Shown: piece after piece, positions 1 to 64,000 of the stretch
Numbering within the stretch: the first letter of the stretch is position 1
How the letters are laid out: each line of letters opens with the position of its first letter
DNA from: Grifola frondosa
Taxonomy: Eukaryota > Basidiomycota > Agaricomycetes > Polyporales > Grifolaceae
NCBI GenBank assembly: GCA_001683735.1
Contig: LUGG01000043.1
Coordinates: forward strand, 1 to 64,000
Direction of reading: 5' to 3'
Length of the DNA stretch: 64,000 nucleotides
The notes under the pieces: model-generated
Database searches by the model: none
What the model was told of the DNA's origin: nothing
Seen by the model: the letters and a program-made list of their open reading frames with translations, nothing else
Position numbers and translations under genes: made by a program

Positions 1-870
1 GGCTGCTGCTGGTGGATCCAGTTCTTTGATCCAGTTCTGTTGGATCCAATTTTCTTGGATCCAATTCTATTGCCCTCTCTAAGGCAAGAAAGGAGCTCTT
101 TATATACCTTTTGAGAGGGCCCAGAATTCTCCCCGGACTCTTCTTCTCAGACTGTTCCAGCACTTTCCGGGAGGCTCCAAGCACAAGAAACCATGGTAAC
201 TACTGTGCTAGAATCTTCCAGTCCTTTCCAAAGTGTTTTCCTGAATGTTCCAGCTGCATCTCCCTGCACTGCCTCTCTGACTTCCTCCAATCAGAGCTCT
301 CCTAGGTCACCCGGCCCTCAGATTTGCATAGCTTTAGTAAGGCTCTTACAAATCTGGGGCAGGGGATTACAAACCCAAGGTGCCCTTTTCTCCATTTCAA
401 GGACCTTTCTCTCACAGAGTACATAGCCTTGAAGACTTTGTCATCCATTTGAGATATTCCCTGACTAATGGAGGTCCTCTACCTTATAAATTTGCACAGC
501 CTTAGTAAGGCAATCACAAATCTAGGGTAGGGCCCTTACAAATCTGGGGGAGTTAGTCTGCCACTTTGAGAAGCACATGGTCTATGGTTCCAGGGCTGTG
601 AGTCTCCTGAAGGCTGTTCTACATCACCTCAGGTGGCTTGTGGCTGTGTATCCCTGTGACCATTGCCATGCTTCTCTTTTCAAAGGCTGTACAGACTTTC
701 CCAGGACTCTGCCTTTCTTCCAGTCCCTTCCAGAATTTGCTAACCTGATCTTCTTCTTCCTGTTTCCGCGATGTCCTGCTGTGTCCAACTCCTTGTCTCC
801 TGACTTTCCTGCACCTGATTCTTTCCCGCACTCCTTCTCCTCATGACCCTCCATGCTTTCCCATCCCATC
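1..870 (-). mobile_element. LTR retrotransposon end (Ty3/gypsy-like), fragment
   Basis: Read on the minus strand, the stretch has the look of an LTR. A TATA motif lies near position 101-106 and is followed by short GGATCCAA-type repeats towards position 1. Two related direct repeats (around 316-356 and 486-545, each with a TTAGTAAGGC core and an ACAAATCT-GGG core) lie inside it. Towards 870 a highly charged Lys/Arg/Glu-rich open frame (869 to 624, minus) resembles the C-terminal part of an agaricomycete Gag. No protease, reverse transcriptase or integrase is visible, so only an end of the element lies in the window. The assignment to gypsy is by general appearance only. Confidence 0.4.
101..106 (-). 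promoter_or_regulatory. TATA motif of the putative LTR
   Basis: TATATA on the minus strand, followed downstream by a short leader and GGATCC-rich repeats. This is the position expected for a U3/R junction if the LTR call is right. Confidence 0.3.
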
Positions 871-879
871 CTACTTGAT

Positions 880-1257
880 TTAACGATGGTTGTCGTCGTT
901 TACAAGTGGGTGAAGAGGGTAAATCATGGATTCCGGCTTCGTCATCTCGTTATCCGGACTGACAGCGTATAGGGAATATCGCCACCAGGTCATTGCATAG
1001 GAGACGAGCGAATGCTGAACGTACTCGTATCGTACTGCGAAACCAATGGTGCAGGTGCCGTCGATGTGAGAAAGGGCGAGGAATATTCGTGTTTCCTGGT
1101 ACTGGATGATGTGGTCGATATGGCCCGTGAACGTAATTCCGGATCGATCTGTAAGGTGCACGAATCCGGACAGTGGCATGAGGTCGAATCCGGTGGCGAG
1201 TGTGTCGTATAATAGGATGGGGAACCGAGGATCGATTACCATGGGGCACCATGGCAT
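880..1257 (-). CDS. Unrecognised 125-residue open frame
   Basis: A minus-strand open frame begins MPWCPMVIDPRF. It is rich in hydrophobic and aromatic residues in short beta-like runs (YDTLATGFDLM, GFVHLTDRSG), with no signal peptide or membrane segment. I do not recognise the family. It sits between the retrotransposon end and the truncated Plavaka transposase, so it could be a small host gene, a piece of an unknown element, or chance. Intron signals were not resolved. Confidence 0.25.
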   Translation of the reverse strand: MPWCPMVIDPRFPILLYDTLATGFDLMPLSGFVHLTDRSGITFTGHIDHIIQYQETRIFLALSHIDGTCTIGFAVRYEYVQHSLVSYAMTWWRYSLYAVSPDNEMTKPESMIYPLHPLVNDDNHR

Positions 1258-1429
1258 GCGTCATTGGGTGGGATTGGGTGGAGATTTGACATGATTGATG
1301 ATGTCTAAACTCGATCCCGATGGTGGCCTTCGTGTGCTGTGCATATTACGGCACTCGGTTGACTTGGTTGCCAAAGATGGTTATTTTTGGCCCTGTCCAG
1401 GTACCAACCACGTTTGGTGCGTGACAACG

Positions 1430-1896
1430 CGCCAAGCGATCCTTCGGGGGTCGGCGGAATGCATCGCGAGCATATCTGTGCAACCCCATTGTGGTGGGGC
1501 GTAGCGCCGAGATTTGACTGTGCTTTCGTCAACTTGAATAGTGATTATAACCACAACAGAATCCGCAGACTAGGAGTAGTTCGCATTCATTTACTTTTCT
1601 CATTCAAGTTTCACGGTGTCACTTACCCCTGCGCTCTCATTCGTTGGTTCCAACATGTTGCAGATGAACCTGATGAAGATACGGGGATGTATATTGTCTG
1701 CCCCGAATGGCGAGGCCACTCACCTGTTCTATCTGTAATCCACCTGGACACAATTGTTCGTGCTGCCCACCTGATCGGCGTATATGGCAATAAACCAGTT
1801 CCAGCGGGCCTTACAGAACGTGACGCTCTTGACGCGTTCCGTTACTTCTACGTCAACAGGTTTGCTGACCACCACACATTCGAGACAATCTTTTAA
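1430..1896 (+). pseudogene. Plavaka transposase, C-terminal fragment
   Basis: The open frame starting at 1387 reads, from about 1430, APSDPSGVGGMHRE, then DEPDEDTGMYIV, IHLDTIVRAAHLIGVYG and ends DHHTFETIF. The same blocks, in the same order, end the P2 transposase (49,860-50,334), so this is a second, independently diverged copy. The part upstream of APSDPSG is missing, leaving roughly 155 residues of a protein that is normally around a thousand residues long. It keeps an open frame to its natural stop at 1896. It cannot be a working transposase. Confidence 0.85.
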
Positions 1897-2474
1897 AGCC
1901 ATCCATAGCACCATCCTCAGTAGCAGGTGTGTCACTACTGCAATTCTTCCAATTGCGCACTCGTTCAAAGTAAAATCTCCCTGGATCTTAATTCGGACAG
2001 ATGGACCCAGCACTGTGCTTCGAACCTTTGGTCATCTCCATCTCTAGTTCAATTCAAAGAACATGTGGCTCCTCTCTCACGACGCTCAAATGATGACGAC
2101 GAAGCGCTCCCGCATCTGTACAACTCGCTAGCACAATCCATTATTCCCGTACAGACATCCCCAACCCACCAGCATCTCACTTCCACCCAATGATCAACTT
2201 GCACGCATTCAGCTCGAAGGATGTACTGGTCCAAATGTTGTGGCCACTTACATCCCCCCCCCTCCCCCCGGTTGTTATTTCCGATGTCGCCTTCCCTGGT
2301 CCCACGATAGTGTGCTGGAGCATTGTCGACAATCCCATGAACCACTCGCCAAGCTGGCCGAACTCACCTGGACAATACTGGGCTAGAACTTTCATGCATA
2401 CGTTGCGTCTCTCGCCGACGTATGTAGCCAGACAGCGAGTCCAACAGACACTCAAGCTATAACAACGCATTCTC
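1897..2474. other. Stretch without a recognised gene
   Basis: Between the transposase stop and the repeat tract. It contains a C-run (around 2258-2276) and short open frames without recognisable motifs. The same stretch is not seen at the equivalent place in P2, where a HECT-ligase fragment lies instead. Confidence 0.5.
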
Positions 2475-3842
2475 TGCACATATCCTGATATCTCGAACCG
2501 TCTCAAATTGCCTCGTCAATTCCATCTTGAAGATTTACAGTTCTGCCCATCTCTCCGATTACGTCGAATTCTGTCTTCTTCCCCTCGACTCCCGCAACAT
2601 GCATGCCCTCTCTTATTCGCTCCCCGGTCGTGGTCCGAGCACCTCATGCGCTCGGGCCCGCTGGCAACCATATGCCTCCATGATCACGTTATCATCAACC
2701 ACCATAGGTCCTTCGCACTTCCCTCCAGTCAACGTTATCGCCCCAGCTTTCTCTGTCGCCTCTACCTCTCCATCCGTTTCTCTGCGTATATCCCGATACC
2801 CTGAACCGTCCCAAATTGCCTCCGCCTTGAAGATTACCATTTTGTCTATCTTTATCAATATTTCCACCTCGATTTTCACCAGTGCCAGCTTGTTTTGATT
2901 TTTAATACTGTGTTGTCCTGTCTCCTCCGATCTCCACTCGATTCGGTCTTCTTTTTCTCCACTCCCGCAACATGTGTGCTCTCTCACTCGCTACTACCCC
3001 ATCGCGGTCCGAGCGCCTCCCGCGCTTGGGCCCGCTGGCAATGTATGCATCCAATATTGCATTATCATCAACCGCTACAAGTCCTTCACGCTTCCCGTTA
3101 CAGCCCATCTTAATAGCCCTGCTTCCTCTGTCACCTTGACATCTCCATCACCCGTCTATGTCAACCCTATATGCAAGCCTGAGACAGAACGGCTCAAATA
3201 CTCTTCTCAATCGTCGGTGTCAAATACGCTGCAAGATATGCCACCTGACTTGTTGGTTAGTCCACAGTTCCTTCATTTCTTTTTCATCTGGCATAGGTTG
3301 TTTGCGCCAGCTGTCCAGCTCGTTCTCATCTGTGGTGAACCTATGCTGGGCAGCTGTATCAGACAACCCCAATGCAGCGCATTGGAACACCGTCTACCCC
3401 ACATTCTGTCGATAATCCGATCAATGTTGACGCTGGCCATCTATAGATCAGGCCGTTCGTCTCTCCACGAAATATGGCATCCTGATGACATCCCAGCTGT
3501 CTCCACTTGCGTGTGGTGCGCTTTGCACCCAGCCTGCCTCGTCCCCCTCTCCCACCCCCCCAGCTGTCCCACCGGTTGTTCAGAAAAAGCTCTCTGCGAC
3601 TCGCAACACCCAATTACCCTCCCCCATCATGCCTTCCATATGTCCCTCCACTTTCCGATGCAGATGTTTCGACTAGTTCAGCATCCGATCTGGCCTCTGG
3701 CTGCAACCTCGTACCTATCAAGGGTTCCTACACAAAGTCCTTCACCACTCTCGTACGTCCGCTGGCATCCTCTAGACTGCATTGTTCTGTCCAGAGGCTA
3801 TTCATGGAAGGTCCCAGAGCTTAATCGGAAAGAGAAGACAAT
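2475..3842 (+). repeat. Repeat tract R1, shared with P2, with internal tandem duplication
   Basis: CT-rich sequence with a second diverged copy at 52,273-53,545. Shared landmarks in the same order include CTCCCGCAACATG, a block with GGTCCGAG and CGCTGGCAA, TCTTCTCAATCGTC, TTGTTGGTTAGTCC, and ATATGGCATCC-GATGACATCCCAGCTG. Within each copy a unit of about 0.37-0.40 kb is present twice (near 2598 and 2968 here; near 52,268 and 52,668 in P2). Both tracts stop at a GA(A/G)GACAATG-like sequence, immediately followed by a host gene fragment (PRP8 here, FAS2 in P2). No protein function is recognised, although long open frames cross it. Confidence 0.75.
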
Positions 3843-4170
3843 GCCAACAACCAGCGATTGTGTTCAAAATGTCGCCTGTCTTTCGTCATGTCCCTTCCCA
3901 AACCAGAAGCTGCTTAAATGCTTCATCTTGGGTGAGCTGAAGACTTGACCGGAGAAAGCGATGACAGAGATGAATCTGTTCAGACAACTCCAAGCTACAA
4001 AATTCTTCTAGATGATGCGTCTCGACCGGTCGAAGTCTGTCTTCAGGTCTGCCATCACGGATACACCATGCTCAATTTTTGGATTCACAGAAAGGTACAT
4101 TGGTATAATCTTCACTTGATTGTGGCACGTCGCTGATTCATTTGTCAGAACCTCAGCTACTTGCTCCTAG
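3842..4170 (+). pseudogene. prp8: PRP8 fragment A (spliceosome core protein, decayed)
   Basis: PRP8 is the large U5 snRNP protein at the catalytic heart of the spliceosome. Here the reading QKLLKCFILGELK, then NLFRQLQATKFF and, after frameshifts, VCLQVCHHGYTML matches the PRP8 segment around QKLLKCFVLNEL..LLIHRK. The end of this fragment repeats DNA found again at about 7835-8040 in fragment C. The first half (QKLLKCF..ATKFF) is exactly the part missing from fragment C. It begins directly at the right edge of repeat R1. At least one frameshift and stops make it non-functional. Confidence 0.8.
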
Positions 4171-4179
4171 ACTCTTCAT

Positions 4180-4800
4180 TTGGGAACATGGGCGAGCGTT
4201 CGTGTCGCTGGATGAGATGCACGCCATGTGAAAGATCGTAGCGGAACTGAGCGCAGGTCGAGGTGGGGAGCTTCGAGCGCAAGGGTGACAAGCTGTACCT
4301 CGTGCCAGAGGTGTTGCAGGGGTGATACGGCAAGGCAGCGAATATATTCAGCCTCAGGATGACGATATTGGAGATGGTGTCGAACATCGTCGTGCCGGAC
4401 CAGTGCGTGCTTTCTCTACTCTTGATTATGTATGGTCCTGTAGCTAACCTTACTTATGTGGTGTGTAGGGGTGAGGGTTGCATCGGGTGTGGCTGGAGGG
4501 GAACGTAGAGCTGTAGGAGGAGCATGGTGCGCACACCGCCCGCGCTGCACATCGACACATGCACCCGGTAGTCTGCGTGCGCCGCAGGGGCTGGAGTAGA
4601 TGCATGCTCACAGAGTCGTGGTGTTTGGGACATCTTCGCTTGGGAGTCCCAGCGGGGTTCCTGGACGAGATCCTGGGACATGGGAGGGTGCACGGGCGGG
4701 AGCATGACATGGATGGGGCACATGAGGTATACGGGTCCGACAAATACAAACAGATGGAAATGCGGCGAAGGAGGAGCTGCGGCTTGTGAGTTCTGTGATT
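4180..4800 (+). pseudogene. wee1: Wee1-type protein kinase fragment, decayed
   Basis: Wee1 kinases phosphorylate Cdk1 and delay mitosis. The frame at about 4275-4402 reads SFERKGDKLYLVPEVLQG, stop, YGKAANIFSLRMTILEM and NIVVPDQ. This matches the kinase subdomain VIII-IX region of basidiomycete Wee1 (..[29 protein letters not shown]..). The stop TGA at 4323-4325 replaces the conserved Arg (CGA to TGA is the simplest change). Upstream LDEMHAM and KIVAELS fit the preceding helix. Downstream (4558-4800) HPVVC and GVPAGFLDEILG resemble the Wee1 C-terminal region, with weaker support. It lies between two PRP8 fragments. Confidence 0.65.
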
Positions 4801-4837
4801 TCTTATTATTCTCGTTTTTCCTACCCTCCCACCCTGC

Positions 4838-5802
4838 CTTTCCCATGCAGTAAACATGATGGTGGGTTTGTAGCTATGTGGAAGCAGGTGCGTTAGTCAT
4901 TGTCATTCCACAATGGTACACTTATTTTTGTCTAGGATCTCCCGCCCGAGCATGTGCGTAAAATCATCAGGGACCACGGTGACATGAGCAATTGCAAGTT
5001 CAGGAATGACAAACGCGTCCGCCTCGGTGCCCTTAAATACGTTCCTCATGCCATCATGAAACTGCTCGAAAGCATCCCCTTTCCCTGGGAGCAAGTATGC
5101 GAGGTCCTAGTGCTCTATCACATCACTGGCACTATCACATTGGTGAACGAGATTCTGCGAGTCGTTGAGCCTGTTTATCACGCACAATGGAGCAGCATGT
5201 GGTTTGCCATGCGGCGAGAAAAATGCGATCATCGACACTTCCAGCGCATGTGTTTTCCCCATTTGACGATGAAGAGCCACCTCTCGATTATGGTGACAAC
5301 GCACTGAATGTGGAACCACCTGAAGCCACACAGCTCGAACTCGACAAGGAGGACGCTACCCTCTATGAATGGTTCTACGATCCGAAACCTCTCATCGATA
5401 CTCCTGCAGTGAATGGGCCATCGTACAAATGTTGGTCTCTCGCCCTCCCCGTGATGGCTAATCTGTACCGCCTTGGACGTATGCTTTCATCTGATCAGGC
5501 TGACAGCAATTCGAGCTATCTGTTCGACAAAAAGTCATTCTTCACAGCCAAGGTGTTAAAATATGACCATCCTGTGTGGCCCCAAATTTGAGCCCTTATA
5601 CAGAGATATGGATGCTTCTGACGAGTACTGGAACGAATTCAACGACATCAACAAAATCATCATTCGTCAGAGATTCGGACAGAATACAAGGTGGCGTGTC
5701 CGCATCCATACAATTCGCTTCCGCATCAGTCCAAATTTCACCGTATCATATCCCATAGCTCACCGAGAGCTTCTCATAGGCATTCAAGCCGATGAAAAAT
5801 GG
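4838..5802 (+). pseudogene. prp8: PRP8 fragment B, N-terminal region, decayed
   Basis: After a remnant intron (about 4890-4940) the frame reads [18 protein letters not shown], then [20 protein letters not shown] and PWEQ, followed after a frameshift near 5225 by [26 protein letters not shown] and WFYDPKPLID. Then [11 protein letters not shown] and [13 protein letters not shown] follow. These are the hallmark N-terminal PRP8 blocks in native order. The fragment ends at a splice-donor-like GTAAGC (5803), inside which the RPN7 copy begins. Frameshifts near 5225, 5570 and 5690 break the frame. Introns are retained, so the source was genomic DNA rather than mature mRNA. Confidence 0.9.
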
Positions 5803-5875
5803 TAAGCTTCTACAGTGATACTAATGCTATGCATACTACTAATGTCTGGATCCTCTTCGTGACATATGGAATACA

Positions 5876-7431
5876 GAGATGGCACCACTACCGCACAGTG
5901 ACCTCCTCTGCTGTGCTTCCACCATATTAAGCTCTGCTTAAGTCTATGGAGAAGGCGAACAAGGAAAAGCTGGACGAGCGATTAGAGGAGGCGAATAAGA
6001 CAGACAGAGAGACGGACGTTGCGGATGCCCTGTGGGAACGAGCAAATTATCTTACCAGAATCCGGGACAAGGTGTGTGCACATTCACTTGTCACTCATCG
6101 TTAAAGGTAATAACTTGTAGTTGTTCCTTCTACGTATGATCGAGTAGTGTTGCTGCAGCTAAGTCAGGCCTAAATGATATATGACTTATAACTTCTGCAC
6201 CTTTTCAGATATTACAGTGATCTTACATTCATTTTGTAGCCTATATATAGCTGCATAACTTGCCACATATCAAAATGTTATATCTTGTATTGATGGAGAT
6301 ATGGCCAAAAAGCCGATTGCAAAGTCCGACTTTTTAGTCAGCTTTTTTACCAATGTAACTGAAATTGAAACATATTAAAGATAATTATGCAAATGCTGGT
6401 GTTACATTCAAATACATATATATCTTAGCTATTAATTCCAATTAAGATCATGTCATTATCTGCAAAACTCATGTCAGAATATCGAAAAAGCTGAAACAGG
6501 TGTGACTAAGCCGTGGCAACACTATGATCGAGCAGTGGAGGCACAGAAATTGGTGCTAGAGAAGACCCGTGGGCTAGGATCTCGGATAGATATTGTGCTC
6601 ACCCTCGTGTGGATCGGATTCTTCTTCGGCGACTACCAGATGATCACAATAAACTTGCCCAAGCCGAAGAGTGAGTATGATGTTCCACCAGGCATTAGAT
6701 TACTGGCGCTCAGACATCCTGCGTACGCAATGTTTGAGCACATGTTGGTCCATGCCCTTCATGTCTCTGCTCCGTGCACATTCTGATCAGTCATGTAGGA
6801 TGATTTAGCAAGGCGGCGACTGGGACAGGCGCAATTGTCTTAGGTTTACCGTGGCATGCATCTATTGTCTATCCGGCAACTTAAATGCGGAGGCAAACTG
6901 CTTCTAGATGCGCTATCGACATTCACGGCGACGGAGCTTCTTTCATATAACGATTTCGTTGCACTCACAATTATCACCAATGTCCTGACTCTTGAGAGGG
7001 TGGATCTCAAGAAGAAAGTCTGTGCTATGCTTCATTCTTCTTTTCCAAAACATCATAAATTAACCGCTGCGGCAGCTCATCTTGGCCACAGAAGTTATTT
7101 AAGTACTTCCCGAATTGCCGACATTAGCAGAACTTATGAAGAGCTTATATGACTCGCATTATGACAAGTTCTTCCTCGCACTTGGTAAGCATATCATCTG
7201 GTGGTAACGCGGGTAAGCTCATTAAATCTACGCGGTGCTCCAGCGACGCTTGAAGAAAATTATCTACTCCCATCCCGACTCCTCTCACCACATACTACAC
7301 GTTTCCACACACACGTTTCTACATCCTGGAGATGCGCATTCTCGCATACGGCCAATTGCTGAAGTCCTCTTGCAGCTTGACTCTCGACAGTCTTGCACGC
7401 TCATTTGGGGTCAGCGTAGAGTTCGTTGACA
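5876..7431 (+). pseudogene. rpn7: RPN7 (26S proteasome lid subunit) copy nested in a PRP8 intron
   Basis: RPN7/PSMD6 is a PCI-domain lid subunit of the 26S proteasome. Successive readings match it: KSMEKANKEKLDERLEEAN, DVADALWERANYLTRIRDK, then (after an insertion) [90 protein letters not shown] and [19 protein letters not shown]. Several frameshifts and stops are present. The copy ends at VEFVDR followed by a GT donor, which is faced by the acceptor of a PRP8 exon at 7480. It therefore lacks the last C-terminal part of the PCI domain. Confidence 0.9.
6073..6480. other. AT-rich insertion or long intron inside the RPN7 copy
   Basis: About 400 bp between RPN7 exon pieces (RIRDK before; EAQKLVLEK after). 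It is much richer in A+T than the flanking exons and about eight times longer than other introns here. It starts with a GT donor. No open frame or terminal repeats were recognised. It could be an old insertion in an intron. Confidence 0.4.
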
Positions 7432-7480
7432 GGTATGTGGTGGTGTCTTCCAATTATACCCTGTTACTTACCCTTACTAG

Positions 7481-9300
7481 ACTCGTACAGACGACTCCAA
7501 TGCACCGGCATTCTACTTTCATCCCTTAATCAACCCAATCTCTGTACGTGGATTCGGTCCAAAGAACACACTGCTCATCTCTCACGAAGACCTAATCTTG
7601 GGCCCGAACGGTGCCGACGAGGACGATTTTGAGCTTCCGGATGAGCTAACACATTTCCTTGAGGAGAAGCCCTTCGAGAACGATCTGACTGCAGGCGCTA
7701 TCGCCCTGTGGTGGGCACTCGAGCTGTACACTTGTCGATCCAGGATGCATGTGGCAAGGACAAGATGTACCTCTGGTGAAGAAACGGTATCTCAAGCACT
7801 GCCCTCTCAATCAGCCGGTAAAGGTGCGAAGTGCTTCGTCTTCAAAATTCTTCCAGACGATGCATCTCGACTGGGTCGAAGCCTGTCTTCAGGTCTGCCG
7901 GCAAGGATACAACATGCTCAACTTATTGATTCATCGAAAGGTACGTGGATATAATACTTCCTTTGTCGTGGCCCGTGTCTGACGGTCATTTGTCAGAACT
8001 TGAACTACCTTCATCTAGACTACAACATGAACTTGAAGCCAGTCAAGTAAGTAAGCACAACCCTCATACTGAATAACCTCTAACGACCTATTCACAGGAC
8101 GCTGACGATGAAGGAGCGCAAGAAATCTCGCTTCGGAAATGCATTCCATCTGTGTCACGACATTCTCCGCTTGACGAAACTTGTTGTCGATGCCCACGTC
8201 CAATTTTGACTTGGTAACGTCGATGCATTCCAGCTCGCAGATGCACTAGAGTATATCTTCGTAAATATCAGTGCATTGACTGGTATGTACCGATACAAGT
8301 ACAAGGTTTATATGATTTCACATTCTTTCTGTCCCAATCTTGCTGACACATTTTATTATCGTAGTTGATGAGGCAAGTTCGCGCAATGAAGTATCTCTCA
8401 AGCATCTGATCTGTTACTGCTTCAACACGGACCCTGTTAGTAAGGGCCCTAGATGCAGTTTCTAGGCCCTTGGATGGCGTATATAGCTACCCTTTATGCG
8501 CGGTATGGTGTCTTTACTCAAACGATGGTATATTTATTTTTTATCCAGTAGTTCCCATAGCTCATTTTGTTTGTTCAGGTTGGGCAATCTCCTCACCTGA
8601 CAGTCCGAGGGCCGTAACAGCAAGGGCACCACACGTACAGTGACAAAGCACGATCTTGAGCTCCGCGCCATCGTCGTGCACGATACTCTTTATATGATGC
8701 GCGAGTCCATCAAGCAGAACAAATACAACACAATTTTGCAATGCTTGTCAGGAGCTTGGCGATGCTGGAAGGCGAGCATTCCTTGGAAGGTCCCCGGGAT
8801 GCCGACAGCATCATTCTGTGCTACATCAAGAGCAGGGCCAATTGGTGGTGCTCGAACGTCTTTTCAGATCATTTGTCGGTTCCATTCCTGATATTTATGT
8901 CTATAGGGCCGCTCGCTACAATCGTGAACGTATTGTCGTGGTTAAACTGTTGATAAGCCTGTCGTAAAGGAGAATCTGGGTTGCCCAACTCGTAAGTGAC
9001 TCCTTCGAGGTTCCCACACACGTCCATCCTAACGTTAACTCCATGTCTCTACCTCAAGGCCGAGCCAGTGAGACAGCATGGCTACCTGAAGGATGGTCCG
9101 TACATCAGCGCTGACTCGGATGAAGCAGTAGCAATCTACACTGCTACCGCGCATTGGCTGGCAAGCCGGAAGTTCTCCAATTCCTTTCCCGTGAGTAAAA
9201 CCTCATGATATCCTTTTCTCCGCTAAATAACTTGTCACAGATTCTCGTAGTCGCTTGAACTACAAGCATGATACGAACCTGTTCATCCTTGCTCTTGAGG
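7481..9300 (+). pseudogene. prp8: PRP8 fragment C, middle region, decayed
   Basis: Starts at an intron acceptor with [18 protein letters not shown], directly continuing PRP8 from where fragment B stops. Later blocks are [44 protein letters not shown], intron, [96 protein letters not shown] and LNYKHDTNLFILALEDL. About 34 residues (QKLLKCF..LKAT) are missing after VKVR; they occur in fragment A. Nonsense codons include TGA at 8207 (expected Arg) and two TAG at expected Trp positions near 8455-8480. Frameshifts are frequent. Confidence 0.9.
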
Positions 9301-9309
9301 ACTTAAGTC

Positions 9310-9830
9310 ACCTCCTGTCGTGCGGACGACTCGCACATGCTCACCGAGGCTGCCGTCAATTACTATGACCACCGTGCATGCAAGTCCGGCAGCCTACTCA
9401 TCATTAAAGTCACCTTCATTGCTGCCAAGACCAGCAGACAGAAGCACGTCCCTGAATACGGAGTGATGAGCAAGTTTCCACCTGGAAAAGGGTATGTGTC
9501 ATGCCTGTTCACCTTTCATGATCTCCCCAGCAACTTTACCTCGAGTCTATATTACAGATGTAGTGCACCATCATGACTCCCACATGAACCATCAGTTGCC
9601 ACGCATTCGTTGAAGATGCTCTCATGGAGGACCCCTCATTCAAATATGTGTCTTCGTCGCCATGCCCATGGCCCAGCCCGTCTGACCTGCGGAAGACTCC
9701 ATGCCTGCTAACCATTCCTGAGATATGTGAGTACGTGCTGAGCTGTTTGCGGCGCAGCGTGCAACGCGGTGCATCGCGCGGGGTTCGGCGGGGTGGCCTG
9801 TCATCCAGGCTGAGTGGTTGCCTGCTTACA
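9310..9830 (+). pseudogene. Old-yellow-enzyme (NADH:flavin oxidoreductase) fragment, decayed
   Basis: The frame at 9337 reads MLTEAAVNYYDHRA, GSLLIIKVTFIAAK and VPEYGV. This fits the OYE N-terminal barrel region (..YYxQRAS.PG.LLITEATFIA..VPGI..). Further on LTIPEICEYV and, in another frame, AACNAVHRAGFGGV match the OYE segment around the HGANGYL motif. The FMN-binding C-terminal part is absent and frames are shifted, so it is inactive. It is fused downstream of PRP8 and upstream of a DUF1752 exon. The assignment rests on two conserved blocks. Confidence 0.65.
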
Positions 9831-9861
9831 TGTTTTTCTTCCATCCCCCTTTTTGCCATTA

Positions 9862-10900
9862 GGGAAACAAGTCCTTCGTCCCCTTCAGTAATCTCAATGA
9901 TGCGGATTCTCTGATAAAGACATGGGAGGTGAGCTTTTTTCTTGTCTTCGTTGTCTCTTCTCTCCATGGCCCAGGTTCTGACCTTTCCCCAGGTTTGTAC
10001 CAAGATTGTCAGCTTCTTGGAGCAGGACCAGCGACTCGAGAACTTGAATTGGAGACCGTGGCATCCCCAAGACCTCATGGTCAATACTGATAGTGCCAGG
10101 TCCAAGCACGACTTCAAGAAGCTGTCCAAGTGCATGAGGGATAAACTCGACAAGGAGACAGGGCAGTATGTTGCCATACGGGTCATCCTTTTGTACCCCA
10201 TTGATACCTTATCCCACAGGAACATCGAGCTCCAGGCCGTAGGCTTCAGATGCAATCATTCAACCGAACTGCTCCAACAGCGCATTCTCAAGAAGGAGGC
10301 GCAAACGCCGAGGCGAGCCAGAATGGCAGGCACAGCACTATCTATCACATGCAGTTCACTTGCAACGTCGACCAGCCCGCCCGTCTCACCACCTTTTCCG
10401 TCACCGAAGCCCGACTTGCATCCCTCCCCCGAATTCAAGGACAACGCCATCAAGCATGGCCAGCCTGTGACCAGTCCAATCATCGTTGAGAATGCTCCCA
10501 CTGCCGCCATCGCTGACAAAGATGCCGACAAAGACCCCCGCTTACCCAACGCGGCTGCAAGCTGTTCGCCTCCGCCAATAACAGATCCGTCTCCTCCAAT
10601 GACCTGTATTCCTCTGCATCTCCGGATGGCTTCAGCGTCGCCGCCCCATCATGGAGCTCACGCTTGATGAGTTCCTGAATGCCGACAGTCCCGACACCTG
10701 GTCCTGGGTGGATCTAGTAGTAGCAACGCATGGCTTGTTGAGCACCTCGACGCGCAGGAAGACATCAGGGTGCACTGTGCGAATGGTACCTCATTATACA
10801 CTATCGGTATCAATGATGCAGTTCCCGCTCGCACACCAACTAGGATGCCACAGTGCCGACCGCGGACCCAACCACCCTTATTGCTCTGAATTTCCTTAAA
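9862..10900 (+). pseudogene. DUF1752 (GATA-like motif) protein fragment
   Basis: Starts at an intron acceptor (TTGCCATTAG). Readings include DADSLIKTWE, an intron, VCTKIVSFLEQDQRLENL and NWRPWH. This is the short DUF1752 motif of fungal regulatory proteins (..W..Y.....LP...RLENLSWR.W..). Later KLSKCMRDKLDKE, then a Ser/Pro-rich low-complexity tail to about 10,650 and LTLDEFLNADSPD. The motif is found in fungal proteins linked to nitrogen/glucose signalling; the function of this protein is not known. Open stretches are long (241 codons from 9942), so it is less decayed than the PRP8 pieces, but a full-length gene is not visible. Confidence 0.6.
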
Positions 10901-11268
10901 TCATGTTGTTTGTACGCGGAAAGCAGAAAAAGCGCTCTAAGACGTGAAATTAAAATAAGAATACTCTACCGCCATTTACCTTTTCTGCTTTAATCTGCTT
11001 ACTGTTTTTTACACACATTTTTGTTCTGAGCAGTCTTACTGAGATCGAATATTGGCGCCCGAAATGTTTTTCTTAACTTCATTTTCGGCCTTGAGAGTCT
11101 TTTATTTGCTTTTACGCGAAATGTCACCATTTTCTTGTATTACTTAGCTTTCTTAGTTTTCTTAGTTTTCTTATTTTCTTTTTGAGGATCTTTATTTTAC
11201 TTATTTGTATTTTTTAAGGACAAAAAGGATGGAAAGGAACAAAAAGCAAAATTCGAGTTTTGCTGATG
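10901..11268 (+). repeat. P1 right subterminal region and terminus
   Basis: AT-rich stretch with the motif AGCGCTCTAAGA (10,931), which also occurs near the left end of P2 (about 43,520). It ends with GAGTTTTGCTGATG at 11,268, the inverted form of the P2 left terminus CATCAGCAAAACTC. This marks the right end of P1. Confidence 0.7.
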
Positions 11269-11761
11269 TGGTGCCTCCTCATGCCAAAATATGCATGCCC
11301 TGCAGCTAGCTTCGGGTCGAGAAATTTGCAGTCTCAACGCGCCAATTTGCAGTCCCAGCATGCTCCGTAAATTCGCCCAGCATCCTGCTCCCTCTGCGCT
11401 CGGCTTCAACTTTCTTGCCTTCTGTTGCACTCAATTGCCTCGGGATTTGCATAAGATTTGACAGTGTATATTCGTACATATTTTCGGCACAAGAAAACTT
11501 TTTTATTGTGACAGATACTTGCTCTGATAAGTATGTTTTGGTTATGTCAGGTTCTCCCTCTTGGAAATCGCGCACATGCATCTTACATAATCATGCCGGG
11601 GGACCGTCAATCTGACGGGCTCTTCGGGTAAGTAAGTAACTCATAACATAAGTACATCGGATGCGGTAGTATTCTACGATTAGTAAGCTATCACCTGCCC
11701 GAACTCTGATCAGATGGGTCCTACATACAAGCAAGACCGGTCCCACAGTCCCTTGTGTCAC
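11269..11761. other. Spacer between P1 and the CACTA element
   Basis: No recognisable gene. A minus-strand open frame of 91 codons (11,581 to 11,306) has no family resemblance. Confidence 0.5.
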
Positions 11762-11792
11762 CACTGTGGCAGCGACGTTGGGTGAATTTCAC
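11762..11792 (+). repeat. CACTA left terminal inverted repeat
   Basis: Starts CACTGTGG and ends TGAATTTCAC. It pairs with the inverted 31 bp at 16,768-16,798; the first seven and last ten or so positions are identical. Confidence 0.75.
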
Positions 11793-12177
11793 TATTGTAT
11801 TTACCATGTATCCGGGGACTTATTATCCATACCATGAGTTAACTTCATCCATCACTGGGTGAATCTCAACTGACCAGCTGGTGGAACAACATGGTGAACT
11901 TCACCCTAATTATGTCCGGTTTCACCATGCAAAATACAAATTATTGTATTGAATTTTTCACTTGAGAAACAGGTGAATTTTGCCTTATGATATCACCATA
12001 TCTTCGAGCTATTCTCCACTCTTGAATAAGTGATTTTCACTCGGAAACCTATTCTAATTCAACCACAGAATTGGCAAAAGCAACTGCTCAGAGAGATGGG
12101 GTTTTTCATTTCGACATAGTATGCAATGTTTCTACATATACCCAATTTGGAAGCGCTTAGGCACCACTGCCAGCAGA

Positions 12178-13075
12178 TCACTCACGGTCGGCGTCGGCAT
12201 CGACCATCTCATCCTCCTCTTCTGGATCCTCGGTCTCGAAATATCTAGCAAATGGATCTTCATCATCCATAATATGATCTGGGTTGATATCCCCACCCTC
12301 TTTCTCGGCAGCAATCCTCTCCTCACGCTTTGGGATGTAGCCCATTCGGACAGCATGCTTACATTTGTTTCGCATCCACTGCATCACGATCTCGGCTGTG
12401 GCCCAATCCCCAAGGAACTGAGACAAGAACAGATGCATGTCTCTAGCCTGAAGCACACATGGTAAGTCCGGGCCCTGTGCACTGACGCAAACATACTCAC
12501 AACTTTGTACAGACGTCCAAGGGCCACCGGGGCCTAGTTTTTGAAGTCCTTCGTCCAATCCAGTCCGGCTTGTGCTGCCAACGTCACGCTGAATTACGGT
12601 GGTCATGACGCTTATAAACTTTGGTTTGAGTACTAACCTGCAATGTCTTATATATGTTTCGGCGGTCTGACAGACACATCGCTGCGATGAGCGAGAACCC
12701 TTTGCCAGTTTGCGGTTTCACAATCCTGTCCTTGTGGGGAAGGTGATTGAACTTGTATGCAACGTTTGCTGGGTGATAGTCCTTTGTGATCACAGGTTCC
12801 TGTGCTGCCTTGTGAAGAGCTTTTTCCTCATCCAGCTTAGCTGTGGGATGTGTTAGTAAGTACATTCCGAGCTTTCATCGGCACGCACCTTGAAGCTCAT
12901 TTATCTTCTTTTCCAGAGCTTTGGTCTTGTCCTGCAGGGCTGGCTGAGTCTCTTCGAAGGCAATGAGTTTGAGGCCAATTTTTTCGCGGGAGCTTTCAAT
13001 GCTTGAGCTCCTTTGCTCGCTGCACTTTTGCAGCACGAAGTGATTCCGGCAGTACGAGGTATGTTTTCAGAAGCC
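12178..13075 (-). CDS. CACTA accessory protein (divergent second gene), possibly frameshifted
   Basis: A spliced minus-strand gene starting near 13,075 (MASENIPRT..). A putative coiled-coil part, QDKTKALEKKINELQ, is followed after an intron by AKLDEEKALHKAAQEP, then HLPHKDRIVKPQTGKG. Later exons give LDEGLQKLGPGGPW and, to the stop, a basic-then-acidic tail (MGYIPKREERIAAEKE, ETEDPEEEDEMVDADAD). The N-terminal exon needs a frame change between its start and the coiled coil, so it may be broken or the start may differ. Divergent placement to Tnp2 inside one element suggests a DNA-binding or regulatory helper, as second proteins of CACTA elements often are. Function is not recognised from sequence. 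Confidence 0.5.
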
Positions 13076-13284
13076 ATTACAAAGTAAATGAGACTGATAT
13101 GAAGACACAGTCGAGCACAATGCAGACACCAGCTTGAAGCTGGAGAAGGACTTTACGAGTTTTTTTCATGTTGTTTACAGTGGTTTGGCATACTCAATCA
13201 CTCTGTGGCAGACGAACAACCTCTCGTTCAGTGCACCACTCTGTTCTCGATTTCTCTCTTCTGGCAGATTTGTAGCCAACCATT

Positions 13285-16200
13285 ATGCCTCCTAAATCCA
13301 ACTATATCATCTGCTCATGCTGCGGGAGATCAGTCTCTGAACGAACAGAGTGGCAACATTGTATTGGTCAAGTTGCCCCTAGAGTCAGTGTGACCGGAAT
13401 GTATTGAAACTCGCTTCTGCGAGGAGCATCCAAACAGATCTGTAAATTGAAGGTGAGCTATATTTGAGTATGAAGATGAAACGGCAGTGTCAATATCCAC
13501 CCAGGGATCAAGGCATCATCTTGCACGGGATGAGCCTATTATGCCTGATACTGATGAGCCCATGTTAACCAGTGATGAGGCCTCTGACATACATGAGATG
13601 GACAACACAGACACCCAGTCGAGTTTGCTAGCCATGGAGACAACCGCGACAACCCCAACGGAGGCCGCAGATCCTGACACTTCAATTCAGACAGCATTAA
13701 TAGAAGATGTTGTGCATGAGGCCTGGCATGGACGTCTCCGCCACCATGTATATGTGGAAGACTGTCCGAGTGATGAAGCTAGCAATGCTGAAAGTGATGA
13801 AGAGAGTGACTGGGCCTCGGAGTCTCCGAGTTCTGAGGACGAAGGCCTCAGTGCATGGGATTGGATGGGAGCTGATTTCGAGAGTAGGGCAATGGCGATA
13901 GGTGTGTATTTTGCATTGCCAAAAGTCGTGTCAACTAAAAAATAGTTTCCAGACAAAAAACTGGACGAATATGACAAGTCAACTCTGCGTGCATTTGCAC
14001 TGAAGGTGGACTCACATATGTCGACCAAAACTTTTGCAAAACTTTCGTATGCCTTTCCTCATGAGCACATTGATACTCTCGACTCAGTGAAGTCTCGTGT
14101 CGCATTCTTGTCTGGCCTGAACCCCACCTATTATGACTGCTGCATCAATTCATGTTGCTGCTTTGTCGGACCTCATGCGAATCTCAACCAGTGTCCATAT
14201 TGCAAGTCAAACCGGCCGGGGACCTAATGGATGGTCCAGAAAACAATACTCATGCTTACCTCTCATTCCACGACTCCAAAGCTACTACACTCAACATAGC
14301 ATGGCTGCGAAGATGCGATATCGTGCCAAGGAGCATGTGCATGATCTGAACACCATGACAGACATCTTCGACAGCAATATCTACCACTCCAAATTGGGCA
14401 AGCATGTTGTCATCCATGGCAAGAAGCTTGGACACACCTTTTTGGGGGACCCACGGGATGTTGCACTGGGCCTATCAACTGACGGGTTCGCACCATTCAA
14501 ACATCGCAAATCCACATCATGGCCCATTATTCTTTACAACTACAATCTCCCCCCCGAAATTCACTTTCATAAAGAGAATATTATTCCACTCGGAGAGGTT
14601 CCTGGGCCAAAGAAACCCATAGACTTCGACTCATTTCTCTGGCCCATTGTCGAGGAGCTTCTGCATTTGGAAGTCGGTGTCCGAGCGTGGGACGCACACA
14701 CCACTGCCCATTTCATTTTATGTGCTTTTCTGATCATCGTGGCAGGTGATATACCTGCAATTTCCATGGTTATGCACATGAAGGGTCATAACAGTTTTTT
14801 ACCATGTCGCATGTGCAACATTCATGGTGTCCGCACACCCGACAATCCATGTAGCCCATACTATGTACCCCTGGACCGTCAAAAGCATCCCGACCTGGAG
14901 GCCCCACACTTTATGATCCTGCCAATCTCCCTTTACAAACGCATCACGAGATTCTCATGCAAGCCCACGAGGTGCAAGTTGCACCTACTGGTGTTGAAGA
15001 AGGACGTCTTGCGAAATGCTACGGTGTGAAAGGAGTTGCTGTGCTGTCTTGCCTATCATCACTCACATTCCCACCTCATTTCCATATGACTTCATGCACT
15101 TGATCTGGGAAAACCTGCTTAAAAATCTTATTGCTCTCTGGACGGGCGAGTTTAAGGGCCTTGACGAGGGCGCTGAGGAGTACCAGCTATATCCGGACAT
15201 CTGGACGGCGATTGGGACTGCTACTGCTACCACAGGCGATACTATCCCTTTCGCATTTGGTCCACGCACACCTAACATTGACACTGATAGGTCTCATTAT
15301 AATGCGGATTCGTGTCTGGGCGCTTTATGTCAGTCCTGTAGTGCTGGCAAGATGGTTTACTCGCCCGAAGTACTATGAACACTTTGTGGCCTTGATCAAG
15401 CTTCTACACATATGCTTGCTGTTCGATATCACTCAGGAGCAGATTCAGGAGGTTCGCAAGGGCTTTATCAAGTGGGTGAAAGACTACGAGATGTGAGTTT
15501 ACCTTATCCTGTTCCCAAGCCACCTGCAGTTGTTCAAATTCATGTGTAGTATATATTATCAGCATTCTCCAGCCCGAGTGGCAACTTGCCCAGTGACAAT
15601 TCACGCACTCCTTCATAGCGCTGACAGCATTGAGTCTTCTGGCCCAGTTTGGGCATCTTGGGCCTTTCCGATGGAGCGATATTGCAGCTCTCTCCAGCCT
15701 GCCATCAAAAGCCATCGCTTTCCATATGCTAGCATTGATCATTACATCCTCGATGCTGTGAGACTCCAGCACATCAAGCTTATCTACAACATGACTGAGG
15801 AGCTTGCACTGAGACTGCTGCATGCACCTGCGTTGTTGTTTTCCACACATGAATGTAAGTCTGATGCACTCCTTCATCATGAGTGCATTTTCTGATGACA
15901 CCCACGACAGATCCGACGTGTACGCTGCTTCCCCATGCCTTACTCAGCCAACCAAGCAGCTGGAAATGCTTAATAAGATAGTTGGTGCACTCGCAACACA
16001 GTTTGATGTACCAGGACCTATGGTTCATCGCTGTCTTCCATCAGAAGTTACACTATGGGGAAAGGTACTCATCTTCGATGATGGTGACACGGTGCATGCA
16101 TCGGCATCAACACATGCGAGAGGAGATAGTCGGGATGTGACATATGTCCGGGTGAGCCATTCTTTTACGAGATCTTTGCCCATATTGTACTGACAGCCAC

Positions 16201-16561
16201 AGCATTATCTGATAGTACGAAGTGCTCGTTGACAAAAATGCACGATATCCCCGCTGTCCTGTGATTCTTCAGAAGCACACCATGTATGGCCAACTGCAGT
16301 ACCTCTATACTCTCAAATTCAAGCCATCTCAGCAGTTACATCTTACGGAGCCGACAACTGTCATCCTCGCAGCCATCTGAACCTGTCCTATTGAACGGTC
16401 GGCCCCCGTTCTCGATATTCACTACTATTCCAAGGAGGGTGGGACAGATATTGTGGATGTAACCTGCATTCAGTGCTTGGTGGGGCGGGTTTATGATCGG
16501 AAGGAGTGGGCAATCATAGATCGCAGCGGGTCATTATCACGTGCAATATATGTCGACGAAT
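13285..16561 (+). pseudogene. Tnp2 family transposase (CACTA), frameshifted
   Basis: Probable start MPPKSNYIICSCCGRS at 13,285, a Cys-rich N-terminus. An acidic region follows (13,760-13,870), then LSYAFPHEHID, CCxNSCCCFVG with CPYCKSNR, and the core ALGLSTDGFAPFKHRKST, WPIILYNYNLPPE, PGPKKPIDFDSFLWPIVEEL, DIPAISMVMHMKGHN and PCRMCNIHG. C-terminal blocks are FMHLIWENLLKNLIALWTG, SHYNADS, GPVWASWAFPMERYC and WAIIDRSGS before the stop near 16,561. Frameshifts near 14,213 (a G-run), about 14,905, about 15,080 and about 15,300 break it. The cut-and-paste catalytic core is otherwise well preserved, so decay appears recent. Confidence 0.85.
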
Positions 16562-16767
16562 AGGTTGGAATTTTCGGCGGCGGATTTCACTATGTAACTC
16601 ACCATGTAGACCGGTTGATTTTAGTGGTGAATATCTTAGTACATAACAACAAGTGAACTTGATGAGTTCGACGGGTGAATTGGTATTAGGTAAAGTCACT
16701 AATGTATTCAACTACTGCGAAATTCACTCGCGTCAAGGGTGAACGGGATTTATTAACCGCGATACAG

Positions 16768-16798
16768 GTGAAATTCACGCGCATTGGGCATCACAGTG
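16768..16798 (-). repeat. CACTA right terminal inverted repeat
   Basis: On the minus strand starts CACTGTGA and ends GTGAATTTCAC, the same length as the left terminus. Confidence 0.75.
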
Positions 16799-16807
16799 CA
16801 TGGACAA

Positions 16808-18395
16808 GGCAAAGTAGAGAAAGTAGAGATTTCCAGGGAAGCTACCAATGCACACAGCTCAAACACATACTGAGCGAATAGGACAATCAGAGGCTGATGG
16901 CCGAACAGCGTGCGCAGGAACTGCAGGCCGGACAGCGACCGGCGTTGGTGCCGGAGTGCAGGGACACACTGACAGACGACCTGCAGGAAAGGCTCGCAGA
17001 GCGCAACCAGACTTTTAAACATAAACGAATGAGGCCAGATCGCTAGGCGCCCATTCTCATGAGCAGCCTCAACATAATTGTATGTGTCTATTTCGAGGCG
17101 TCCACATCCGCTGTGTTCACCGAGATGTCCGCACAGATCCAGGCATTAAGTGTGCGGGTGTGCAGACGTGTGCAGACGCGGACGCGATCGACATGGTGGA
17201 CGTGGTGGTGGTGGAGGAGGTGGATTGCTTCTGACAGTTGAGAAAACTACAAGAAATCGGACGCGGCACAAATAGTTATCTACCAACTATCAACGAGCAC
17301 GCACAACCCTTTTCCGCCTGCCAATTTTGCATGACCTAACATAGGGCCATGTTAGAGCCCAGCAGTAACAAGGGTGTCAGTTGCAAGCACAGGTGTATGG
17401 GCAAGCGCACTCGCCATTGCCTACAGCATCAGTACGGGGCGACCAGTCATACAGATGTTCGCCTCCCCCTCCGCGGCGTGTCATGGAACAGGCAGTGCAA
17501 GGAATTGGTCCGGGTTCAAGATCGGGACCACAGCGCATAACTCAAAGACCTTGTGTACATACTCCATAAATAGTTCGACAATAGGGCGGTGTGACAGAAA
17601 GGCCCGTAGGAAGTCGAAGCTCCCTAGCTCTCTCCGCTGCCGGAGCAGTAGAGGGACATGAGTGATGGTCTCGCCCAGGAATGTCTCGCACACGGTGTTC
17701 AACATATACGAGGAAGGATGTGTGGACATTTGTGAGACACTGTTCGACCACAGCAGTCCAGACACACTGGTACCTTGGGGGCCCAAAGCGCATGATACAG
17801 ATCACTGACCCAGGACGCAGAACCGCGCACTGCCAGACCCCGAGCCTCCATGATAGCGAGGTATGCTAGTTTGTGACGCTGCATCAGAAGATAGAATAGG
17901 AAGCGTAGCGCCAAATAAACGTGTCGGTAACAGGGCGGGTAGGATAGTGGAACAACCGCGCAACAGCTGCTGAGTCCGAGCATGCAGTTGCAAGTGAAAG
18001 TTGTTTTTCATCAACCAAATCAAATGGATGAGACCACACAGAGATACGTCCTGGACGTCGGGAGCGGCCTTGCAGCGAGCGGGCCAATGTTGCTTCTCTT
18101 TGTCAGAGGCAGTGAGGTGCAGAGGCAGTGAGGTGGACCAAAGGTCCCGAAGAGGAAGCGATGAAACGAGGACGTTCTGCGAGAGCATCGGGCGCCTCTT
18201 CTCATTGGAACTGCTGTATTGCGCAGCGTGCACAATCAGCTCGATTTTGCTAAACACACTGTAACGCTGAACGTTGACATGATGGTCCAAGTGATCGCGG
18301 AAACAGATCACGCGTTCACATGTTGCCACAACTTCTCCAAATCCAAACCTTCGACATACAGTAAGTAACACGCAGCAGGGGGAATTAGTCATCAC
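16808..18395 (-). pseudogene. Unrecognised decayed gene with an internal duplicated block, cut by the CACTA element
   Basis: Minus-strand frames give two related blocks about 0.7 kb apart. One (17,700-17,490) reads QRRELGSFDFLRAFLSHRP and VFELCAVVP; the other (17,000-16,810) reads QRRSLSGLQFLRTLFGHQP and YVFELCALVA. Upstream frames (18,395-17,802) are long but switch phase. The block nearest the CACTA right end runs straight into the transposon terminus at 16,798, so the insertion or its aftermath truncated the gene. I do not recognise the family. Phase changes suggest a pseudogene, but unrecognised introns could explain some of them. Confidence 0.35.
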
Positions 18396-18442
18396 GTAAA
18401 GTAGATCATAACATGCAGACAGTCGTCAAAATTAGCCCTTCG

Positions 18443-18655
18443 CATCAGCAAAATCTCAATTTAACTTATCATACTTTTTGTCTCTTAACTGCTCTTAAAT
18501 GCACTTATAAAAACCCTTATGAGATCTCTTTTATCTCTTAATTGCTCTTTTTGTTCTTAATTAAGAAGAAAAAGAGATATAAGACCTAAAAGTCAGTTCA
18601 TAAGGGTTAGTTTAAGAGGAAAAAGTATGATAAGTCAAATCGAGATTTGCTGATG
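18443..18655. mobile_element. 213-bp MITE (foldback), same termini as Plavaka P1/P2
   Basis: Inverted repeats start CATCAGCAAAATCTCAATTT on the left and, on the opposite strand, CATCAGCAAATCTCGATTTG on the right. Both continue into ACTTATCATACTTTTT, giving about 38 bp with few mismatches. The interior is AT-rich, non-coding and also largely self-complementary (CCCTTATGA faces TCATAAGGG). The first 11-14 bases are those of the P2 left terminus and the inverse of the P1/P2 right ends, so this is a non-autonomous relative. A clear target-site duplication was not found. Confidence 0.8.
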
Positions 18656-19473
18656 TCATTGGATCCTTTTGTGCGAGGAAAACTGTGGAAAGCGCAATTC
18701 AGCACCAGCCATTTCTGCCGTTTCATATCGTACGCACAAGGGTGACGACTGTGCCATCTTAGAGTCTCCTTACGCGGTACGAGCTCATAGCCAAACCATC
18801 CCTATGTTCATGCTTAGTCTGACTTAAGAACGGGAGGTATTCTCGTGCTTCGTCGGCAGGCTCATATGTAGCCGGATATTCGATCGACATTCGCTGTCAC
18901 GATTCCTACCTCTCTTTTCGCGATTTGTATGATCCTCGTTGCAACGAAGATGAGCTCATTCGCAACCCGTTTCGCGTTCTGCCAAATTTTCATTTGATCA
19001 CGGTTATTCCAGGAGTTATAGTACAGCCGAGGAAAATAAGCGGTGTGCATGCGTTGTGGATTCGCTGCAAGATGTTCTGGAGCGGCAACTCCATCAATCT
19101 ATTGTTTTGTCTTTTCCCAATGTTAGATTATAACCAGTCGAATTTTACTGACAATGACTCTGATAGAGACACTCTGGGGGCATTTCAATGCACTTGTTGA
19201 GAACCAACGAGCTTTCAGGATCTCAATGATACTGATGGTATGCTGCTTGTTCGTCTTCGTAATTGGATGAAATTAAGCGACTGGAACTCAGTCCCCTGAA
19301 CGCAGTCAAGATTTTCCTGATATAGGTTTCAGTGCGCAATGACGCGAAGATATGGCGTGCAGCCACCCATCTGCGTACAGGTCCTTCCATAGGACCGAGG
19401 TCGGTACATATATGCACGCAAATCACCTTGCAGAGTCTTCGCTTGAGGCTAATCTCCCTTCGCTACTTGCACG
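18656..19473. other. Spacer upstream of the permease pseudogene
   Basis: No recognisable gene. Short open frames only. Confidence 0.5.
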
Positions 19474-22090
19474 ATGTCCTTCTTGCTCAGGTTCCTGCCG
19501 TCTCGCAATGCTGGGCGTGTCCAAAACACTCTTCAGCCTGACGCGGGCAGTTACCATCTTGAAGACGCGAAGTCTACCGCAAGTGGCTCTTCGCTGAAAG
19601 GCAGCGAGGAAGCAGCCTCCAGTCTTCATTCTGGACCCGAGGCTGGTGAACTTACACTGGATGAAGATATCTTCTTGTCTCGATCTCGAGAACCGGGTTG
19701 AGTTCTGACGACGTGTCACGGTGTAGATGCTGCAGGGGGCATGGGACGCCATCTCGGCGTTTTCAGCTGTACTCTCCTGATGTAAGTGGCTGATGGTTTC
19801 CTCTGGTTTTGCTTCACGTACTACACACGGCAGAGTCGGGCGTATCATCGGCACAGGTATCTTTTCCACGCCATCCTCCATCCTTGGTTCCGTTGGATCT
19901 ATAGGCGCCTCCATGATGCTCTGGGTGCCGGGATTCATGCTTTCATTCTGTGAGCTCTTCATCTGGTTGGAGCTGGGCACCATGATCCCTCGTTCCGGCG
20001 GAGAGAAGGTCTACCTTGAAGCGATGTACAAAAAGCCTAGCCATCTTGGCACTCTCATTTTTGCTGCGAATGCAGTGTTGCTCGGGTTCACGTCTTCGGG
20101 ATGCATCGTAGGTGCTATGTTCTGAAGAGACCACTCGATACTGATTGGAGCGCTATGTTTAGGTCTTTGCCAGCAAGTGCGTGTTATTCTTGTTGTACTA
20201 TGTGATGAAGGCCCATTCTATTCTCTAGCATTCTAGTAGCTGCTGGGCAAGAAGCAGACAGATGGGCAACTCGTGGCATAGCACTAGGAGGTAGGATTTT
20301 CTCAATGCGCATCAAGGATTTATTGCGTTTGACCCATACTTCGCAGCGATCTTCTTTGTCGGTTCATCCTTATATTCGTCGTTGTCACTGGCAAGTCTTC
20401 CGCGATCAATACGTATACGCTTGAAGCATTTATCTCTTGGCCCAGGCTGGGTCGTCCTCTCCGGCCACACCCGCGTCAAAGATCCACGCGCGAACTTCAG
20501 GAACTCATTCGCTGGAAGCTCGACCAGCAGTAACGACGTACGTACTTGCGTTTAGTGCCAGCTGCGCGTTTTGACTGACATGCATTCGATACATCAGTAT
20601 GCGACTGCGACCTTCAAGGTCCTAAACGCTTACGCCGGATGGATGGCCCAACGTGAACTACGTCATGAACAACGTCAAGAATCCCGTACGCACGCTAAAA
20701 ATCGCGGGGCCGCTTGGCTTGGGGGTTTGCGCGGTGCTGTATCTCCTCGCCAACGTGGCGTACTTTGCGTAAGTCACGATGTGGACTCGTGGCGGTAGTT
20801 TCTGATGGTGTCGCAGTGCTGCTCCTAAAGAGGAGATCAACAACAGCGGGGTTACTGTGGCTTCGCTATTTTTCAGCAAGGTGTTTGGGACGGAGCACAG
20901 AGAGTGCTGATGACCTTCGTTGCACTTAGGTTTGTCAAAGCCTGTATTGATGTATTCGAATATTATGCTGATGTGTATATGTAGTGCATTAGAGTACGTT
21001 GTTCCTGCAGTTTGTCAGCGTCGCAATCTAACCTTGCTCTCCTCGATTCGATCTCTCTGATGATAGAGTGAGCATTATGGATGCTCTGTTTGTATATGTA
21101 CTCAAATTGCTCTTTCGTAGAACGTTATCACGGTTGTGAGTAACGTCAACAGGCTATCCAGGAATATTCCTAATCGTTGGTGCTTCTGAATGAAGGCTTT
21201 CTCTGCGGCTCGAGTAAACCAAGGTAAAAGACAGACACCAGATTCTTTTTGTCTATAGACAGCCAACCTACTTTCCCCGCAGAGCTCGCAAAGGAAGGCA
21301 TTTCCTTCCCATTCAGCAACCGTTTCTGGGCATCGAATTGGCCGACTGGGAAGTCTCCTCTCCCCGGATATATCATTCATCTGATCCCCACCGTAAGAAT
21401 CTGTTCGTTCTTTTGAGGCAGAGAATTTATCTATGCTCAGATCGTTATCATTATCGCTCCCCACCGACGGTGGCTTATCCTTTCATCTTGGACGTCCAGG
21501 GATAACCCATTACAGGTCATCAATTTCGCTATTGTCGTTGTAAGCTGAGAGGCCGTGTTCCTCGTAAGTTTAATTAATTTTTAATGATCACCGCTAGGGC
21601 TTGTTCTGGCTCAGGTGGCGGAGACCGGATATCGAACGACCATTTAAAGGTCCATGACATTTGCTTAGACTTAAAAAGGATGCTCGGGCTAACTGCTTCT
21701 CAGTATGGTGGCCCGTCGCAATATTCTTCTTGGCGGCTTCGACATTCCGTACGTTCGTCCCACTCTTCCAGCTAGGATGCGCCTAATGCTATCTGGCTTC
21801 TTAGTGCTTGTTGCCACCTTCCTGCGCCCAGCCAACCGTATCGGCGATACGCCACCCCTCCCGTACTGGCTGTGCGTCATCCTGACTGACTTCAATATTT
21901 CCCGTCCTGACATGAGACGTTTATTAGATATTGTATTGTTGGTATTGCCGTGCTCCTCTTCGGTGTCATCTACTGGGCAGGATGGAGAGTTGTACCTAGA
22001 TGGCTAGGATACGAGCTCGTGCCTCAAAAAGAAGTCTTGTCCGATGGAACAGTAGTTACACTGGTATGTCGCGCACCTGGCTCAATCTTC
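19474..22090 (+). pseudogene. Mup1-type (methionine/high-affinity) amino-acid permease, frameshifted
   Basis: APC-superfamily plasma-membrane permease. Starts MSFLLRFLPSRN. After introns it reads GRIIGTGIFSTPSSILGS, LGTMIPRSGGEKVYLEAMY, LGFTSSGCI, then VFASNILVAAGQEADRW, NSFAGSSTSSND, KVLNAYAGW, NVNYVMNNVKNPVRTLKIAG, EEINNSGVTVASLFFSKVFG, ARVNQ, ELAKEGI, RFWASNWPTG, GLFWLRWRRPDIERPFK, DTPPLPYWL and GYELVPQKEVLSDGTVVTL. A 4-bp tandem duplication at 20,636-20,645 (GGATGGATGG) shifts the frame between NAYAGW and NVNY. Further shifts lie near 20,893, 21,460 and 21,505. Part of one membrane segment after residue ~160 also seems lost. Splice sites are mostly conserved, which suggests recent loss. 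Confidence 0.8.
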
Positions 22091-22357
22091 ATCTTACTAA
22101 CAAATGCCGCGCTAGTCCACATACAAAAAGATTCAATGACTTTGCCTCGGGACATATATGTAACAAGCTACACAGGATATAAATGTCTATGATGGGTATG
22201 AAAAAATATCATCAGACGAGTCGCACATGATACATAACCTGTCTTGTGATACAATATTGGGTATATCCGGTAAAAGGTCTTTGGTATCAAGGTATCGAGA
22301 ACTGCAAAAGAGGTCCACGTCAAAACAACACTACCGCGCCCTGTTTCAATGCCGATT

Positions 22358-24407
22358 CATAGATCAAATATATCGTCCAAATTCTGGTAGCGGGGGGTCA
22401 GTACAGATATCAGCCTTCCGAGTTGAAAGACGCACGAGTCGTTTCTGACTTCCGAGCTGTGAGAGAACGAGAATTCCATGCATTATACATGCTTGAAAAC
22501 GATATAGACATACCTGCGGGTCCTGGAAATTACAAAATTCCAGAAGGGGTTCGTAGTCATACGAGGTAGGATGCTCCTCCGACCGAGCGCGCCGCTTCCT
22601 CTCGCAAAGGCTCCGCCATTCCCTCTTGCTCCAATCATGTAACATGAGTGCATTTTCATGAAGGAAATGACTATAATCATAAGGTGATTGTGAGAAATGA
22701 AGAATTTGTGTCGAGTCGAAGTAAACTCACCCCAAACGCGTCACCAATGCTCTGTAGGTTGGACGAGGGTTCTCATCTACAAACAGAGACGAAGTGAAAT
22801 TGCACCATGCACGAATGACAACCTCTAGATATACTGACCTAGCAGACGCACGAGCTTCTAGGTGAAGAGAACAAAAAAAAATATTCAATGGAAAGCACTT
22901 GAATCTCATTGTGACACCGACCTGCGTCATGGAGACCCCATCCGGACTTTCCCAGCTGACCTGTGCATCGGCACAAGAGCTTAGTGAGACCTGATATTAT
23001 CGTTCTGAGCCTACATATGTAATCATGAAGGGCGATAGACCCACCACAAAGGGTTTCAACGTCGGACTTTGAGGACAATACCCTGTACACTTCCGGAAAG
23101 GTACGGGCGACATACATCTTGGGATGTCTGGTCCAAAATCGCCAAACTGCCCCTCTTTTGGCTGCTTCTCCATGCTGCTGAGGGGACGAGCAGCATCCGA
23201 AGAAGAAGGATGCAGCGTTTGATGAGAGCGCATCGATGAGGTGCGGCTCTGGACAAGGATCTTGCGCGGTTGTCCAGCCGAGCTCTCCAGGAAATCGAGT
23301 GAAATATTCCGTGTTCGTACCGAGGCGCCGCTAACGCGTTCGCGATGGTAGACTCGCATCGTCGTCTGACTCCCACCTACACGAATCCTTCATCTTAGAA
23401 TAGATGCATGCGTTTGACCGATATGTTCACTCGCCTGCTGCGTTCCTGCGTACTGCACCAAATAAATTAGTTACATTGCGGAATAGAAAGATGGGCATAT
23501 CACCATTATTTAGCAGTTTTGACTCCGGCTTACGTTGGCCCTTGTTCACCCAGGGGACATAGACTTGATTACAGAGATCATGTTCCAGATCCAGTAGGGT
23601 GCCCGAATGGCACGAGTCAAAAATAGCGGTCAGCCGCGCGCCAATGGGCAGGGGCTCGACGAGGAGTTTCTTAAGCTCCTATGAACAACTAAATTAGATA
23701 TAATATACGCATGATCGCACATGGGGATCTACGTTGTCTAAGATTAATTTATGATAGCCTTGGGGAGCTAGCCCTTCGTGATCTAATGGAAGGATGACTG
23801 CGGAGATAACGTGAGGGAACTCAAAGGCATCGAGTTGAGTACCGTACTCACCTTCATCCATGCCGTCGTCCTCGCTGACGGATTTGGTAGGGATCTGGTC
23901 CCCATGCCCAGAGTCTGAACTCCGAAACATCAGTTCGGACCCCAAACGTATGTCGCAGAAAGAAATTTACAAAGAAAAGTGAAGTGATCGCCAGACTGCG
24001 CATCCTTCACAAGATTTTCTAACTCGCGTCTCTATATAGGCATTTTTAAAGGCAAAAGTCGTAGATCAAAACGGCGAGATTCACTTACGATGTTGTTGCT
24101 AGTGGGCTGCAGGTGATTATCACCTTGTCGATCTGACATAAGCGTAATATTTGCTGCCGGGTAGTTGTAGTGTTCTAACGACCCAGGCCATCGCAAATAA
24201 GGCAGCAAAGAAGCGAACAAGCTCACTGATGAGGAGGTTCCGAAAGTCCGTAGCATCTTTATAAGGTCCAAGTAAACTTCCGATTCCTGGTGCTTCTCCA
24301 GATGTAGAAGTCCCGCCATAGTTGATTCCGACAATGAGGGCTTTCTTTCTCCCCTCACGGTGACGAGGGTGAGAAGCAGGCCGACCATAGCGAGAATCAG
24401 CACTCAT
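22358..24407 (-). CDS. Metacaspase MC1 (caspase-like cysteine protease), 14 exons
   Basis: Clan CD cysteine protease that cleaves after Arg/Lys and is tied to stress responses and cell death in fungi. Starts at 24,407 ([10 protein letters not shown]); the core begins [13 protein letters not shown]. The catalytic His lies in YSGHGDQ (about 23,896-23,915) and the catalytic Cys in [15 protein letters not shown] (about 23,601-23,618). A Ser-rich linker ([19 protein letters not shown]) and a C-terminal part ending NLDDIFDL follow. Every exon can be joined in frame with GT..AG introns, and the exon plan is the same as in MC2 at 34,237. No proline-rich N-terminal prodomain. A TATA motif lies about 100 bp upstream. 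It converges with the permease pseudogene. Looks intact. Confidence 0.9.
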
Positions 24408-24507
24408 GACCGGTCAGCTGCAGAGTCGAAGTCGAGCAAGTTCCCACACGACTTGGACGACTGCAGTTGACGAGACTCGGGGCGGATACAACTGCACGAT
24501 AGTCCTG

Positions 24508-24515
24508 TATATATA
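24508..24515 (-). promoter_or_regulatory. TATA motif upstream of metacaspase MC1
   Basis: TATATATA on the minus strand, about 100 bp upstream of the MC1 start codon, a plausible core promoter distance. Confidence 0.4.
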
Positions 24516-26095
24516 GTGCCCATGAAGGGCGGTGTAGAACCAGTGACAGCATAGCAAGTGACAACTGTCATAAAGTCGAACTGAACAGGATTGCGGAACG
24601 CCGGAGGGTATGACTCGTGAGGCTTCCATGGAACACAACCGCCAGGGCGGGGAGTCCTATGTATGAGTGGAGCAAGACACTACTATACGAACGGTAGGCA
24701 TTGCCTGCACAGTATTTGGTTAGATTATTGTAAACGTAAACGAGCACTGTCATGTAATTCTGGGATTTTGTATTCGCTCTAAAGGATCGAGATGTTCAAA
24801 CGGATTGCTCATAAAAGGGTTACAACTTAACGCCGGACGATAATTAGCACTTACCAGGGTGAACATGTCAGTAAAGGTTGCTTGTCACCGCCTGCATTCC
24901 TGTACAACGAGGAAAATCGTCAAATCCTTGCTGTGGGGAATTGGTTATCCGCGCACGTTGCTTGGCTCTTGAGAAGGGACCTCGATCGTAGCAAGGATTA
25001 TGTTCCTACTGGTATGATCGCCGACGCAGACGAAGTTACAATGTCTACATCCTGATAATTCCATCAGTGCGTCACGTTTAGGACCTCACTCGGATTGCAG
25101 TGCAGACCTTGTTCCAAGATATCTAAATTTTGACCTGGACTCTCCCCTCGCTACGTACGGGGAATGAATCGTACTGTATAATTCTGTGGGAGTGACGTCT
25201 GAAATTACTTTATTCTGGACTCAATATGCATAGTCGAAGGATAAAAACTCACAAAAAGGAAAAATGAATCTCCAGACTATATGCCGTTCTTCAGATCGTG
25301 CACCTAGATTCTATTGTCGCGTCAGATTGAAAACAACACCAGGAAGATCTACTTACAATACTAGTGCGCGTGAATTCTAGATGAAAATCATTCTGCACAT
25401 TCAAGTCTGAATAACCATAACGATCTGCAAAAGAATATGCAACGTTATGAGATATAACGAAAATGAAGACAACTAAGCTTGCCAAGCAGGAGTAGGCGAG
25501 AAGCCTCCAGCTGAATACCCCTTGAAGTCCTCATAAACGTTTCGCAATAATCGATTGCACTGAGGAGCATCTTGTCCTTGTCTGGACGTATAGGTTGAAG
25601 CCGGCGGTGGGAGGTATCATTTTCCAGGTCCGGGTTTAGAATGGCGCAGGCCGTGATGCAGAGTGATCAGGTCAACGTCCTATATTGGAAGATGCAAATA
25701 CGGCGCAGGATTGTTGTAGAACAGAATCCCAGTGTCGAACTTCGAATGACGGAGCCTTCGCGAACCCTCGCACAGCCTTCGTTGAGTAATGCATAGAAAG
25801 CCTGAGCTCCATTCAAGACACTGGGATGTGGTCGCTTCGATGGCCAGTCAAACTCCAAGCGCAAGTCCTCGCATGGTCAAACTGATTTCCGCGCCAAGGC
25901 ATAATTCCCAAGGATGCGAAAAAGCGCCGACGGTTTTACGGATGATACCTTACATGAGCATCTTAACTTGAGGTCATCGTATGTTGGCGTCTGGCGAATA
26001 TCGAAGACATGAATCCGTCAAGCTCGTTCCACGTCATTTTCCCTAGCTATAAAATGTTGGCCAGTCGATCAAGAGATGTCACATACATGTATATT
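24516..26095. other. Intergenic region between MC1 and BUB3
   Basis: About 1.6 kb with only short open frames (60-74 codons) lacking recognisable motifs. It contains the promoter side of MC1 and the 3' side of the BUB3 copy. Confidence 0.5.
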
Positions 26096-27886
26096 CTAGC
26101 TTCCTGTCCACCCTTTTGGCTACGATTGTCGTGACTTGTCAAAAGAGCTCTTCGACGCGTGACGTTCTGACACTCTCACCTTGACCTCCTCTCCGGTGGT
26201 CCTAATATACACGGCAGGCCTCTCTGCCGTTTTCGCGCCCTCCTCGCCCTCCTCCCATGTATAACTGACGCCAACGGCTAGCTTCGTGCCATCGCAGTTG
26301 AACGCGACCGAGGGGACAGCAGAGTGATACTTCGGGTACTGGCGCAAGCGCTTCTTCAATTTATGATCCCAGATGGAAACGGTACCATCAGAGCCAGCGG
26401 ATGCAAAGGTGTTGTAGCTAAGGATGAATACAAATTCCGGTGAAAAACTATCAGAGAAGAGTTCGAGCGTATTGCTTACATTGGGTGGAATGCAAGCGCG
26501 TTGACAGGCCAGACATGATCCACATTGTCGATCGTCTGGCGGTGGCATTTGAACGCATACTTCTTGTCTTGAGCTTCCGGGCTGGGATCTAAATATTCGA
26601 CCGCTATTCTCCCCTCAACTGACGCAGTAGCATAACCTAATGACGTCGTAACAAGGAACAACGCAAGGTCAATGCCATGCACCAGCAGTAAGCCATGACA
26701 AACCTTGACCGTCTGCCATGCATGCGAGAAGCCCTTGTCATAAACTTGAGACTACTTCCCTTGTTTGTGCTGGAGAGTCCATCTTCCGAATATCATAAAG
26801 TGGAAGAGTCGGCTCGCCATGGCTACGACGAGGTTGTAGTTGACAAGATCCATATTATACACTCTTTCTGGGAGGTCATATGATGCTTGTTGTGGAGACG
26901 ATGCGCGGGGGTCCCAGAAACGCAGCGTTCGATCCCAAGACCCTGTGATGAGTGTATCTGGACATTTCGTCACGATGAGTAAATACGCCCCGTGACAAAT
27001 AATGGCGACGTACTGAGTTCGCGTGAGAAGTTCATGCTCGATATCGGGTCTGAATGTTGACCGAGATGGTTGATTTTCTCCGTCTCCAAATTGAGCCTGA
27101 ATGATTATGATGAAATTCAACGCAAAAGCATATGGAGTAAGATGTAGACTGACTCTCTGACAGATGTATCTAGGCCACCGCTGTATGCATGACTCGTCCG
27201 CGAAACAACAAGTCAAGACGGCGGCCCGGTGTCAAACTTCGATTTCTGCTCATTGGCCGCAATGTCATAGAATCTGACAGTCTGAAAGATATGTTGGGTT
27301 AGTAAGGTACTACAGATCAAAGGGGAAGAGGAACTAGGCGGTTTGAAAATAGCAGGGCCCGGCGGTATGTAGAGCTCTGAGGAACCAAACAGAGGACGAT
27401 GGATGTATTCGGATCAGGACTGGTCATATAGATACCAGACTGTCGGCAGCCTCCTCCGAAAAATGTTGTCATATACCGCTCAATCAAATGGAACGCCTTA
27501 ATTAACTTCACCAATGGCGCACGCTGATATAATGTGTCAAAACAACACCTATCAGTCCGTTCCAACACCGATATGCGCAGAAAGACCATCCCTACGGGTG
27601 AACCCCCAAATAACTAGTATCCTCAAGGTACCAGGTACTGGCGCACTTCCTCGACTATGGTCACTCACGGCAAGACATATCCAAGACCTCCCCATTTCCC
27701 CCGGAAAGAGAAGAAACATCGACTCACCGTATCCCATGACGAAACAAGGAGTTGCGAAGGATTTGTGGGAGAAAACCGAACAGCGGATATGCTATCAAAT
27801 GGTGGAGAGTTGAGTTCGATTTGTTCTGCGACAACAGTTTCAGCATCGCGAACATCGGATTCCGAGCAGCCAAACGAACCAGCCAT
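26096..27886 (-). pseudogene. bub3: BUB3 (WD40 spindle-checkpoint protein) copy with single-base frameshifts
   Basis: BUB3 is a seven-bladed WD40 protein of the mitotic checkpoint. Exon 1 gives SPPFDSISAVRFSPTNPSQL and LVSSWDT; after a 446-nt intron, TVRFYDIAANEQKSKFD. Later: VLTCCFAD, GGLDTSVRE, HLGQHSDPISSMNFSRE, LITGSWDRTLRFWDPRA, LPERVYNMDLVNYNLVVAM, then [57 protein letters not shown] and a last exon PKGWTGS ending at 26,096. Relative to the family, single bases are missing near 27,237, 27,190 and 26,795 and one is extra near 26,730. The C-terminal half is perfectly readable. Either a young pseudogene or sequence errors in an essential gene. Confidence 0.8.
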
Positions 27887-28425
27887 GAGACGGAAGGCGC
27901 GAGGATATATGTCAAATCACTGGCAGAGCAAATAGCAGATACACGAACTGATATCCTTGTAAGCCCAGATACGAGTTATCAATACAACCACAAGCTAAGT
28001 AGAATGAAGAAAACGGTCGCCACAGGCGCGCCGATTGTATATTTGACTTTGTTGTGACATATTAGAATCACAAGGCGATGCCAAACAACTCCTCCGATCA
28101 TCATTACGTAACCAGCGCCACCGCGTCTAAGACTATTCACTCTGTAACAGGGTCGCAGAGATGCTCGACTACAATTGAGCAAAAACAATTCGAAACAACA
28201 ATCTATAATTTCTCTTCGAGTACACATAATAAGCATTGACGAGTAGAATAACGGTGATGGTTGCGGTGGTTATAGTACAACAAGCTAAAACACAATTCTC
28301 CGCCCTTTCGCATAATAAGCGAGATATAAGGACCGTAGTAATGACAGAATATTATAACTGGAACAAGGACTCCACAAGCCATGCAATAAGAATACATCAG
28401 AGGCGTCTGAAACGTTCAGATATCC

Positions 28426-29237
28426 TCACAACGCCCGCACGACGTCGACCATAAATGCCTCGCCTGCACGCTTCCCGTACGGAATATCGTGTCCGACGGC
28501 AGGCAGCAGACCGAGGAACACCCTCCTATCGCCGAGGAAGTCAATCCGCCTTATGCCGTACCTCTCGTCCTCAGCGCGGGCGAACGGGTCGACGACCCTA
28601 GCGAGACGCGCCCGGAATGCATCCTGCAACGCCTCGCGTTCGCGACGGGGAAGATCGCGATATTCACCGCGCTCCACCGAAATGCGCAACGTCCGATACA
28701 ACTCGTAGAGGACGTCGCGCACAGTGACGTAGGGCAATGTCGTCGGGACGATTTCGATGTCTCGTGGAAGTTGATGAAGCCTTAGAGTAATGGTGCGCAG
28801 CGGTACGTGTGCCCCGTTGTCCACATACGCAGCAGCGTATCTCTCCAGATCAGGTTTGGACAAGACTTGAGCGCGCGAGAAGCCAGTCGCGCTTCCCAGT
28901 CTGATGTTGTTGGGGTGTACCATGAGGTCCCAGATGAGCGGAGGGAACGCCGATCCCTCAGGCCGAGCTAAAATTGGATCGAGCCAGACCTGAACGCTTC
29001 TTGGAGGAGGCATCGGCGGAGATACCATGGGGCCATAGCATACGAGGTAGTGTAATAACTTGGTGAGGGGATATATTGCGGTGGGATAAACGAGAAAATT
29101 TGGGGCGGTGACACTGGAATTTGTAACGGTGTAGAAGGGCCCGCAGATGAAGAGAGCGTCGAAGTAGAATACGACGGAGACGGTGTAGCCGGTGCGATCC
29201 AATCAGCGAAGCGTACGTGTTTCTTGTTGGAGGCCAT
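28426..29237 (-). pseudogene. DUF6699 protein 1, one frameshift in a C-run
   Basis: DUF6699 is a domain of unknown function, expanded in Agaricomycetes. The start at 29,237 gives MASNKKHVRFADW, the usual Lys-His-Val-Arg-Phe N-terminus, then a Ser/Pro-rich stretch. The conserved C-terminal domain lies in another phase: PRSVQVWLDPILA, PLIWDLMV, TLPYVTVRDVLYELYRTLRI, RIDFLGDRRVFLGL. The phase change falls at about 29,030-29,040, at GGCCCCATGG, so one base in the C-run is likely gained or lost. No intron with GT..AG that would fix the frame is apparent. It mirrors DUF6699-2 at 32,124 on the other strand. Confidence 0.75.
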
Positions 29238-32123
29238 ACACCTAGTGGCTGAGAGAGATGTCGCTGCAGAGAGAGCCGCTAGAGATGAAGATAGGAGTGC
29301 TGCGAAGTAGTAGTTGGGTAGTTGGTCTGGATGTAAATGGGGAGGCAAACAAGCCGCTGCGTTAAATACCAGCGATTTCAATCTCAGCCGGAGCCACAAC
29401 AGAGAGGCACGTGAATCATGCTTTGACAAAGAGGCCTGAGAAAGAGAATCCGTCGGCTCTGGCCCTAGAAATGGAGAATAGGCCAAAGAATGGCGTGGCC
29501 ACATGAACCGGTGCTACGTCGAATGACAAAGAGGAAAAGACCTATGGCGCATCCTGTGTCGGCACGGCCTGCAGTCTCGGAGCCTCATGTAGAGCGACAA
29601 ATGTGCCTCAATATATTCTGTCCTGCAGCACAGGAGTCGGGAGGGCGGGAATGGAGCAAGTGGCAGCACAGGCGGACGTCGGTGCACCCCTGAAATGGAA
29701 ATGATGAACTACAGCCACAACATTTGTCAGGCAGCCCATCCATTTAAGGGACATCAGAATCAGCGCAGTGGCACATCCACGAGCTTTGTGCACAGACGGC
29801 CATAGCAAGACTGCTGCGCAACCACACATAGAGTTCGACGGCACTCCAGACCCCGAACTGACAAAGAATGTCAACGCAATAGCGGCCAGAATGACAGGCA
29901 CAGTGCTGTTTTATCCCGTTCAAGCATTTTTCTGAAACAGCACCCAGAATATGTCACAGAGTAAAGAGACCGAGAGGCGTAAGGCGAACGAGGGGCCTTT
30001 GTCGTAGCGGGTTAGAGGTAACAAAGGAGCTAGTAGAGCTTATCAGCGAGCAACGCAACGATGAGCAGTCGCAAACATTGATGCAAAGCGTGTCTATGAC
30101 AAGTTGTTGGCGACATGTTGTTGATCTACCCGCGCTCAGGTTGCTGTACAACGCAGTGCTGCTCGACGACCGTGGATGATCAGGTCACGAAGAAAGGTGA
30201 TCGGAGGCACGTGGCGCGTAGAGAAGCCATATCGGGATAAATCAGTTCCACATTGGGTAACTACGAACGCCGCCCCAACAACAGCCCCGCGCTCATCAAC
30301 CACTGCCACTGGTTGTCGCCACTCATAGCCATGAACCAATGGTGAGAGTATTGTTGTCAATACGTGTACCATGAGATATACGGCTCTACTTTGTTCCATC
30401 ATCGCAACACAGATGGAAAAAAAAACCTTACCCTCCAAAGTGGAGGGCCAACTTTCTTCAACTTCGATAAGAACGTAGCGCAGGTTTTCTTGTGACCGCT
30501 ATATTTAGTGCGATTTGACTAAGAAATATAGCAAGACGGGCTATCTTGTTACGCAAGGGATAACCCTCGCCGAGCACCTCGGAGGGCGCATCATCGAGCG
30601 TGGCTTAAGCGGACACTGTTTCATAAGCGCATCTACGTCCCATGCCGTGTTTAACGGACAGATAAGCTGCGACTGCGGGCAGGAATCATGAATACCGAAG
30701 GTCCATAACGTGATATTCCGAAAGTTCCAGCTGCAGCTGGAAAACCAGAAACTCCCTAAAACTGAACAATGTCCGATGTCCGAAACCCCTCTGAGGTCAC
30801 AGTTTTGAATTCCCGGGATGCCGATATAGTCTTATACATTAGGACAGGATCCGAATGTTTGAGGTGGCCAAGGACGGCCGAGAGAACAGAGCCATGACCT
30901 CAGTCGGTACTTAGCTGTGCAATACAACCACACCAGCAAACCGCTGGTAGTGCCTTCGCGGAGCTTCTTGAGCTCGACTAGGACATATATCCTGAAACCA
31001 GTCATAACTGCCAGCGCTCACAGCAAAGAAGAATGGAAGCGACAGAAGCTGCAGTGGCAAGATACACGACCTGTGAACCGCACTTGCGCCACGGTGGGAA
31101 CCGCGCTCCACCAGCGCTCTGATGTGGATCCTAACTGACCCGAGTGTGGCTCACTGAATTTGATCGAGTCGTGAACGCAAGAGCATGAGATCAGCTACCG
31201 CGTGATGGTCACGGCCAGCAGCTGCCTGCGCGACCGCAGTCGACGTGGGGGATCCGAGGCAGAACACGTAGTGGTTGGCAGCTGCCCTCATCCATGATGT
31301 GGGGATATATGTGACAGAGATCATTCCAGACCAGCTTCAAGTTGTATCATGAACTTTGCTGAACATCAGCAGCACCGCAGCCACACATCTCCGGACCTGA
31401 TTCTGGCGTTGCAGATCGTCATGGCAAGAGCAACCCGACTCGGCAGCATGATCTTGCGGCCGCGAGGTCTGGTGCAGTGCGAGTACCTATCACCATGACG
31501 GGAGAAGCGCACTCCAGGACTGAATGGTACGCCATGCTAGTTTGGCTAGAAAGTTCAATATAAACAGTGCCGCGGCGCCAGACAAGCTGAACTCTACGCA
31601 TGCCGACTGAGCAATCTCGAGCCCAAACTACCAAAGATGGTGATGGGCGGGACAGACCTGTGCGAATCAAAATATGTTTTCAGTCGGCTATGCCGTAGCA
31701 GACGCTCGGCAGGCTTGAGTGATTTGCTGCTGTTACCTACCTGTATCATTTCCTGGATTGTTATGAGGGATATCTGCTCAGAGAGGAAACCGGATTACAC
31801 GATAGGATCACGAGGAGATCAAACTTAGCGCGGGCGTCCTAGGATTTGGCACCGCCAACCTTCGAGAAGAGCGCCGAGTCATAACGAGTCGTAACCTCTG
31901 CTAGACCACTACGTGCTGTCGGGAGGGAGGACTGCGCCCGCACAGGAATCCCTACGTGGGGGTGGCGGAGATGGAAGATCTCGCTCCCGAATTCACTGAG
32001 GCTGCGCTTCAGGATCCCCTCTGCTATTTAACCATGCTACCATCCTCTCTTCACCCATCACCCGCATTCGCACCACTCCATAACGACCAATTCCTCACCC
32101 AACACCCATTCTCATTGCTCATC
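29238..32123. other. 2.9-kb intergenic region at the centre of the mirrored gene arrangement
   Basis: No recognised gene. The longest plausible frame is a 100-codon one on the minus strand (30,438 to 30,136; contains EWRQPVAVVDERGAVVGA), without a known family. A TATTTAA at 32,025-32,031 lies about 93 bp upstream of DUF6699-2 and may be its TATA element. Confidence 0.45.
32025..32031 (+). promoter_or_regulatory. TATA-like motif upstream of DUF6699-2
   Basis: TATTTAA about 93 bp before the ATG at 32,124. Confidence 0.3.
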
Positions 32124-32837
32124 ATGCCTGGCAAGCACGTCCGCTTCCTCGACGATGGCGTCCCCGCGACGCCGTCTCCAACATTCTCAGGCTCGTCTCT
32201 CGTCTCGTCCCCGGGTCCGCGCACACCCCTTCTCGCGACGAACGCGTACCTCTCACCACAGAAGTCTCGCCCATACTCGCCCTCTTCATTTGGCTCCTCG
32301 CCGTACGTGTCTGGCCAAGTGCGCCTCCACCCCGCTCTCGCTGCCATCCCAACCGGCAAGCCCATCACATGGGACATGACCCTCCCGCCGACCGCAGCAT
32401 CCCCGACTCTCACCAACGCGCACCTCGCTGAACCAGCGACCCACCCTGCGCTCCCATCCATCACTATCGTCTGCGACCGCCTCCCCTGGGCGATCAACGT
32501 CACACCGACCACGTCTGCGAAGTGGGCGACCAACTTCGTCACCGTCGGCGACATCCTACATGTACTGCACCGCACCTTGCGCCTCCCAGCCACCACAGCT
32601 GAGATCGGTTGTCTACCTGTGGACCTCCGCGAGCGCGTGTACGCTGCCTATCGCGAGCGGTATGTGCAGATCGCGGACCCAAAGCAGAGGGCAGAGGAGA
32701 AGTTGAAGAGCGTGAAGCGGGTGGACTTCCTGGTGAATGCGACGCGGTTCAATGGGCTGTCGCTCGTGACGGGAGGGCCAATGTTGAGGGGCAAGGGGAT
32801 CGGGGAGGTATGGAGCCTCCAGTGCTCCACGTCGTGA
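32124..32837 (+). CDS. DUF6699 protein 2, intact single exon
   Basis: The open frame is open from 31,956, but the family N-terminus MPGKHVRFLDDGVPATPSP sets the start at 32,124 (237 residues). A Ser/Pro-rich linker (about residues 12-60) is followed by the conserved part: ITWDMTLPP, HPALPSITIVCDRLPWAINV, FVTVGDILHVLHRTLRLP, AAYRERYVQIADPKQRAEE, KRVDFLVNATRFNGLS. No signal peptide or membrane segment. Function unknown; the basic HVRF start and domain layout are shared with DUF6699-1 and -3. A TATA-like motif lies upstream. Confidence 0.85.
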   Translation: MPGKHVRFLDDGVPATPSPTFSGSSLVSSPGPRTPLLATNAYLSPQKSRPYSPSSFGSSPYVSGQVRLHPALAAIPTGKPITWDMTLPPTAASPTLTNAHLAEPATHPALPSITIVCDRLPWAINVTPTTSAKWATNFVTVGDILHVLHRTLRLPATTAEIGCLPVDLRERVYAAYRERYVQIADPKQRAEEKLKSVKRVDFLVNATRFNGLSLVTGGPMLRGKGIGEVWSLQCSTS

Positions 32838-33307
32838 TCGCGCCAGTGGCTGGACCCTGGCAACGACCACGTCGACGACAGCGCACGCGTCTGTGTCGGC
32901 CTCTCCCCTCCTCTCTTCATCCTCATCACGACAAATCACGACCCTCATCGAAAGTCGAAGCTTCGCTCATGTTTTTGGACACTAGACCGCTCTGCATTGT
33001 ATCGTATCCATACCCATCCAGTTCGATACCCACCTCCGCTACCATTATCCATAACTTCCCTGACATGTTATCTCCGACTGTATTCGTCTATTTCCCACCT
33101 CTTTATGAAGTTCACAGTATGCCAATGTTCGTTATTTACTTTTCCCTTCTGTGTGGAAAATATGGTAGCGCTGGACTTGTATGATACACACGGACGTCAT
33201 ATGCTATTCGCTTGATTTGGCAAGTGAGACTCCCAATTAAGGAATGCCACGTGCTCGATCATATACACAATTTTTGATCTAGCAAATCTTCTGCAAACTC
33301 GGATGCC

Positions 33308-34240
33308 ATGTTGCTGAATGCCACCACGTTGTGTACGGCTTGTTTCTCCCACTGCGTGGTGGATAGTTTTTTCTTCCACTGCATGGTGGACAAACATGCA
33401 CGTTACGGTCGTGCATGTGGCGAGAAAGTGCTGTCAACTGCGTTCGCAATTTTAGAACGCATGTTCCGTCGAGAAGGCAACTGCACTCCGGAGCCATCCC
33501 GCGAACAGCCTGAGCTTACATCTCTTCTACGGACCTTGGAGAACTGCGATACGCTACATACTTCTAGGATATATGAGTGGTGCTCGTCGGGTGCCTTGAA
33601 ACTCGTGCCTGAACGCCTCCTGCTGAGGTGGAGCTACTCGTTTTCCATCTCGCACTGGCTCTGTACTGGACTGGGTAAATGGGAAGAAGTGCAGACGTCG
33701 GTGACAAAACCGTACAAACGCGGCGACTCAGAGCCGTCGGAGAGTCTGCACAATTTCTGGATAAGCGTGAACAAGTTTATGTTCGAGCTCGTCGGAGCGC
33801 TCAAAGTTGATCAGGGAATTTGCCGCCGAGACGACCAGCTATCACCTCGCTTCAAGCCCTGGGCTCTCGGTCTCTCACCGACTCGCGAAGGCTGTGCGGG
33901 TGGCACAAGTGTGCTTCAGACTCGTCCTCGCCCTCTTGTTGTCTGCAGTGCTACTCTTGTCACGGCCATCGACACGCAAACCAGGCCACAGCTCTCAGGC
34001 CAGCTTTCAACCTGTGGACTCTTGACTGCTGTGCCAGCTGACTTCGCGAATACCTCAGTCGGTCAACTAGCTGTGTTACCTTTTTCCATTAGAAATCTTG
34101 TACTGCATCGTCCCTTGTGGGAGACAGGCACAGGCATAAGGACCTGGTTAACAGCCACCATCAATGCAGTTCTCCCCCAACACTCTTTGACTGCTCATCC
34201 TCTCGGGATCCGCACGTCTGGAGCTAAGGACCAAAGATGA
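33308..34240 (+). CDS. Unrecognised protein, possibly with a C-terminal membrane segment in a second frame
   Basis: A 310-codon open frame. The first half has protein-like composition (VLSTAFAILERMFR, RIYEWCSSGALKLVPERLL, SLHNFWISVNKFMFELVGAL). From about 33,807 a second frame looks more natural, reading FAAETTSYHLASS, RLAKAVRVAQ and a hydrophobic run LVLALLLSAVLLLS near 33,920-33,965. A one-base frameshift near 33,808 would therefore join a soluble domain to a membrane anchor. The long frame's stop overlaps the MC2 start codon (ATGA at 34,237-34,240), probably by chance. Family not recognised. It could be 5' sequence of MC2 or a partner gene. Confidence 0.35.
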   Translation: MLLNATTLCTACFSHCVVDSFFFHCMVDKHARYGRACGEKVLSTAFAILERMFRREGNCTPEPSREQPELTSLLRTLENCDTLHTSRIYEWCSSGALKLVPERLLLRWSYSFSISHWLCTGLGKWEEVQTSVTKPYKRGDSEPSESLHNFWISVNKFMFELVGALKVDQGICRRDDQLSPRFKPWALGLSPTREGCAGGTSVLQTRPRPLVVCSATLVTAIDTQTRPQLSGQLSTCGLLTAVPADFANTSVGQLAVLPFSIRNLVLHRPLWETGTGIRTWLTATINAVLPQHSLTAHPLGIRTSGAKDQR

Positions 34241-36312
34241 AAATCATTCGCTCTCGTCTGAGGAGCTCCTCTGAGACTCGTCGCAAGCCCAAGAAGAAGG
34301 CACTTCTCATCGGGATCACCTACAGTGCAACTTCCAGATCGCAGAACTCAGACTTCAGAGAGCTACTTGGTCCTCATGAAGATGCGAAACGGATGCGGAC
34401 ACTCTTGATTGGTGAGTCTACAGCCTTGCGATTGTGCATTGACACTGACGGCATATCCTTTGGGGGTGCTAGACAAATATGAGTACAAGAGCGAGGACAT
34501 CACACTTATGCTAGATGGGCAAGGGGACGCAAAATTAGAACCCACAAGGTTCAACATTGTAAGCAAAATGTGATCCTTACCTTTTCAATGAGTTCAAGCG
34601 AGCATATCATGTATCTAGAGGCGTGAGATTCATCTTCTCGTCGAAGATGCGCAGCCGGGAGATCGGTTTGTCTTCTTCTGTAAGCCGCCTTCGGTTTGGT
34701 AACGACCATCTCGGCGCCGACTTACGGCATCGACTTTAGATTCTGGCCATTCTGGCCAAATAGAGAGCAAGAGCCGCAGCGAGGACGATGGAATGGATGA
34801 ATGTAAGTTCTGCCCTCGAATTCAATAGCCTAAAGCTTAACCTTCCTCGCGTCTTCTCAGACATCATTCCAGCGGACCATGAAGGGCTGGCTCCGGAGAA
34901 GCAGCACCGGATGATCATTGACAATGTAAACTCCCCATTCAGCGTCCGCTGCTTATCAGGCATCTGACTATGACGCTGGCAGGAACTGCGGAAATGGCTC
35001 GTCGACCCGCTCCCCATTGGCGCGCGCCTGACGGCAATATTTGACTCTTGTCATTCGGGCACGCTGCTCGATCTGGATCACTATCTCTGTAATCGGGTGT
35101 TCTTCCCGTGGATCTCCAAAGGGACGCGCCGGCCGAGGTTGAAGTGGATACCTAATGGTAACCAATTCTATTATATGAGTTTATTTGGTTGATTCTGATA
35201 TTCTCCTTCCATGCTCAGCTCGGAGAGATGCCGTGGGTTAGTGCCATCGTTCCCCCAACATCTGCATTTTTTCTTTCTAACGATTTCCATCATATACAGA
35301 TAGGAGCCCGACTGGTGTGCGGATCTACCAACACACACGGCTTAGCGGCGAGCGCGTGCGGACTCGGCACACCTCCGTAGACGTCCTGCCTGCCTCAGGG
35401 AGTCAAGCGAAGCAAGTCTCCATCAAGCGTCGTACTTCTTCGGTGCACTCCAAACAGGCCATGCCGGCTTCTTCACTCGATTCAAAACGTCCTGCGGATG
35501 CTCTCTCGCAGGTGCGGGAAGAGATCATCAGTCCGCCAGAGCTCGAGATTCCGCGGTGCGGATCCCCAGTGTCCTATCAATGCACCGGCCTCTGCAGGCC
35601 GGAGGACGCTTTACATACCCCTGATGTGGTACGTTGTACCCTTCTTGTGGGGCCAATTATTCCCTGATTAATACGATACTAGGTGTCCATTTCTGCTTGT
35701 ACCGATGGTCAGCAGACCTTTGAAGATTCTAAAGGGCGTTCCATGACTCACGTAAGGATATTATCGGTACTATATCGTTTCCGTTCACTGATCTCCCGTT
35801 CATCCCGCTTTCGTATGTAGTATCTTGTGGAACAGCTCAGTAAGTATTTTGTTCCGCTGTGCCTTCCGCATGTCATTGAGCTCAGAATATCTTATCCTTA
35901 GACAAGAACCATCATCCGTCCTTCAAAGAGCTCATGACGGGTCTAGGGTGAGTTTTGTTGTAGTCCGAATATGAGCATACTGATCTCATGTTTTCCTCCA
36001 GCATCTCGCTCCACAAGCACGCGAGACGAATGCATTGTTGGGGTATTAAACGGTTACTCAGCTATGAGAGGAAGCAGCATTTTTCCGACCCTGCAGCACC
36101 TGAGGCCAACGAAGAAGAACTGCCTGATGTGGAGTGTAGCGAGTTCATTGATCCGCAGGTATGTTCTCCATTTCTAGAGCATTCATGAGACTCTGACATG
36201 CTTCATATCAGCTGGGCAGCCAAAGGCCGTTGGTACGTTTACGTTTTTATTCGGATCTGAACGTATGCTAAGGTCATGTTCTCAGGACCTGAACACTACT
36301 TTTGAACTTTAG
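34237..36312 (+). CDS. Metacaspase MC2, 14 exons, 436 residues
   Basis: Exons, all joined with GT..AG: 34237-34411, 34473-34558, 34619-34679, 34740-34802, 34861-34925, 34983-35157, 35219-35236, 35300-35628, 35683-35751, 35821-35839, 35902-35947, 36002-36158, 36212-36232, 36286-36312. The sum is 1311 nt, an exact multiple of three. The core begins KKKALLIGITYSATS; the catalytic His lies in YSGHSGQ and the catalytic Cys in [15 protein letters not shown] (about 35,043). The usual Gly after the His is Ser here (SGHSGQ against SGHGDQ in MC1). A Ser-rich linker (KRRTSSVHSKQAMPASS) precedes the C-terminal part ending DLNTTFEL. Paralogue of MC1 with the same exon plan. Confidence 0.92.
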
Positions 36313-36899
36313 GAGACCCATAAAGGTTGGACACGAAATATCTCTTGCACCGTTCATCATACAAACAAGACACTTAACACCATAAGTCGTGCACATACCA
36401 AACTCAATACGTTCCAAACCTATCCATGCACCTGCTTTGCTCATCTCATGCTTATCAGTACCTCCGTATCATCACTCGCACATTGTTATATCCTGGGTTG
36501 GATTTGTTACCATATTCAAACGAGCTCCTACCAGTGTACACTTTCTACCTGTAGAGTAATCAGGCCTGCATTACTAGTGTTTCCTGTACTCCATGATAGG
36601 TTATTGTACGTCGAATCCGGTCCACTTGGACTCAAGAGAGAAATCTAACGTGCCACAGCGATAATTTCCTATTATGGAAGCTGGTTACCCATATCGAGCC
36701 ATGCGGTCATTGTGGCATGATACCATTGAGCGGTTATTGCGATAGGTTGCGGATTGGCAAGCGCCGCCGTTCAGTGCAAGGGTCGGAGCAGCGCCTATTC
36801 CCGACAGTACTAGTTCGACCTTTGTGGCGCAGCTACGATCAAACTGACCCTCCGTTCCTCTTCCTCGAACCTCCCTGTCTCTTCAACTTTCCGCCAGAT

Positions 36900-38493
36900 A
36901 TGAGCAAACGAAAGAACTCGGATGTGGAATTTGCGCTCGAAGAGACAGGCCTTTCTGCATTGTGCATCAAGCAACTTCTCGCTAACCCCGACCTGTCGAC
37001 CGTCATAGCCCTTCTCCTCAACACTCCCGGCATAGACGAGACCGAAGTCAAACGAACTCGCATTTCACTGCCGTCCTTCTCAATGGAGAAATGGATTGAC
37101 GTCGCAGAGCAGCTGGGCCTCCGGATATATCCCGCTCTGATAGAATTCAAGCCGTTAATCGTGCCACAGTGTTATCTGTCTCCCTCCTTCCATGAAGAAA
37201 TCTACATTGCCGCATGGGCAGCTATGGATGTCTATTCCGAGCGTATTTTTCAGCACACGGAGGTGGCCGGATTGAAATTGTTGGATCCGGTGAGTTCCTC
37301 TCTCTACTGTGGCCGATCCACACCATTGACCCGCAGAATTAATCAGTGGCTTGTACCTGTAGTTGCCTTGTTCCGCGGGCGTATAAACGATAGACCGGAA
37401 GAAGTGATGCCTCGAAACAAGCTATCTACGGGTGCCGCCGTTGAGCATATGGTGTGTGAACTCCTATTTCCTCAATCTGGTGCTCATTCGATGTTCAACA
37501 CCAGTTCTTCATCGTCGGTCACTTGTTGTTCTTCGTCATTGAGTTAAAGTACACAATGGGATCAGACAGTAACCTCGCGCAGCTCTTCCTTGAGCTTCTT
37601 TGTGCGTTCATGTCGTCCTCCAAGGATCTGGCTTACATCATGGCTAGCCATGGCAGAAATCAACTTAAATTCCGATTTCGCCGACTTAAAAATATATGGG
37701 CTTCTCACCGACCTCACCCAATTCGAATTCTATGCGTATGATCCGAGCACCAAGACTTTCCTCCAGGACCCCAGCTCGCTGATAACCAGCAACTGGCGCG
37801 AAGGTTTCCTCCACGACATGATCAATGGTTTGTCGGATGTTTCTGCACAGTATTTGCTGATGGCAACCCTCTCAGTCGGGAACAGGCTCTTCAGCCTCAT
37901 TCTGCAGGCATATATCGAGACCCTCCGTATGACTTGTGACCAAAGCGACAAACGAGGGAAGTCGGGCACGGTCTGTACAGTTATTTCTAATTTCTGGCTT
38001 GCAACTGACGGAACACTAATTGTCTCCGACGCGTTCATCACCTGTTCAGCAGCTCTTGAAAGAACCGTCTCTGGATCACGTAAGTCATCTGCCGACTAGA
38101 ACCGCAGTCCATAGATGATGTTGTCATGCGCTGCCGACGTCGCGTTCAAAGACACGACCCTCGCTCGATAAATGGCAGCGCGCTCTTCAGCTTGCCCTCG
38201 ATGCCCAAGCCCAACTTGGTAAGCTTCCCAACGACGAGAGCATGCATGAGGAATCCGCATCAGAGGGCTTGGCTCTCCTGACCCAAAGGTGAGAAGACTA
38301 CGAAACTCTGCTTCATCAGTGTCTCACTATGAGTCGTAGCGTCCAACTGCTCAGGCGAGTGACGACCAACACTTCGGACAGTGACATACCCTCCGTGGAC
38401 ACATTGAGGACCATGTCAAAGGCTAGCATGAAGAAATGGCGCACTCGGGCATTGCAAGTGCAGAGCAAAGCCGTCGATGAGTCTTGGTCTTGA
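36900..38493 (+). CDS. PD-(D/E)XK-like protein, agaricomycete-specific
   Basis: Start MSKRKNSDVEFAL at 36,900 and stop TGA at 38,491-38,493, with several introns. The first domain (residues about 1-130) is helical (LCIKQLLANPDLSTVIALLL, MEKWIDVAEQLGLR, YIAAWAAMDVYSER). After introns comes FFIVGHLLFFVIELKYTMGS with an E-x-K on a predicted strand, then NLAQLFLELL, LKIYGLLTDLTQFEFYAYDP and TKTFLQD. This strand-E-x-K-helix-strand pattern is that of PD-(D/E)XK-fold domains found in many fungal hypothetical proteins. A Lys/Ser-rich C-terminus (MSKASMKKWRTRALQVQSKA) follows. Nuclease activity is not shown; the upstream acidic residue of the motif is not certain. It lies 0.6 kb downstream of MC2 on the same strand. 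Confidence 0.6.
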
Positions 38494-41209
38494 TCAACTT
38501 CGTAGCGCAGTACACATTAGTCTCGATCCACCTGAGTTGTATGTACTAGCATAGTACACGTTAATCTTGATCAATCTCGTACCATCGCACCATGTCAGCC
38601 TCGCGGGAGACACACGTGCATGGGAGCTGATTGACGGGCACGTCACGGAGCGAACGCTGCATCCAGAACGGTTGGGGTTGCAGGTGAAACATCGGACAGC
38701 CGTAGCATTCGGAAGGCCAGCAGAGAGCGCTGAGACATGCAGGCTGATGTTGACTTCTAGAGCGGACATCAGTCCGAGCACGGTTCGTGTCTTGAGCATT
38801 TATGCATCCGGTGCTGAATCGGAAGGGTGAGAGATCCGTGAACGCCGGCGACGACGAGGAGTGGAAGACCAGGCCAACAGAGTAGTCATAGCAGGAGGGA
38901 TTGTCGATGTCCTTTCTTCGCACTTCGGTTCTCGCTTCCCATCCTAAGATACAGTATTGAGTTACAAGTAATGCAAATCATGCATAAAGAATACGTACAA
39001 CGGACAGACATGCGCTCTGACTTCTCTTGGGCGTCCTTGGACTGCGAGGACTCTTATCCTCGCCGTCTTCTACACTTAATCTGTGACGGGGGGCCTTCGA
39101 GGCTTCTCGTTCTGCTCGCTGACAACTGTGTCATCTCGATATCGCCATTCAACCGCAGGAATGAGACACGAGGCGAGGATGATAAAGGAAACGAAGAAGA
39201 ATGTGCCTCCCGCGCTGAGAGCGGTGACTAGCGGGAAACGGTTGATTAGGCACCTGCATCAAGACTAAGGTTAATAACGATAGACAAAAAATTGTGACAT
39301 GGATGGCTTCGCGAACAGCGGCGTGCACAATTGCTTAACCAAATCCAGATTAGCATTAGAAACTCATTAGAATTAGTTGTCCGAGAGTAAGAGTGCCGAC
39401 TCGAGGCAGCTCGAAGATTGGAAGACGGGATAAACGGATGGACTCTGTCCGCCCGGAGAAGTATGGAGGCGGATAGCTATAGAAGATCACAGACTCTTGT
39501 CATAGTTCCGTAGCAGAACCCCGCGACAAACCACATGAAGCTATCTGCGACCTATCGCTAGAATGAGCCAGCACGAAGATGTCTCAGGCTCAGCAATGTA
39601 GTCTTCACGGCGCCACTCAACGCCACTCCCAGCCACAGCGTCAAATCCCTACTCAGCCAAATGGGGAAGATCTTGATCGGACCGTAGTGGCGTGCTGGCG
39701 TGATGAGAGCGTGGGTCGGACTCGCAGCTTGACGATGAACTGTCTCTTCCCCCATTTCCCATGCATCTCTTTCTTTCAAGCTGATCGCACATCGCCCATG
39801 TCTTCGCCACTGCTGAAGGATATCAACGAGACCCGCGTTCTGCATAACGTTGCTTCGATCTTCGAACCTTGTGCGTAAGGTGCGTAAGTTGATCTGAAAG
39901 CTTTGTATTCTTCGCGACACCGTTGCAGTCGTCTTGGTTTTTTTTTGTTCACTGACGTCGCTTTAATAACTCATCATTCCAGGTTCATGTAAATTTTCAT
40001 ATCCGACGGTGTTCATTCGAATAGGAGCGCAATTCGATGGCATCTGAAGAGGCTATGATACCAGCCTATGCAAGTGCTCGCGTACGGCTTTGGTAAACTG
40101 ATCATTACTCCAGGCCGGATTTAAGCCTAACAGGTAATGTCCTCTTACTACGGTGTTGATTTCTCCTCTTGATATTTTGTCTGACATGCATGTTTTGAGC
40201 GAAATGCTATTGCCATTCTGGAGTCAAAAAGGTTTTTCGCAGCGGTTGTCTCCCGAGCGGTGGATCCAAAAGTTGAAAGTTGACCACTGCATATATTCAG
40301 AGTGTTCACCTAGATGTCCTTTGAATGCCTCTATATGGGGCATGTGAAGAATATCTAGGTTGTTTGGAGCTACTCAGACATGTAACAACTCACAGATATA
40401 TTTTTGGGATCTGTGTATTTGTGTATATCGGGATTGTACGAGTTGCACATTCCAAGGAGACCAGGTAGCTTTATAAGCGACTATGCGTTCCTACCATCGT
40501 ACGGACGTGGAATGTTCTTCAGGTGTTTGGAGATTTTGCTAACTTGCGAAGATTGTGTTCTTCTGTATGACGGTTGGCACACGCACCTTTCTAGCATAGG
40601 ATTGGCATAGCCCCGGTCGGCGGTACACGGAATCGAGAATGGCAACAGAGGACTTCGATACATAAATGGCAACAGAAGCCAACCGAACTGATACATATTC
40701 CCATGTATCGTTTCGAATATTCCGTAAGCAGTTCCCATTGTATTCGGCTAGGTGTATTTTGATATTTCAATTAAAGAGATCCAATGTCAAGGTGCTGTGC
40801 CTTGTATGCTGCAGTCCCACCATTTTCGCCCTCTCTCTCGCCCTCTATATGCTCGCAGTCAGGTCTCTCTGGAATTCTCAGGCTTCCCACCATGTCGACA
40901 TCCTAGCTGCTGTACTTCTAGCACCCCACATCCTCGGCGCTTCCGAGCCGAATACTCTGGAGACCCTGTCGAACTACGAGGGAATTGCCGTGCTCGATGG
41001 TCTGAGCTCAGGAGATAAGCAAACTGGGTTGTCCGTGCCCGAGGGTTTGATGTCTATACTCCAAGGTCAGCTGGGATTGAATTCCGAGGATGCTCACTCT
41101 TCAGGCCGTGCGCGGCATCCTGGCTCTGCACGCAAACATCGTCGTCCTCCTCAACTTCATCGCACTCATACGCCAAAGTCGCACAGTCTCAACGCCTACG
41201 CCGTCAGCC
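38494..41209. other. Region without a confidently recognised gene; possible minus-strand membrane-protein remnant
   Basis: On the minus strand around 39,260-39,071 an exon-like frame reads FPLVTALSAGGTFFFVSFII and then LASCLIPAVEWRYR, a clear membrane segment, preceded by a CAG acceptor. Upstream (about 39,490-39,360) is RLPIFELPRVGTLTLGQ in another phase. I could not identify the family or a start. A 205-codon plus-strand frame (40,666-41,283) overlaps the start of DUF6699-3 and may be 5' untranslated sequence. Confidence 0.3.
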
Positions 41210-42040
41210 ATGCGCGGTTCCAATGCAAGAAGAGTTCGTTGGGTCGACGAACTGACACAATCGGGGTCGAGCTCTTCACCTAGTGTCTCCTCGTCGTGGG
41301 GCACCGCAACGCCATATTTATGTCCTATACCCCTCCCTCCTTCCCCCACTCAGCCCATCAACAATATCTCGTCCCAAATCTCTTCCCAGGCCATGGCCAA
41401 TGCGGAGCTATCGAGCAACGACAACGGCAACACCGACGTCAATTCGGAAGCCCCCGAAACCCCCACGCATACGCTTCAGCCCCATGGGCTAAAGATGAAT
41501 CCCCTCCTCGACCATCCTGGGGCTCTCGATCCTCCTTTTCGCTGGGATATGAGGTTGGATGCCCGGAAGATGGATAATGCGCCGTCCAAAGAGGCCCTCG
41601 CACAATCAGTGGGGGTCCTTCTAGCTGTCGACGAGTCGATACTCGGAGACTTGCAGCGCGTGATCCTGCGTTTCGTCAAAGAGTCTTCCATCCTGTTGTC
41701 GGTTGACGTCAATCCTCGTCCCGACTCGTTTTGGGAACCGAGCCATGCAGCTGGGCTGCCGTACGTCACCGTCGGCGACGTGCTCTTCCGCATGTACAGG
41801 GCCTGCCGGGAATTTATAGACGGCGACAGCTATAACCAGTACGCTGCAACGCATGTCTCCACCAGCCCGATCGACGAGGCGTACAGAGCTCGTATGGAGA
41901 TGGAGGGAGAAGGGGCGAAGGAGGGCATTAGGTACATCGATATCTTATTGAATGGGAAGATGTTTTCTGGTCTGCGGTTGCGTGAATTACCTCTGGGTGA
42001 TACAAGATGTGCGATCTTCGACGTTGTGCTCAGCCGCTGA
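41210..42040 (+). CDS. DUF6699 protein 3, intact single exon
   Basis: The frame is open from 41,090. By comparison with the other two copies the start is MRGSNARRVRWVDEL at 41,210 (276 residues). A Ser/Thr/Pro-rich linker (SGSSSSPSVSSS, PPSPTQP) and an Asn/Ser-rich piece are followed by the domain: DPPFRWDMRLDARKM, VILRFVKESSILLSVDVNP, GLPYVTVGDVLFRMYRACR, DEAYRARMEMEGEG, IRYIDILLNGKMFSGLRL. More divergent than copies 1 and 2, with an extra stretch between the two halves of the domain. Function unknown. Confidence 0.8.
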   Translation: MRGSNARRVRWVDELTQSGSSSSPSVSSSWGTATPYLCPIPLPPSPTQPINNISSQISSQAMANAELSSNDNGNTDVNSEAPETPTHTLQPHGLKMNPLLDHPGALDPPFRWDMRLDARKMDNAPSKEALAQSVGVLLAVDESILGDLQRVILRFVKESSILLSVDVNPRPDSFWEPSHAAGLPYVTVGDVLFRMYRACREFIDGDSYNQYAATHVSTSPIDEAYRARMEMEGEGAKEGIRYIDILLNGKMFSGLRLRELPLGDTRCAIFDVVLSR

Positions 42041-42951
42041 ATCTCGCCGGAATACGCCACGCAAGCCCATTCTGGAACTCCCCATGAACTTGTTTCCACG
42101 TCCAGCTGCATCTTGTGTTATCATCGATCTCGCTTCACTTCCGCATCAAGCTTCGCGGGAACAATGCATTCCTCTTTTGTTTTCCGTTTCACACACCGGT
42201 GTGACAATGTTTCCCTTTTCCTCGTGAGTGTCATTAATCGATATGGTCATTCTTGTTGACTAATTCACTCGCCATGATGGCAGATTCCATCCATAAACCA
42301 TCATGTCATCCTACCATTCTTCGAATTCCATACTAACAGCCAATAATCCAAAAAATACAGTAAGTTGTCAATGATGCCATGTCTATGTGACTCGGCTAAA
42401 CACGCGTCGTCGTAGATTCACTTCTCTTATATTTGTCAAATCGCCGCTGTGCTGTGAGCATCGTCGATCGATGCGAACCAGTTTTGTTCAACACATCCTT
42501 CCCCTCTTCCTCCGCCGGCTATCTCCACCTTGTCCTTGTCTTCCACCACCCATTCCTCGTCATCCTCTGTCACAGAACCCCTGGCTCTTCCGATTATCGG
42601 TTGTGAGTACTAATATTAGTAGATGCAATGATCGTCATACTTACGTTATTCCCTTTACTAGCTCTTCTTGCATCTCCTGTGTTAACGTATCATCACGCTC
42701 CTTACCGTCCAACTCCCGACGTTATCATAGTCTCACATTCTTTTTACATTTCTCTTTTTCACATGCATGATCCTTTTTGCATCCATCATATTTCTCCTTT
42801 GCCACCTTACAAACAACTCACGACGGACTCATGACTAGATGGTTACTGTACTTTTTCCATCGTCATCTATCACCTGTAGCTAGTAGTCCATCTCTCCTCT
42901 CCTTGTCGTAGGGTTACAGTAGTTCAATAAAGCACACTTGTGCGTTATCAC
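42041..42951. other. CT-rich intergenic region
   Basis: No recognised gene. A 127-codon frame (42,387-42,770) is Ser/Pro/Arg-rich from CT-rich sequence and shows no family features. Confidence 0.5.
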
Positions 42952-43296
42952 AACATGTGGTTGAAGCCGAGGATACCACCTACAAGACTTGCCTTATCAA
43001 GACAACACAATATCGCCCGATCTGACGACCACAACCCCGCGCAGTCCTTGCTCAAGTTTAGCTTCAAGATTCCAGTGCTTGAACGTTTGAATTCTGATGC
43101 CGAACCTGATAACTTGGAGGAACATATATCATCGATCCTCAGAGACAAGTCAACACTCCTGTTAGTCAATCATGGTCTGTCACTTAGTACTTTGATCAAC
43201 GCTTCTCGTGTCAGAAGCAATCCATCCTCCTCCCTCTCGCAGCGTCTAAACATCAGCAAAACTCGGATGGCCCTTATGCACTCTTATTTGTCTTAA
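42952..43296 (+). CDS. Open frame running into the P2 left terminus; possibly a truncated gene
   Basis: Reads MWLKPRIPPTRLALSRQ (a possible mitochondrial-type leader: basic, no acidic residues), then SLLKFSFKIPVLERLNSDAE and SILRDKSTLLLVNHGLSLST. The frame continues across the transposon boundary at 43,251 and stops at 43,296, so the last 15 codons are transposon sequence. No continuation was recognised to the right of P2 (after 56,804). Family not recognised. It may be a host gene interrupted by P2, or not a gene. Confidence 0.3.
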   Translation, partial: NMWLKPRIPPTRLALSRQHNIARSDDHNPAQSLLKFSFKIPVLERLNSDAEPDNLEEHISSILRDKSTLLLVNHGLSLSTLINASRVRSNPSSSLSQRLNISKTRMALMHSYLS

Positions 43297-43297
43297 A
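43251..43297 (+). repeat. P2 left terminal inverted repeat region
   Basis: CATCAGCAAAACTCGGATGG, then CCCTTATGCACTC and TTATTTGTCTTAAA. Its inverted form matches the P2 right end (56,768-56,804) over the outer 14 bp and again at the TTATTTGTCTTAAA part. Confidence 0.75.
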
Positions 43298-44089
43298 AAA
43301 GACTACAAAGAATGATAAGAGATCTCATAAGAACTATGTCTCTGAAAAGCTCTTAGATTGAATTTGTTCTCTTCAAGTTCTTTCTAAGTGTAATAGTATT
43401 CAGAATATTAAGTCTGCTAAAATGATAAAGACTTCGAAGCAGAGAGAGAATATGCAAGCATCAATATATCCCACATTCGTTCAATCCCTTTTAAAGGTCT
43501 GAAGAGCTGTCAGCGCTCTAAGAATTCAAATAGCACACTAGTGCTCTGATTATAAATGCTCAATGGAGACAAAATCAATTATATTAAGAAGCAAAATTGA
43601 CTATCAGAGTATGCAGAATGCAATACTACTCAGTAGCGGACAGAAGAATAAGCAAGCTAATAACAAAGACAGCTACAATAGAAAAACCAAGATGGAAGCA
43701 TCACCACTAAGGAAAGAAGCATCACCGCACAAAAAGTACTGCAAGAGCGTGAAACGCGTCGTAAGACTGAGAAGAACTGCAAAAGCTATCCGGCAACATT
43801 AAAGAGAAGAAAGTAAAGCAAAATTGGAGCAAACGCCACATGCGAGCGTCGAACGTCTCGTAGCCCGTGCATGTACCTGTGAGGCTGATTAGCTCATGTA
43901 GACGCAGATAGAAATAAATGTACGCATAAATAATCCGACGAAATGAAGAAGCATAGAAATGAAATGAGCATACAAGTATGAGACGGAGATTGAGGGGAGG
44001 TTCGACTTATAGGTGGAGCTATTACAAGATACCTTATGTACAGCAATTAGCACTTAGATGTATTGAAATAAAGGAAACATACCAGTCTT
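43298..44089. other. P2 left subterminal region
   Basis: AT-rich and purine-rich, with repeated AGCTCTTAGA/AGCGCTCTAAGA-like motifs, one of which also occurs near the right end of P1. Such subterminal motifs are candidate transposase-binding sites. A 79-codon Lys-rich frame (43,563-43,802) is probably chance. Confidence 0.5.
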
Positions 44090-46299
44090 AATCGGAGATA
44101 GGATCGTTGTCGACGAGCATCGCGCGCGCCGTATCCTCATCCTCATCCGAGACGACGATGATGGCAGGGCCAGCTCTTTGAGCGATCTTCCTAATCCTCT
44201 CGGCCCCAAGATTCAATACCGACTTCACGTAAAGACGTGTGGGACCGCCCCATCGAATGTCGCTGAACTGAGTATAATTCTTCCCTCGGGAGCGTCCCGC
44301 TCAGTGAACGGCTTCGGGATGTACTCGATCTTGTTATCGGGCTTGACGATGACTCGTTCCTCTGCGTACAGCCACAACGCCCGTTCGACCTATGAAGAAA
44401 TCATACTCGACTTATAGGAACACAAAACAAGACGGTACATACTGCTGCGCCGGCCATAGCAATCGCGCCGATCGGCCATGAATCCGCCTCAGATTCGTAT
44501 AGTTTGGGAACATTGATCGCGCCGCTAATGCACAAAGTGATGTGCAAGGGTCTTGATTACAAGTGGTGAGCAGAAGAGACCACCCTATAACAGGTGAGTG
44601 AGTCACGTACAGCACACTATCCATTACTACGTACTTTAGAGAGTGACGTTCATACAGAAATGCCAAGCCTTCCATCATCGAGTCGCCTTCTTCGCACGCG
44701 CGCTATGATCGAACGCAAACACTTGACTCTGCTTGAACCAACGGTCAAGGGTATTGATCGCCATGTTCCCCATGCCGCAGCGCCATTCGCTCAGCCTCTG
44801 AGTGATCTGTTAGAGGATATGTGAACTACGATCTGATTCTATCAGAGAGTAATCACTTACCATCGTGCTCAGTAAATTGATTGGTTCTGGCAGGTCAACG
44901 CTGGTTCCGAACGTGGCAATCCAAATTGTCCGGACGACCTCCAACCCGTCAGGTGCATTGGGTGATCCGGACTCGATGAATGACCAGGGGTTGTCCAACG
45001 ATGCGACAAAACGTAATAAGGTCGGCATCACCACCTTCTTGAAACGAGCGTTGACCTCGGGTGACAACTTGTATGCTTTCTCCTTGCTGCTGGTGCTGCC
45101 AGATACTGACCTACTAGAAGTTCCTCGGCGCTTCTTCTCACGCGGGTCTTCGAGATCGTGGTCGCCTAGCACGAATTCTGATCGAGGCTCAGACTTGATG
45201 AACTTGAGCTCAGGTTCACGCTCTGAATCGCTCGGCTCGTGCTTCTTTGTGACAGTGACCATGCCCTATGTGTCACATTTTCAGTATGAAGTGGAAAGTG
45301 AGTGAATAGGACCTACGTACGTCGCTAGTGATTCGCCTTCCTTTTCCCTTGATTGGACTTGAATGGGCTGCTTCACGCTCTATGCCCTCATCCTCACTGA
45401 TGAAGCCGCGTCCGACGTTCAGGGTGTTTTGTAGTTAGACACCTGGGCCGTCTTGCGTTTGGACTTCTTCGAAGGTTTCACGACCTCAGGAGTTGGCGGC
45501 GGCGGCAACGCAATACTTTCAGAAGACTTGGCCGAACGAGAGCTCTCAGTGGTCGGCATGACGCTACTAGCCCAGCCCGACTCAGCTGAACTTTCTGGCA
45601 CAGTCCAATCATCTTTTAGTCCGAACGCTCTCGGGACGGATGTTGCCTCTTTCGCCAACCTGAAAAAATACGCATTAGTATGTATTATGCATCATGTCGC
45701 GTGAAATTCGCTTACTTGTTCTTCATGTTGGATGCGGACTCCTTGTCCTTCTCTTGTGTAGCCCCTTTGCCTTTTTTCGAAGAGGCCGCTGCTGGCTTCA
45801 TCATCGCCGGGCTGTCCCAAGAGTCATTGACGAGGGCGGGTACTTGAGCTATTTCTTTCCGTGCCTCTGAGATGGCATCTCTGACTCCGGACGACTTCTT
45901 GGCCTTCTTCGGCGGGGCATCCTCCTCGGAAGCTGAGGTAAGACTGCTGAGCTCTGTGTCGCCCCCAGCCCCAGGTGCGGGCGTGTCATCCTTGCGACGA
46001 GGCCTCTTCCTTTTCTTGTCCTCATCGACCTTGGTGATATCCAGCACGGCGCCTTCACGCTTCAGTGGGCGTGATCGAGTTATACGCCCGGCCTCGATTT
46101 CTTCGTCTGCATTCTTGATCTGATTCTCTATGTGGGCTACTCTGTTTTGCTTTCGGCTTTGTGACTTCACCTTCTCTTCCCTTTCCTCCTCCTCCGCTGC
46201 GCGAACTGCTGCCATCTCCGCCTTTGTACGATGCTTTTGCCTGGGGACTATAAGGCCAGGATGCTTCTGAGCGTTGCTTGCGCGGGTGACAATAGGCAT
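44090..46299 (-). pseudogene. Plavaka accessory gene (divergent second protein), multi-exon, frameshifted
   Basis: Start MPIVTRASNAQKHPG at 46,299; exon 1 46,299-45,716 and exon 2 from 45,659 are joined by a clear intron. The N-terminal part is basic and coiled-coil-like (RQKHRTKAEMAAVRAAEEEE, AHIENQIKNADEEIEAGR) with a nuclear-type basic stretch (KKRKRPRRK). The middle is Ser/Pro/Lys-rich. C-terminal exons give NARFKKVVMPTLLRFVASLD, GLEVVRTIWIATFG, ITQRLSEWRCGMGNMAINTL, IPKPFTERDAPEGRIILSSA. A frame change near 45,400 and a missing base near 44,690 (before MMEGLAFLYE) suggest decay. It is transcribed away from the transposase. Helper proteins in this position are common in Agaricomycete Plavaka elements; the activity is unknown. 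Confidence 0.6.
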
Positions 46300-46546
46300 A
46301 ATGGGCTAGGGAGATGAGGAGCTAATAGGAGAAGCTGACGAATAATTTTCGCAGTGAGAATTTTCGCAGTGAGAGTGCAAAGTGACACGCAATGCGGCGT
46401 CTAGCGGTGACTTAGGATTTGTGTCGGCAACTCACGGAGTGGACGTAAGACGGTACGGCTAAGTTTATCACGGCGGCAAGGTAATAACCTTCAGACTTCT
46501 CCATACTTACTATCTAGTACTCACATCATCCATTCGACTTCTCAGG
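46300..46546. promoter_or_regulatory. Bidirectional promoter region of P2 with a perfect 15-bp direct repeat
   Basis: The 247 bp between the two divergent start codons must serve both genes. It holds two adjacent perfect copies of AATTTTCGCAGTGAG at 46,344-46,358 and 46,359-46,373, a candidate protein-binding repeat. Confidence 0.45.
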
Positions 46547-49500
46547 ATGTCCAACCCTCGATCAGCGCGTCCGAGACCGCGACCTATCCGCAACCCCGTA
46601 CAGTATGTATGTACAAAATGTCGCCGACGATTCAAAAACAAGGCCGGACGCACTACGCACTTCGGTGCACATCATCGAAATTCCCCCGATCGGTTTCCTT
46701 CCGTAGCCAATCCGAGCATGCAGCGAAGCGGGCTGCGAAATATATCAAGTTCAGATGGTCAGTATATACACATTCAATGTCTTTGGAAGAACGCGCTCAT
46801 GAAGGCGTAGATGGAGATGGCATTGACGATGATACGGATGAAGGCACGGATGAAGGTGTGGACGCAGACGCGGACATAGACGCGGACATGGATGTGGACG
46901 CAGTTGTGGGTGCCGATGCTGATGCGGACCGGGATGCGGACGTGCACATGGACGCGGACATACACACTGACACGGACGTAGAAGATCAGGATTTAGGCTT
47001 TGATCTTCAAGAACCTTCCTTTGAATTCGAAGGTGAGGATGATCGGAGCGCGAGCTCGGGCCCGGAAGATAGCAGCTCAGAAGACAACGAGGATCAATGG
47101 GTCGATGACAATGCCCCACAGCATGTGCCCGAAGACCATGATCTAGACGACGAAGTTCCTGAAGGCCTCACGAGGGAGTTCCATGAACATATCAATGGTA
47201 AGTTCTGCGTATCTCTTTGTCCAATGCAATATATTTACCTTCTACTCGGCCAGGAACACCGTGCGACGAAAACGGCAACTACCTGCCACCCGGAACGCCT
47301 CCTACTCCACCACCTACACCTTCGGCAGATGATTGGACGCCATATCCGCAGTCGTACCGAATTTGAAACTGCGGATTTATTATATAGGCGCACTCAGATG
47401 CCTGCAAAAAACATCGACGCGCTAATGGATCTTTGGGAAGCAACACTTCTGAAACATCAAGATCACGCACCTTTCGCATCTCATAAGGACCTCTACGATA
47501 CGATTGATTCCACACGTCTTGGTGATGTAAAATGGGATTCTTTTGAGCTTTCTTACGCTGATGAGCTGCCCGAACGAGACGTTCCAAAGTGGATGACATC
47601 CAAATACGATGTCTGGTTTCGGGATCCTCGCGCTGTCGTACAAAATATGCTTGCCAATCCCGACTTCAATGGAGAGATTGAGTTCGGGCCGGTTCGAGAG
47701 TATGTCGATGGCGAGCGCAGACTGAAAGATTTCATGTCTGGAGACTGGGCTTGGAGGCAGGCGGTGCGTCGTTCTATCCCGTTCGCGAAACATTGCTTGA
47801 ATCTATTCTAGGATGCCATTGCGGCTGATCCCGCAACGCACGGTGCAGCATTTGTCCCAATCATTTTAGGAAGCGACAAAACCACCGTCTCCGTCGCTAC
47901 TGGCCAAAACGAATACTATCCGCTGTATGTGTCGATTGGGAATGTTACGAACAGCGTGCGTCGAGCGCATCGCAATGCTGTCGCTCTGGTCGGATTTCTT
48001 GCAATCCCGAAGGGTAAGTGGTCGATTTTCTCTCAGCTTCCAGTTGAACTACTGAACCATTACCTTTATAGCAAGCCGCAAGTATAATGACGACGTCAAA
48101 TTTCGCAAGTTCAGAAAGCAACTTTTCCACACCTCACTGGCTCGAATCCTTCAATCCCTCAAACCCGGAATGACGACCCGGAAGTCACACGTTGTGGTGA
48201 CGGCCACTTCAGACGCGTGATTTATGGCCTAGGTCCGTACATTGCGGATTATCCGGAGCAGGCTCTTCTCGCGTGCATTGTCCAAGGCTGGTGTGCAAGG
48301 TATACAGTTCTTCTTCATTACTTTCAAATCTTCTGATATACTATCAGGTGTACAGCTGTGAAGACCAATTTGGATGGCAACGATAGCATCCGCCGCACGC
48401 ATAACATACGGAAGAGCTAGTTGCCGACTTCGAGTTGGGAGTCCTGTGGGATGAATACGGTATCATCGGCGATATTGTGGTGAGTTCATTTTCCTTTCCC
48501 AATTGACTTCTCCCGCAGCTTGCGGTTATATTCTATATCTCTTGTGCCAAGCGAACAGAATTTTTATGTATCACTAATCTAATCTATGCTTTATTCGCAG
48601 CCATTTACAAACGACTTTCCCCGCGCGATATTCACGAGCTGATTGCGCGGATATTTTGCATCAGCTCATCAAGGGGACATTCAAGGACCACCTCGTCGAC
48701 TGGGTAGAGCAATATATTTATCAAACTCATAGTAAGAAAGATGCGGAGACTATTCTGGCCGACATCGATCGCAGGTGAGTTCTGCATGCTATCCTCGACA
48801 TTTATTATTGACAGACATTTAGAATTGCTGTTGCACCCCCCTTTGCAGGACTCCGTCGGTTCCCCGAGGGTCGCGGGTTCAAGCAATGGACAGGCAACGA
48901 TTCCAAAGCATTAATGAAGGTATACATTGCTCTAAAAATGCAAAAAATGACCAACTGATTGCCCAATAACAGGTGTACCTCCCGCCATTGTGGGGTACGT
49001 TCCTCGAGAAATGGTACGCTCAATCCGGGCATTTCTGGAGTTTTGCTATCTTGTTCGACGAAACTCGCATACGCCCAAGACACTCGACCAGTCGAATGAC
49101 GCTCTCAAGCGTTTCCATGAAAATCGTACCATCTTCCAGACGACCAACGTGCGTCCCACCGGTTTCTCGTTACCTCGTCAACACTCGATGGTGCACTATA
49201 ACTGCCTCATATGGGACTTTGCGGCTCCAAATGGCCTTTGCTCTTCAATCACGGAATCTAAACATATCGTAGCTGTTAAGAAACCATGGCGACGCTCTAG
49301 TAGATGCAACGCGATGGGACAGGTGCTATTGACGAACCAGCGTCTTGATAAACTTGCGGCCTCCCGTGTTGATTTCAAGGAGCGTGGAATGCTCGAAGGG
49401 TCCTGTCTGTTTGCAGAGCATCTTGCACTACGTTAATTCTTTTGCGCTGCTATCTTGATCATAACTAACTTATTCCTCAGATCCTGATGACAAATTCGAA

Positions 49501-50334
49501 GACACCGAGGACACCGAGCAGGCGGCTCCTGCAAAGCAGCACCAGGATCATCATCGAGCACAAGAGGAGGATGGTACAATTGCTGGTCCAACGGTTCTCG
49601 CGTACGTTGTGATGGCATCCACTTCTCGTGAGCATTGATCGTTTTCTGTATCAAATGCTAGCTCATGTGTATCAGGAACGAGGCATGCACGCACGGCAGT
49701 GGCTCTTGGAAATGAAATCGGGCAGCCTCGTCTATTGGAGCTCATTCGGCGGTTTCTCTACGAACAAACAAATCCGGACAGTGTCCTCACTGGGTTTGAT
49801 GTGCAACTCGATGCATGTCCCCGCTTTAACGAGCAAATTTCAATATTCTACTCTGCTGCAGCTACATACTACGCTCCGAGTGATCCCTCCGGAATTGGAG
49901 GTATGCATCGCGAGCATCTTCGCGCTACGCCCAAGTGGTGGGGAACTGCGCCTCGCTTCGATTGTGCACTTGTCAATCGGAATTCGAACTTGGACGGAAT
50001 ACACGGCCTCGGTGTTGTACGCATCCAACTTTTTTTCTCCTTCAAGCGTCGGGGCATTTTTTACCCTTGTGCACTCGTGCAATGGTTCAAACGGATAGCA
50101 GATGAGCCCGACGAAGATACCGGTATGTATATCGTGCGCCCGGAGTCACACCGCGGCACACCTGTGCTGTCAGTCATCCATTTGGACACCATCGTTCGCG
50201 CTGCCCACTTGATTGGCGTTTACGGAAGCCGCTCAGTGCCAGACGACCTTTCGCCGCACCACGCCCTCGATGCATTTCAATGCTTCTACCTTAACAAATT
50301 TGTGGATCACCATGCTTTCGAAACTATCTATTGA
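46547..50334 (+). pseudogene. Plavaka transposase, near full length, at least five frameshifts
   Basis: Exon 1 (46,547-46,757) encodes a C2H2-like finger, YVCTKCRRRFKNKAGRTTHF..H. An Asp-rich repeat follows, then FETADLLYRRTQMPAKNID, HKDLYDTIDSTRLGDVKW, DFMSGDWAWRQA, intron, VPIILGSDKTTVSVATGQNE, VRRAHRNAVALVGFLAIPK, IYGLGPYIADYPEQALLACI, GIIGDI, RRFPEGRGFKQWTGNDSKAL, VRSIRAFLEFCYLVRRN, FSLPRQHSMVHYN, AP-NGLCSSITESKHI, PWRR, QVLLTNQRLDKLAASRVDF, APSDPSGIGGMHREHL, DEPDEDTGMYIV and RAAHLIGVYG. The stop is at 50,334. Single-base losses relative to the family lie near 48,176, 48,405, 48,625, 48,648 and 48,984. Introns are otherwise intact. Confidence 0.88.
46806..46982 (+). repeat. Asp-rich short-period coding repeat in the transposase
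   Basis: GATGCGGAC/GACGCGGACAT-type repeats encode runs such as VDADADIDADMDVDA and DADADRDADVHMDADIHTD. The result is a strongly acidic segment between the zinc finger and the main domain. Confidence 0.75.
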
Positions 50335-50434
50335 ATCATATAATTCTCGGTGAGTTCTCTTCTTCTTCTTCCGTTGGTTAATTTGTATTCAGCGCAGGCG
50401 GTTTTTATTTCATGTTGCGCTATCGCCATTCAGA

Positions 50435-52272
50435 GAACCACTCTTCAAGCTGCCTCAAATTGCTGTTCCAACGTCTCGCTGAGACAATTTCCGGCAACTC
50501 ATGGAATATGGCCTATCATTCCAAACAGCTTAGGTTGTTCTGGTCACCGTCTGGTCGAGTATGCTTGTCTCTGCATCATCTTCGCGTATTACTGCTCTTC
50601 GCCAGAAAACCTAGAGGCCCTAGTCAATACCGATCTCATCAGGGCTGTGAACATGCTCTTGTTTCCTGCAGGCATATCGCCTTTAATTGCTGTCAGTCCT
50701 TTCACCTTACTGCTTCGAGCGTTGGCGACGTCGGCTCACATTAGCCCGAAGATCACTCTTGTCTCACTTGAAGCCGGCATCATGGACACTTTGTATCAGA
50801 TACGGTAAGAGAATTCACCGTAATGATGCTTTGTGCTGGGGATTGACTTGTAATTTAGAATCCCAATGGAACGAGGATCGTGGCCTGGCATCTGGAGGGT
50901 TTCATGGATGACCACAACCTTTCTTTGGACCTCACGATATGTGGCACTATTCATCAGCACGAGATGCGCAAGAATTCGGGTTCCATCTTTCTTTCTTTCT
51001 AGTATTATCTAGCAAGGAGTACACAGCGTGAAATTCAAAATAAATTCTGCGGCCTCTACTTTCTGAAGGTAAGATTGTTCACCTTCTCATCATTGAGCCC
51101 TTGGTTGATCTCGCTCAGCGCGTGGAGACGACATTAGATCCAGGAGTCGTTCGCTAACTCCTGCACTTTCGTCTCTTTCAGAAGACTCGCCGCATGCAAA
51201 GATCCTACGTCCGCTTCAAATCCTTCACGAGCTCAATTCTCAGGAAAGCGATCGAGCTTCGCATTGGCCAATGCATGTCCTCAATGAATGCACTTTTGTC
51301 AACAACAAGCTTACCGCTAAGCTCACAAAAATTTGAAGAACCAATGGACGTTGCAAGGTACGTCTCGATCCTATCATTGAGATCATGGCAATTGAAGTTG
51401 CGGTTTGATTCAAAGCTCGTGCTTGCCTGATTCGGCCTTGGACCTTCCTCAATATTTCCCTTTCCTCTTTCCGTTTGTTACTGCTACAACCTCTTGCAAT
51501 CCGCCTCACTTGATTACGCACGGCGTATCTTCAAGTGGCAAAGCTAGTACAGTCATGGACAAGATAGCTCTCCATGCGAGGATGGAGTTAGATTCTAGGC
51601 CGTCTGCAGTGACAGAAGGTTCGCATGTCCCACAAGAATTTGCGGTTAAAGTATTCGAACTATACTCTTCATCGATATTAGAAGTCGAATACTTCGAATA
51701 GGTTAGTATTGGACTCGGATTACTCTAGATTCTACTCGCTGACGTCTCAAGGAGTTTGCACGAAAGGATCTCAAGATCTGGCGCGACGCGGACCTAAATC
51801 AATTTTTCTTCAACAAAGCTTTCTTGAAGGTCATTCTCGGTGAAGATGTCCCATTGACAATTGATGGTCTAAGCGTGAGTACTATTCATATCTGATTTAT
51901 GACAATTACTTATAATCGATCCCAGCGTGTTGATCCCGAACTCGCTACTTCATTGCTGAAGATCCAGAACTTTTCTTCTGCGAGTCAAAATGATAAGGTG
52001 TGGCTCACCAGCATCTTGTGCTCGTCAATCGTCTCACCTTCCCTTATAGCCCCGTCGCAAGCATGCAGCCATCGAGGATGTTAATATCAATGTAGCGGAC
52101 TCGGGGCTCAATTTCACCGTCCCAGGCTATGACATCGAGTTATCAGTCAGTCATTCCATTTAAACTTACGGTTTCCTTGTCCTCACACTTTTAAATAATA
52201 ATAGCCTATCGGACGCAACATCCCTGTTACCTCAGAGAATGTGGGCCAAGTACATCGAAGGGGTGATCGATG
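50435..52272 (+). pseudogene. HECT-type E3 ubiquitin ligase (UFD4/TRIP12-like) fragment, decayed
   Basis: UFD4/TRIP12 ligases act in the ubiquitin-fusion-degradation pathway. An armadillo-type segment reads ENLEALVNTDLIRAVNMLL, SPFTLLLRALATSAHISPKI and EAGIMDTLYQI. After gaps comes the HECT part: ASHWPMHVLNECTFVNNKLT, DLPQYFPFLFPF, VKVFELYSSSILEVEYFE, FARKDLKIWRDAD, NKAFLKVILGEDVPLTIDGL, VDPELATSLLKIQ, DSGLNFTVPGYDIEL, PIGRNIPVTSENVGQ and, in a shifted frame, YIEGVIDAL. The fragment stops there, before the catalytic Cys lobe, exactly where repeat R2 begins. Introns are retained; frames are broken. It lies right after the transposase stop, same strand. Confidence 0.8.
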
Positions 52273-53545
52273 CTCTCTCACTCGCTACCCCATCACGGTC
52301 CGAGTGCCTCACGCGCTCAGGCCACTGGCCGCTGGCAACCGTATGCCTCCAATATCACGCTATCATCAACCTCCGCAGGTCCTTCGCACTTCCCTCCAAC
52401 ATATCTTAATACCCAGCTTCCTCTGTCTCCTCTACGTCTCTGTCAACCGTCTGTATCACGGTATTCCAGTTCTCTGCGCATATCCCGATACCCGAACCGT
52501 CACAAATTGCCTCCGTCTCGAAGATTGCCGTCCTGTCTATCTTTATCACCATCTCAACCTCGATTTTTACCAATGCTAGTTTGCTCGGAACTTTTAATAC
52601 TCCGCTGTCTTGTCTCCTCCGACTCCACTCGATTCTGTCTTCTTTTCTTTTCCTCGACTCCCGCAACATCCATGTCCTCTCTCACTCACTACCCCATCAC
52701 AGTCCGAGTGCCTCACGGGCTCAGCGCCGCTGGCCGCTGGCAACTGTATGCCTCCAATATCATGTTATCATCAACCTCTGCAAGTCCTTCGCGCTTCCTC
52801 CAACCTTCTTTATACCCAGCTTCATCTGTCTCCTCTACATCTCTATCGACCGTCTATATCAACCCTATATGCGAGGTTTAGAACGGCTCAAATGCTCTTC
52901 TCAATCGTCTGTGTCAAATCCTCTGCGGAATTCACAGAAGGCGAGATATGTCACCCGACTTGTTGGTTAGTCCCCAGTTCCTTACTTTTTTCATCTGGTA
53001 TAGATTGTTTGCACCAGCTGTCCAGCTTGTCCTCGTCTGGGCGAATCTATGCTGGGCACTGTGTCAGACAACAATGCAGTGCATTGGAACACCGTCTACC
53101 CCACATTCTGTCGATATAACCCGATCAACGTTGATGCTGATTGTCTACAGATCAGGCTTTCAGTGTCTCTGCGAAATATGGCATCCCGATGACATCCCAG
53201 CTGCCTTCACTTGTGGGCATGACGCACTTTGACCCGGCCTGCGTCGTCCCCCCAAGCTGCGCTGCCGGTCATTCAGCAAAAGCTCTTTGCAACTCGCAAC
53301 AACCAATTACCTTCCCCCGTCATGCTTTCCATGTGTTCCTCCCTCCATCACCACTTTCCGACACAGACGATCTAGTTCAGCATCCGATGTGGCCTCCAGC
53401 TGCAACCTCGTACCTATAAAGTGTTTCTTACACGAAGTCCTTCGCCGCTCTCGGGCATCCACCGATATCCTCCAGACTGCTCTGTACTATCTAGAGGCCG
53501 TCCATGGGAAGATATCAGGGCTTATCTGCAAAAAGAGGACAATGG
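52273..53545 (+). repeat. Repeat tract R2, second copy of R1
   Basis: Same ordered landmarks as 2475-3842 (CTCCCGCAACAT, GGTCCGAGTGCCTCACG, TCTTCTCAATCGTC, TTGTTGGTTAGTCC, ATCCCGATGACATCCCAGCTG) with substitutions and small indels. The 0.4-kb unit is again present twice (from about 52,268 and 52,668). It lies between the HECT and FAS2 fragments. Confidence 0.75.
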
Positions 53546-53581
53546 TGACTCCGATTCTCTTTATTTTATTTCTTCTATACT

Positions 53582-56075
53582 AACATTATTCTTTGTTCAG
53601 CGGTTATGGTCCGAGCGGACGCTGGACGTGGTTGGAACTCCGTTGTTGCCATCCGCGCTCAGCATGCGGTTCTCATTACCCCCTTATGGTGTTGGTAGTT
53701 CCAGCTGGGACACCGTCACCAACAGCGAGGAGTTTCTGCAACTTCAAGTTGAACAGGAGCACTTCATCGCGCGCTTTCTGCCGTGCTTCAATCTCGTCCG
53801 ATGCCATTGCGAAAGAGCACGGCAACAGCTACATTGACGGCATTCAGCCTGTGTTCGATTCTCTGAATGCAGGGCATTTCGACTCCTCTTGGAACTGGGT
53901 CCGACAAGACACTCTCCTCATGTACTACGACATAATTTTCGGCCGCTTGACAACTGTCGACCGAGAAATAACTCTCGTTGCATCGCTATCATGAACCGCG
54001 CGGATCCTGAGTTAGTGACATATATGCAGTCCTAAATTGACCAATGCGGGTGAGAACTACAAGCTGGTGGAGTAGTTTGGGCAGCAACTCATCGATAACT
54101 GCCGGCGCGAAGTCCTGGATCAACCGCCCCTCTTAAAGACGGTGCGTTTTAATTAAAATATGATCAACTTTTAGTTCTTACCTTTTTTCAGTGACATTCC
54201 CGACCCTCCTCACACTGAGGTCACCGCGAAAGGCGATACGTCTACACAGAGATTGTTCGGAAGAACGTTCGCAAGGCCGAGGCGTACATCGAAAAGTAGC
54301 CAGCGGTGATACGATTACCGCTCCGACAAATATTCAAAAGGTTCAAGACAATGTCTGAAAGTTGTGGAACGTCGTGAAGTCACAGCTGGACATCAGCGAA
54401 GAGCAGAAGAATTGCATCGAAGCGTTATACGAAGGTGTCGTGCGGTCGCTTCGCAAACGACCGGAATCTTGTCCTCCTCCTGGAGCCCCTCGGCAACGCC
54501 GATCTTCATCTCAATTCCTGCGTCCTGAAGTATCCAGTATCACGTCCATTACAGTGGACAAAGTGCCTCTTCTTCATCTCAAGCGTAAAGTCGGTACGAA
54601 CCAGGAATACAGTAGCAACCTCACCGTGTATACCTCGACATCCTGCATGAGATCGCAACCTCTGGTACAACCTTCAAAGACAAGAATGCTCTTTTGACCG
54701 GCGTCGGCAAGGGCTCCATCGGAGTCGAGATCCTGAAGGGCCTCCTCTCTGAGGCGCGCACGTCGTGATCACCACTTCGCGCTATAGCCGGGCGACCGTC
54801 GAGTACTACCAGGGCATTTTTCAGCGGTTTGGTAGCAAAGGCTCCGCGCTCACCGTCGTGCCGTTCAATCAAGGTTCGAAGCAGGACGTGGAAGCTCTTG
54901 TCATTATATCTACTCCTTTCTTGGCCTCGACCTGGACTACATCTTGCCATTCGCTGCTGTACCGGAGAATGGTCGTGAGATCAACGGCTTGGACGACAAG
55001 TCCGAACTCGCGCACCGCATCATGCTGGTCAACCTCCTCCGCTTGCTAGAGCTGTGAAGATCAAGAAAGTGAGCCTCCATTTCGTAACTCGACCCACTCA
55101 GGTTATCCTCCCTTGTCTCCTAATCATGAACTGTTCGGCAATGATGGCTTCTTTCAGAGTCTAAGATTTTGCTGGAGACGCTGTTCAACCGATAGAACTC
55201 CGAAAGCTGGGGAGAATACCTTTGCCTTGCGGGAGCTGTTATTGGGTAATTATCCTGTTTTTCCCTCTTTTAACGCCCTTCTCATTCTTGTCATTTAGCT
55301 GCACTCGCGGGATTGGCCTGATGGACGCCGCGAACATGGTCGCCCATGACATTGAAATTGAAAGCCACGGTGTTCGCACCTTCTCGGCCAAGGAGATGGC
55401 ATTCAGGTGTCTGTCTCATCGGTGAGCAAAGGATCATCGTCAATACATATTTTATTGATGATATATGAAAGAACCTGAGCTATTCCGTGGTTACGACTCC
55501 AAGGTCTTCAACCAAGAATTGAACTCTTGCATGACCTCGAACCTTTCGAAGTCGCTGAAGTTCGGATTCAAGTACGAGCACGGTGACAAATGTGACATCT
55601 GGGCTGCTGAAGGCGGCCAGTAGTTCGTCAAGTTCAAGAAGGTTCTCGCGTCCTTGTTCTGAAGAGTTCAAGATTAATGAGTCGTTTCTGGGCAGATTCT
55701 ACGAGTTGGAGTTCGGCCGTTGTGGTATCCCGGCAGATATAATAGCTCAAACCGACAGGACGTCCGTGTGGTCCCTCACCTCCGCAGCGGAGGCTCTCAA
55801 TATGTTCGGTATTGTGGATCCTTGTGAGCTGTACTAATATGTATCCATCCGATGTTGGATCGAGTATTGGAGCAGTATGGCGGCATGGAGAGTCACCGCA
55901 GATGTTCGAGGATTGCAGGATAAGGAGGTCCAGAACGAAATTTGCAAGAGACGTGCGCCGTTTAATATTCTTGTGTTCGTTCCGTTGCAACCGACCACGT
56001 TCCAGATTTACCTTACAATTTAACTTGCTTCTGCTTTCTTCGAGTAGTCCATCAAAATTCCTGTGCGCCTGGTAG
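53582..56075 (+). pseudogene. fas2: FAS2 (fatty acid synthase alpha subunit) fragment, decayed
   Basis: FAS2 carries the ACP, ketoreductase (KR), ketosynthase (KS) and PPT domains of the fungal synthase. Readings in native order: [103 protein letters not shown], then the KR Rossmann part [70 protein letters not shown]-side blocks follow: FKYEHGDKCDIWAAEGGQ, GIPADIIAQTDRTSVW, SAAEALNMFGIVDPCELY, KEVQNEI and SIKIPV. It starts at an intron acceptor just after R2 and ends before the KS active-site Cys. Introns are retained; several frameshifts. Confidence 0.9.
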
Positions 56076-56767
56076 CATTTGTTGATTTAATCAGTTTGAC
56101 TTGGTCCTAACAACGAAGTATAAAGTGCAACTGTGCTCCAAAATTTAAATCACTCGCAACACGTTGCTGTACGGCAAGATAAGATGATGCTGGCGGGTAG
56201 TGTTTCGATGACTTCAGTGAAGAGGTTCGTACGAATTCGTCAGCATGAAAGTGACCATACTGACCTTTCGCACTCCGTACACAGATCCCGAAAATCATTC
56301 TCCATAGATTCTGGATGCACGAGACGCGTCGGCAATGCCTACTTCTGAATCTTTTCTCGCCGGGTACTGCGGGTCGCACACCCATGCGCTCGAGCGCGGC
56401 TCTGCACATATCTTGCATGATGCCTAATATGACTCCCCAGAAATGAGAGAAGTAACACTTATCTATCTCTAGATCCATATAAATTCTTCTATTTGTTGAA
56501 ATCTTCAGAAGTCTTCGCAGCCGCAGCGACGTAAGGTTGCTTTTGTGATTACTGGGGGTGCTTATTTGTATTAACACCATCTTACTGTTCTTTACGGTCG
56601 CACGCCAATGTTTATTCACTTATTTCTTATTTTATTGAGCAGTCTTCCGGTTCTCTTCAGTATCTTACGCTTCTTGAAATTTGGGCGCTAATAATCTTAT
56701 TACAGCTCTTGATATATTTACGATACTTTGACTGTTTAAAACAATTAGATAAGAGAAATAAGAGAAG
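56076..56767. other. P2 right subterminal region, no recognised gene
   Basis: Lies between the FAS2 fragment and the right terminus. A minus-strand frame of 170 codons (56,619 to 56,107) has no recognised family. The last 200 bp are AT-rich with short direct repeats. Confidence 0.45.
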
Positions 56768-56804
56768 TTTAAGACAGATAAGCCAAAACTGAGTTTTGCT
56801 GATG
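56768..56804 (-). repeat. P2 right terminal inverted repeat region
   Basis: TTTAAGACAGATAAG, then CCAAAACTGAGTTTTGCTGA and TG. Inverse of the left terminus; the last 14 bases are also those of P1 at 11,255-11,268. Confidence 0.75.
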
Positions 56805-56808
56805 CCCT

Positions 56809-56837
56809 GGGCCGCCGCGCGGCCCGCCTGCGGCGGG
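56809..56837. repeat. Two overlapping GC palindromes next to the P2 right end
   Basis: GGGCCGC-CGC-GCGGCCC (56,809-56,825) and CCCGCC-TGC-GGCGGG (56,823-56,837) are perfect short-loop hairpins that share three bases. They begin four bases outside the P2 right terminus. Confidence 0.7.
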
Positions 56838-57726
56838 CGAAACCCTTGGAATGACTAATTTGCCCAAGGGCCATCGAAAGGACAGGATCAAATATAAGCA
56901 CAACCTATTATGTGAATGACAATCCACGGGCTCCGATGTGTAATGTATCCATCGGCCTCCTTTTGCTGATGATATCCGCTTCGTGTGCGCTGATTGTAAG
57001 TGTTTCGTCTGCGGCAGGGACTTGCCCGCATATGCGCTCCAAACCATCTAGAGGCAAATATGGTCCTCTCCATACGATTAATAGCGCTCATTTCTGAACC
57101 ATGAGGGCTTGGACTATATAATACGGCCAGTCCCACTTGTTCATTCAGTTTCTCGCCGCTCTGACTACTTCTTTTCCCATCTCCACTTCTCTAGCATTCT
57201 CATACAGGTTCTAAGACAAGGAGACTTGATGTTTCTCCACCCGTTCTTGTGACGATCGCGCTGGTGCTTGTACCTGGCATTTTACGCGCTCCAGGCATTG
57301 CCGCTGGCGCTGAACTGACCGTAGGGAGATCCAGACTGAGGAGGCACTCGTTGCGACTATCACACTGCATGGATTGATAGTCACACGGGCTTCAGCATAT
57401 TTCCCGAGTCAAAGCAATTGTCTTGATCCGAGTACATTCCTGCGTTTAGTCTGTACTTAGAGACTTCAGTTCTGAGTACCGTTCGGGACACAAAATTGGT
57501 ACTCTCATCGACCCAGGTTCGTTGTGCGAGTCGTATATTTCAAATCAAACAAATCCTGAACATGTAACTATCCACCACGTCTTTCTCGAATCTGATTTTC
57601 AAAGAACTTTGCTTATCACATTCTACCTGCATCTGTCATGATCAGTACAAAAAATGCCTCAACAAGACTGGAACGTCAATAAAGCTGGATGCTGAGTAGA
57701 AATAAAACACATACCCACGCATCCGC
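56838..57726. other. Intergenic region, no recognised gene
   Basis: Only short frames. A TATATAATA near 57,115 could belong to an unrecognised short plus-strand transcript. Confidence 0.45.
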
Positions 57727-58205
57727 TCAAGGGCTGCGACAGTTGACAGACGAGATGACGTCGTTGAAATTGAGGACACGCAAGTCGGCGACGCCAGGGG
57801 TTCTCGAGCTCGATAGAGGATCCAGAGCAACTGTCATCGCTGAGAGGAATATTCAGACTGACGGATAGATAAAAATAACGGGAATGTGCTTACACGTAGG
57901 CGTCGCAGGTCACGTCGGGGTACGGGCTGATGCTAGAGATCTGGTCGTTGAAGTCGGAACCAAAAGTGACGCATTAGTTCTGGCCGGTCACCAAGGCGAG
58001 GCAGTTCCCCTCAAAGTTGATGGCGGTGCAGAAGTACACCTCCGGAGTGGCCTATAATCGAGCGAGGACACGCAGACCAGTGGTTAGTGGGTTGATATGA
58101 AAATAGGACAGATTAAGCAATAACCTGACGTGCAACTACGGCGCCGGTGACGGTAGCAGCTCCCATGACGGATGCAACAACGAAGGCGAGTAAGGTGGAG
58201 AACAT
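57727..58205 (-). pseudogene. Small secreted cysteine-containing protein, premature stop
   Basis: Start at 58,205: MFSTLLAFVVASVMGAATVT is a clear signal peptide, ending at GA-VVARQ. Exon 2 reads ATPEVYFCTAINFEGNCLAL, VTGQN, stop TAA, CVTFGSDFNDQISSISPYPD, VTCDAYV. After an intron (GTAAGC..GACAG) exon 3 reads ALDPLSSSRTPGVADLRVLN and FNDVISSVNCRSP to the stop at 57,727. All phases agree; the only defect is the TAA at about 57,974, where CAA (Gln) is the likely ancestor. Six Cys in the mature part would allow disulfides, as in small fungal secreted or effector-like proteins with repeated FND.ISS motifs. The family is not named with confidence. Confidence 0.6.
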
Positions 58206-58287
58206 GACTATTGACTTGAATATTCGGGAATAGAGAATGAAGACTGATCACGGTGAGGCCCTGCGAAATACAGTTAGGTTCGCTCAG

Positions 58288-58295
58288 CTTTTATA
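58288..58295 (-). promoter_or_regulatory. TATA box of the small secreted-protein gene
   Basis: TATAAAAG on the minus strand, 83 bp upstream of the start codon at 58,205. Confidence 0.55.
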
Positions 58296-59605
58296 GCAGA
58301 AAATATCAGCGTTTAGTATCATGCAGTGCAGAACACAGGGTATTGAATGCGGGACGCGTCGGTCCTGTTTCCTTGTGAGGATCACTCATTGTTGCACTGG
58401 GGCGGTAATCTCAGAGGAAACGATGGTCTGTTAGAGTAGCCACATGACAGTGAAATTCTGACAAACGACGTACCTGGGTAATCCTGAAGGAGTCCGAAAC
58501 GTAACGCTTGCAATTCAATAGACAGAGTTCATGTTTCCAGTGAGCCGCGTACTTGACAGTTTCACGAAGAACCGAACGCTGACCTACAATCATTAAGAAG
58601 ACGTTTGATCAAATACTCGAACTCAATTCTGTCACCGATAACCATGCTCGCAAGGCGCAGCACTAGCTAAAATAGCTAACATATCTTAGCATCATGATCA
58701 TAGTAGGCGGATGTGCTTCTCGACTGGACATTGCACGGCAGCACACCCGGGTGCTGTCATGAAAGCGCGCAAGGATCGTAGCATGTACATCGAGACCAAA
58801 GGGTACTTACTTGCCCAGACTTTCGGTAGAAGACTCCGGTCCGTGAAGTTTGCTCGCGCCTAGAGTTGACCGGCTCCAATGAAGAGGATAGCCGCGGAGG
58901 CCCCGTCCCGCACCCCGCGAAAGCTGTCTTTTGAGGATACATATATGCAAGTTCGACCAAATACCAGATGGCGATCACCGGTCGAATGAGTAATGGTTCT
59001 TTTGAACTGGCGTGCGACAACATGGATGGGTCTGCTCAATTAAGCGAGCGAAACCTCCACCAGTGGATATGCATGCCTGATTTGCTTGTAGTCGGGGTAA
59101 TTTTCCGATGTCAGTGTCTTCAAAGTTGTTCGATACCTGCTGATATACTTACAGGAACCATCATAGAGAAATCTACTTGTACACCGCATACATGTTTCAG
59201 ACTTTAGAAAGGGTGGTGCACAACGCTCGATCAGCTTGTGTCGGGGACTCGCGTTTGTCGCTGTTACAATGTTTGTCAGAAAATAACTAGTGTTCAGGTT
59301 CATTGCGCAATTGGGACGCTCCTGCCTATGAAGATTCCCCGATTGGATGGCCCTCAATATTGTCACATCCACACGACTTTGGGAACTGAACCTCATCTGA
59401 TGAAACCTTTTAGCCTGACGGTATATCTCGACATGAAGATCACATTACCGTCTGCTCAATATTGCCAAGGATCGACAGCGAGCCACATAATGAAGGGCAT
59501 TGGAGTAGAATCAACTGGTTCATACCTTTTGATAGGCTTTATATAACATTGCTATCGCAACCAATGATGCACAGAGAAAGGCATGCGGGAATATACAACA
59601 AACAT
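58296..59605. other. Region without a recognised gene
   Basis: Short frames only. The last few hundred bases (from about 59,220) resemble 61,400-61,700 weakly (for example GACAT-GAGAT-ACATT-CC and TTTGTCAGA-AATAACTA), so the arrestin tandem duplication probably extends into the 3' flank. Confidence 0.4.
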
Positions 59606-60976
59606 TCAATCCTTGTGATCTTGATGATCATCAAGGTCCCACCCAGCCACGTCCCAATATGCTCTGGAAGCAACAATTTAGTCTGACTATTCACGGAGTG
59701 GTGACCGGATACTCACGGCGGAAGGTCGAGAGTAGGCGGCGTGTCTGGGTGGAGGGCTCTATCGACCATCGATGCAACACCAGAACTGATGGTGATGGGC
59801 AAGTTGGCTCTCAGGCTATTCCCGATCCCTGGAAAGGGGACCTTCAGGTGCAAGTAATACTAAGGCAGCGTCATCAGACACTCTCGCACGAAAATTAAAT
59901 GAGAGGTTTACGTTGACGCAGAGTGTCTCCAGCTTGAACGTAGGAGGACATCGTAATGTCATCGTTGAGTGGAACTTCGTTTCCTGCACCCACGTACCCT
60001 TCCCATCGTCCCCCTTTGGAATCCATATCTTTTCGGCCATCTCTACAACGGCAGCATGATTTGGGACGCTCGTAAGTAGTTCAGCAACAATCTCTTCCGC
60101 ATCGGAGGAGACATTACGGGCAGTTAGCGATATCGTACGCCGAAGTTCGAGCTCGATTTCTGACGCGGTTTGAGGAATGGTAGGAAAGATAGGTTCTTCT
60201 GGGTGAGTATCCTTCAGCTTTGTCGGGGCTGTTATGCTCGTAACTTTGACAGTGAAGGGAATGGGAACGAATAATGGGAGCGTATCCATATGGGGAATCC
60301 AGAGCTGCAAAAAAAAGGTAAATCGATACCAAATTGCATATCGGAGCGTGGAATGCGCTCACTTCAGCTTTAACCGTGGAGTAATCTCCCCATATGCCTT
60401 TTCGTATCTTCTCCTCTTGATTCCTTCTCCCCCATTCGCCCCTCCACCCGGCATGCAATTCGAGTCGCAGCTCCGCACCTCTGGGATCAGGTTGCACTAC
60501 CGCCAGCGGGCGTTTAATAATCCTATCCAGGTGAAAGATGCCCCGGACGCCGATAACTTGGATCATGTAGCGCACGGAGGCGCTCTTCCCGAATCCTGTG
60601 AAGTCGAAGGAAGATGGACCACGTGCGGGAAGCTCAAACTTGAAGGGTAGACGTAGTACGTGCGTGTCCGGGGGCGGATAGACATGTCCTCTACTCCAAA
60701 GAGACTTGTTCTCGTGGACAACTTTGGTGGTCTCGATGAGGTATGATTCGCCTAATCGCGTCTGTCTGAAATGAGCAACACGTAAGTAAGGGTTGTTTGC
60801 CAAATGTAATAGCAAGGGACGCACGTGCGGATGGATCCACGGAGCTTGACGACGATCTCCTCGATTTCTTCCTCCTGTACGAGCGGGAAGTCTAGTACGA
60901 CTTCGCCCTCCACTGGATCACCTGCTACAAAGAGAGCTGGGGCAATTTCGAGAGTGATGGCCGACCTGTCGGGCAT
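59606..60976 (-). CDS. Arrestin-like protein 1, intact, 5 exons, 382 residues
   Basis: Arrestin-fold proteins in fungi act as adaptors, for example for ubiquitin-dependent turnover of membrane proteins. Exons: 60976-60825, 60765-60363, 60304-59912, 59859-59717, 59663-59606 (1149 nt, in frame). It begins MPDRSAITLEIAPALFVAGD, then PVEGEVVLDFPLVQEEEIEE and IVVKLRGSIRT, the typical arrestin N-domain strands. Then GHVYPPPDTHVLRLPFKFEL, SASVRYMIQVIGVRG and, in the C-domain, LFVPIPFTVKVTSIT, EIELELRRTISLTA, STMTLRCPPTFKLETLCVN and LHLKVPFPGIGNSLRANLPI. It ends AYWDVAGWDLDDHQDHKD. No PPxY motif is seen except PPAYW near the end. Confidence 0.85.
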
Positions 60977-61708
60977 GTTGAAGGTTGAAAAGCAGTACGG
61001 AAGCTGCGAAATAATGCTCTTTTATGCACTCAACGCGGTGTCGGTGCTGCAACGGTATGAACCTGTGTAAATGGCGGTGAAGTTAAGTAGCTTGTGCTAG
61101 AGCCACTCGCAGAAGCACCGGTTCGAGCAGGCTGCATGAGGCAGTGTAAAATGATCGTGATCATAATCAGCATTGGGATCTCCTCGGATTAGCGCTTGTA
61201 GTATGCCGAGACGAAGACTTTGTGTAAGTTCAGTGACACGACGAGATAATTGGTGGTGGGGCCGTCCCAAACTGAGATTATGCAGAGGTCTGGTGCCATC
61301 ATTAATGGTAATATAAGAGTGAAAGGGATTGCTTACGTTGGATATATCGCTGAAGATAGCGTTAATTAGGCGCGCATGTAAAGTCAAAATGTCTGTTAAT
61401 CTTGGGAACTCGCGTTCGCCTCCACTGCCACGTTTGTCAGATCATAACTAACTACCGGGCTGATCCCGCAATTCACTCGGACGTATGAAGAATCCTCACA
61501 CAGACGGTCCTCGATGGCATATCTACATGATCTCTGGAGCTAAAGCCCCGCCCGTCAGGAACTTGTGACCTGAGGATCTATGTTGACATTGAGATTGCAT
61601 TCCCTCGCCTACCGGTAGGCTTTGTACAGGGTTGATATCGCCGACCAGAATGGATAGAGTGTGCAAGAATATACAAGACATTCATGGTGATCTTTTTCTT
61701 TGTGGTTA

Positions 61709-63041
61709 TCAAGGTCTCACCCCCTCGTCCCAATATGCTCTGCAAAGCCATGATTAGTCTGATCAGTTACGAAGGGACCACCGGAAACTCACGGTGGAAG
61801 GTCGAGAGTGGGCGGTGTGACTAGGTTGGCGGCTATCTTGACCATCGATACAATGCCAGAACTGATGGTGATGGGTAGGTCAGCTCTCAAACTATTTCCT
61901 ATCCCCGAAAACGGGATCTTAAGGTGCAGATAATACTAACATGGTTTTGTCAGACCTCCTCATAAAGAATTCACACGAGGGGCTTACATTGATGCAGAGG
62001 TTCCCCAGCTTAAACGTCGGAGGACATCGTAGTGTCATGGTTGCATGAAACTCCATTTTCTGCACCCATGTGCCCTTCTCACCATCCTCTTCTGGAATCC
62101 ATATCTTCTCCGCCGTCTCTACAGCGACAGCATGTTTTGGGACATTCGAAAGTAGCTCAGCGACGGTCTCTTCCGCGTCAGAGCCATTGCCGGCCGTTAA
62201 GACTATTGTGCGCCGAAGCTTGAGCTCAATTCTGCAGATTGAGGAACGGTAGGAAAGATAGGTTTTTCGGGGTGAGTATCTTTCAGCTTCATCGGTGCGG
62301 TAATGCTCGTAACCTTGATAGTGAAGGGAATGGGAACAAACAGTGGGAGCGCATCCATATGGGGAATCCAGAGCTGCAAGAGAACGGCAAATCAATACCA
62401 AATTCTACATCGGAGAGTGGAACGCGATCACTTCAGCTTTAACCGTAGAGTAATCTCCCCATATGCCTTTGCGTACCCTCATCTCTTGCTTCTTTCTCCC
62501 CCACTCACCCCTCCATCCAGAATGCAGTTCGTGGCGCAGCTCCGCGCCTCTGGGATCGGGCGGCACTACCGAGAGCAGGCGTTGGATAATCCTATCGGAG
62601 TTGAAGACGCCCCGCACGCCGATAACCTGGATCGTGTAGCGCACTGAAGCGCTCTTCCCGGACCCTACAAAGTCGAAGGAAGGGGGGCCATGTGCGGGAA
62701 GATTAAATTCGAAGGACAGACGTAGTATATGCGTATCCGGTGGCGGATAGGCATGGCCTCCTAGTCCAAAGAGATAGATTCTCGTGGATAACGTCTGCAG
62801 ACTCGGTGGGGTGCGATTCATTCACCTCTGCATATCTAAAGTGAGTAGAATGTAAGAATCATTCCTTGGATGCAAATTCGAGGACACACATGCGGATGGA
62901 TCCACGGAGTTTGACGACGATCTCCTCGATTTCTTCCTCTTGCACGAGCGGAAAGTCTAGTACAACTTCGCCCTCCACTGGGCCCCCAGCTACGAAAAGA
63001 GCTGGGGTGATTTCGAGGGCAATGGCCGATCTTTCGGGCAT
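61709..63041 (-). pseudogene. Arrestin-like protein 2, tandem copy with frameshifts
   Basis: Same exon plan as copy 1: MPERSAIALEITPALFVAGG start at 63,041, exon 2 with GHAYPPPDTHILRLSFEFNL and RKGIWGDYSTVKAE, exon 3 with LFVPIPFTIKVTSITAPMKL and, in another phase, IELKLRRTIVLTAG and EKIWIPEEDGEKGTWVQ, last exon AYWDEGVRP to the stop at 61,709. One extra base near 62,762 (between HENLSLWT and the GGHAY block) and a 4-bp loss near 62,235 (between TVPQSA and IELKL) break the frame. About 2.07 kb downstream-to-upstream spacing shows a tandem duplication with copy 1. Confidence 0.75.
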
Positions 63042-64000
63042 GTTGAATGTCGGAAAACAACCTGCGAGTCAATGCTATCTTATGCACTCAGCACGATGCT
63101 GGCAGTGCAATGGCACGATCCTGTGCGAATGGTGATAAGCAGCTTGTGCTAGAGCTCCTTACAGAAGCATAGATCCATATAGCCTTTGCGAGGCAGTGTA
63201 AATGATCACAGCATAATGTTATCCGTGGATGGAATTAGGCGCTCTCGCCTTATCGAGGATGCAGGCTCAGCGATAAACGCATAATTACCGTACGTATGGA
63301 CCTTCTGAAACTGAGATAATTTGTGCTGTCAAGGAATGGTATGGCTAGCTATACCTTTCGCCTTCTTAATAGAATGGAAGGATGGGGTAATTTACCAGTT
63401 GCAAACGATTGTCCGGAAGGCGCATACGAGTGGATATCGTGGGGCGGCGATCGAATCTCCTGGTCATATCGCGTCAACTCCGCTCGCTGGGTACAAAACC
63501 TACAGGTGCCGCCATCAACGCTCGTTTCTTCCCTTCAATATCCGGACTTTATAGATGTGATTCAATATGTGGTGCGTGCTTGATATAATGAAACCAAAAC
63601 TCAAGAAACCGCCCGCTTCAGAAAGCACACTACCCGACTTCGCCTGATATCTGGTTGTCGAACAGATGATCGTCCTTAGCGTGAAGTACACTCTTTTTCA
63701 AGAGATCTACGTAGCACGGGGGATAGATTGATTGAAGGTACGATATTGCACATGCTCTAGCACTCTGTTTGAGGTGGGATCTGATAATTATTGCGTATGC
63801 AGATTGCTGGTAGGATGATACTCCCACTTGCGGTTTAAGTCATATTACGCAGGCATGTTTCACGGCGCATATGCACTTTCACTCGTGTGCCTGGCCCTTC
63901 CTTCCCACAAAAACATCTTCACAACAAGGTTTACTCTGTCCATTTTATAAATTTGTCCACCCAAATTTGACATCGGCGAAGTGAACTTTGGTATCTCGTA
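63042..64000. other. Right edge; one unrecognised open frame
   Basis: A plus-strand frame at 63,323-63,583 (86 codons; contains GAYEWISWGGDRISWSYRVN) looks protein-like but has no recognised family and may continue through introns. The last 150 bases include weak TTCACT/AAGTGAA motifs. Confidence 0.3.

Follow-up and report, generated by a model that had tools for sequence, protein, structure and literature searches.

Transduplication of host-gene pieces by Plavaka DNA transposons in Grifola frondosa

Introduction

The window analysed here, a 64,000-nucleotide stretch of Grifola frondosa contig LUGG01000043.1 (assembly GCA_001683735.1), raises the question of how recognisable pieces of several unrelated host genes came to lie, all on the plus strand, behind the end of a transposase gene. 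The initial annotation read the interval from about 1400 to 11268 as a terminal inverted repeat (TIR) transposon of the Plavaka family that had repeatedly captured gene fragments. The PlavakaB elements of Agaricomycotina, as described in the available text of PMC12730594, have CATCA..TGATG ends, a 2- or 3-bp target site duplication (TSD), and, lying between the second D and the last E, motifs of the forms C(2)C and H(3-4)H; some of these families have captured a TET/JBP dioxygenase gene.

Results

Boundaries of P1

Window positions 1427-11268 make up the right-hand half of a DNA transposon of the PlavakaB kind, here named P1, whose left half lies at the beginning of contig C20 on the minus strand, the rest being on C36. 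Together the two halves give the termini CATCAGCAAAACTC...GAGTTTTGCTGATG, flanked by the duplication TG/TG. Outside the cargo the interval is composed as follows.

1-1426, unstranded: end of an LTR retroelement, not part of P1, sitting in the P1 transposase gene; C36 begins within it
1427-1430, unstranded: ACGC, the 4-bp TSD of the retroelement; second copy at the C20 start, flanks compared with the empty site in C16a
1427-1896, plus: Plavaka transposase gene, C-terminal portion, an open reading frame that stops at TAA; 80-81% DNA identity to the C16a transposase
2568-3878, plus: A-region with internal repeats, between transposase and cargo; matches C16a, C22, C20b, C5a, C19 and P2
10877-11268, plus: right subterminal region of P1, matched at 67-73% by loci on C31 and C2 as well as by C22 and C16a
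11255-11268, plus: right TIR, GAGTTTTGCTGATG, the sequence read at the P1 end
11269-11270, unstranded: TG, the 2-bp P1 TSD; the other copy precedes the left TIR ending at C20:12743

The right end at 11268 had been placed correctly, with the TIR and the TG duplication found there. The left limit near 1400 was a misreading: an LTR retroelement, reading ...GTGACA at its end at 1426, is inserted there in the transposase gene, and P1 continues on C20. This retroelement sequence (1-1426) has at least 39 other matches in the genome, 33 of them at 98-100%, with 40 of the 113 candidates scored. The fragments thus share an element boundary, which the initial annotation had wished to see examined: the right TIR lies in the window, the left TIR on C20, and the 2-bp flanks match. 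The GAGTTTTGCTGATG pattern, at no more than one mismatch, has 250 matches in the genome against nine for the reversed pattern. C20 matches the C16a transposase at 73-74%, and it is on C20 that the PF18759 domain of P1 would be expected. The longer pieces of the A-region are about 74-83% identical across elements with differing cargo, and this region matched zero Pfam families in plus and minus scans of P1.

Host-gene pieces in P1

Between the A-region and the right subterminal region lie the following pieces.

3902-4173, plus: PRP8 piece, 80% to C17:226636-226362; second copy of a portion of the 7477-9306 piece
4174-4813, plus: Wee1/Myt1-like kinase gene piece, 75-80% to C19:451888-451075 (minus), with a 139-bp deletion inside
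4861-5748, plus: PRP8 5' piece with introns, 89.5% to C17:227900-227010; PRO8NT
5756-7484, plus: RPN7 piece nested in PRP8 and interrupted by a MITE, 84-88% to C16:492595-493928; RPN7 Pfam match
6145-6524, unstranded: hAT-like MITE TAGTGTTGC...GCAACACTA with 8-bp TSD TGATCGAG, inserted later in the RPN7 piece and not cargo
7477-9306, plus: PRP8 middle piece with introns, 84-85% to C17:226994-225064
9308-9796, plus: old-yellow-enzyme (Oxidored_FMN) gene piece, 75.5% to C5:1921742-1921240 (minus); Pfam match in the donor
9797-10766, plus: GATA_AreA (PF08550) gene piece, 84-85% to C5:1299033-1300123, with a deletion of about 115 bp inside; Pfam match in the donor

All five genes named in the initial annotation (PRP8, a Wee1-like kinase, RPN7, an old-yellow-enzyme and a DUF1752 protein, DUF1752 being the former name of PF08550) were confirmed on the plus strand by Pfam, PDB and donor DNA matches. 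A Pfam scan of the plus frames of P1 returned PRO8NT (E 1.8e-51), PROCN (E 1.2e-51) and RPN7 (E 1.3e-20), and PDB sequence searches matched PRP8, RPN7 and, for the kinase piece, PKMYT1 of the Wee1/Myt1 family (E 1e-5), its donor having a Pkinase domain. The old-yellow-enzyme and GATA_AreA pieces gave no Pfam match of their own in the window, and their identity rests on DNA matches to donors in which Oxidored_FMN (E 3.1e-44) and PF08550 (E 1.9e-9) were detected. In the three minus frames of 1430-11268 no Pfam family was found at E 0.05. The three PRP8 pieces described initially are all present, with the qualification that the one at 3902-4173 repeats part of the 7477-9306 stretch. DNA identity of the pieces to the five donors is 75-89%, and stops and frame breaks are present within them. 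Because these DNA alignments exist and two of the junctions recur in a second element, chance origin of the mosaic is excluded. The hAT-like MITE has at least 36 further matches in the genome at 87-95%.

Donors and introns

The comparison with intact donor genes that had been proposed was carried out, and the donors were located elsewhere in the genome: PRP8 on C17, RPN7 on C16, the kinase on C19, and the old-yellow-enzyme and GATA_AreA genes on C5. Further donors of the family's cargo are ATP-sulfurylase on C19, an ArsA ATPase on C1 and two more loci. The pieces are intron-bearing, as first described. By an intron model built in this analysis, in which some exons are wrong, P1 retains 11 of 11 introns (2/2 in the PRP8 5' piece, 9/9 in the middle piece), the PRP8 of C22 35 of 36 and the main C16a piece 26 of 26; one of the five scored intron-bearing C16a pieces retains just one of two. 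None of the gaps inside the kinase, GATA_AreA and C6 pieces starts with GT and ends with AG. Capture of spliced transcripts is ruled out by the retained introns. The donor PRP8 carries single-base frame breaks resembling assembly errors, which had suggested that it might be another pseudogene; this was rejected, since individual exons match PRP8 of Trametopsis cervina at as much as 98.8% and the changes common to both transposon copies avoid codon positions 1 and 2.

Related elements

Six elements (P1, P2, C16a, C22, C20b and C5a) were compared for their ends, and all six have 5'-CATCA..TGATG-3'. Identical 2-bp flanks are found in five of them, namely TA (C16a), CA (C22), GA (C20b), TC (C5a) and TG (P1), those of P2 being mismatched (AA/CC). 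Scans of the transposase region, which covered C16a, C20b and P2, found the PF18759 domain at E 3.5e-62, 3.2e-63 and 7e-78, respectively. The PF18759 domain, PlavakaB ends and TSD length all agree with the assignment to Plavaka TIR transposons (PMC12730594, in its available text). Among the Plavaka proteins listed, those of Laetiporus and Sparassis rank directly behind the ones from Grifola. P2 is the second Plavaka of the window.

43251-56804, plus: P2, with transposase, A-region and fatty-acid synthase cargo at 53713-56255; PF18759, FAS_I_H (E 1.5e-23)

Its transposase gene model looks full-length, and its cargo is 81-93% identical to the fatty-acid synthase locus C8:897083-900351.

Whether any other copy carries the mosaic, a point on which the initial reading could have failed, is answered by C16a and C22, both bounded by TIRs and TSDs and carrying related mosaics. 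C16a shares both the PRP8/RPN7 and the RPN7/PRP8 junctions with P1, has its own TSD and different flanks, is about 80-86% identical to P1, and contains a succession of pieces drawn from four separate loci; MET3- and GET3-like pieces are present in it. C22 holds 7.3 kb of PRP8 (a 7,485-bp alignment to the donor at 88.6%), and C22 and C16a do not share a left limit of PRP8 (C17 226869 against 227949). In three more elements the cargo at this position is clathrin heavy chain or fatty-acid synthase, likewise in transposase orientation. The estimate of at least five host genes holds for P1 itself, and the set is wider with the clathrin, fatty-acid synthase, MET3- and GET3-like pieces elsewhere. The cargo junctions show short overlaps or filler. 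The A-region is also present at C19:112082-113199, where no TIR was found within 18 kb around it and a scan of the minus frames (105.2-114.0k) matched an aspartyl protease alone.

Decay of the PRP8 copies

Differences confined to C22 fall on 135 of 2341 codon positions 1 and 2, 67 of 1172 third positions and 73 of 1319 intron sites (Fisher p 0.85), a substitution pattern by which this copy is evidently evolving neutrally. In C16a, codon positions 1 and 2 have changed less often, at 65 of 2341 sites compared with 109 of 2491 silent ones (p 0.003), so its PRP8 may have been constrained for part of its history. Changes common to both copies are distributed differently (6/2341 at positions 1 and 2, 36/1172 at position 3 and 47/1319 in introns; p 7e-18) and lie mostly on the donor's own branch. 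Because just six of the 2341 constrained sites carry a common change, a single PRP8 capture shared by C22 and C16a is unproven, and separate captures into the same place may have occurred instead; insertions common to both copies were discarded as proof of one capture, being donor-side missing bases or intronic. Among the indels scored as exonic, several of which are in fact at sites of donor-side missing bases or in introns, frame-breaking ones make up 44 of 52 in C22 and, in the main C16a piece, 21 of 23. RIP was rejected as the cause of decay, since C22 shows no strong C-to-T bias (C>T plus G>A 247 versus T>C plus A>G 184). Repeated gene-fragment capture is upheld; exon shuffling into new proteins, also proposed at first, is not, given equal coding and silent substitution in C22, stops and frame breaks.

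Discussion

The cargo of P1 is transduplication by Plavaka transposons. P1 very probably belongs to a lineage of sizeable PlavakaB elements holding host fragments at a single location, between the transposase plus A-region and the right terminus, the fragments presumably having been captured by gap repair. An ancestral element would have acquired some 8 kb of PRP8; along one branch, a piece of the kinase gene would have been added upstream, and 1.3 kb of RPN7 would have taken the place of roughly 15 bp within PRP8. In P1 the distal PRP8 would then have been replaced by the old-yellow-enzyme and GATA_AreA pieces, C16a would have gained MET3-, GET3-like and further pieces, and C22 would have retained a long uninterrupted PRP8. 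From junction anatomy alone we infer gap repair with template switching as the capture route: repair of an internal gap after excision may have copied ectopic genomic templates, switching between them at short homologies (microhomology-mediated), and transposition would then have multiplied the mosaic product, leaving a cargo that is probably mostly passive and decaying.

Other routes to such a structure can be envisaged. Two nearby Plavaka copies might flank a host locus and aberrant excision join their outer ends, enclosing the cargo, as already proposed for plant Pack-CACTA (available text of PMC13317346 and PMC8903248). This would account for a long contiguous piece such as the PRP8 of C22, but it fits poorly with the loss of some 15 bp where RPN7 sits inside PRP8, the four-locus chain of C16a, the transposase and A-region adjoining the cargo, and the single orientation, and we consider it improbable. 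We give the same small chance to capture from RNA, whereby a reverse transcriptase copying the transposon transcript switches to unspliced host pre-mRNAs and the chimeric cDNA serves as repair template. Same-sense chains would follow automatically, matching the sense orientation of all nine identified genes, and the junctions with short overlaps or filler are in keeping with it; however, with nearly all modelled introns retained only unspliced RNA could serve, and the internal gaps that were inspected showed no exon-exon junction, whereas the histone H3 copy of Pseudocercospora fijiensis lacks introns (PMC6710886, available text). That the cargo was selected as functional coding material, forming new chimeric genes, is very improbable: the deficit of changes at codon positions 1 and 2 in C16a speaks for it, but C22 fits neutrality, stops lie within the pieces and most indels scored as exonic are frame-breaking. 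Least credible of all is an artefact of assembly, or a set of unconnected insertions nested in one another with no element in common; the frame breaks of the donor PRP8 and the splitting of P1 across two contigs point that way, but identical junctions occur in two insertions that differ in sequence and flanks and have their own TSDs.

All nine identified captured genes are in sense relative to the transposase, a count that leaves out three segments, captured or nested, that lack a Pfam assignment (C6:451535-452150, C3:906855-907599 and C3:730696-732372) and about 0.8 kb of C16a (570080-570885). The simplest hypothesis would be that antisense captures were lost, since transcripts antisense to essential genes would do harm, leaving a uniform sense orientation. 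More speculatively, and in our view rather unlikely, these Plavaka elements may have a dedicated cargo site of strict polarity, taking in host pieces solely 3' of the transposase gene and always in sense, produced either by transcription-coupled capture, with nascent unspliced transcripts as templates, or by a filter in which host RNA silencing would purge antisense pieces. Under such a filter sense pieces of PRP8, RPN7, clathrin and fatty-acid synthase might protect the transposon, whose silencing would extend to the host gene as well.

The Grifola elements share the PF18759 transposase (domain name from Pfam), CATCA..TGATG ends and 2-bp TSD of PlavakaB, but they are 13-24 kb long with housekeeping-gene patchworks, none of which was found in the available text of PMC12730594. 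That the initial annotation was aware of no well described Plavaka case accords with the searchable literature, in which no host-gene mosaic in this family was found, though capture as such, that of TET/JBP, is in print. As in other transduplicating TIR transposons, host pieces lie inside the elements, donors lie elsewhere and there is more than one insertion. As in Pack-TYPE elements (Pack-CACTA, Pack-MULE; PMC8903248, PMC13317346, as available), captured coding DNA lies between TIRs with a TSD and is spread by transposition. Pack-TYPE elements are defined as non-autonomous, and the Grifola elements may differ in this, as a transposase gene or domain occurs within the same elements as the cargo, apparently full-length in P2 and interrupted by the retroelement in P1; the long fragments, single cargo place, single orientation and fungal host set these apart from the plant elements. 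The hAT-histone H3 elements of Dothideomycetes (PMC3538342, PMC6710886, in part) likewise multiply a housekeeping gene in a fungal TIR transposon, but there it is one small gene, which in P. fijiensis was acquired from spliced RNA and has undergone inactivation by RIP, whereas the Grifola elements hold many genes with introns and show no strong C-to-T excess. Chains of gene fragments in a DNA transposon are also reported, in the text available, for Helitrons of Pleurotus ostreatus (PMC4289320) and maize (PMC6431247). TIRs and TSDs, which Helitrons are not known to have, are present in the Grifola elements.

Patchworks within transposons are familiar from plants, and here a basidiomycete family joins the few known shufflers of host genes. 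The captured pieces are unusually large, and their histories can be read stepwise from nested junctions, same-genome donors and measurable decay. Essential-gene fragments carried as cargo are readily misannotated as genes or paralogues in mushroom genomes. The sense-only polarity makes it testable whether RNA silencing acts as a filter on gene capture or transcripts act as its templates.

Host genes and limits of P1

The patchwork of host genes that the initial annotation described in P1, a PlavakaB TIR transposon with its right half at window 1427-11268, is real, and it is wider than noted, extending to a whole lineage of large cargo-bearing PlavakaB elements. All five genes named there (PRP8, a Wee1-like kinase, RPN7, an old-yellow-enzyme gene or OYE, and a DUF1752 gene, here GATA_AreA) proved correct from Pfam or PDB matches or through their donors, which searches of the same genome recovered for every one of the five:

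C17, donor of PRP8
C16:492595-493928, donor of RPN7
C19:451.0-451.9k, donor of the kinase
C5:1921.2-1921.7k, donor of the oxidoreductase (OYE)
C5:1299.0-1300.1k, donor of GATA_AreA

Translated in its three plus frames, with stops written as X, window 1400-11268 matched PRO8NT, PROCN and RPN7 in Pfam and gave a sub-threshold PCI match; PDB sequence searches with the cargo returned PKMYT1 of the Wee1/Myt1 family (E 1e-5), and the identities of OYE and GATA_AreA rest on their donor genes. Window 6145-6524 is a 380-bp MITE with 27-bp imperfect TIRs and an 8-bp TSD, and has at least 36 further genome matches at 87-95%.

The right TIR of P1 (window 11255-11268) reads GAGTTTTGCTGATG, a 14-mer found 250 times in the genome with at most one mismatch vs 9 times for the reversed control. 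An LTR retroelement (window 1-1426) is inserted in the transposase gene; with 40 of 113 candidates scored, 39 other matches were listed, 33 of them at 98-100%. The start of contig C20 holds, on the minus strand, more of the P1 transposase gene and then the retroelement, whose target duplication in P1 is ACGC; the empty site is visible in the related element C16a. The left TIR lies at C20:12730-12743 with TG before it, and TG also follows the right TIR at window 11268; P1 therefore measures ~20.9 kb without the retroelement (sequence inspected outside C20:2001-12600). C20 (reversed; C20:1-1650) and the window's contig (C36:1-1430) appear to be neighbours across one retroelement copy. A 213-bp stretch at window 18443-18655 has PlavakaB-like ends and non-matching flanks; together with several TIR pairs ~195-210 bp apart in the genome, it suggests a putative Plavaka MITE family.

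Other cargo-bearing elements

A related mosaic was found in two other genomic copies, C16a and C22, each with its own TSD; they have in common with P1 the transposase end, the A-region (a stretch between transposase and cargo), PRP8 and the right end, and C16a repeats the RPN7-in-PRP8 junctions of P1. Further elements carry clathrin or fatty-acid synthase (FAS) genes:

C16:550623-572531, element C16a, 21.9 kb, TSD TA
C22:390219-409651, element C22, 19.4 kb, TSD CA
C20:466962-480121, element C20b, 13.2 kb, TSD GA, clathrin heavy chain cargo
C5:179891-203605, element C5a, 23.7 kb, TSD TC, FAS cargo (inspected outside C5:180.3-192.0k)
window 43251-56804, element P2, 13.6 kb, flanks AA/CC without TSD, FAS cargo

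Host-gene cargo was present in 6/6 elements, a count that leaves out an A-region locus on C19 and in which P1, C16a and C22 were picked via similarity to P1, C20b and C5a via the A-region, and P2 as a resident of the window. The clathrin cargo of C20b matches a locus on C26 (92-93%) and is broken by a piece matching C3:730.7-732.4k; the FAS cargo of C5a and P2 matches C8:897.1-900.4k. The A-region (window 2568-3878 and relatives) has internal repeats, is kept next to differing cargoes and gave no Pfam match. P2 has a predicted transposase of 1016 aa that looks full-length, and its right half has a 99% identical copy at C36:79383-85828, minus strand, ~23 kb off in opposite orientation. Compared with the G. 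frondosa Plavaka protein P0123, the C16a transposase has four matching stretches at 95.7-100% (only stretches of at least 95% counted). Coordinates and strands suggest seven additional candidate carriers, in which a transposase or A-region match adjoins cargo; C2:3184k has a FAS match only.

C32:264-274k and C2:3480-3488k, clathrin
C3:1326-1343k, C38:67-74k and C36:79-87k, FAS
C17:3-11k and C1:3218-3226k, pieces in common with C16a

Two of 120 predicted proteins listed, P0239 (Leucogyrophana mollusca) and P0171 (Athelia sp.), combine PF18759 with kelch-type or PF01031 domains; they are possibly cargo-bearing Plavakas of other mushrooms, or gene-model fusions.

Orientation, order and junctions

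The transposase orientation claimed for the P1 host genes holds for all five, and no Pfam family was found on the opposite strand of P1 (three minus frames of window 1430-11268) or of C16:567500-570000. Across elements, nine of nine identified genes (PRP8, kinase, RPN7, OYE, GATA_AreA, ATP-sulfurylase, ArsA, clathrin and FAS) lie in the transposase sense, a count that leaves out three cargo segments without an assigned gene; at equal odds its probability is 1 in 512.

C16a runs A-region, kinase, PRP8, RPN7, PRP8, ATP-sulfurylase and ArsA ATPase (labelled MET3-like and GET3-like here after their Pfam matches), then two parts of a C6 piece, a piece from C3:906.9k, ~0.8 kb unassigned, PRP8, PRP8 and the right end. 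At an identical site in P1 and C16a, RPN7 replaces ~15 bp of PRP8 (C17 227004 to 226988); C22 holds a single unbroken PRP8 stretch (C17 226869-219470). Junction lengths, taken from alignment ends, were:

PRP8/RPN7, filler of 7 bp in P1 and 2 bp in C16a
RPN7/PRP8, overlap of 8 bp in P1 and 2 bp in C16a
PRP8/ATP-sulfurylase (C16a), overlap of 4 bp
ATP-sulfurylase/ArsA (C16a), filler of 2 bp
ArsA/C6 (C16a), filler of 4 bp
C6/C3 (C16a), overlap of 2 bp
PRP8/OYE (P1), 1 bp
OYE/GATA_AreA (P1), 0
internal FAS deletion common to P2 and C5a, overlap of 6 bp

Introns and decay of the PRP8 copies

The host PRP8 was modelled from C17:228116 with 42 predicted exons; some of these, like the 3' end of the model, are incorrect or doubtful. 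In tblastn, residues 1-2366 of the PRP8 of Trametopsis cervina, the closest among the proteins listed (87%), align across this locus. Modelled introns are retained in C22 (35/36), in C16a (main piece 26/26, 5' piece 1/2, later pieces 3/3 and 2/2) and in P1 (2/2 and 9/9). Host-gene pieces are probably taken up at the DNA level, introns included.

Changes found only in C22 are equally frequent at codon positions 1+2 (5.8%), position 3 (5.7%) and introns (5.5%); those common to C22 and C16a stand at 0.3%, 3.1% and 3.6%, and are mostly the donor's own. Because the C22-only rates are equal at all sites and the common changes spare positions 1+2, the C22 PRP8 reads, on these substitution patterns, as a neutral copy and the C17 PRP8 as a constrained gene. 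Neutrality is less clear for C16a, with 2.8% at positions 1+2, 5.0% at position 3 and 3.8% in introns (p 0.003). Since P1 and C16a have few changes in common at constrained sites (2/641 in one stretch, 3/454 in another), either their copies may have spread soon after the mosaic arose or PRP8 may have been captured more than once. The host PRP8 switches frame without an intron near C17 227507, 226904, 225552 and 223763 (loci L012 and L013); these switches are consistent with single missing bases and are probably assembly errors, and indel counts in this genome therefore need care.

Capture by Plavaka elements

PMC12730594 reports that PlavakaB elements captured TET/JBP genes. It adds that in some hAT7 transposons the TET/JBP genes point the same way as the transposase, and it leaves parallel capture at similar positions possible; neither "gene fragment" nor "transduplication" appears in that paper. 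Host-gene mosaics are likewise absent from the Plavaka passages of that paper and of PMC9674265, PMC8290104, PMC7473861, PMC8955403 and PMC6396904, and none was found for Plavaka in a mainly open-access literature, with subscription journals mostly outside the search. Related settings are treated in papers on fungal transduplication by hAT (PMC3538342, PMC6710886), plant Pack-TYPE elements (PMC8903248, PMC13317346), giant transposons (PMC6431247), fungal Helitrons (PMC4289320) and the G. frondosa genome (PMC12028448).

Cargo of the P1 type is firmly assigned to transduplication. The best-fitting capture route is gap repair with template switching, by which host-gene pieces would enter Plavaka elements. 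A lineage of big PlavakaB elements gathers intron-bearing pieces of host genes in a single place and in a single orientation.
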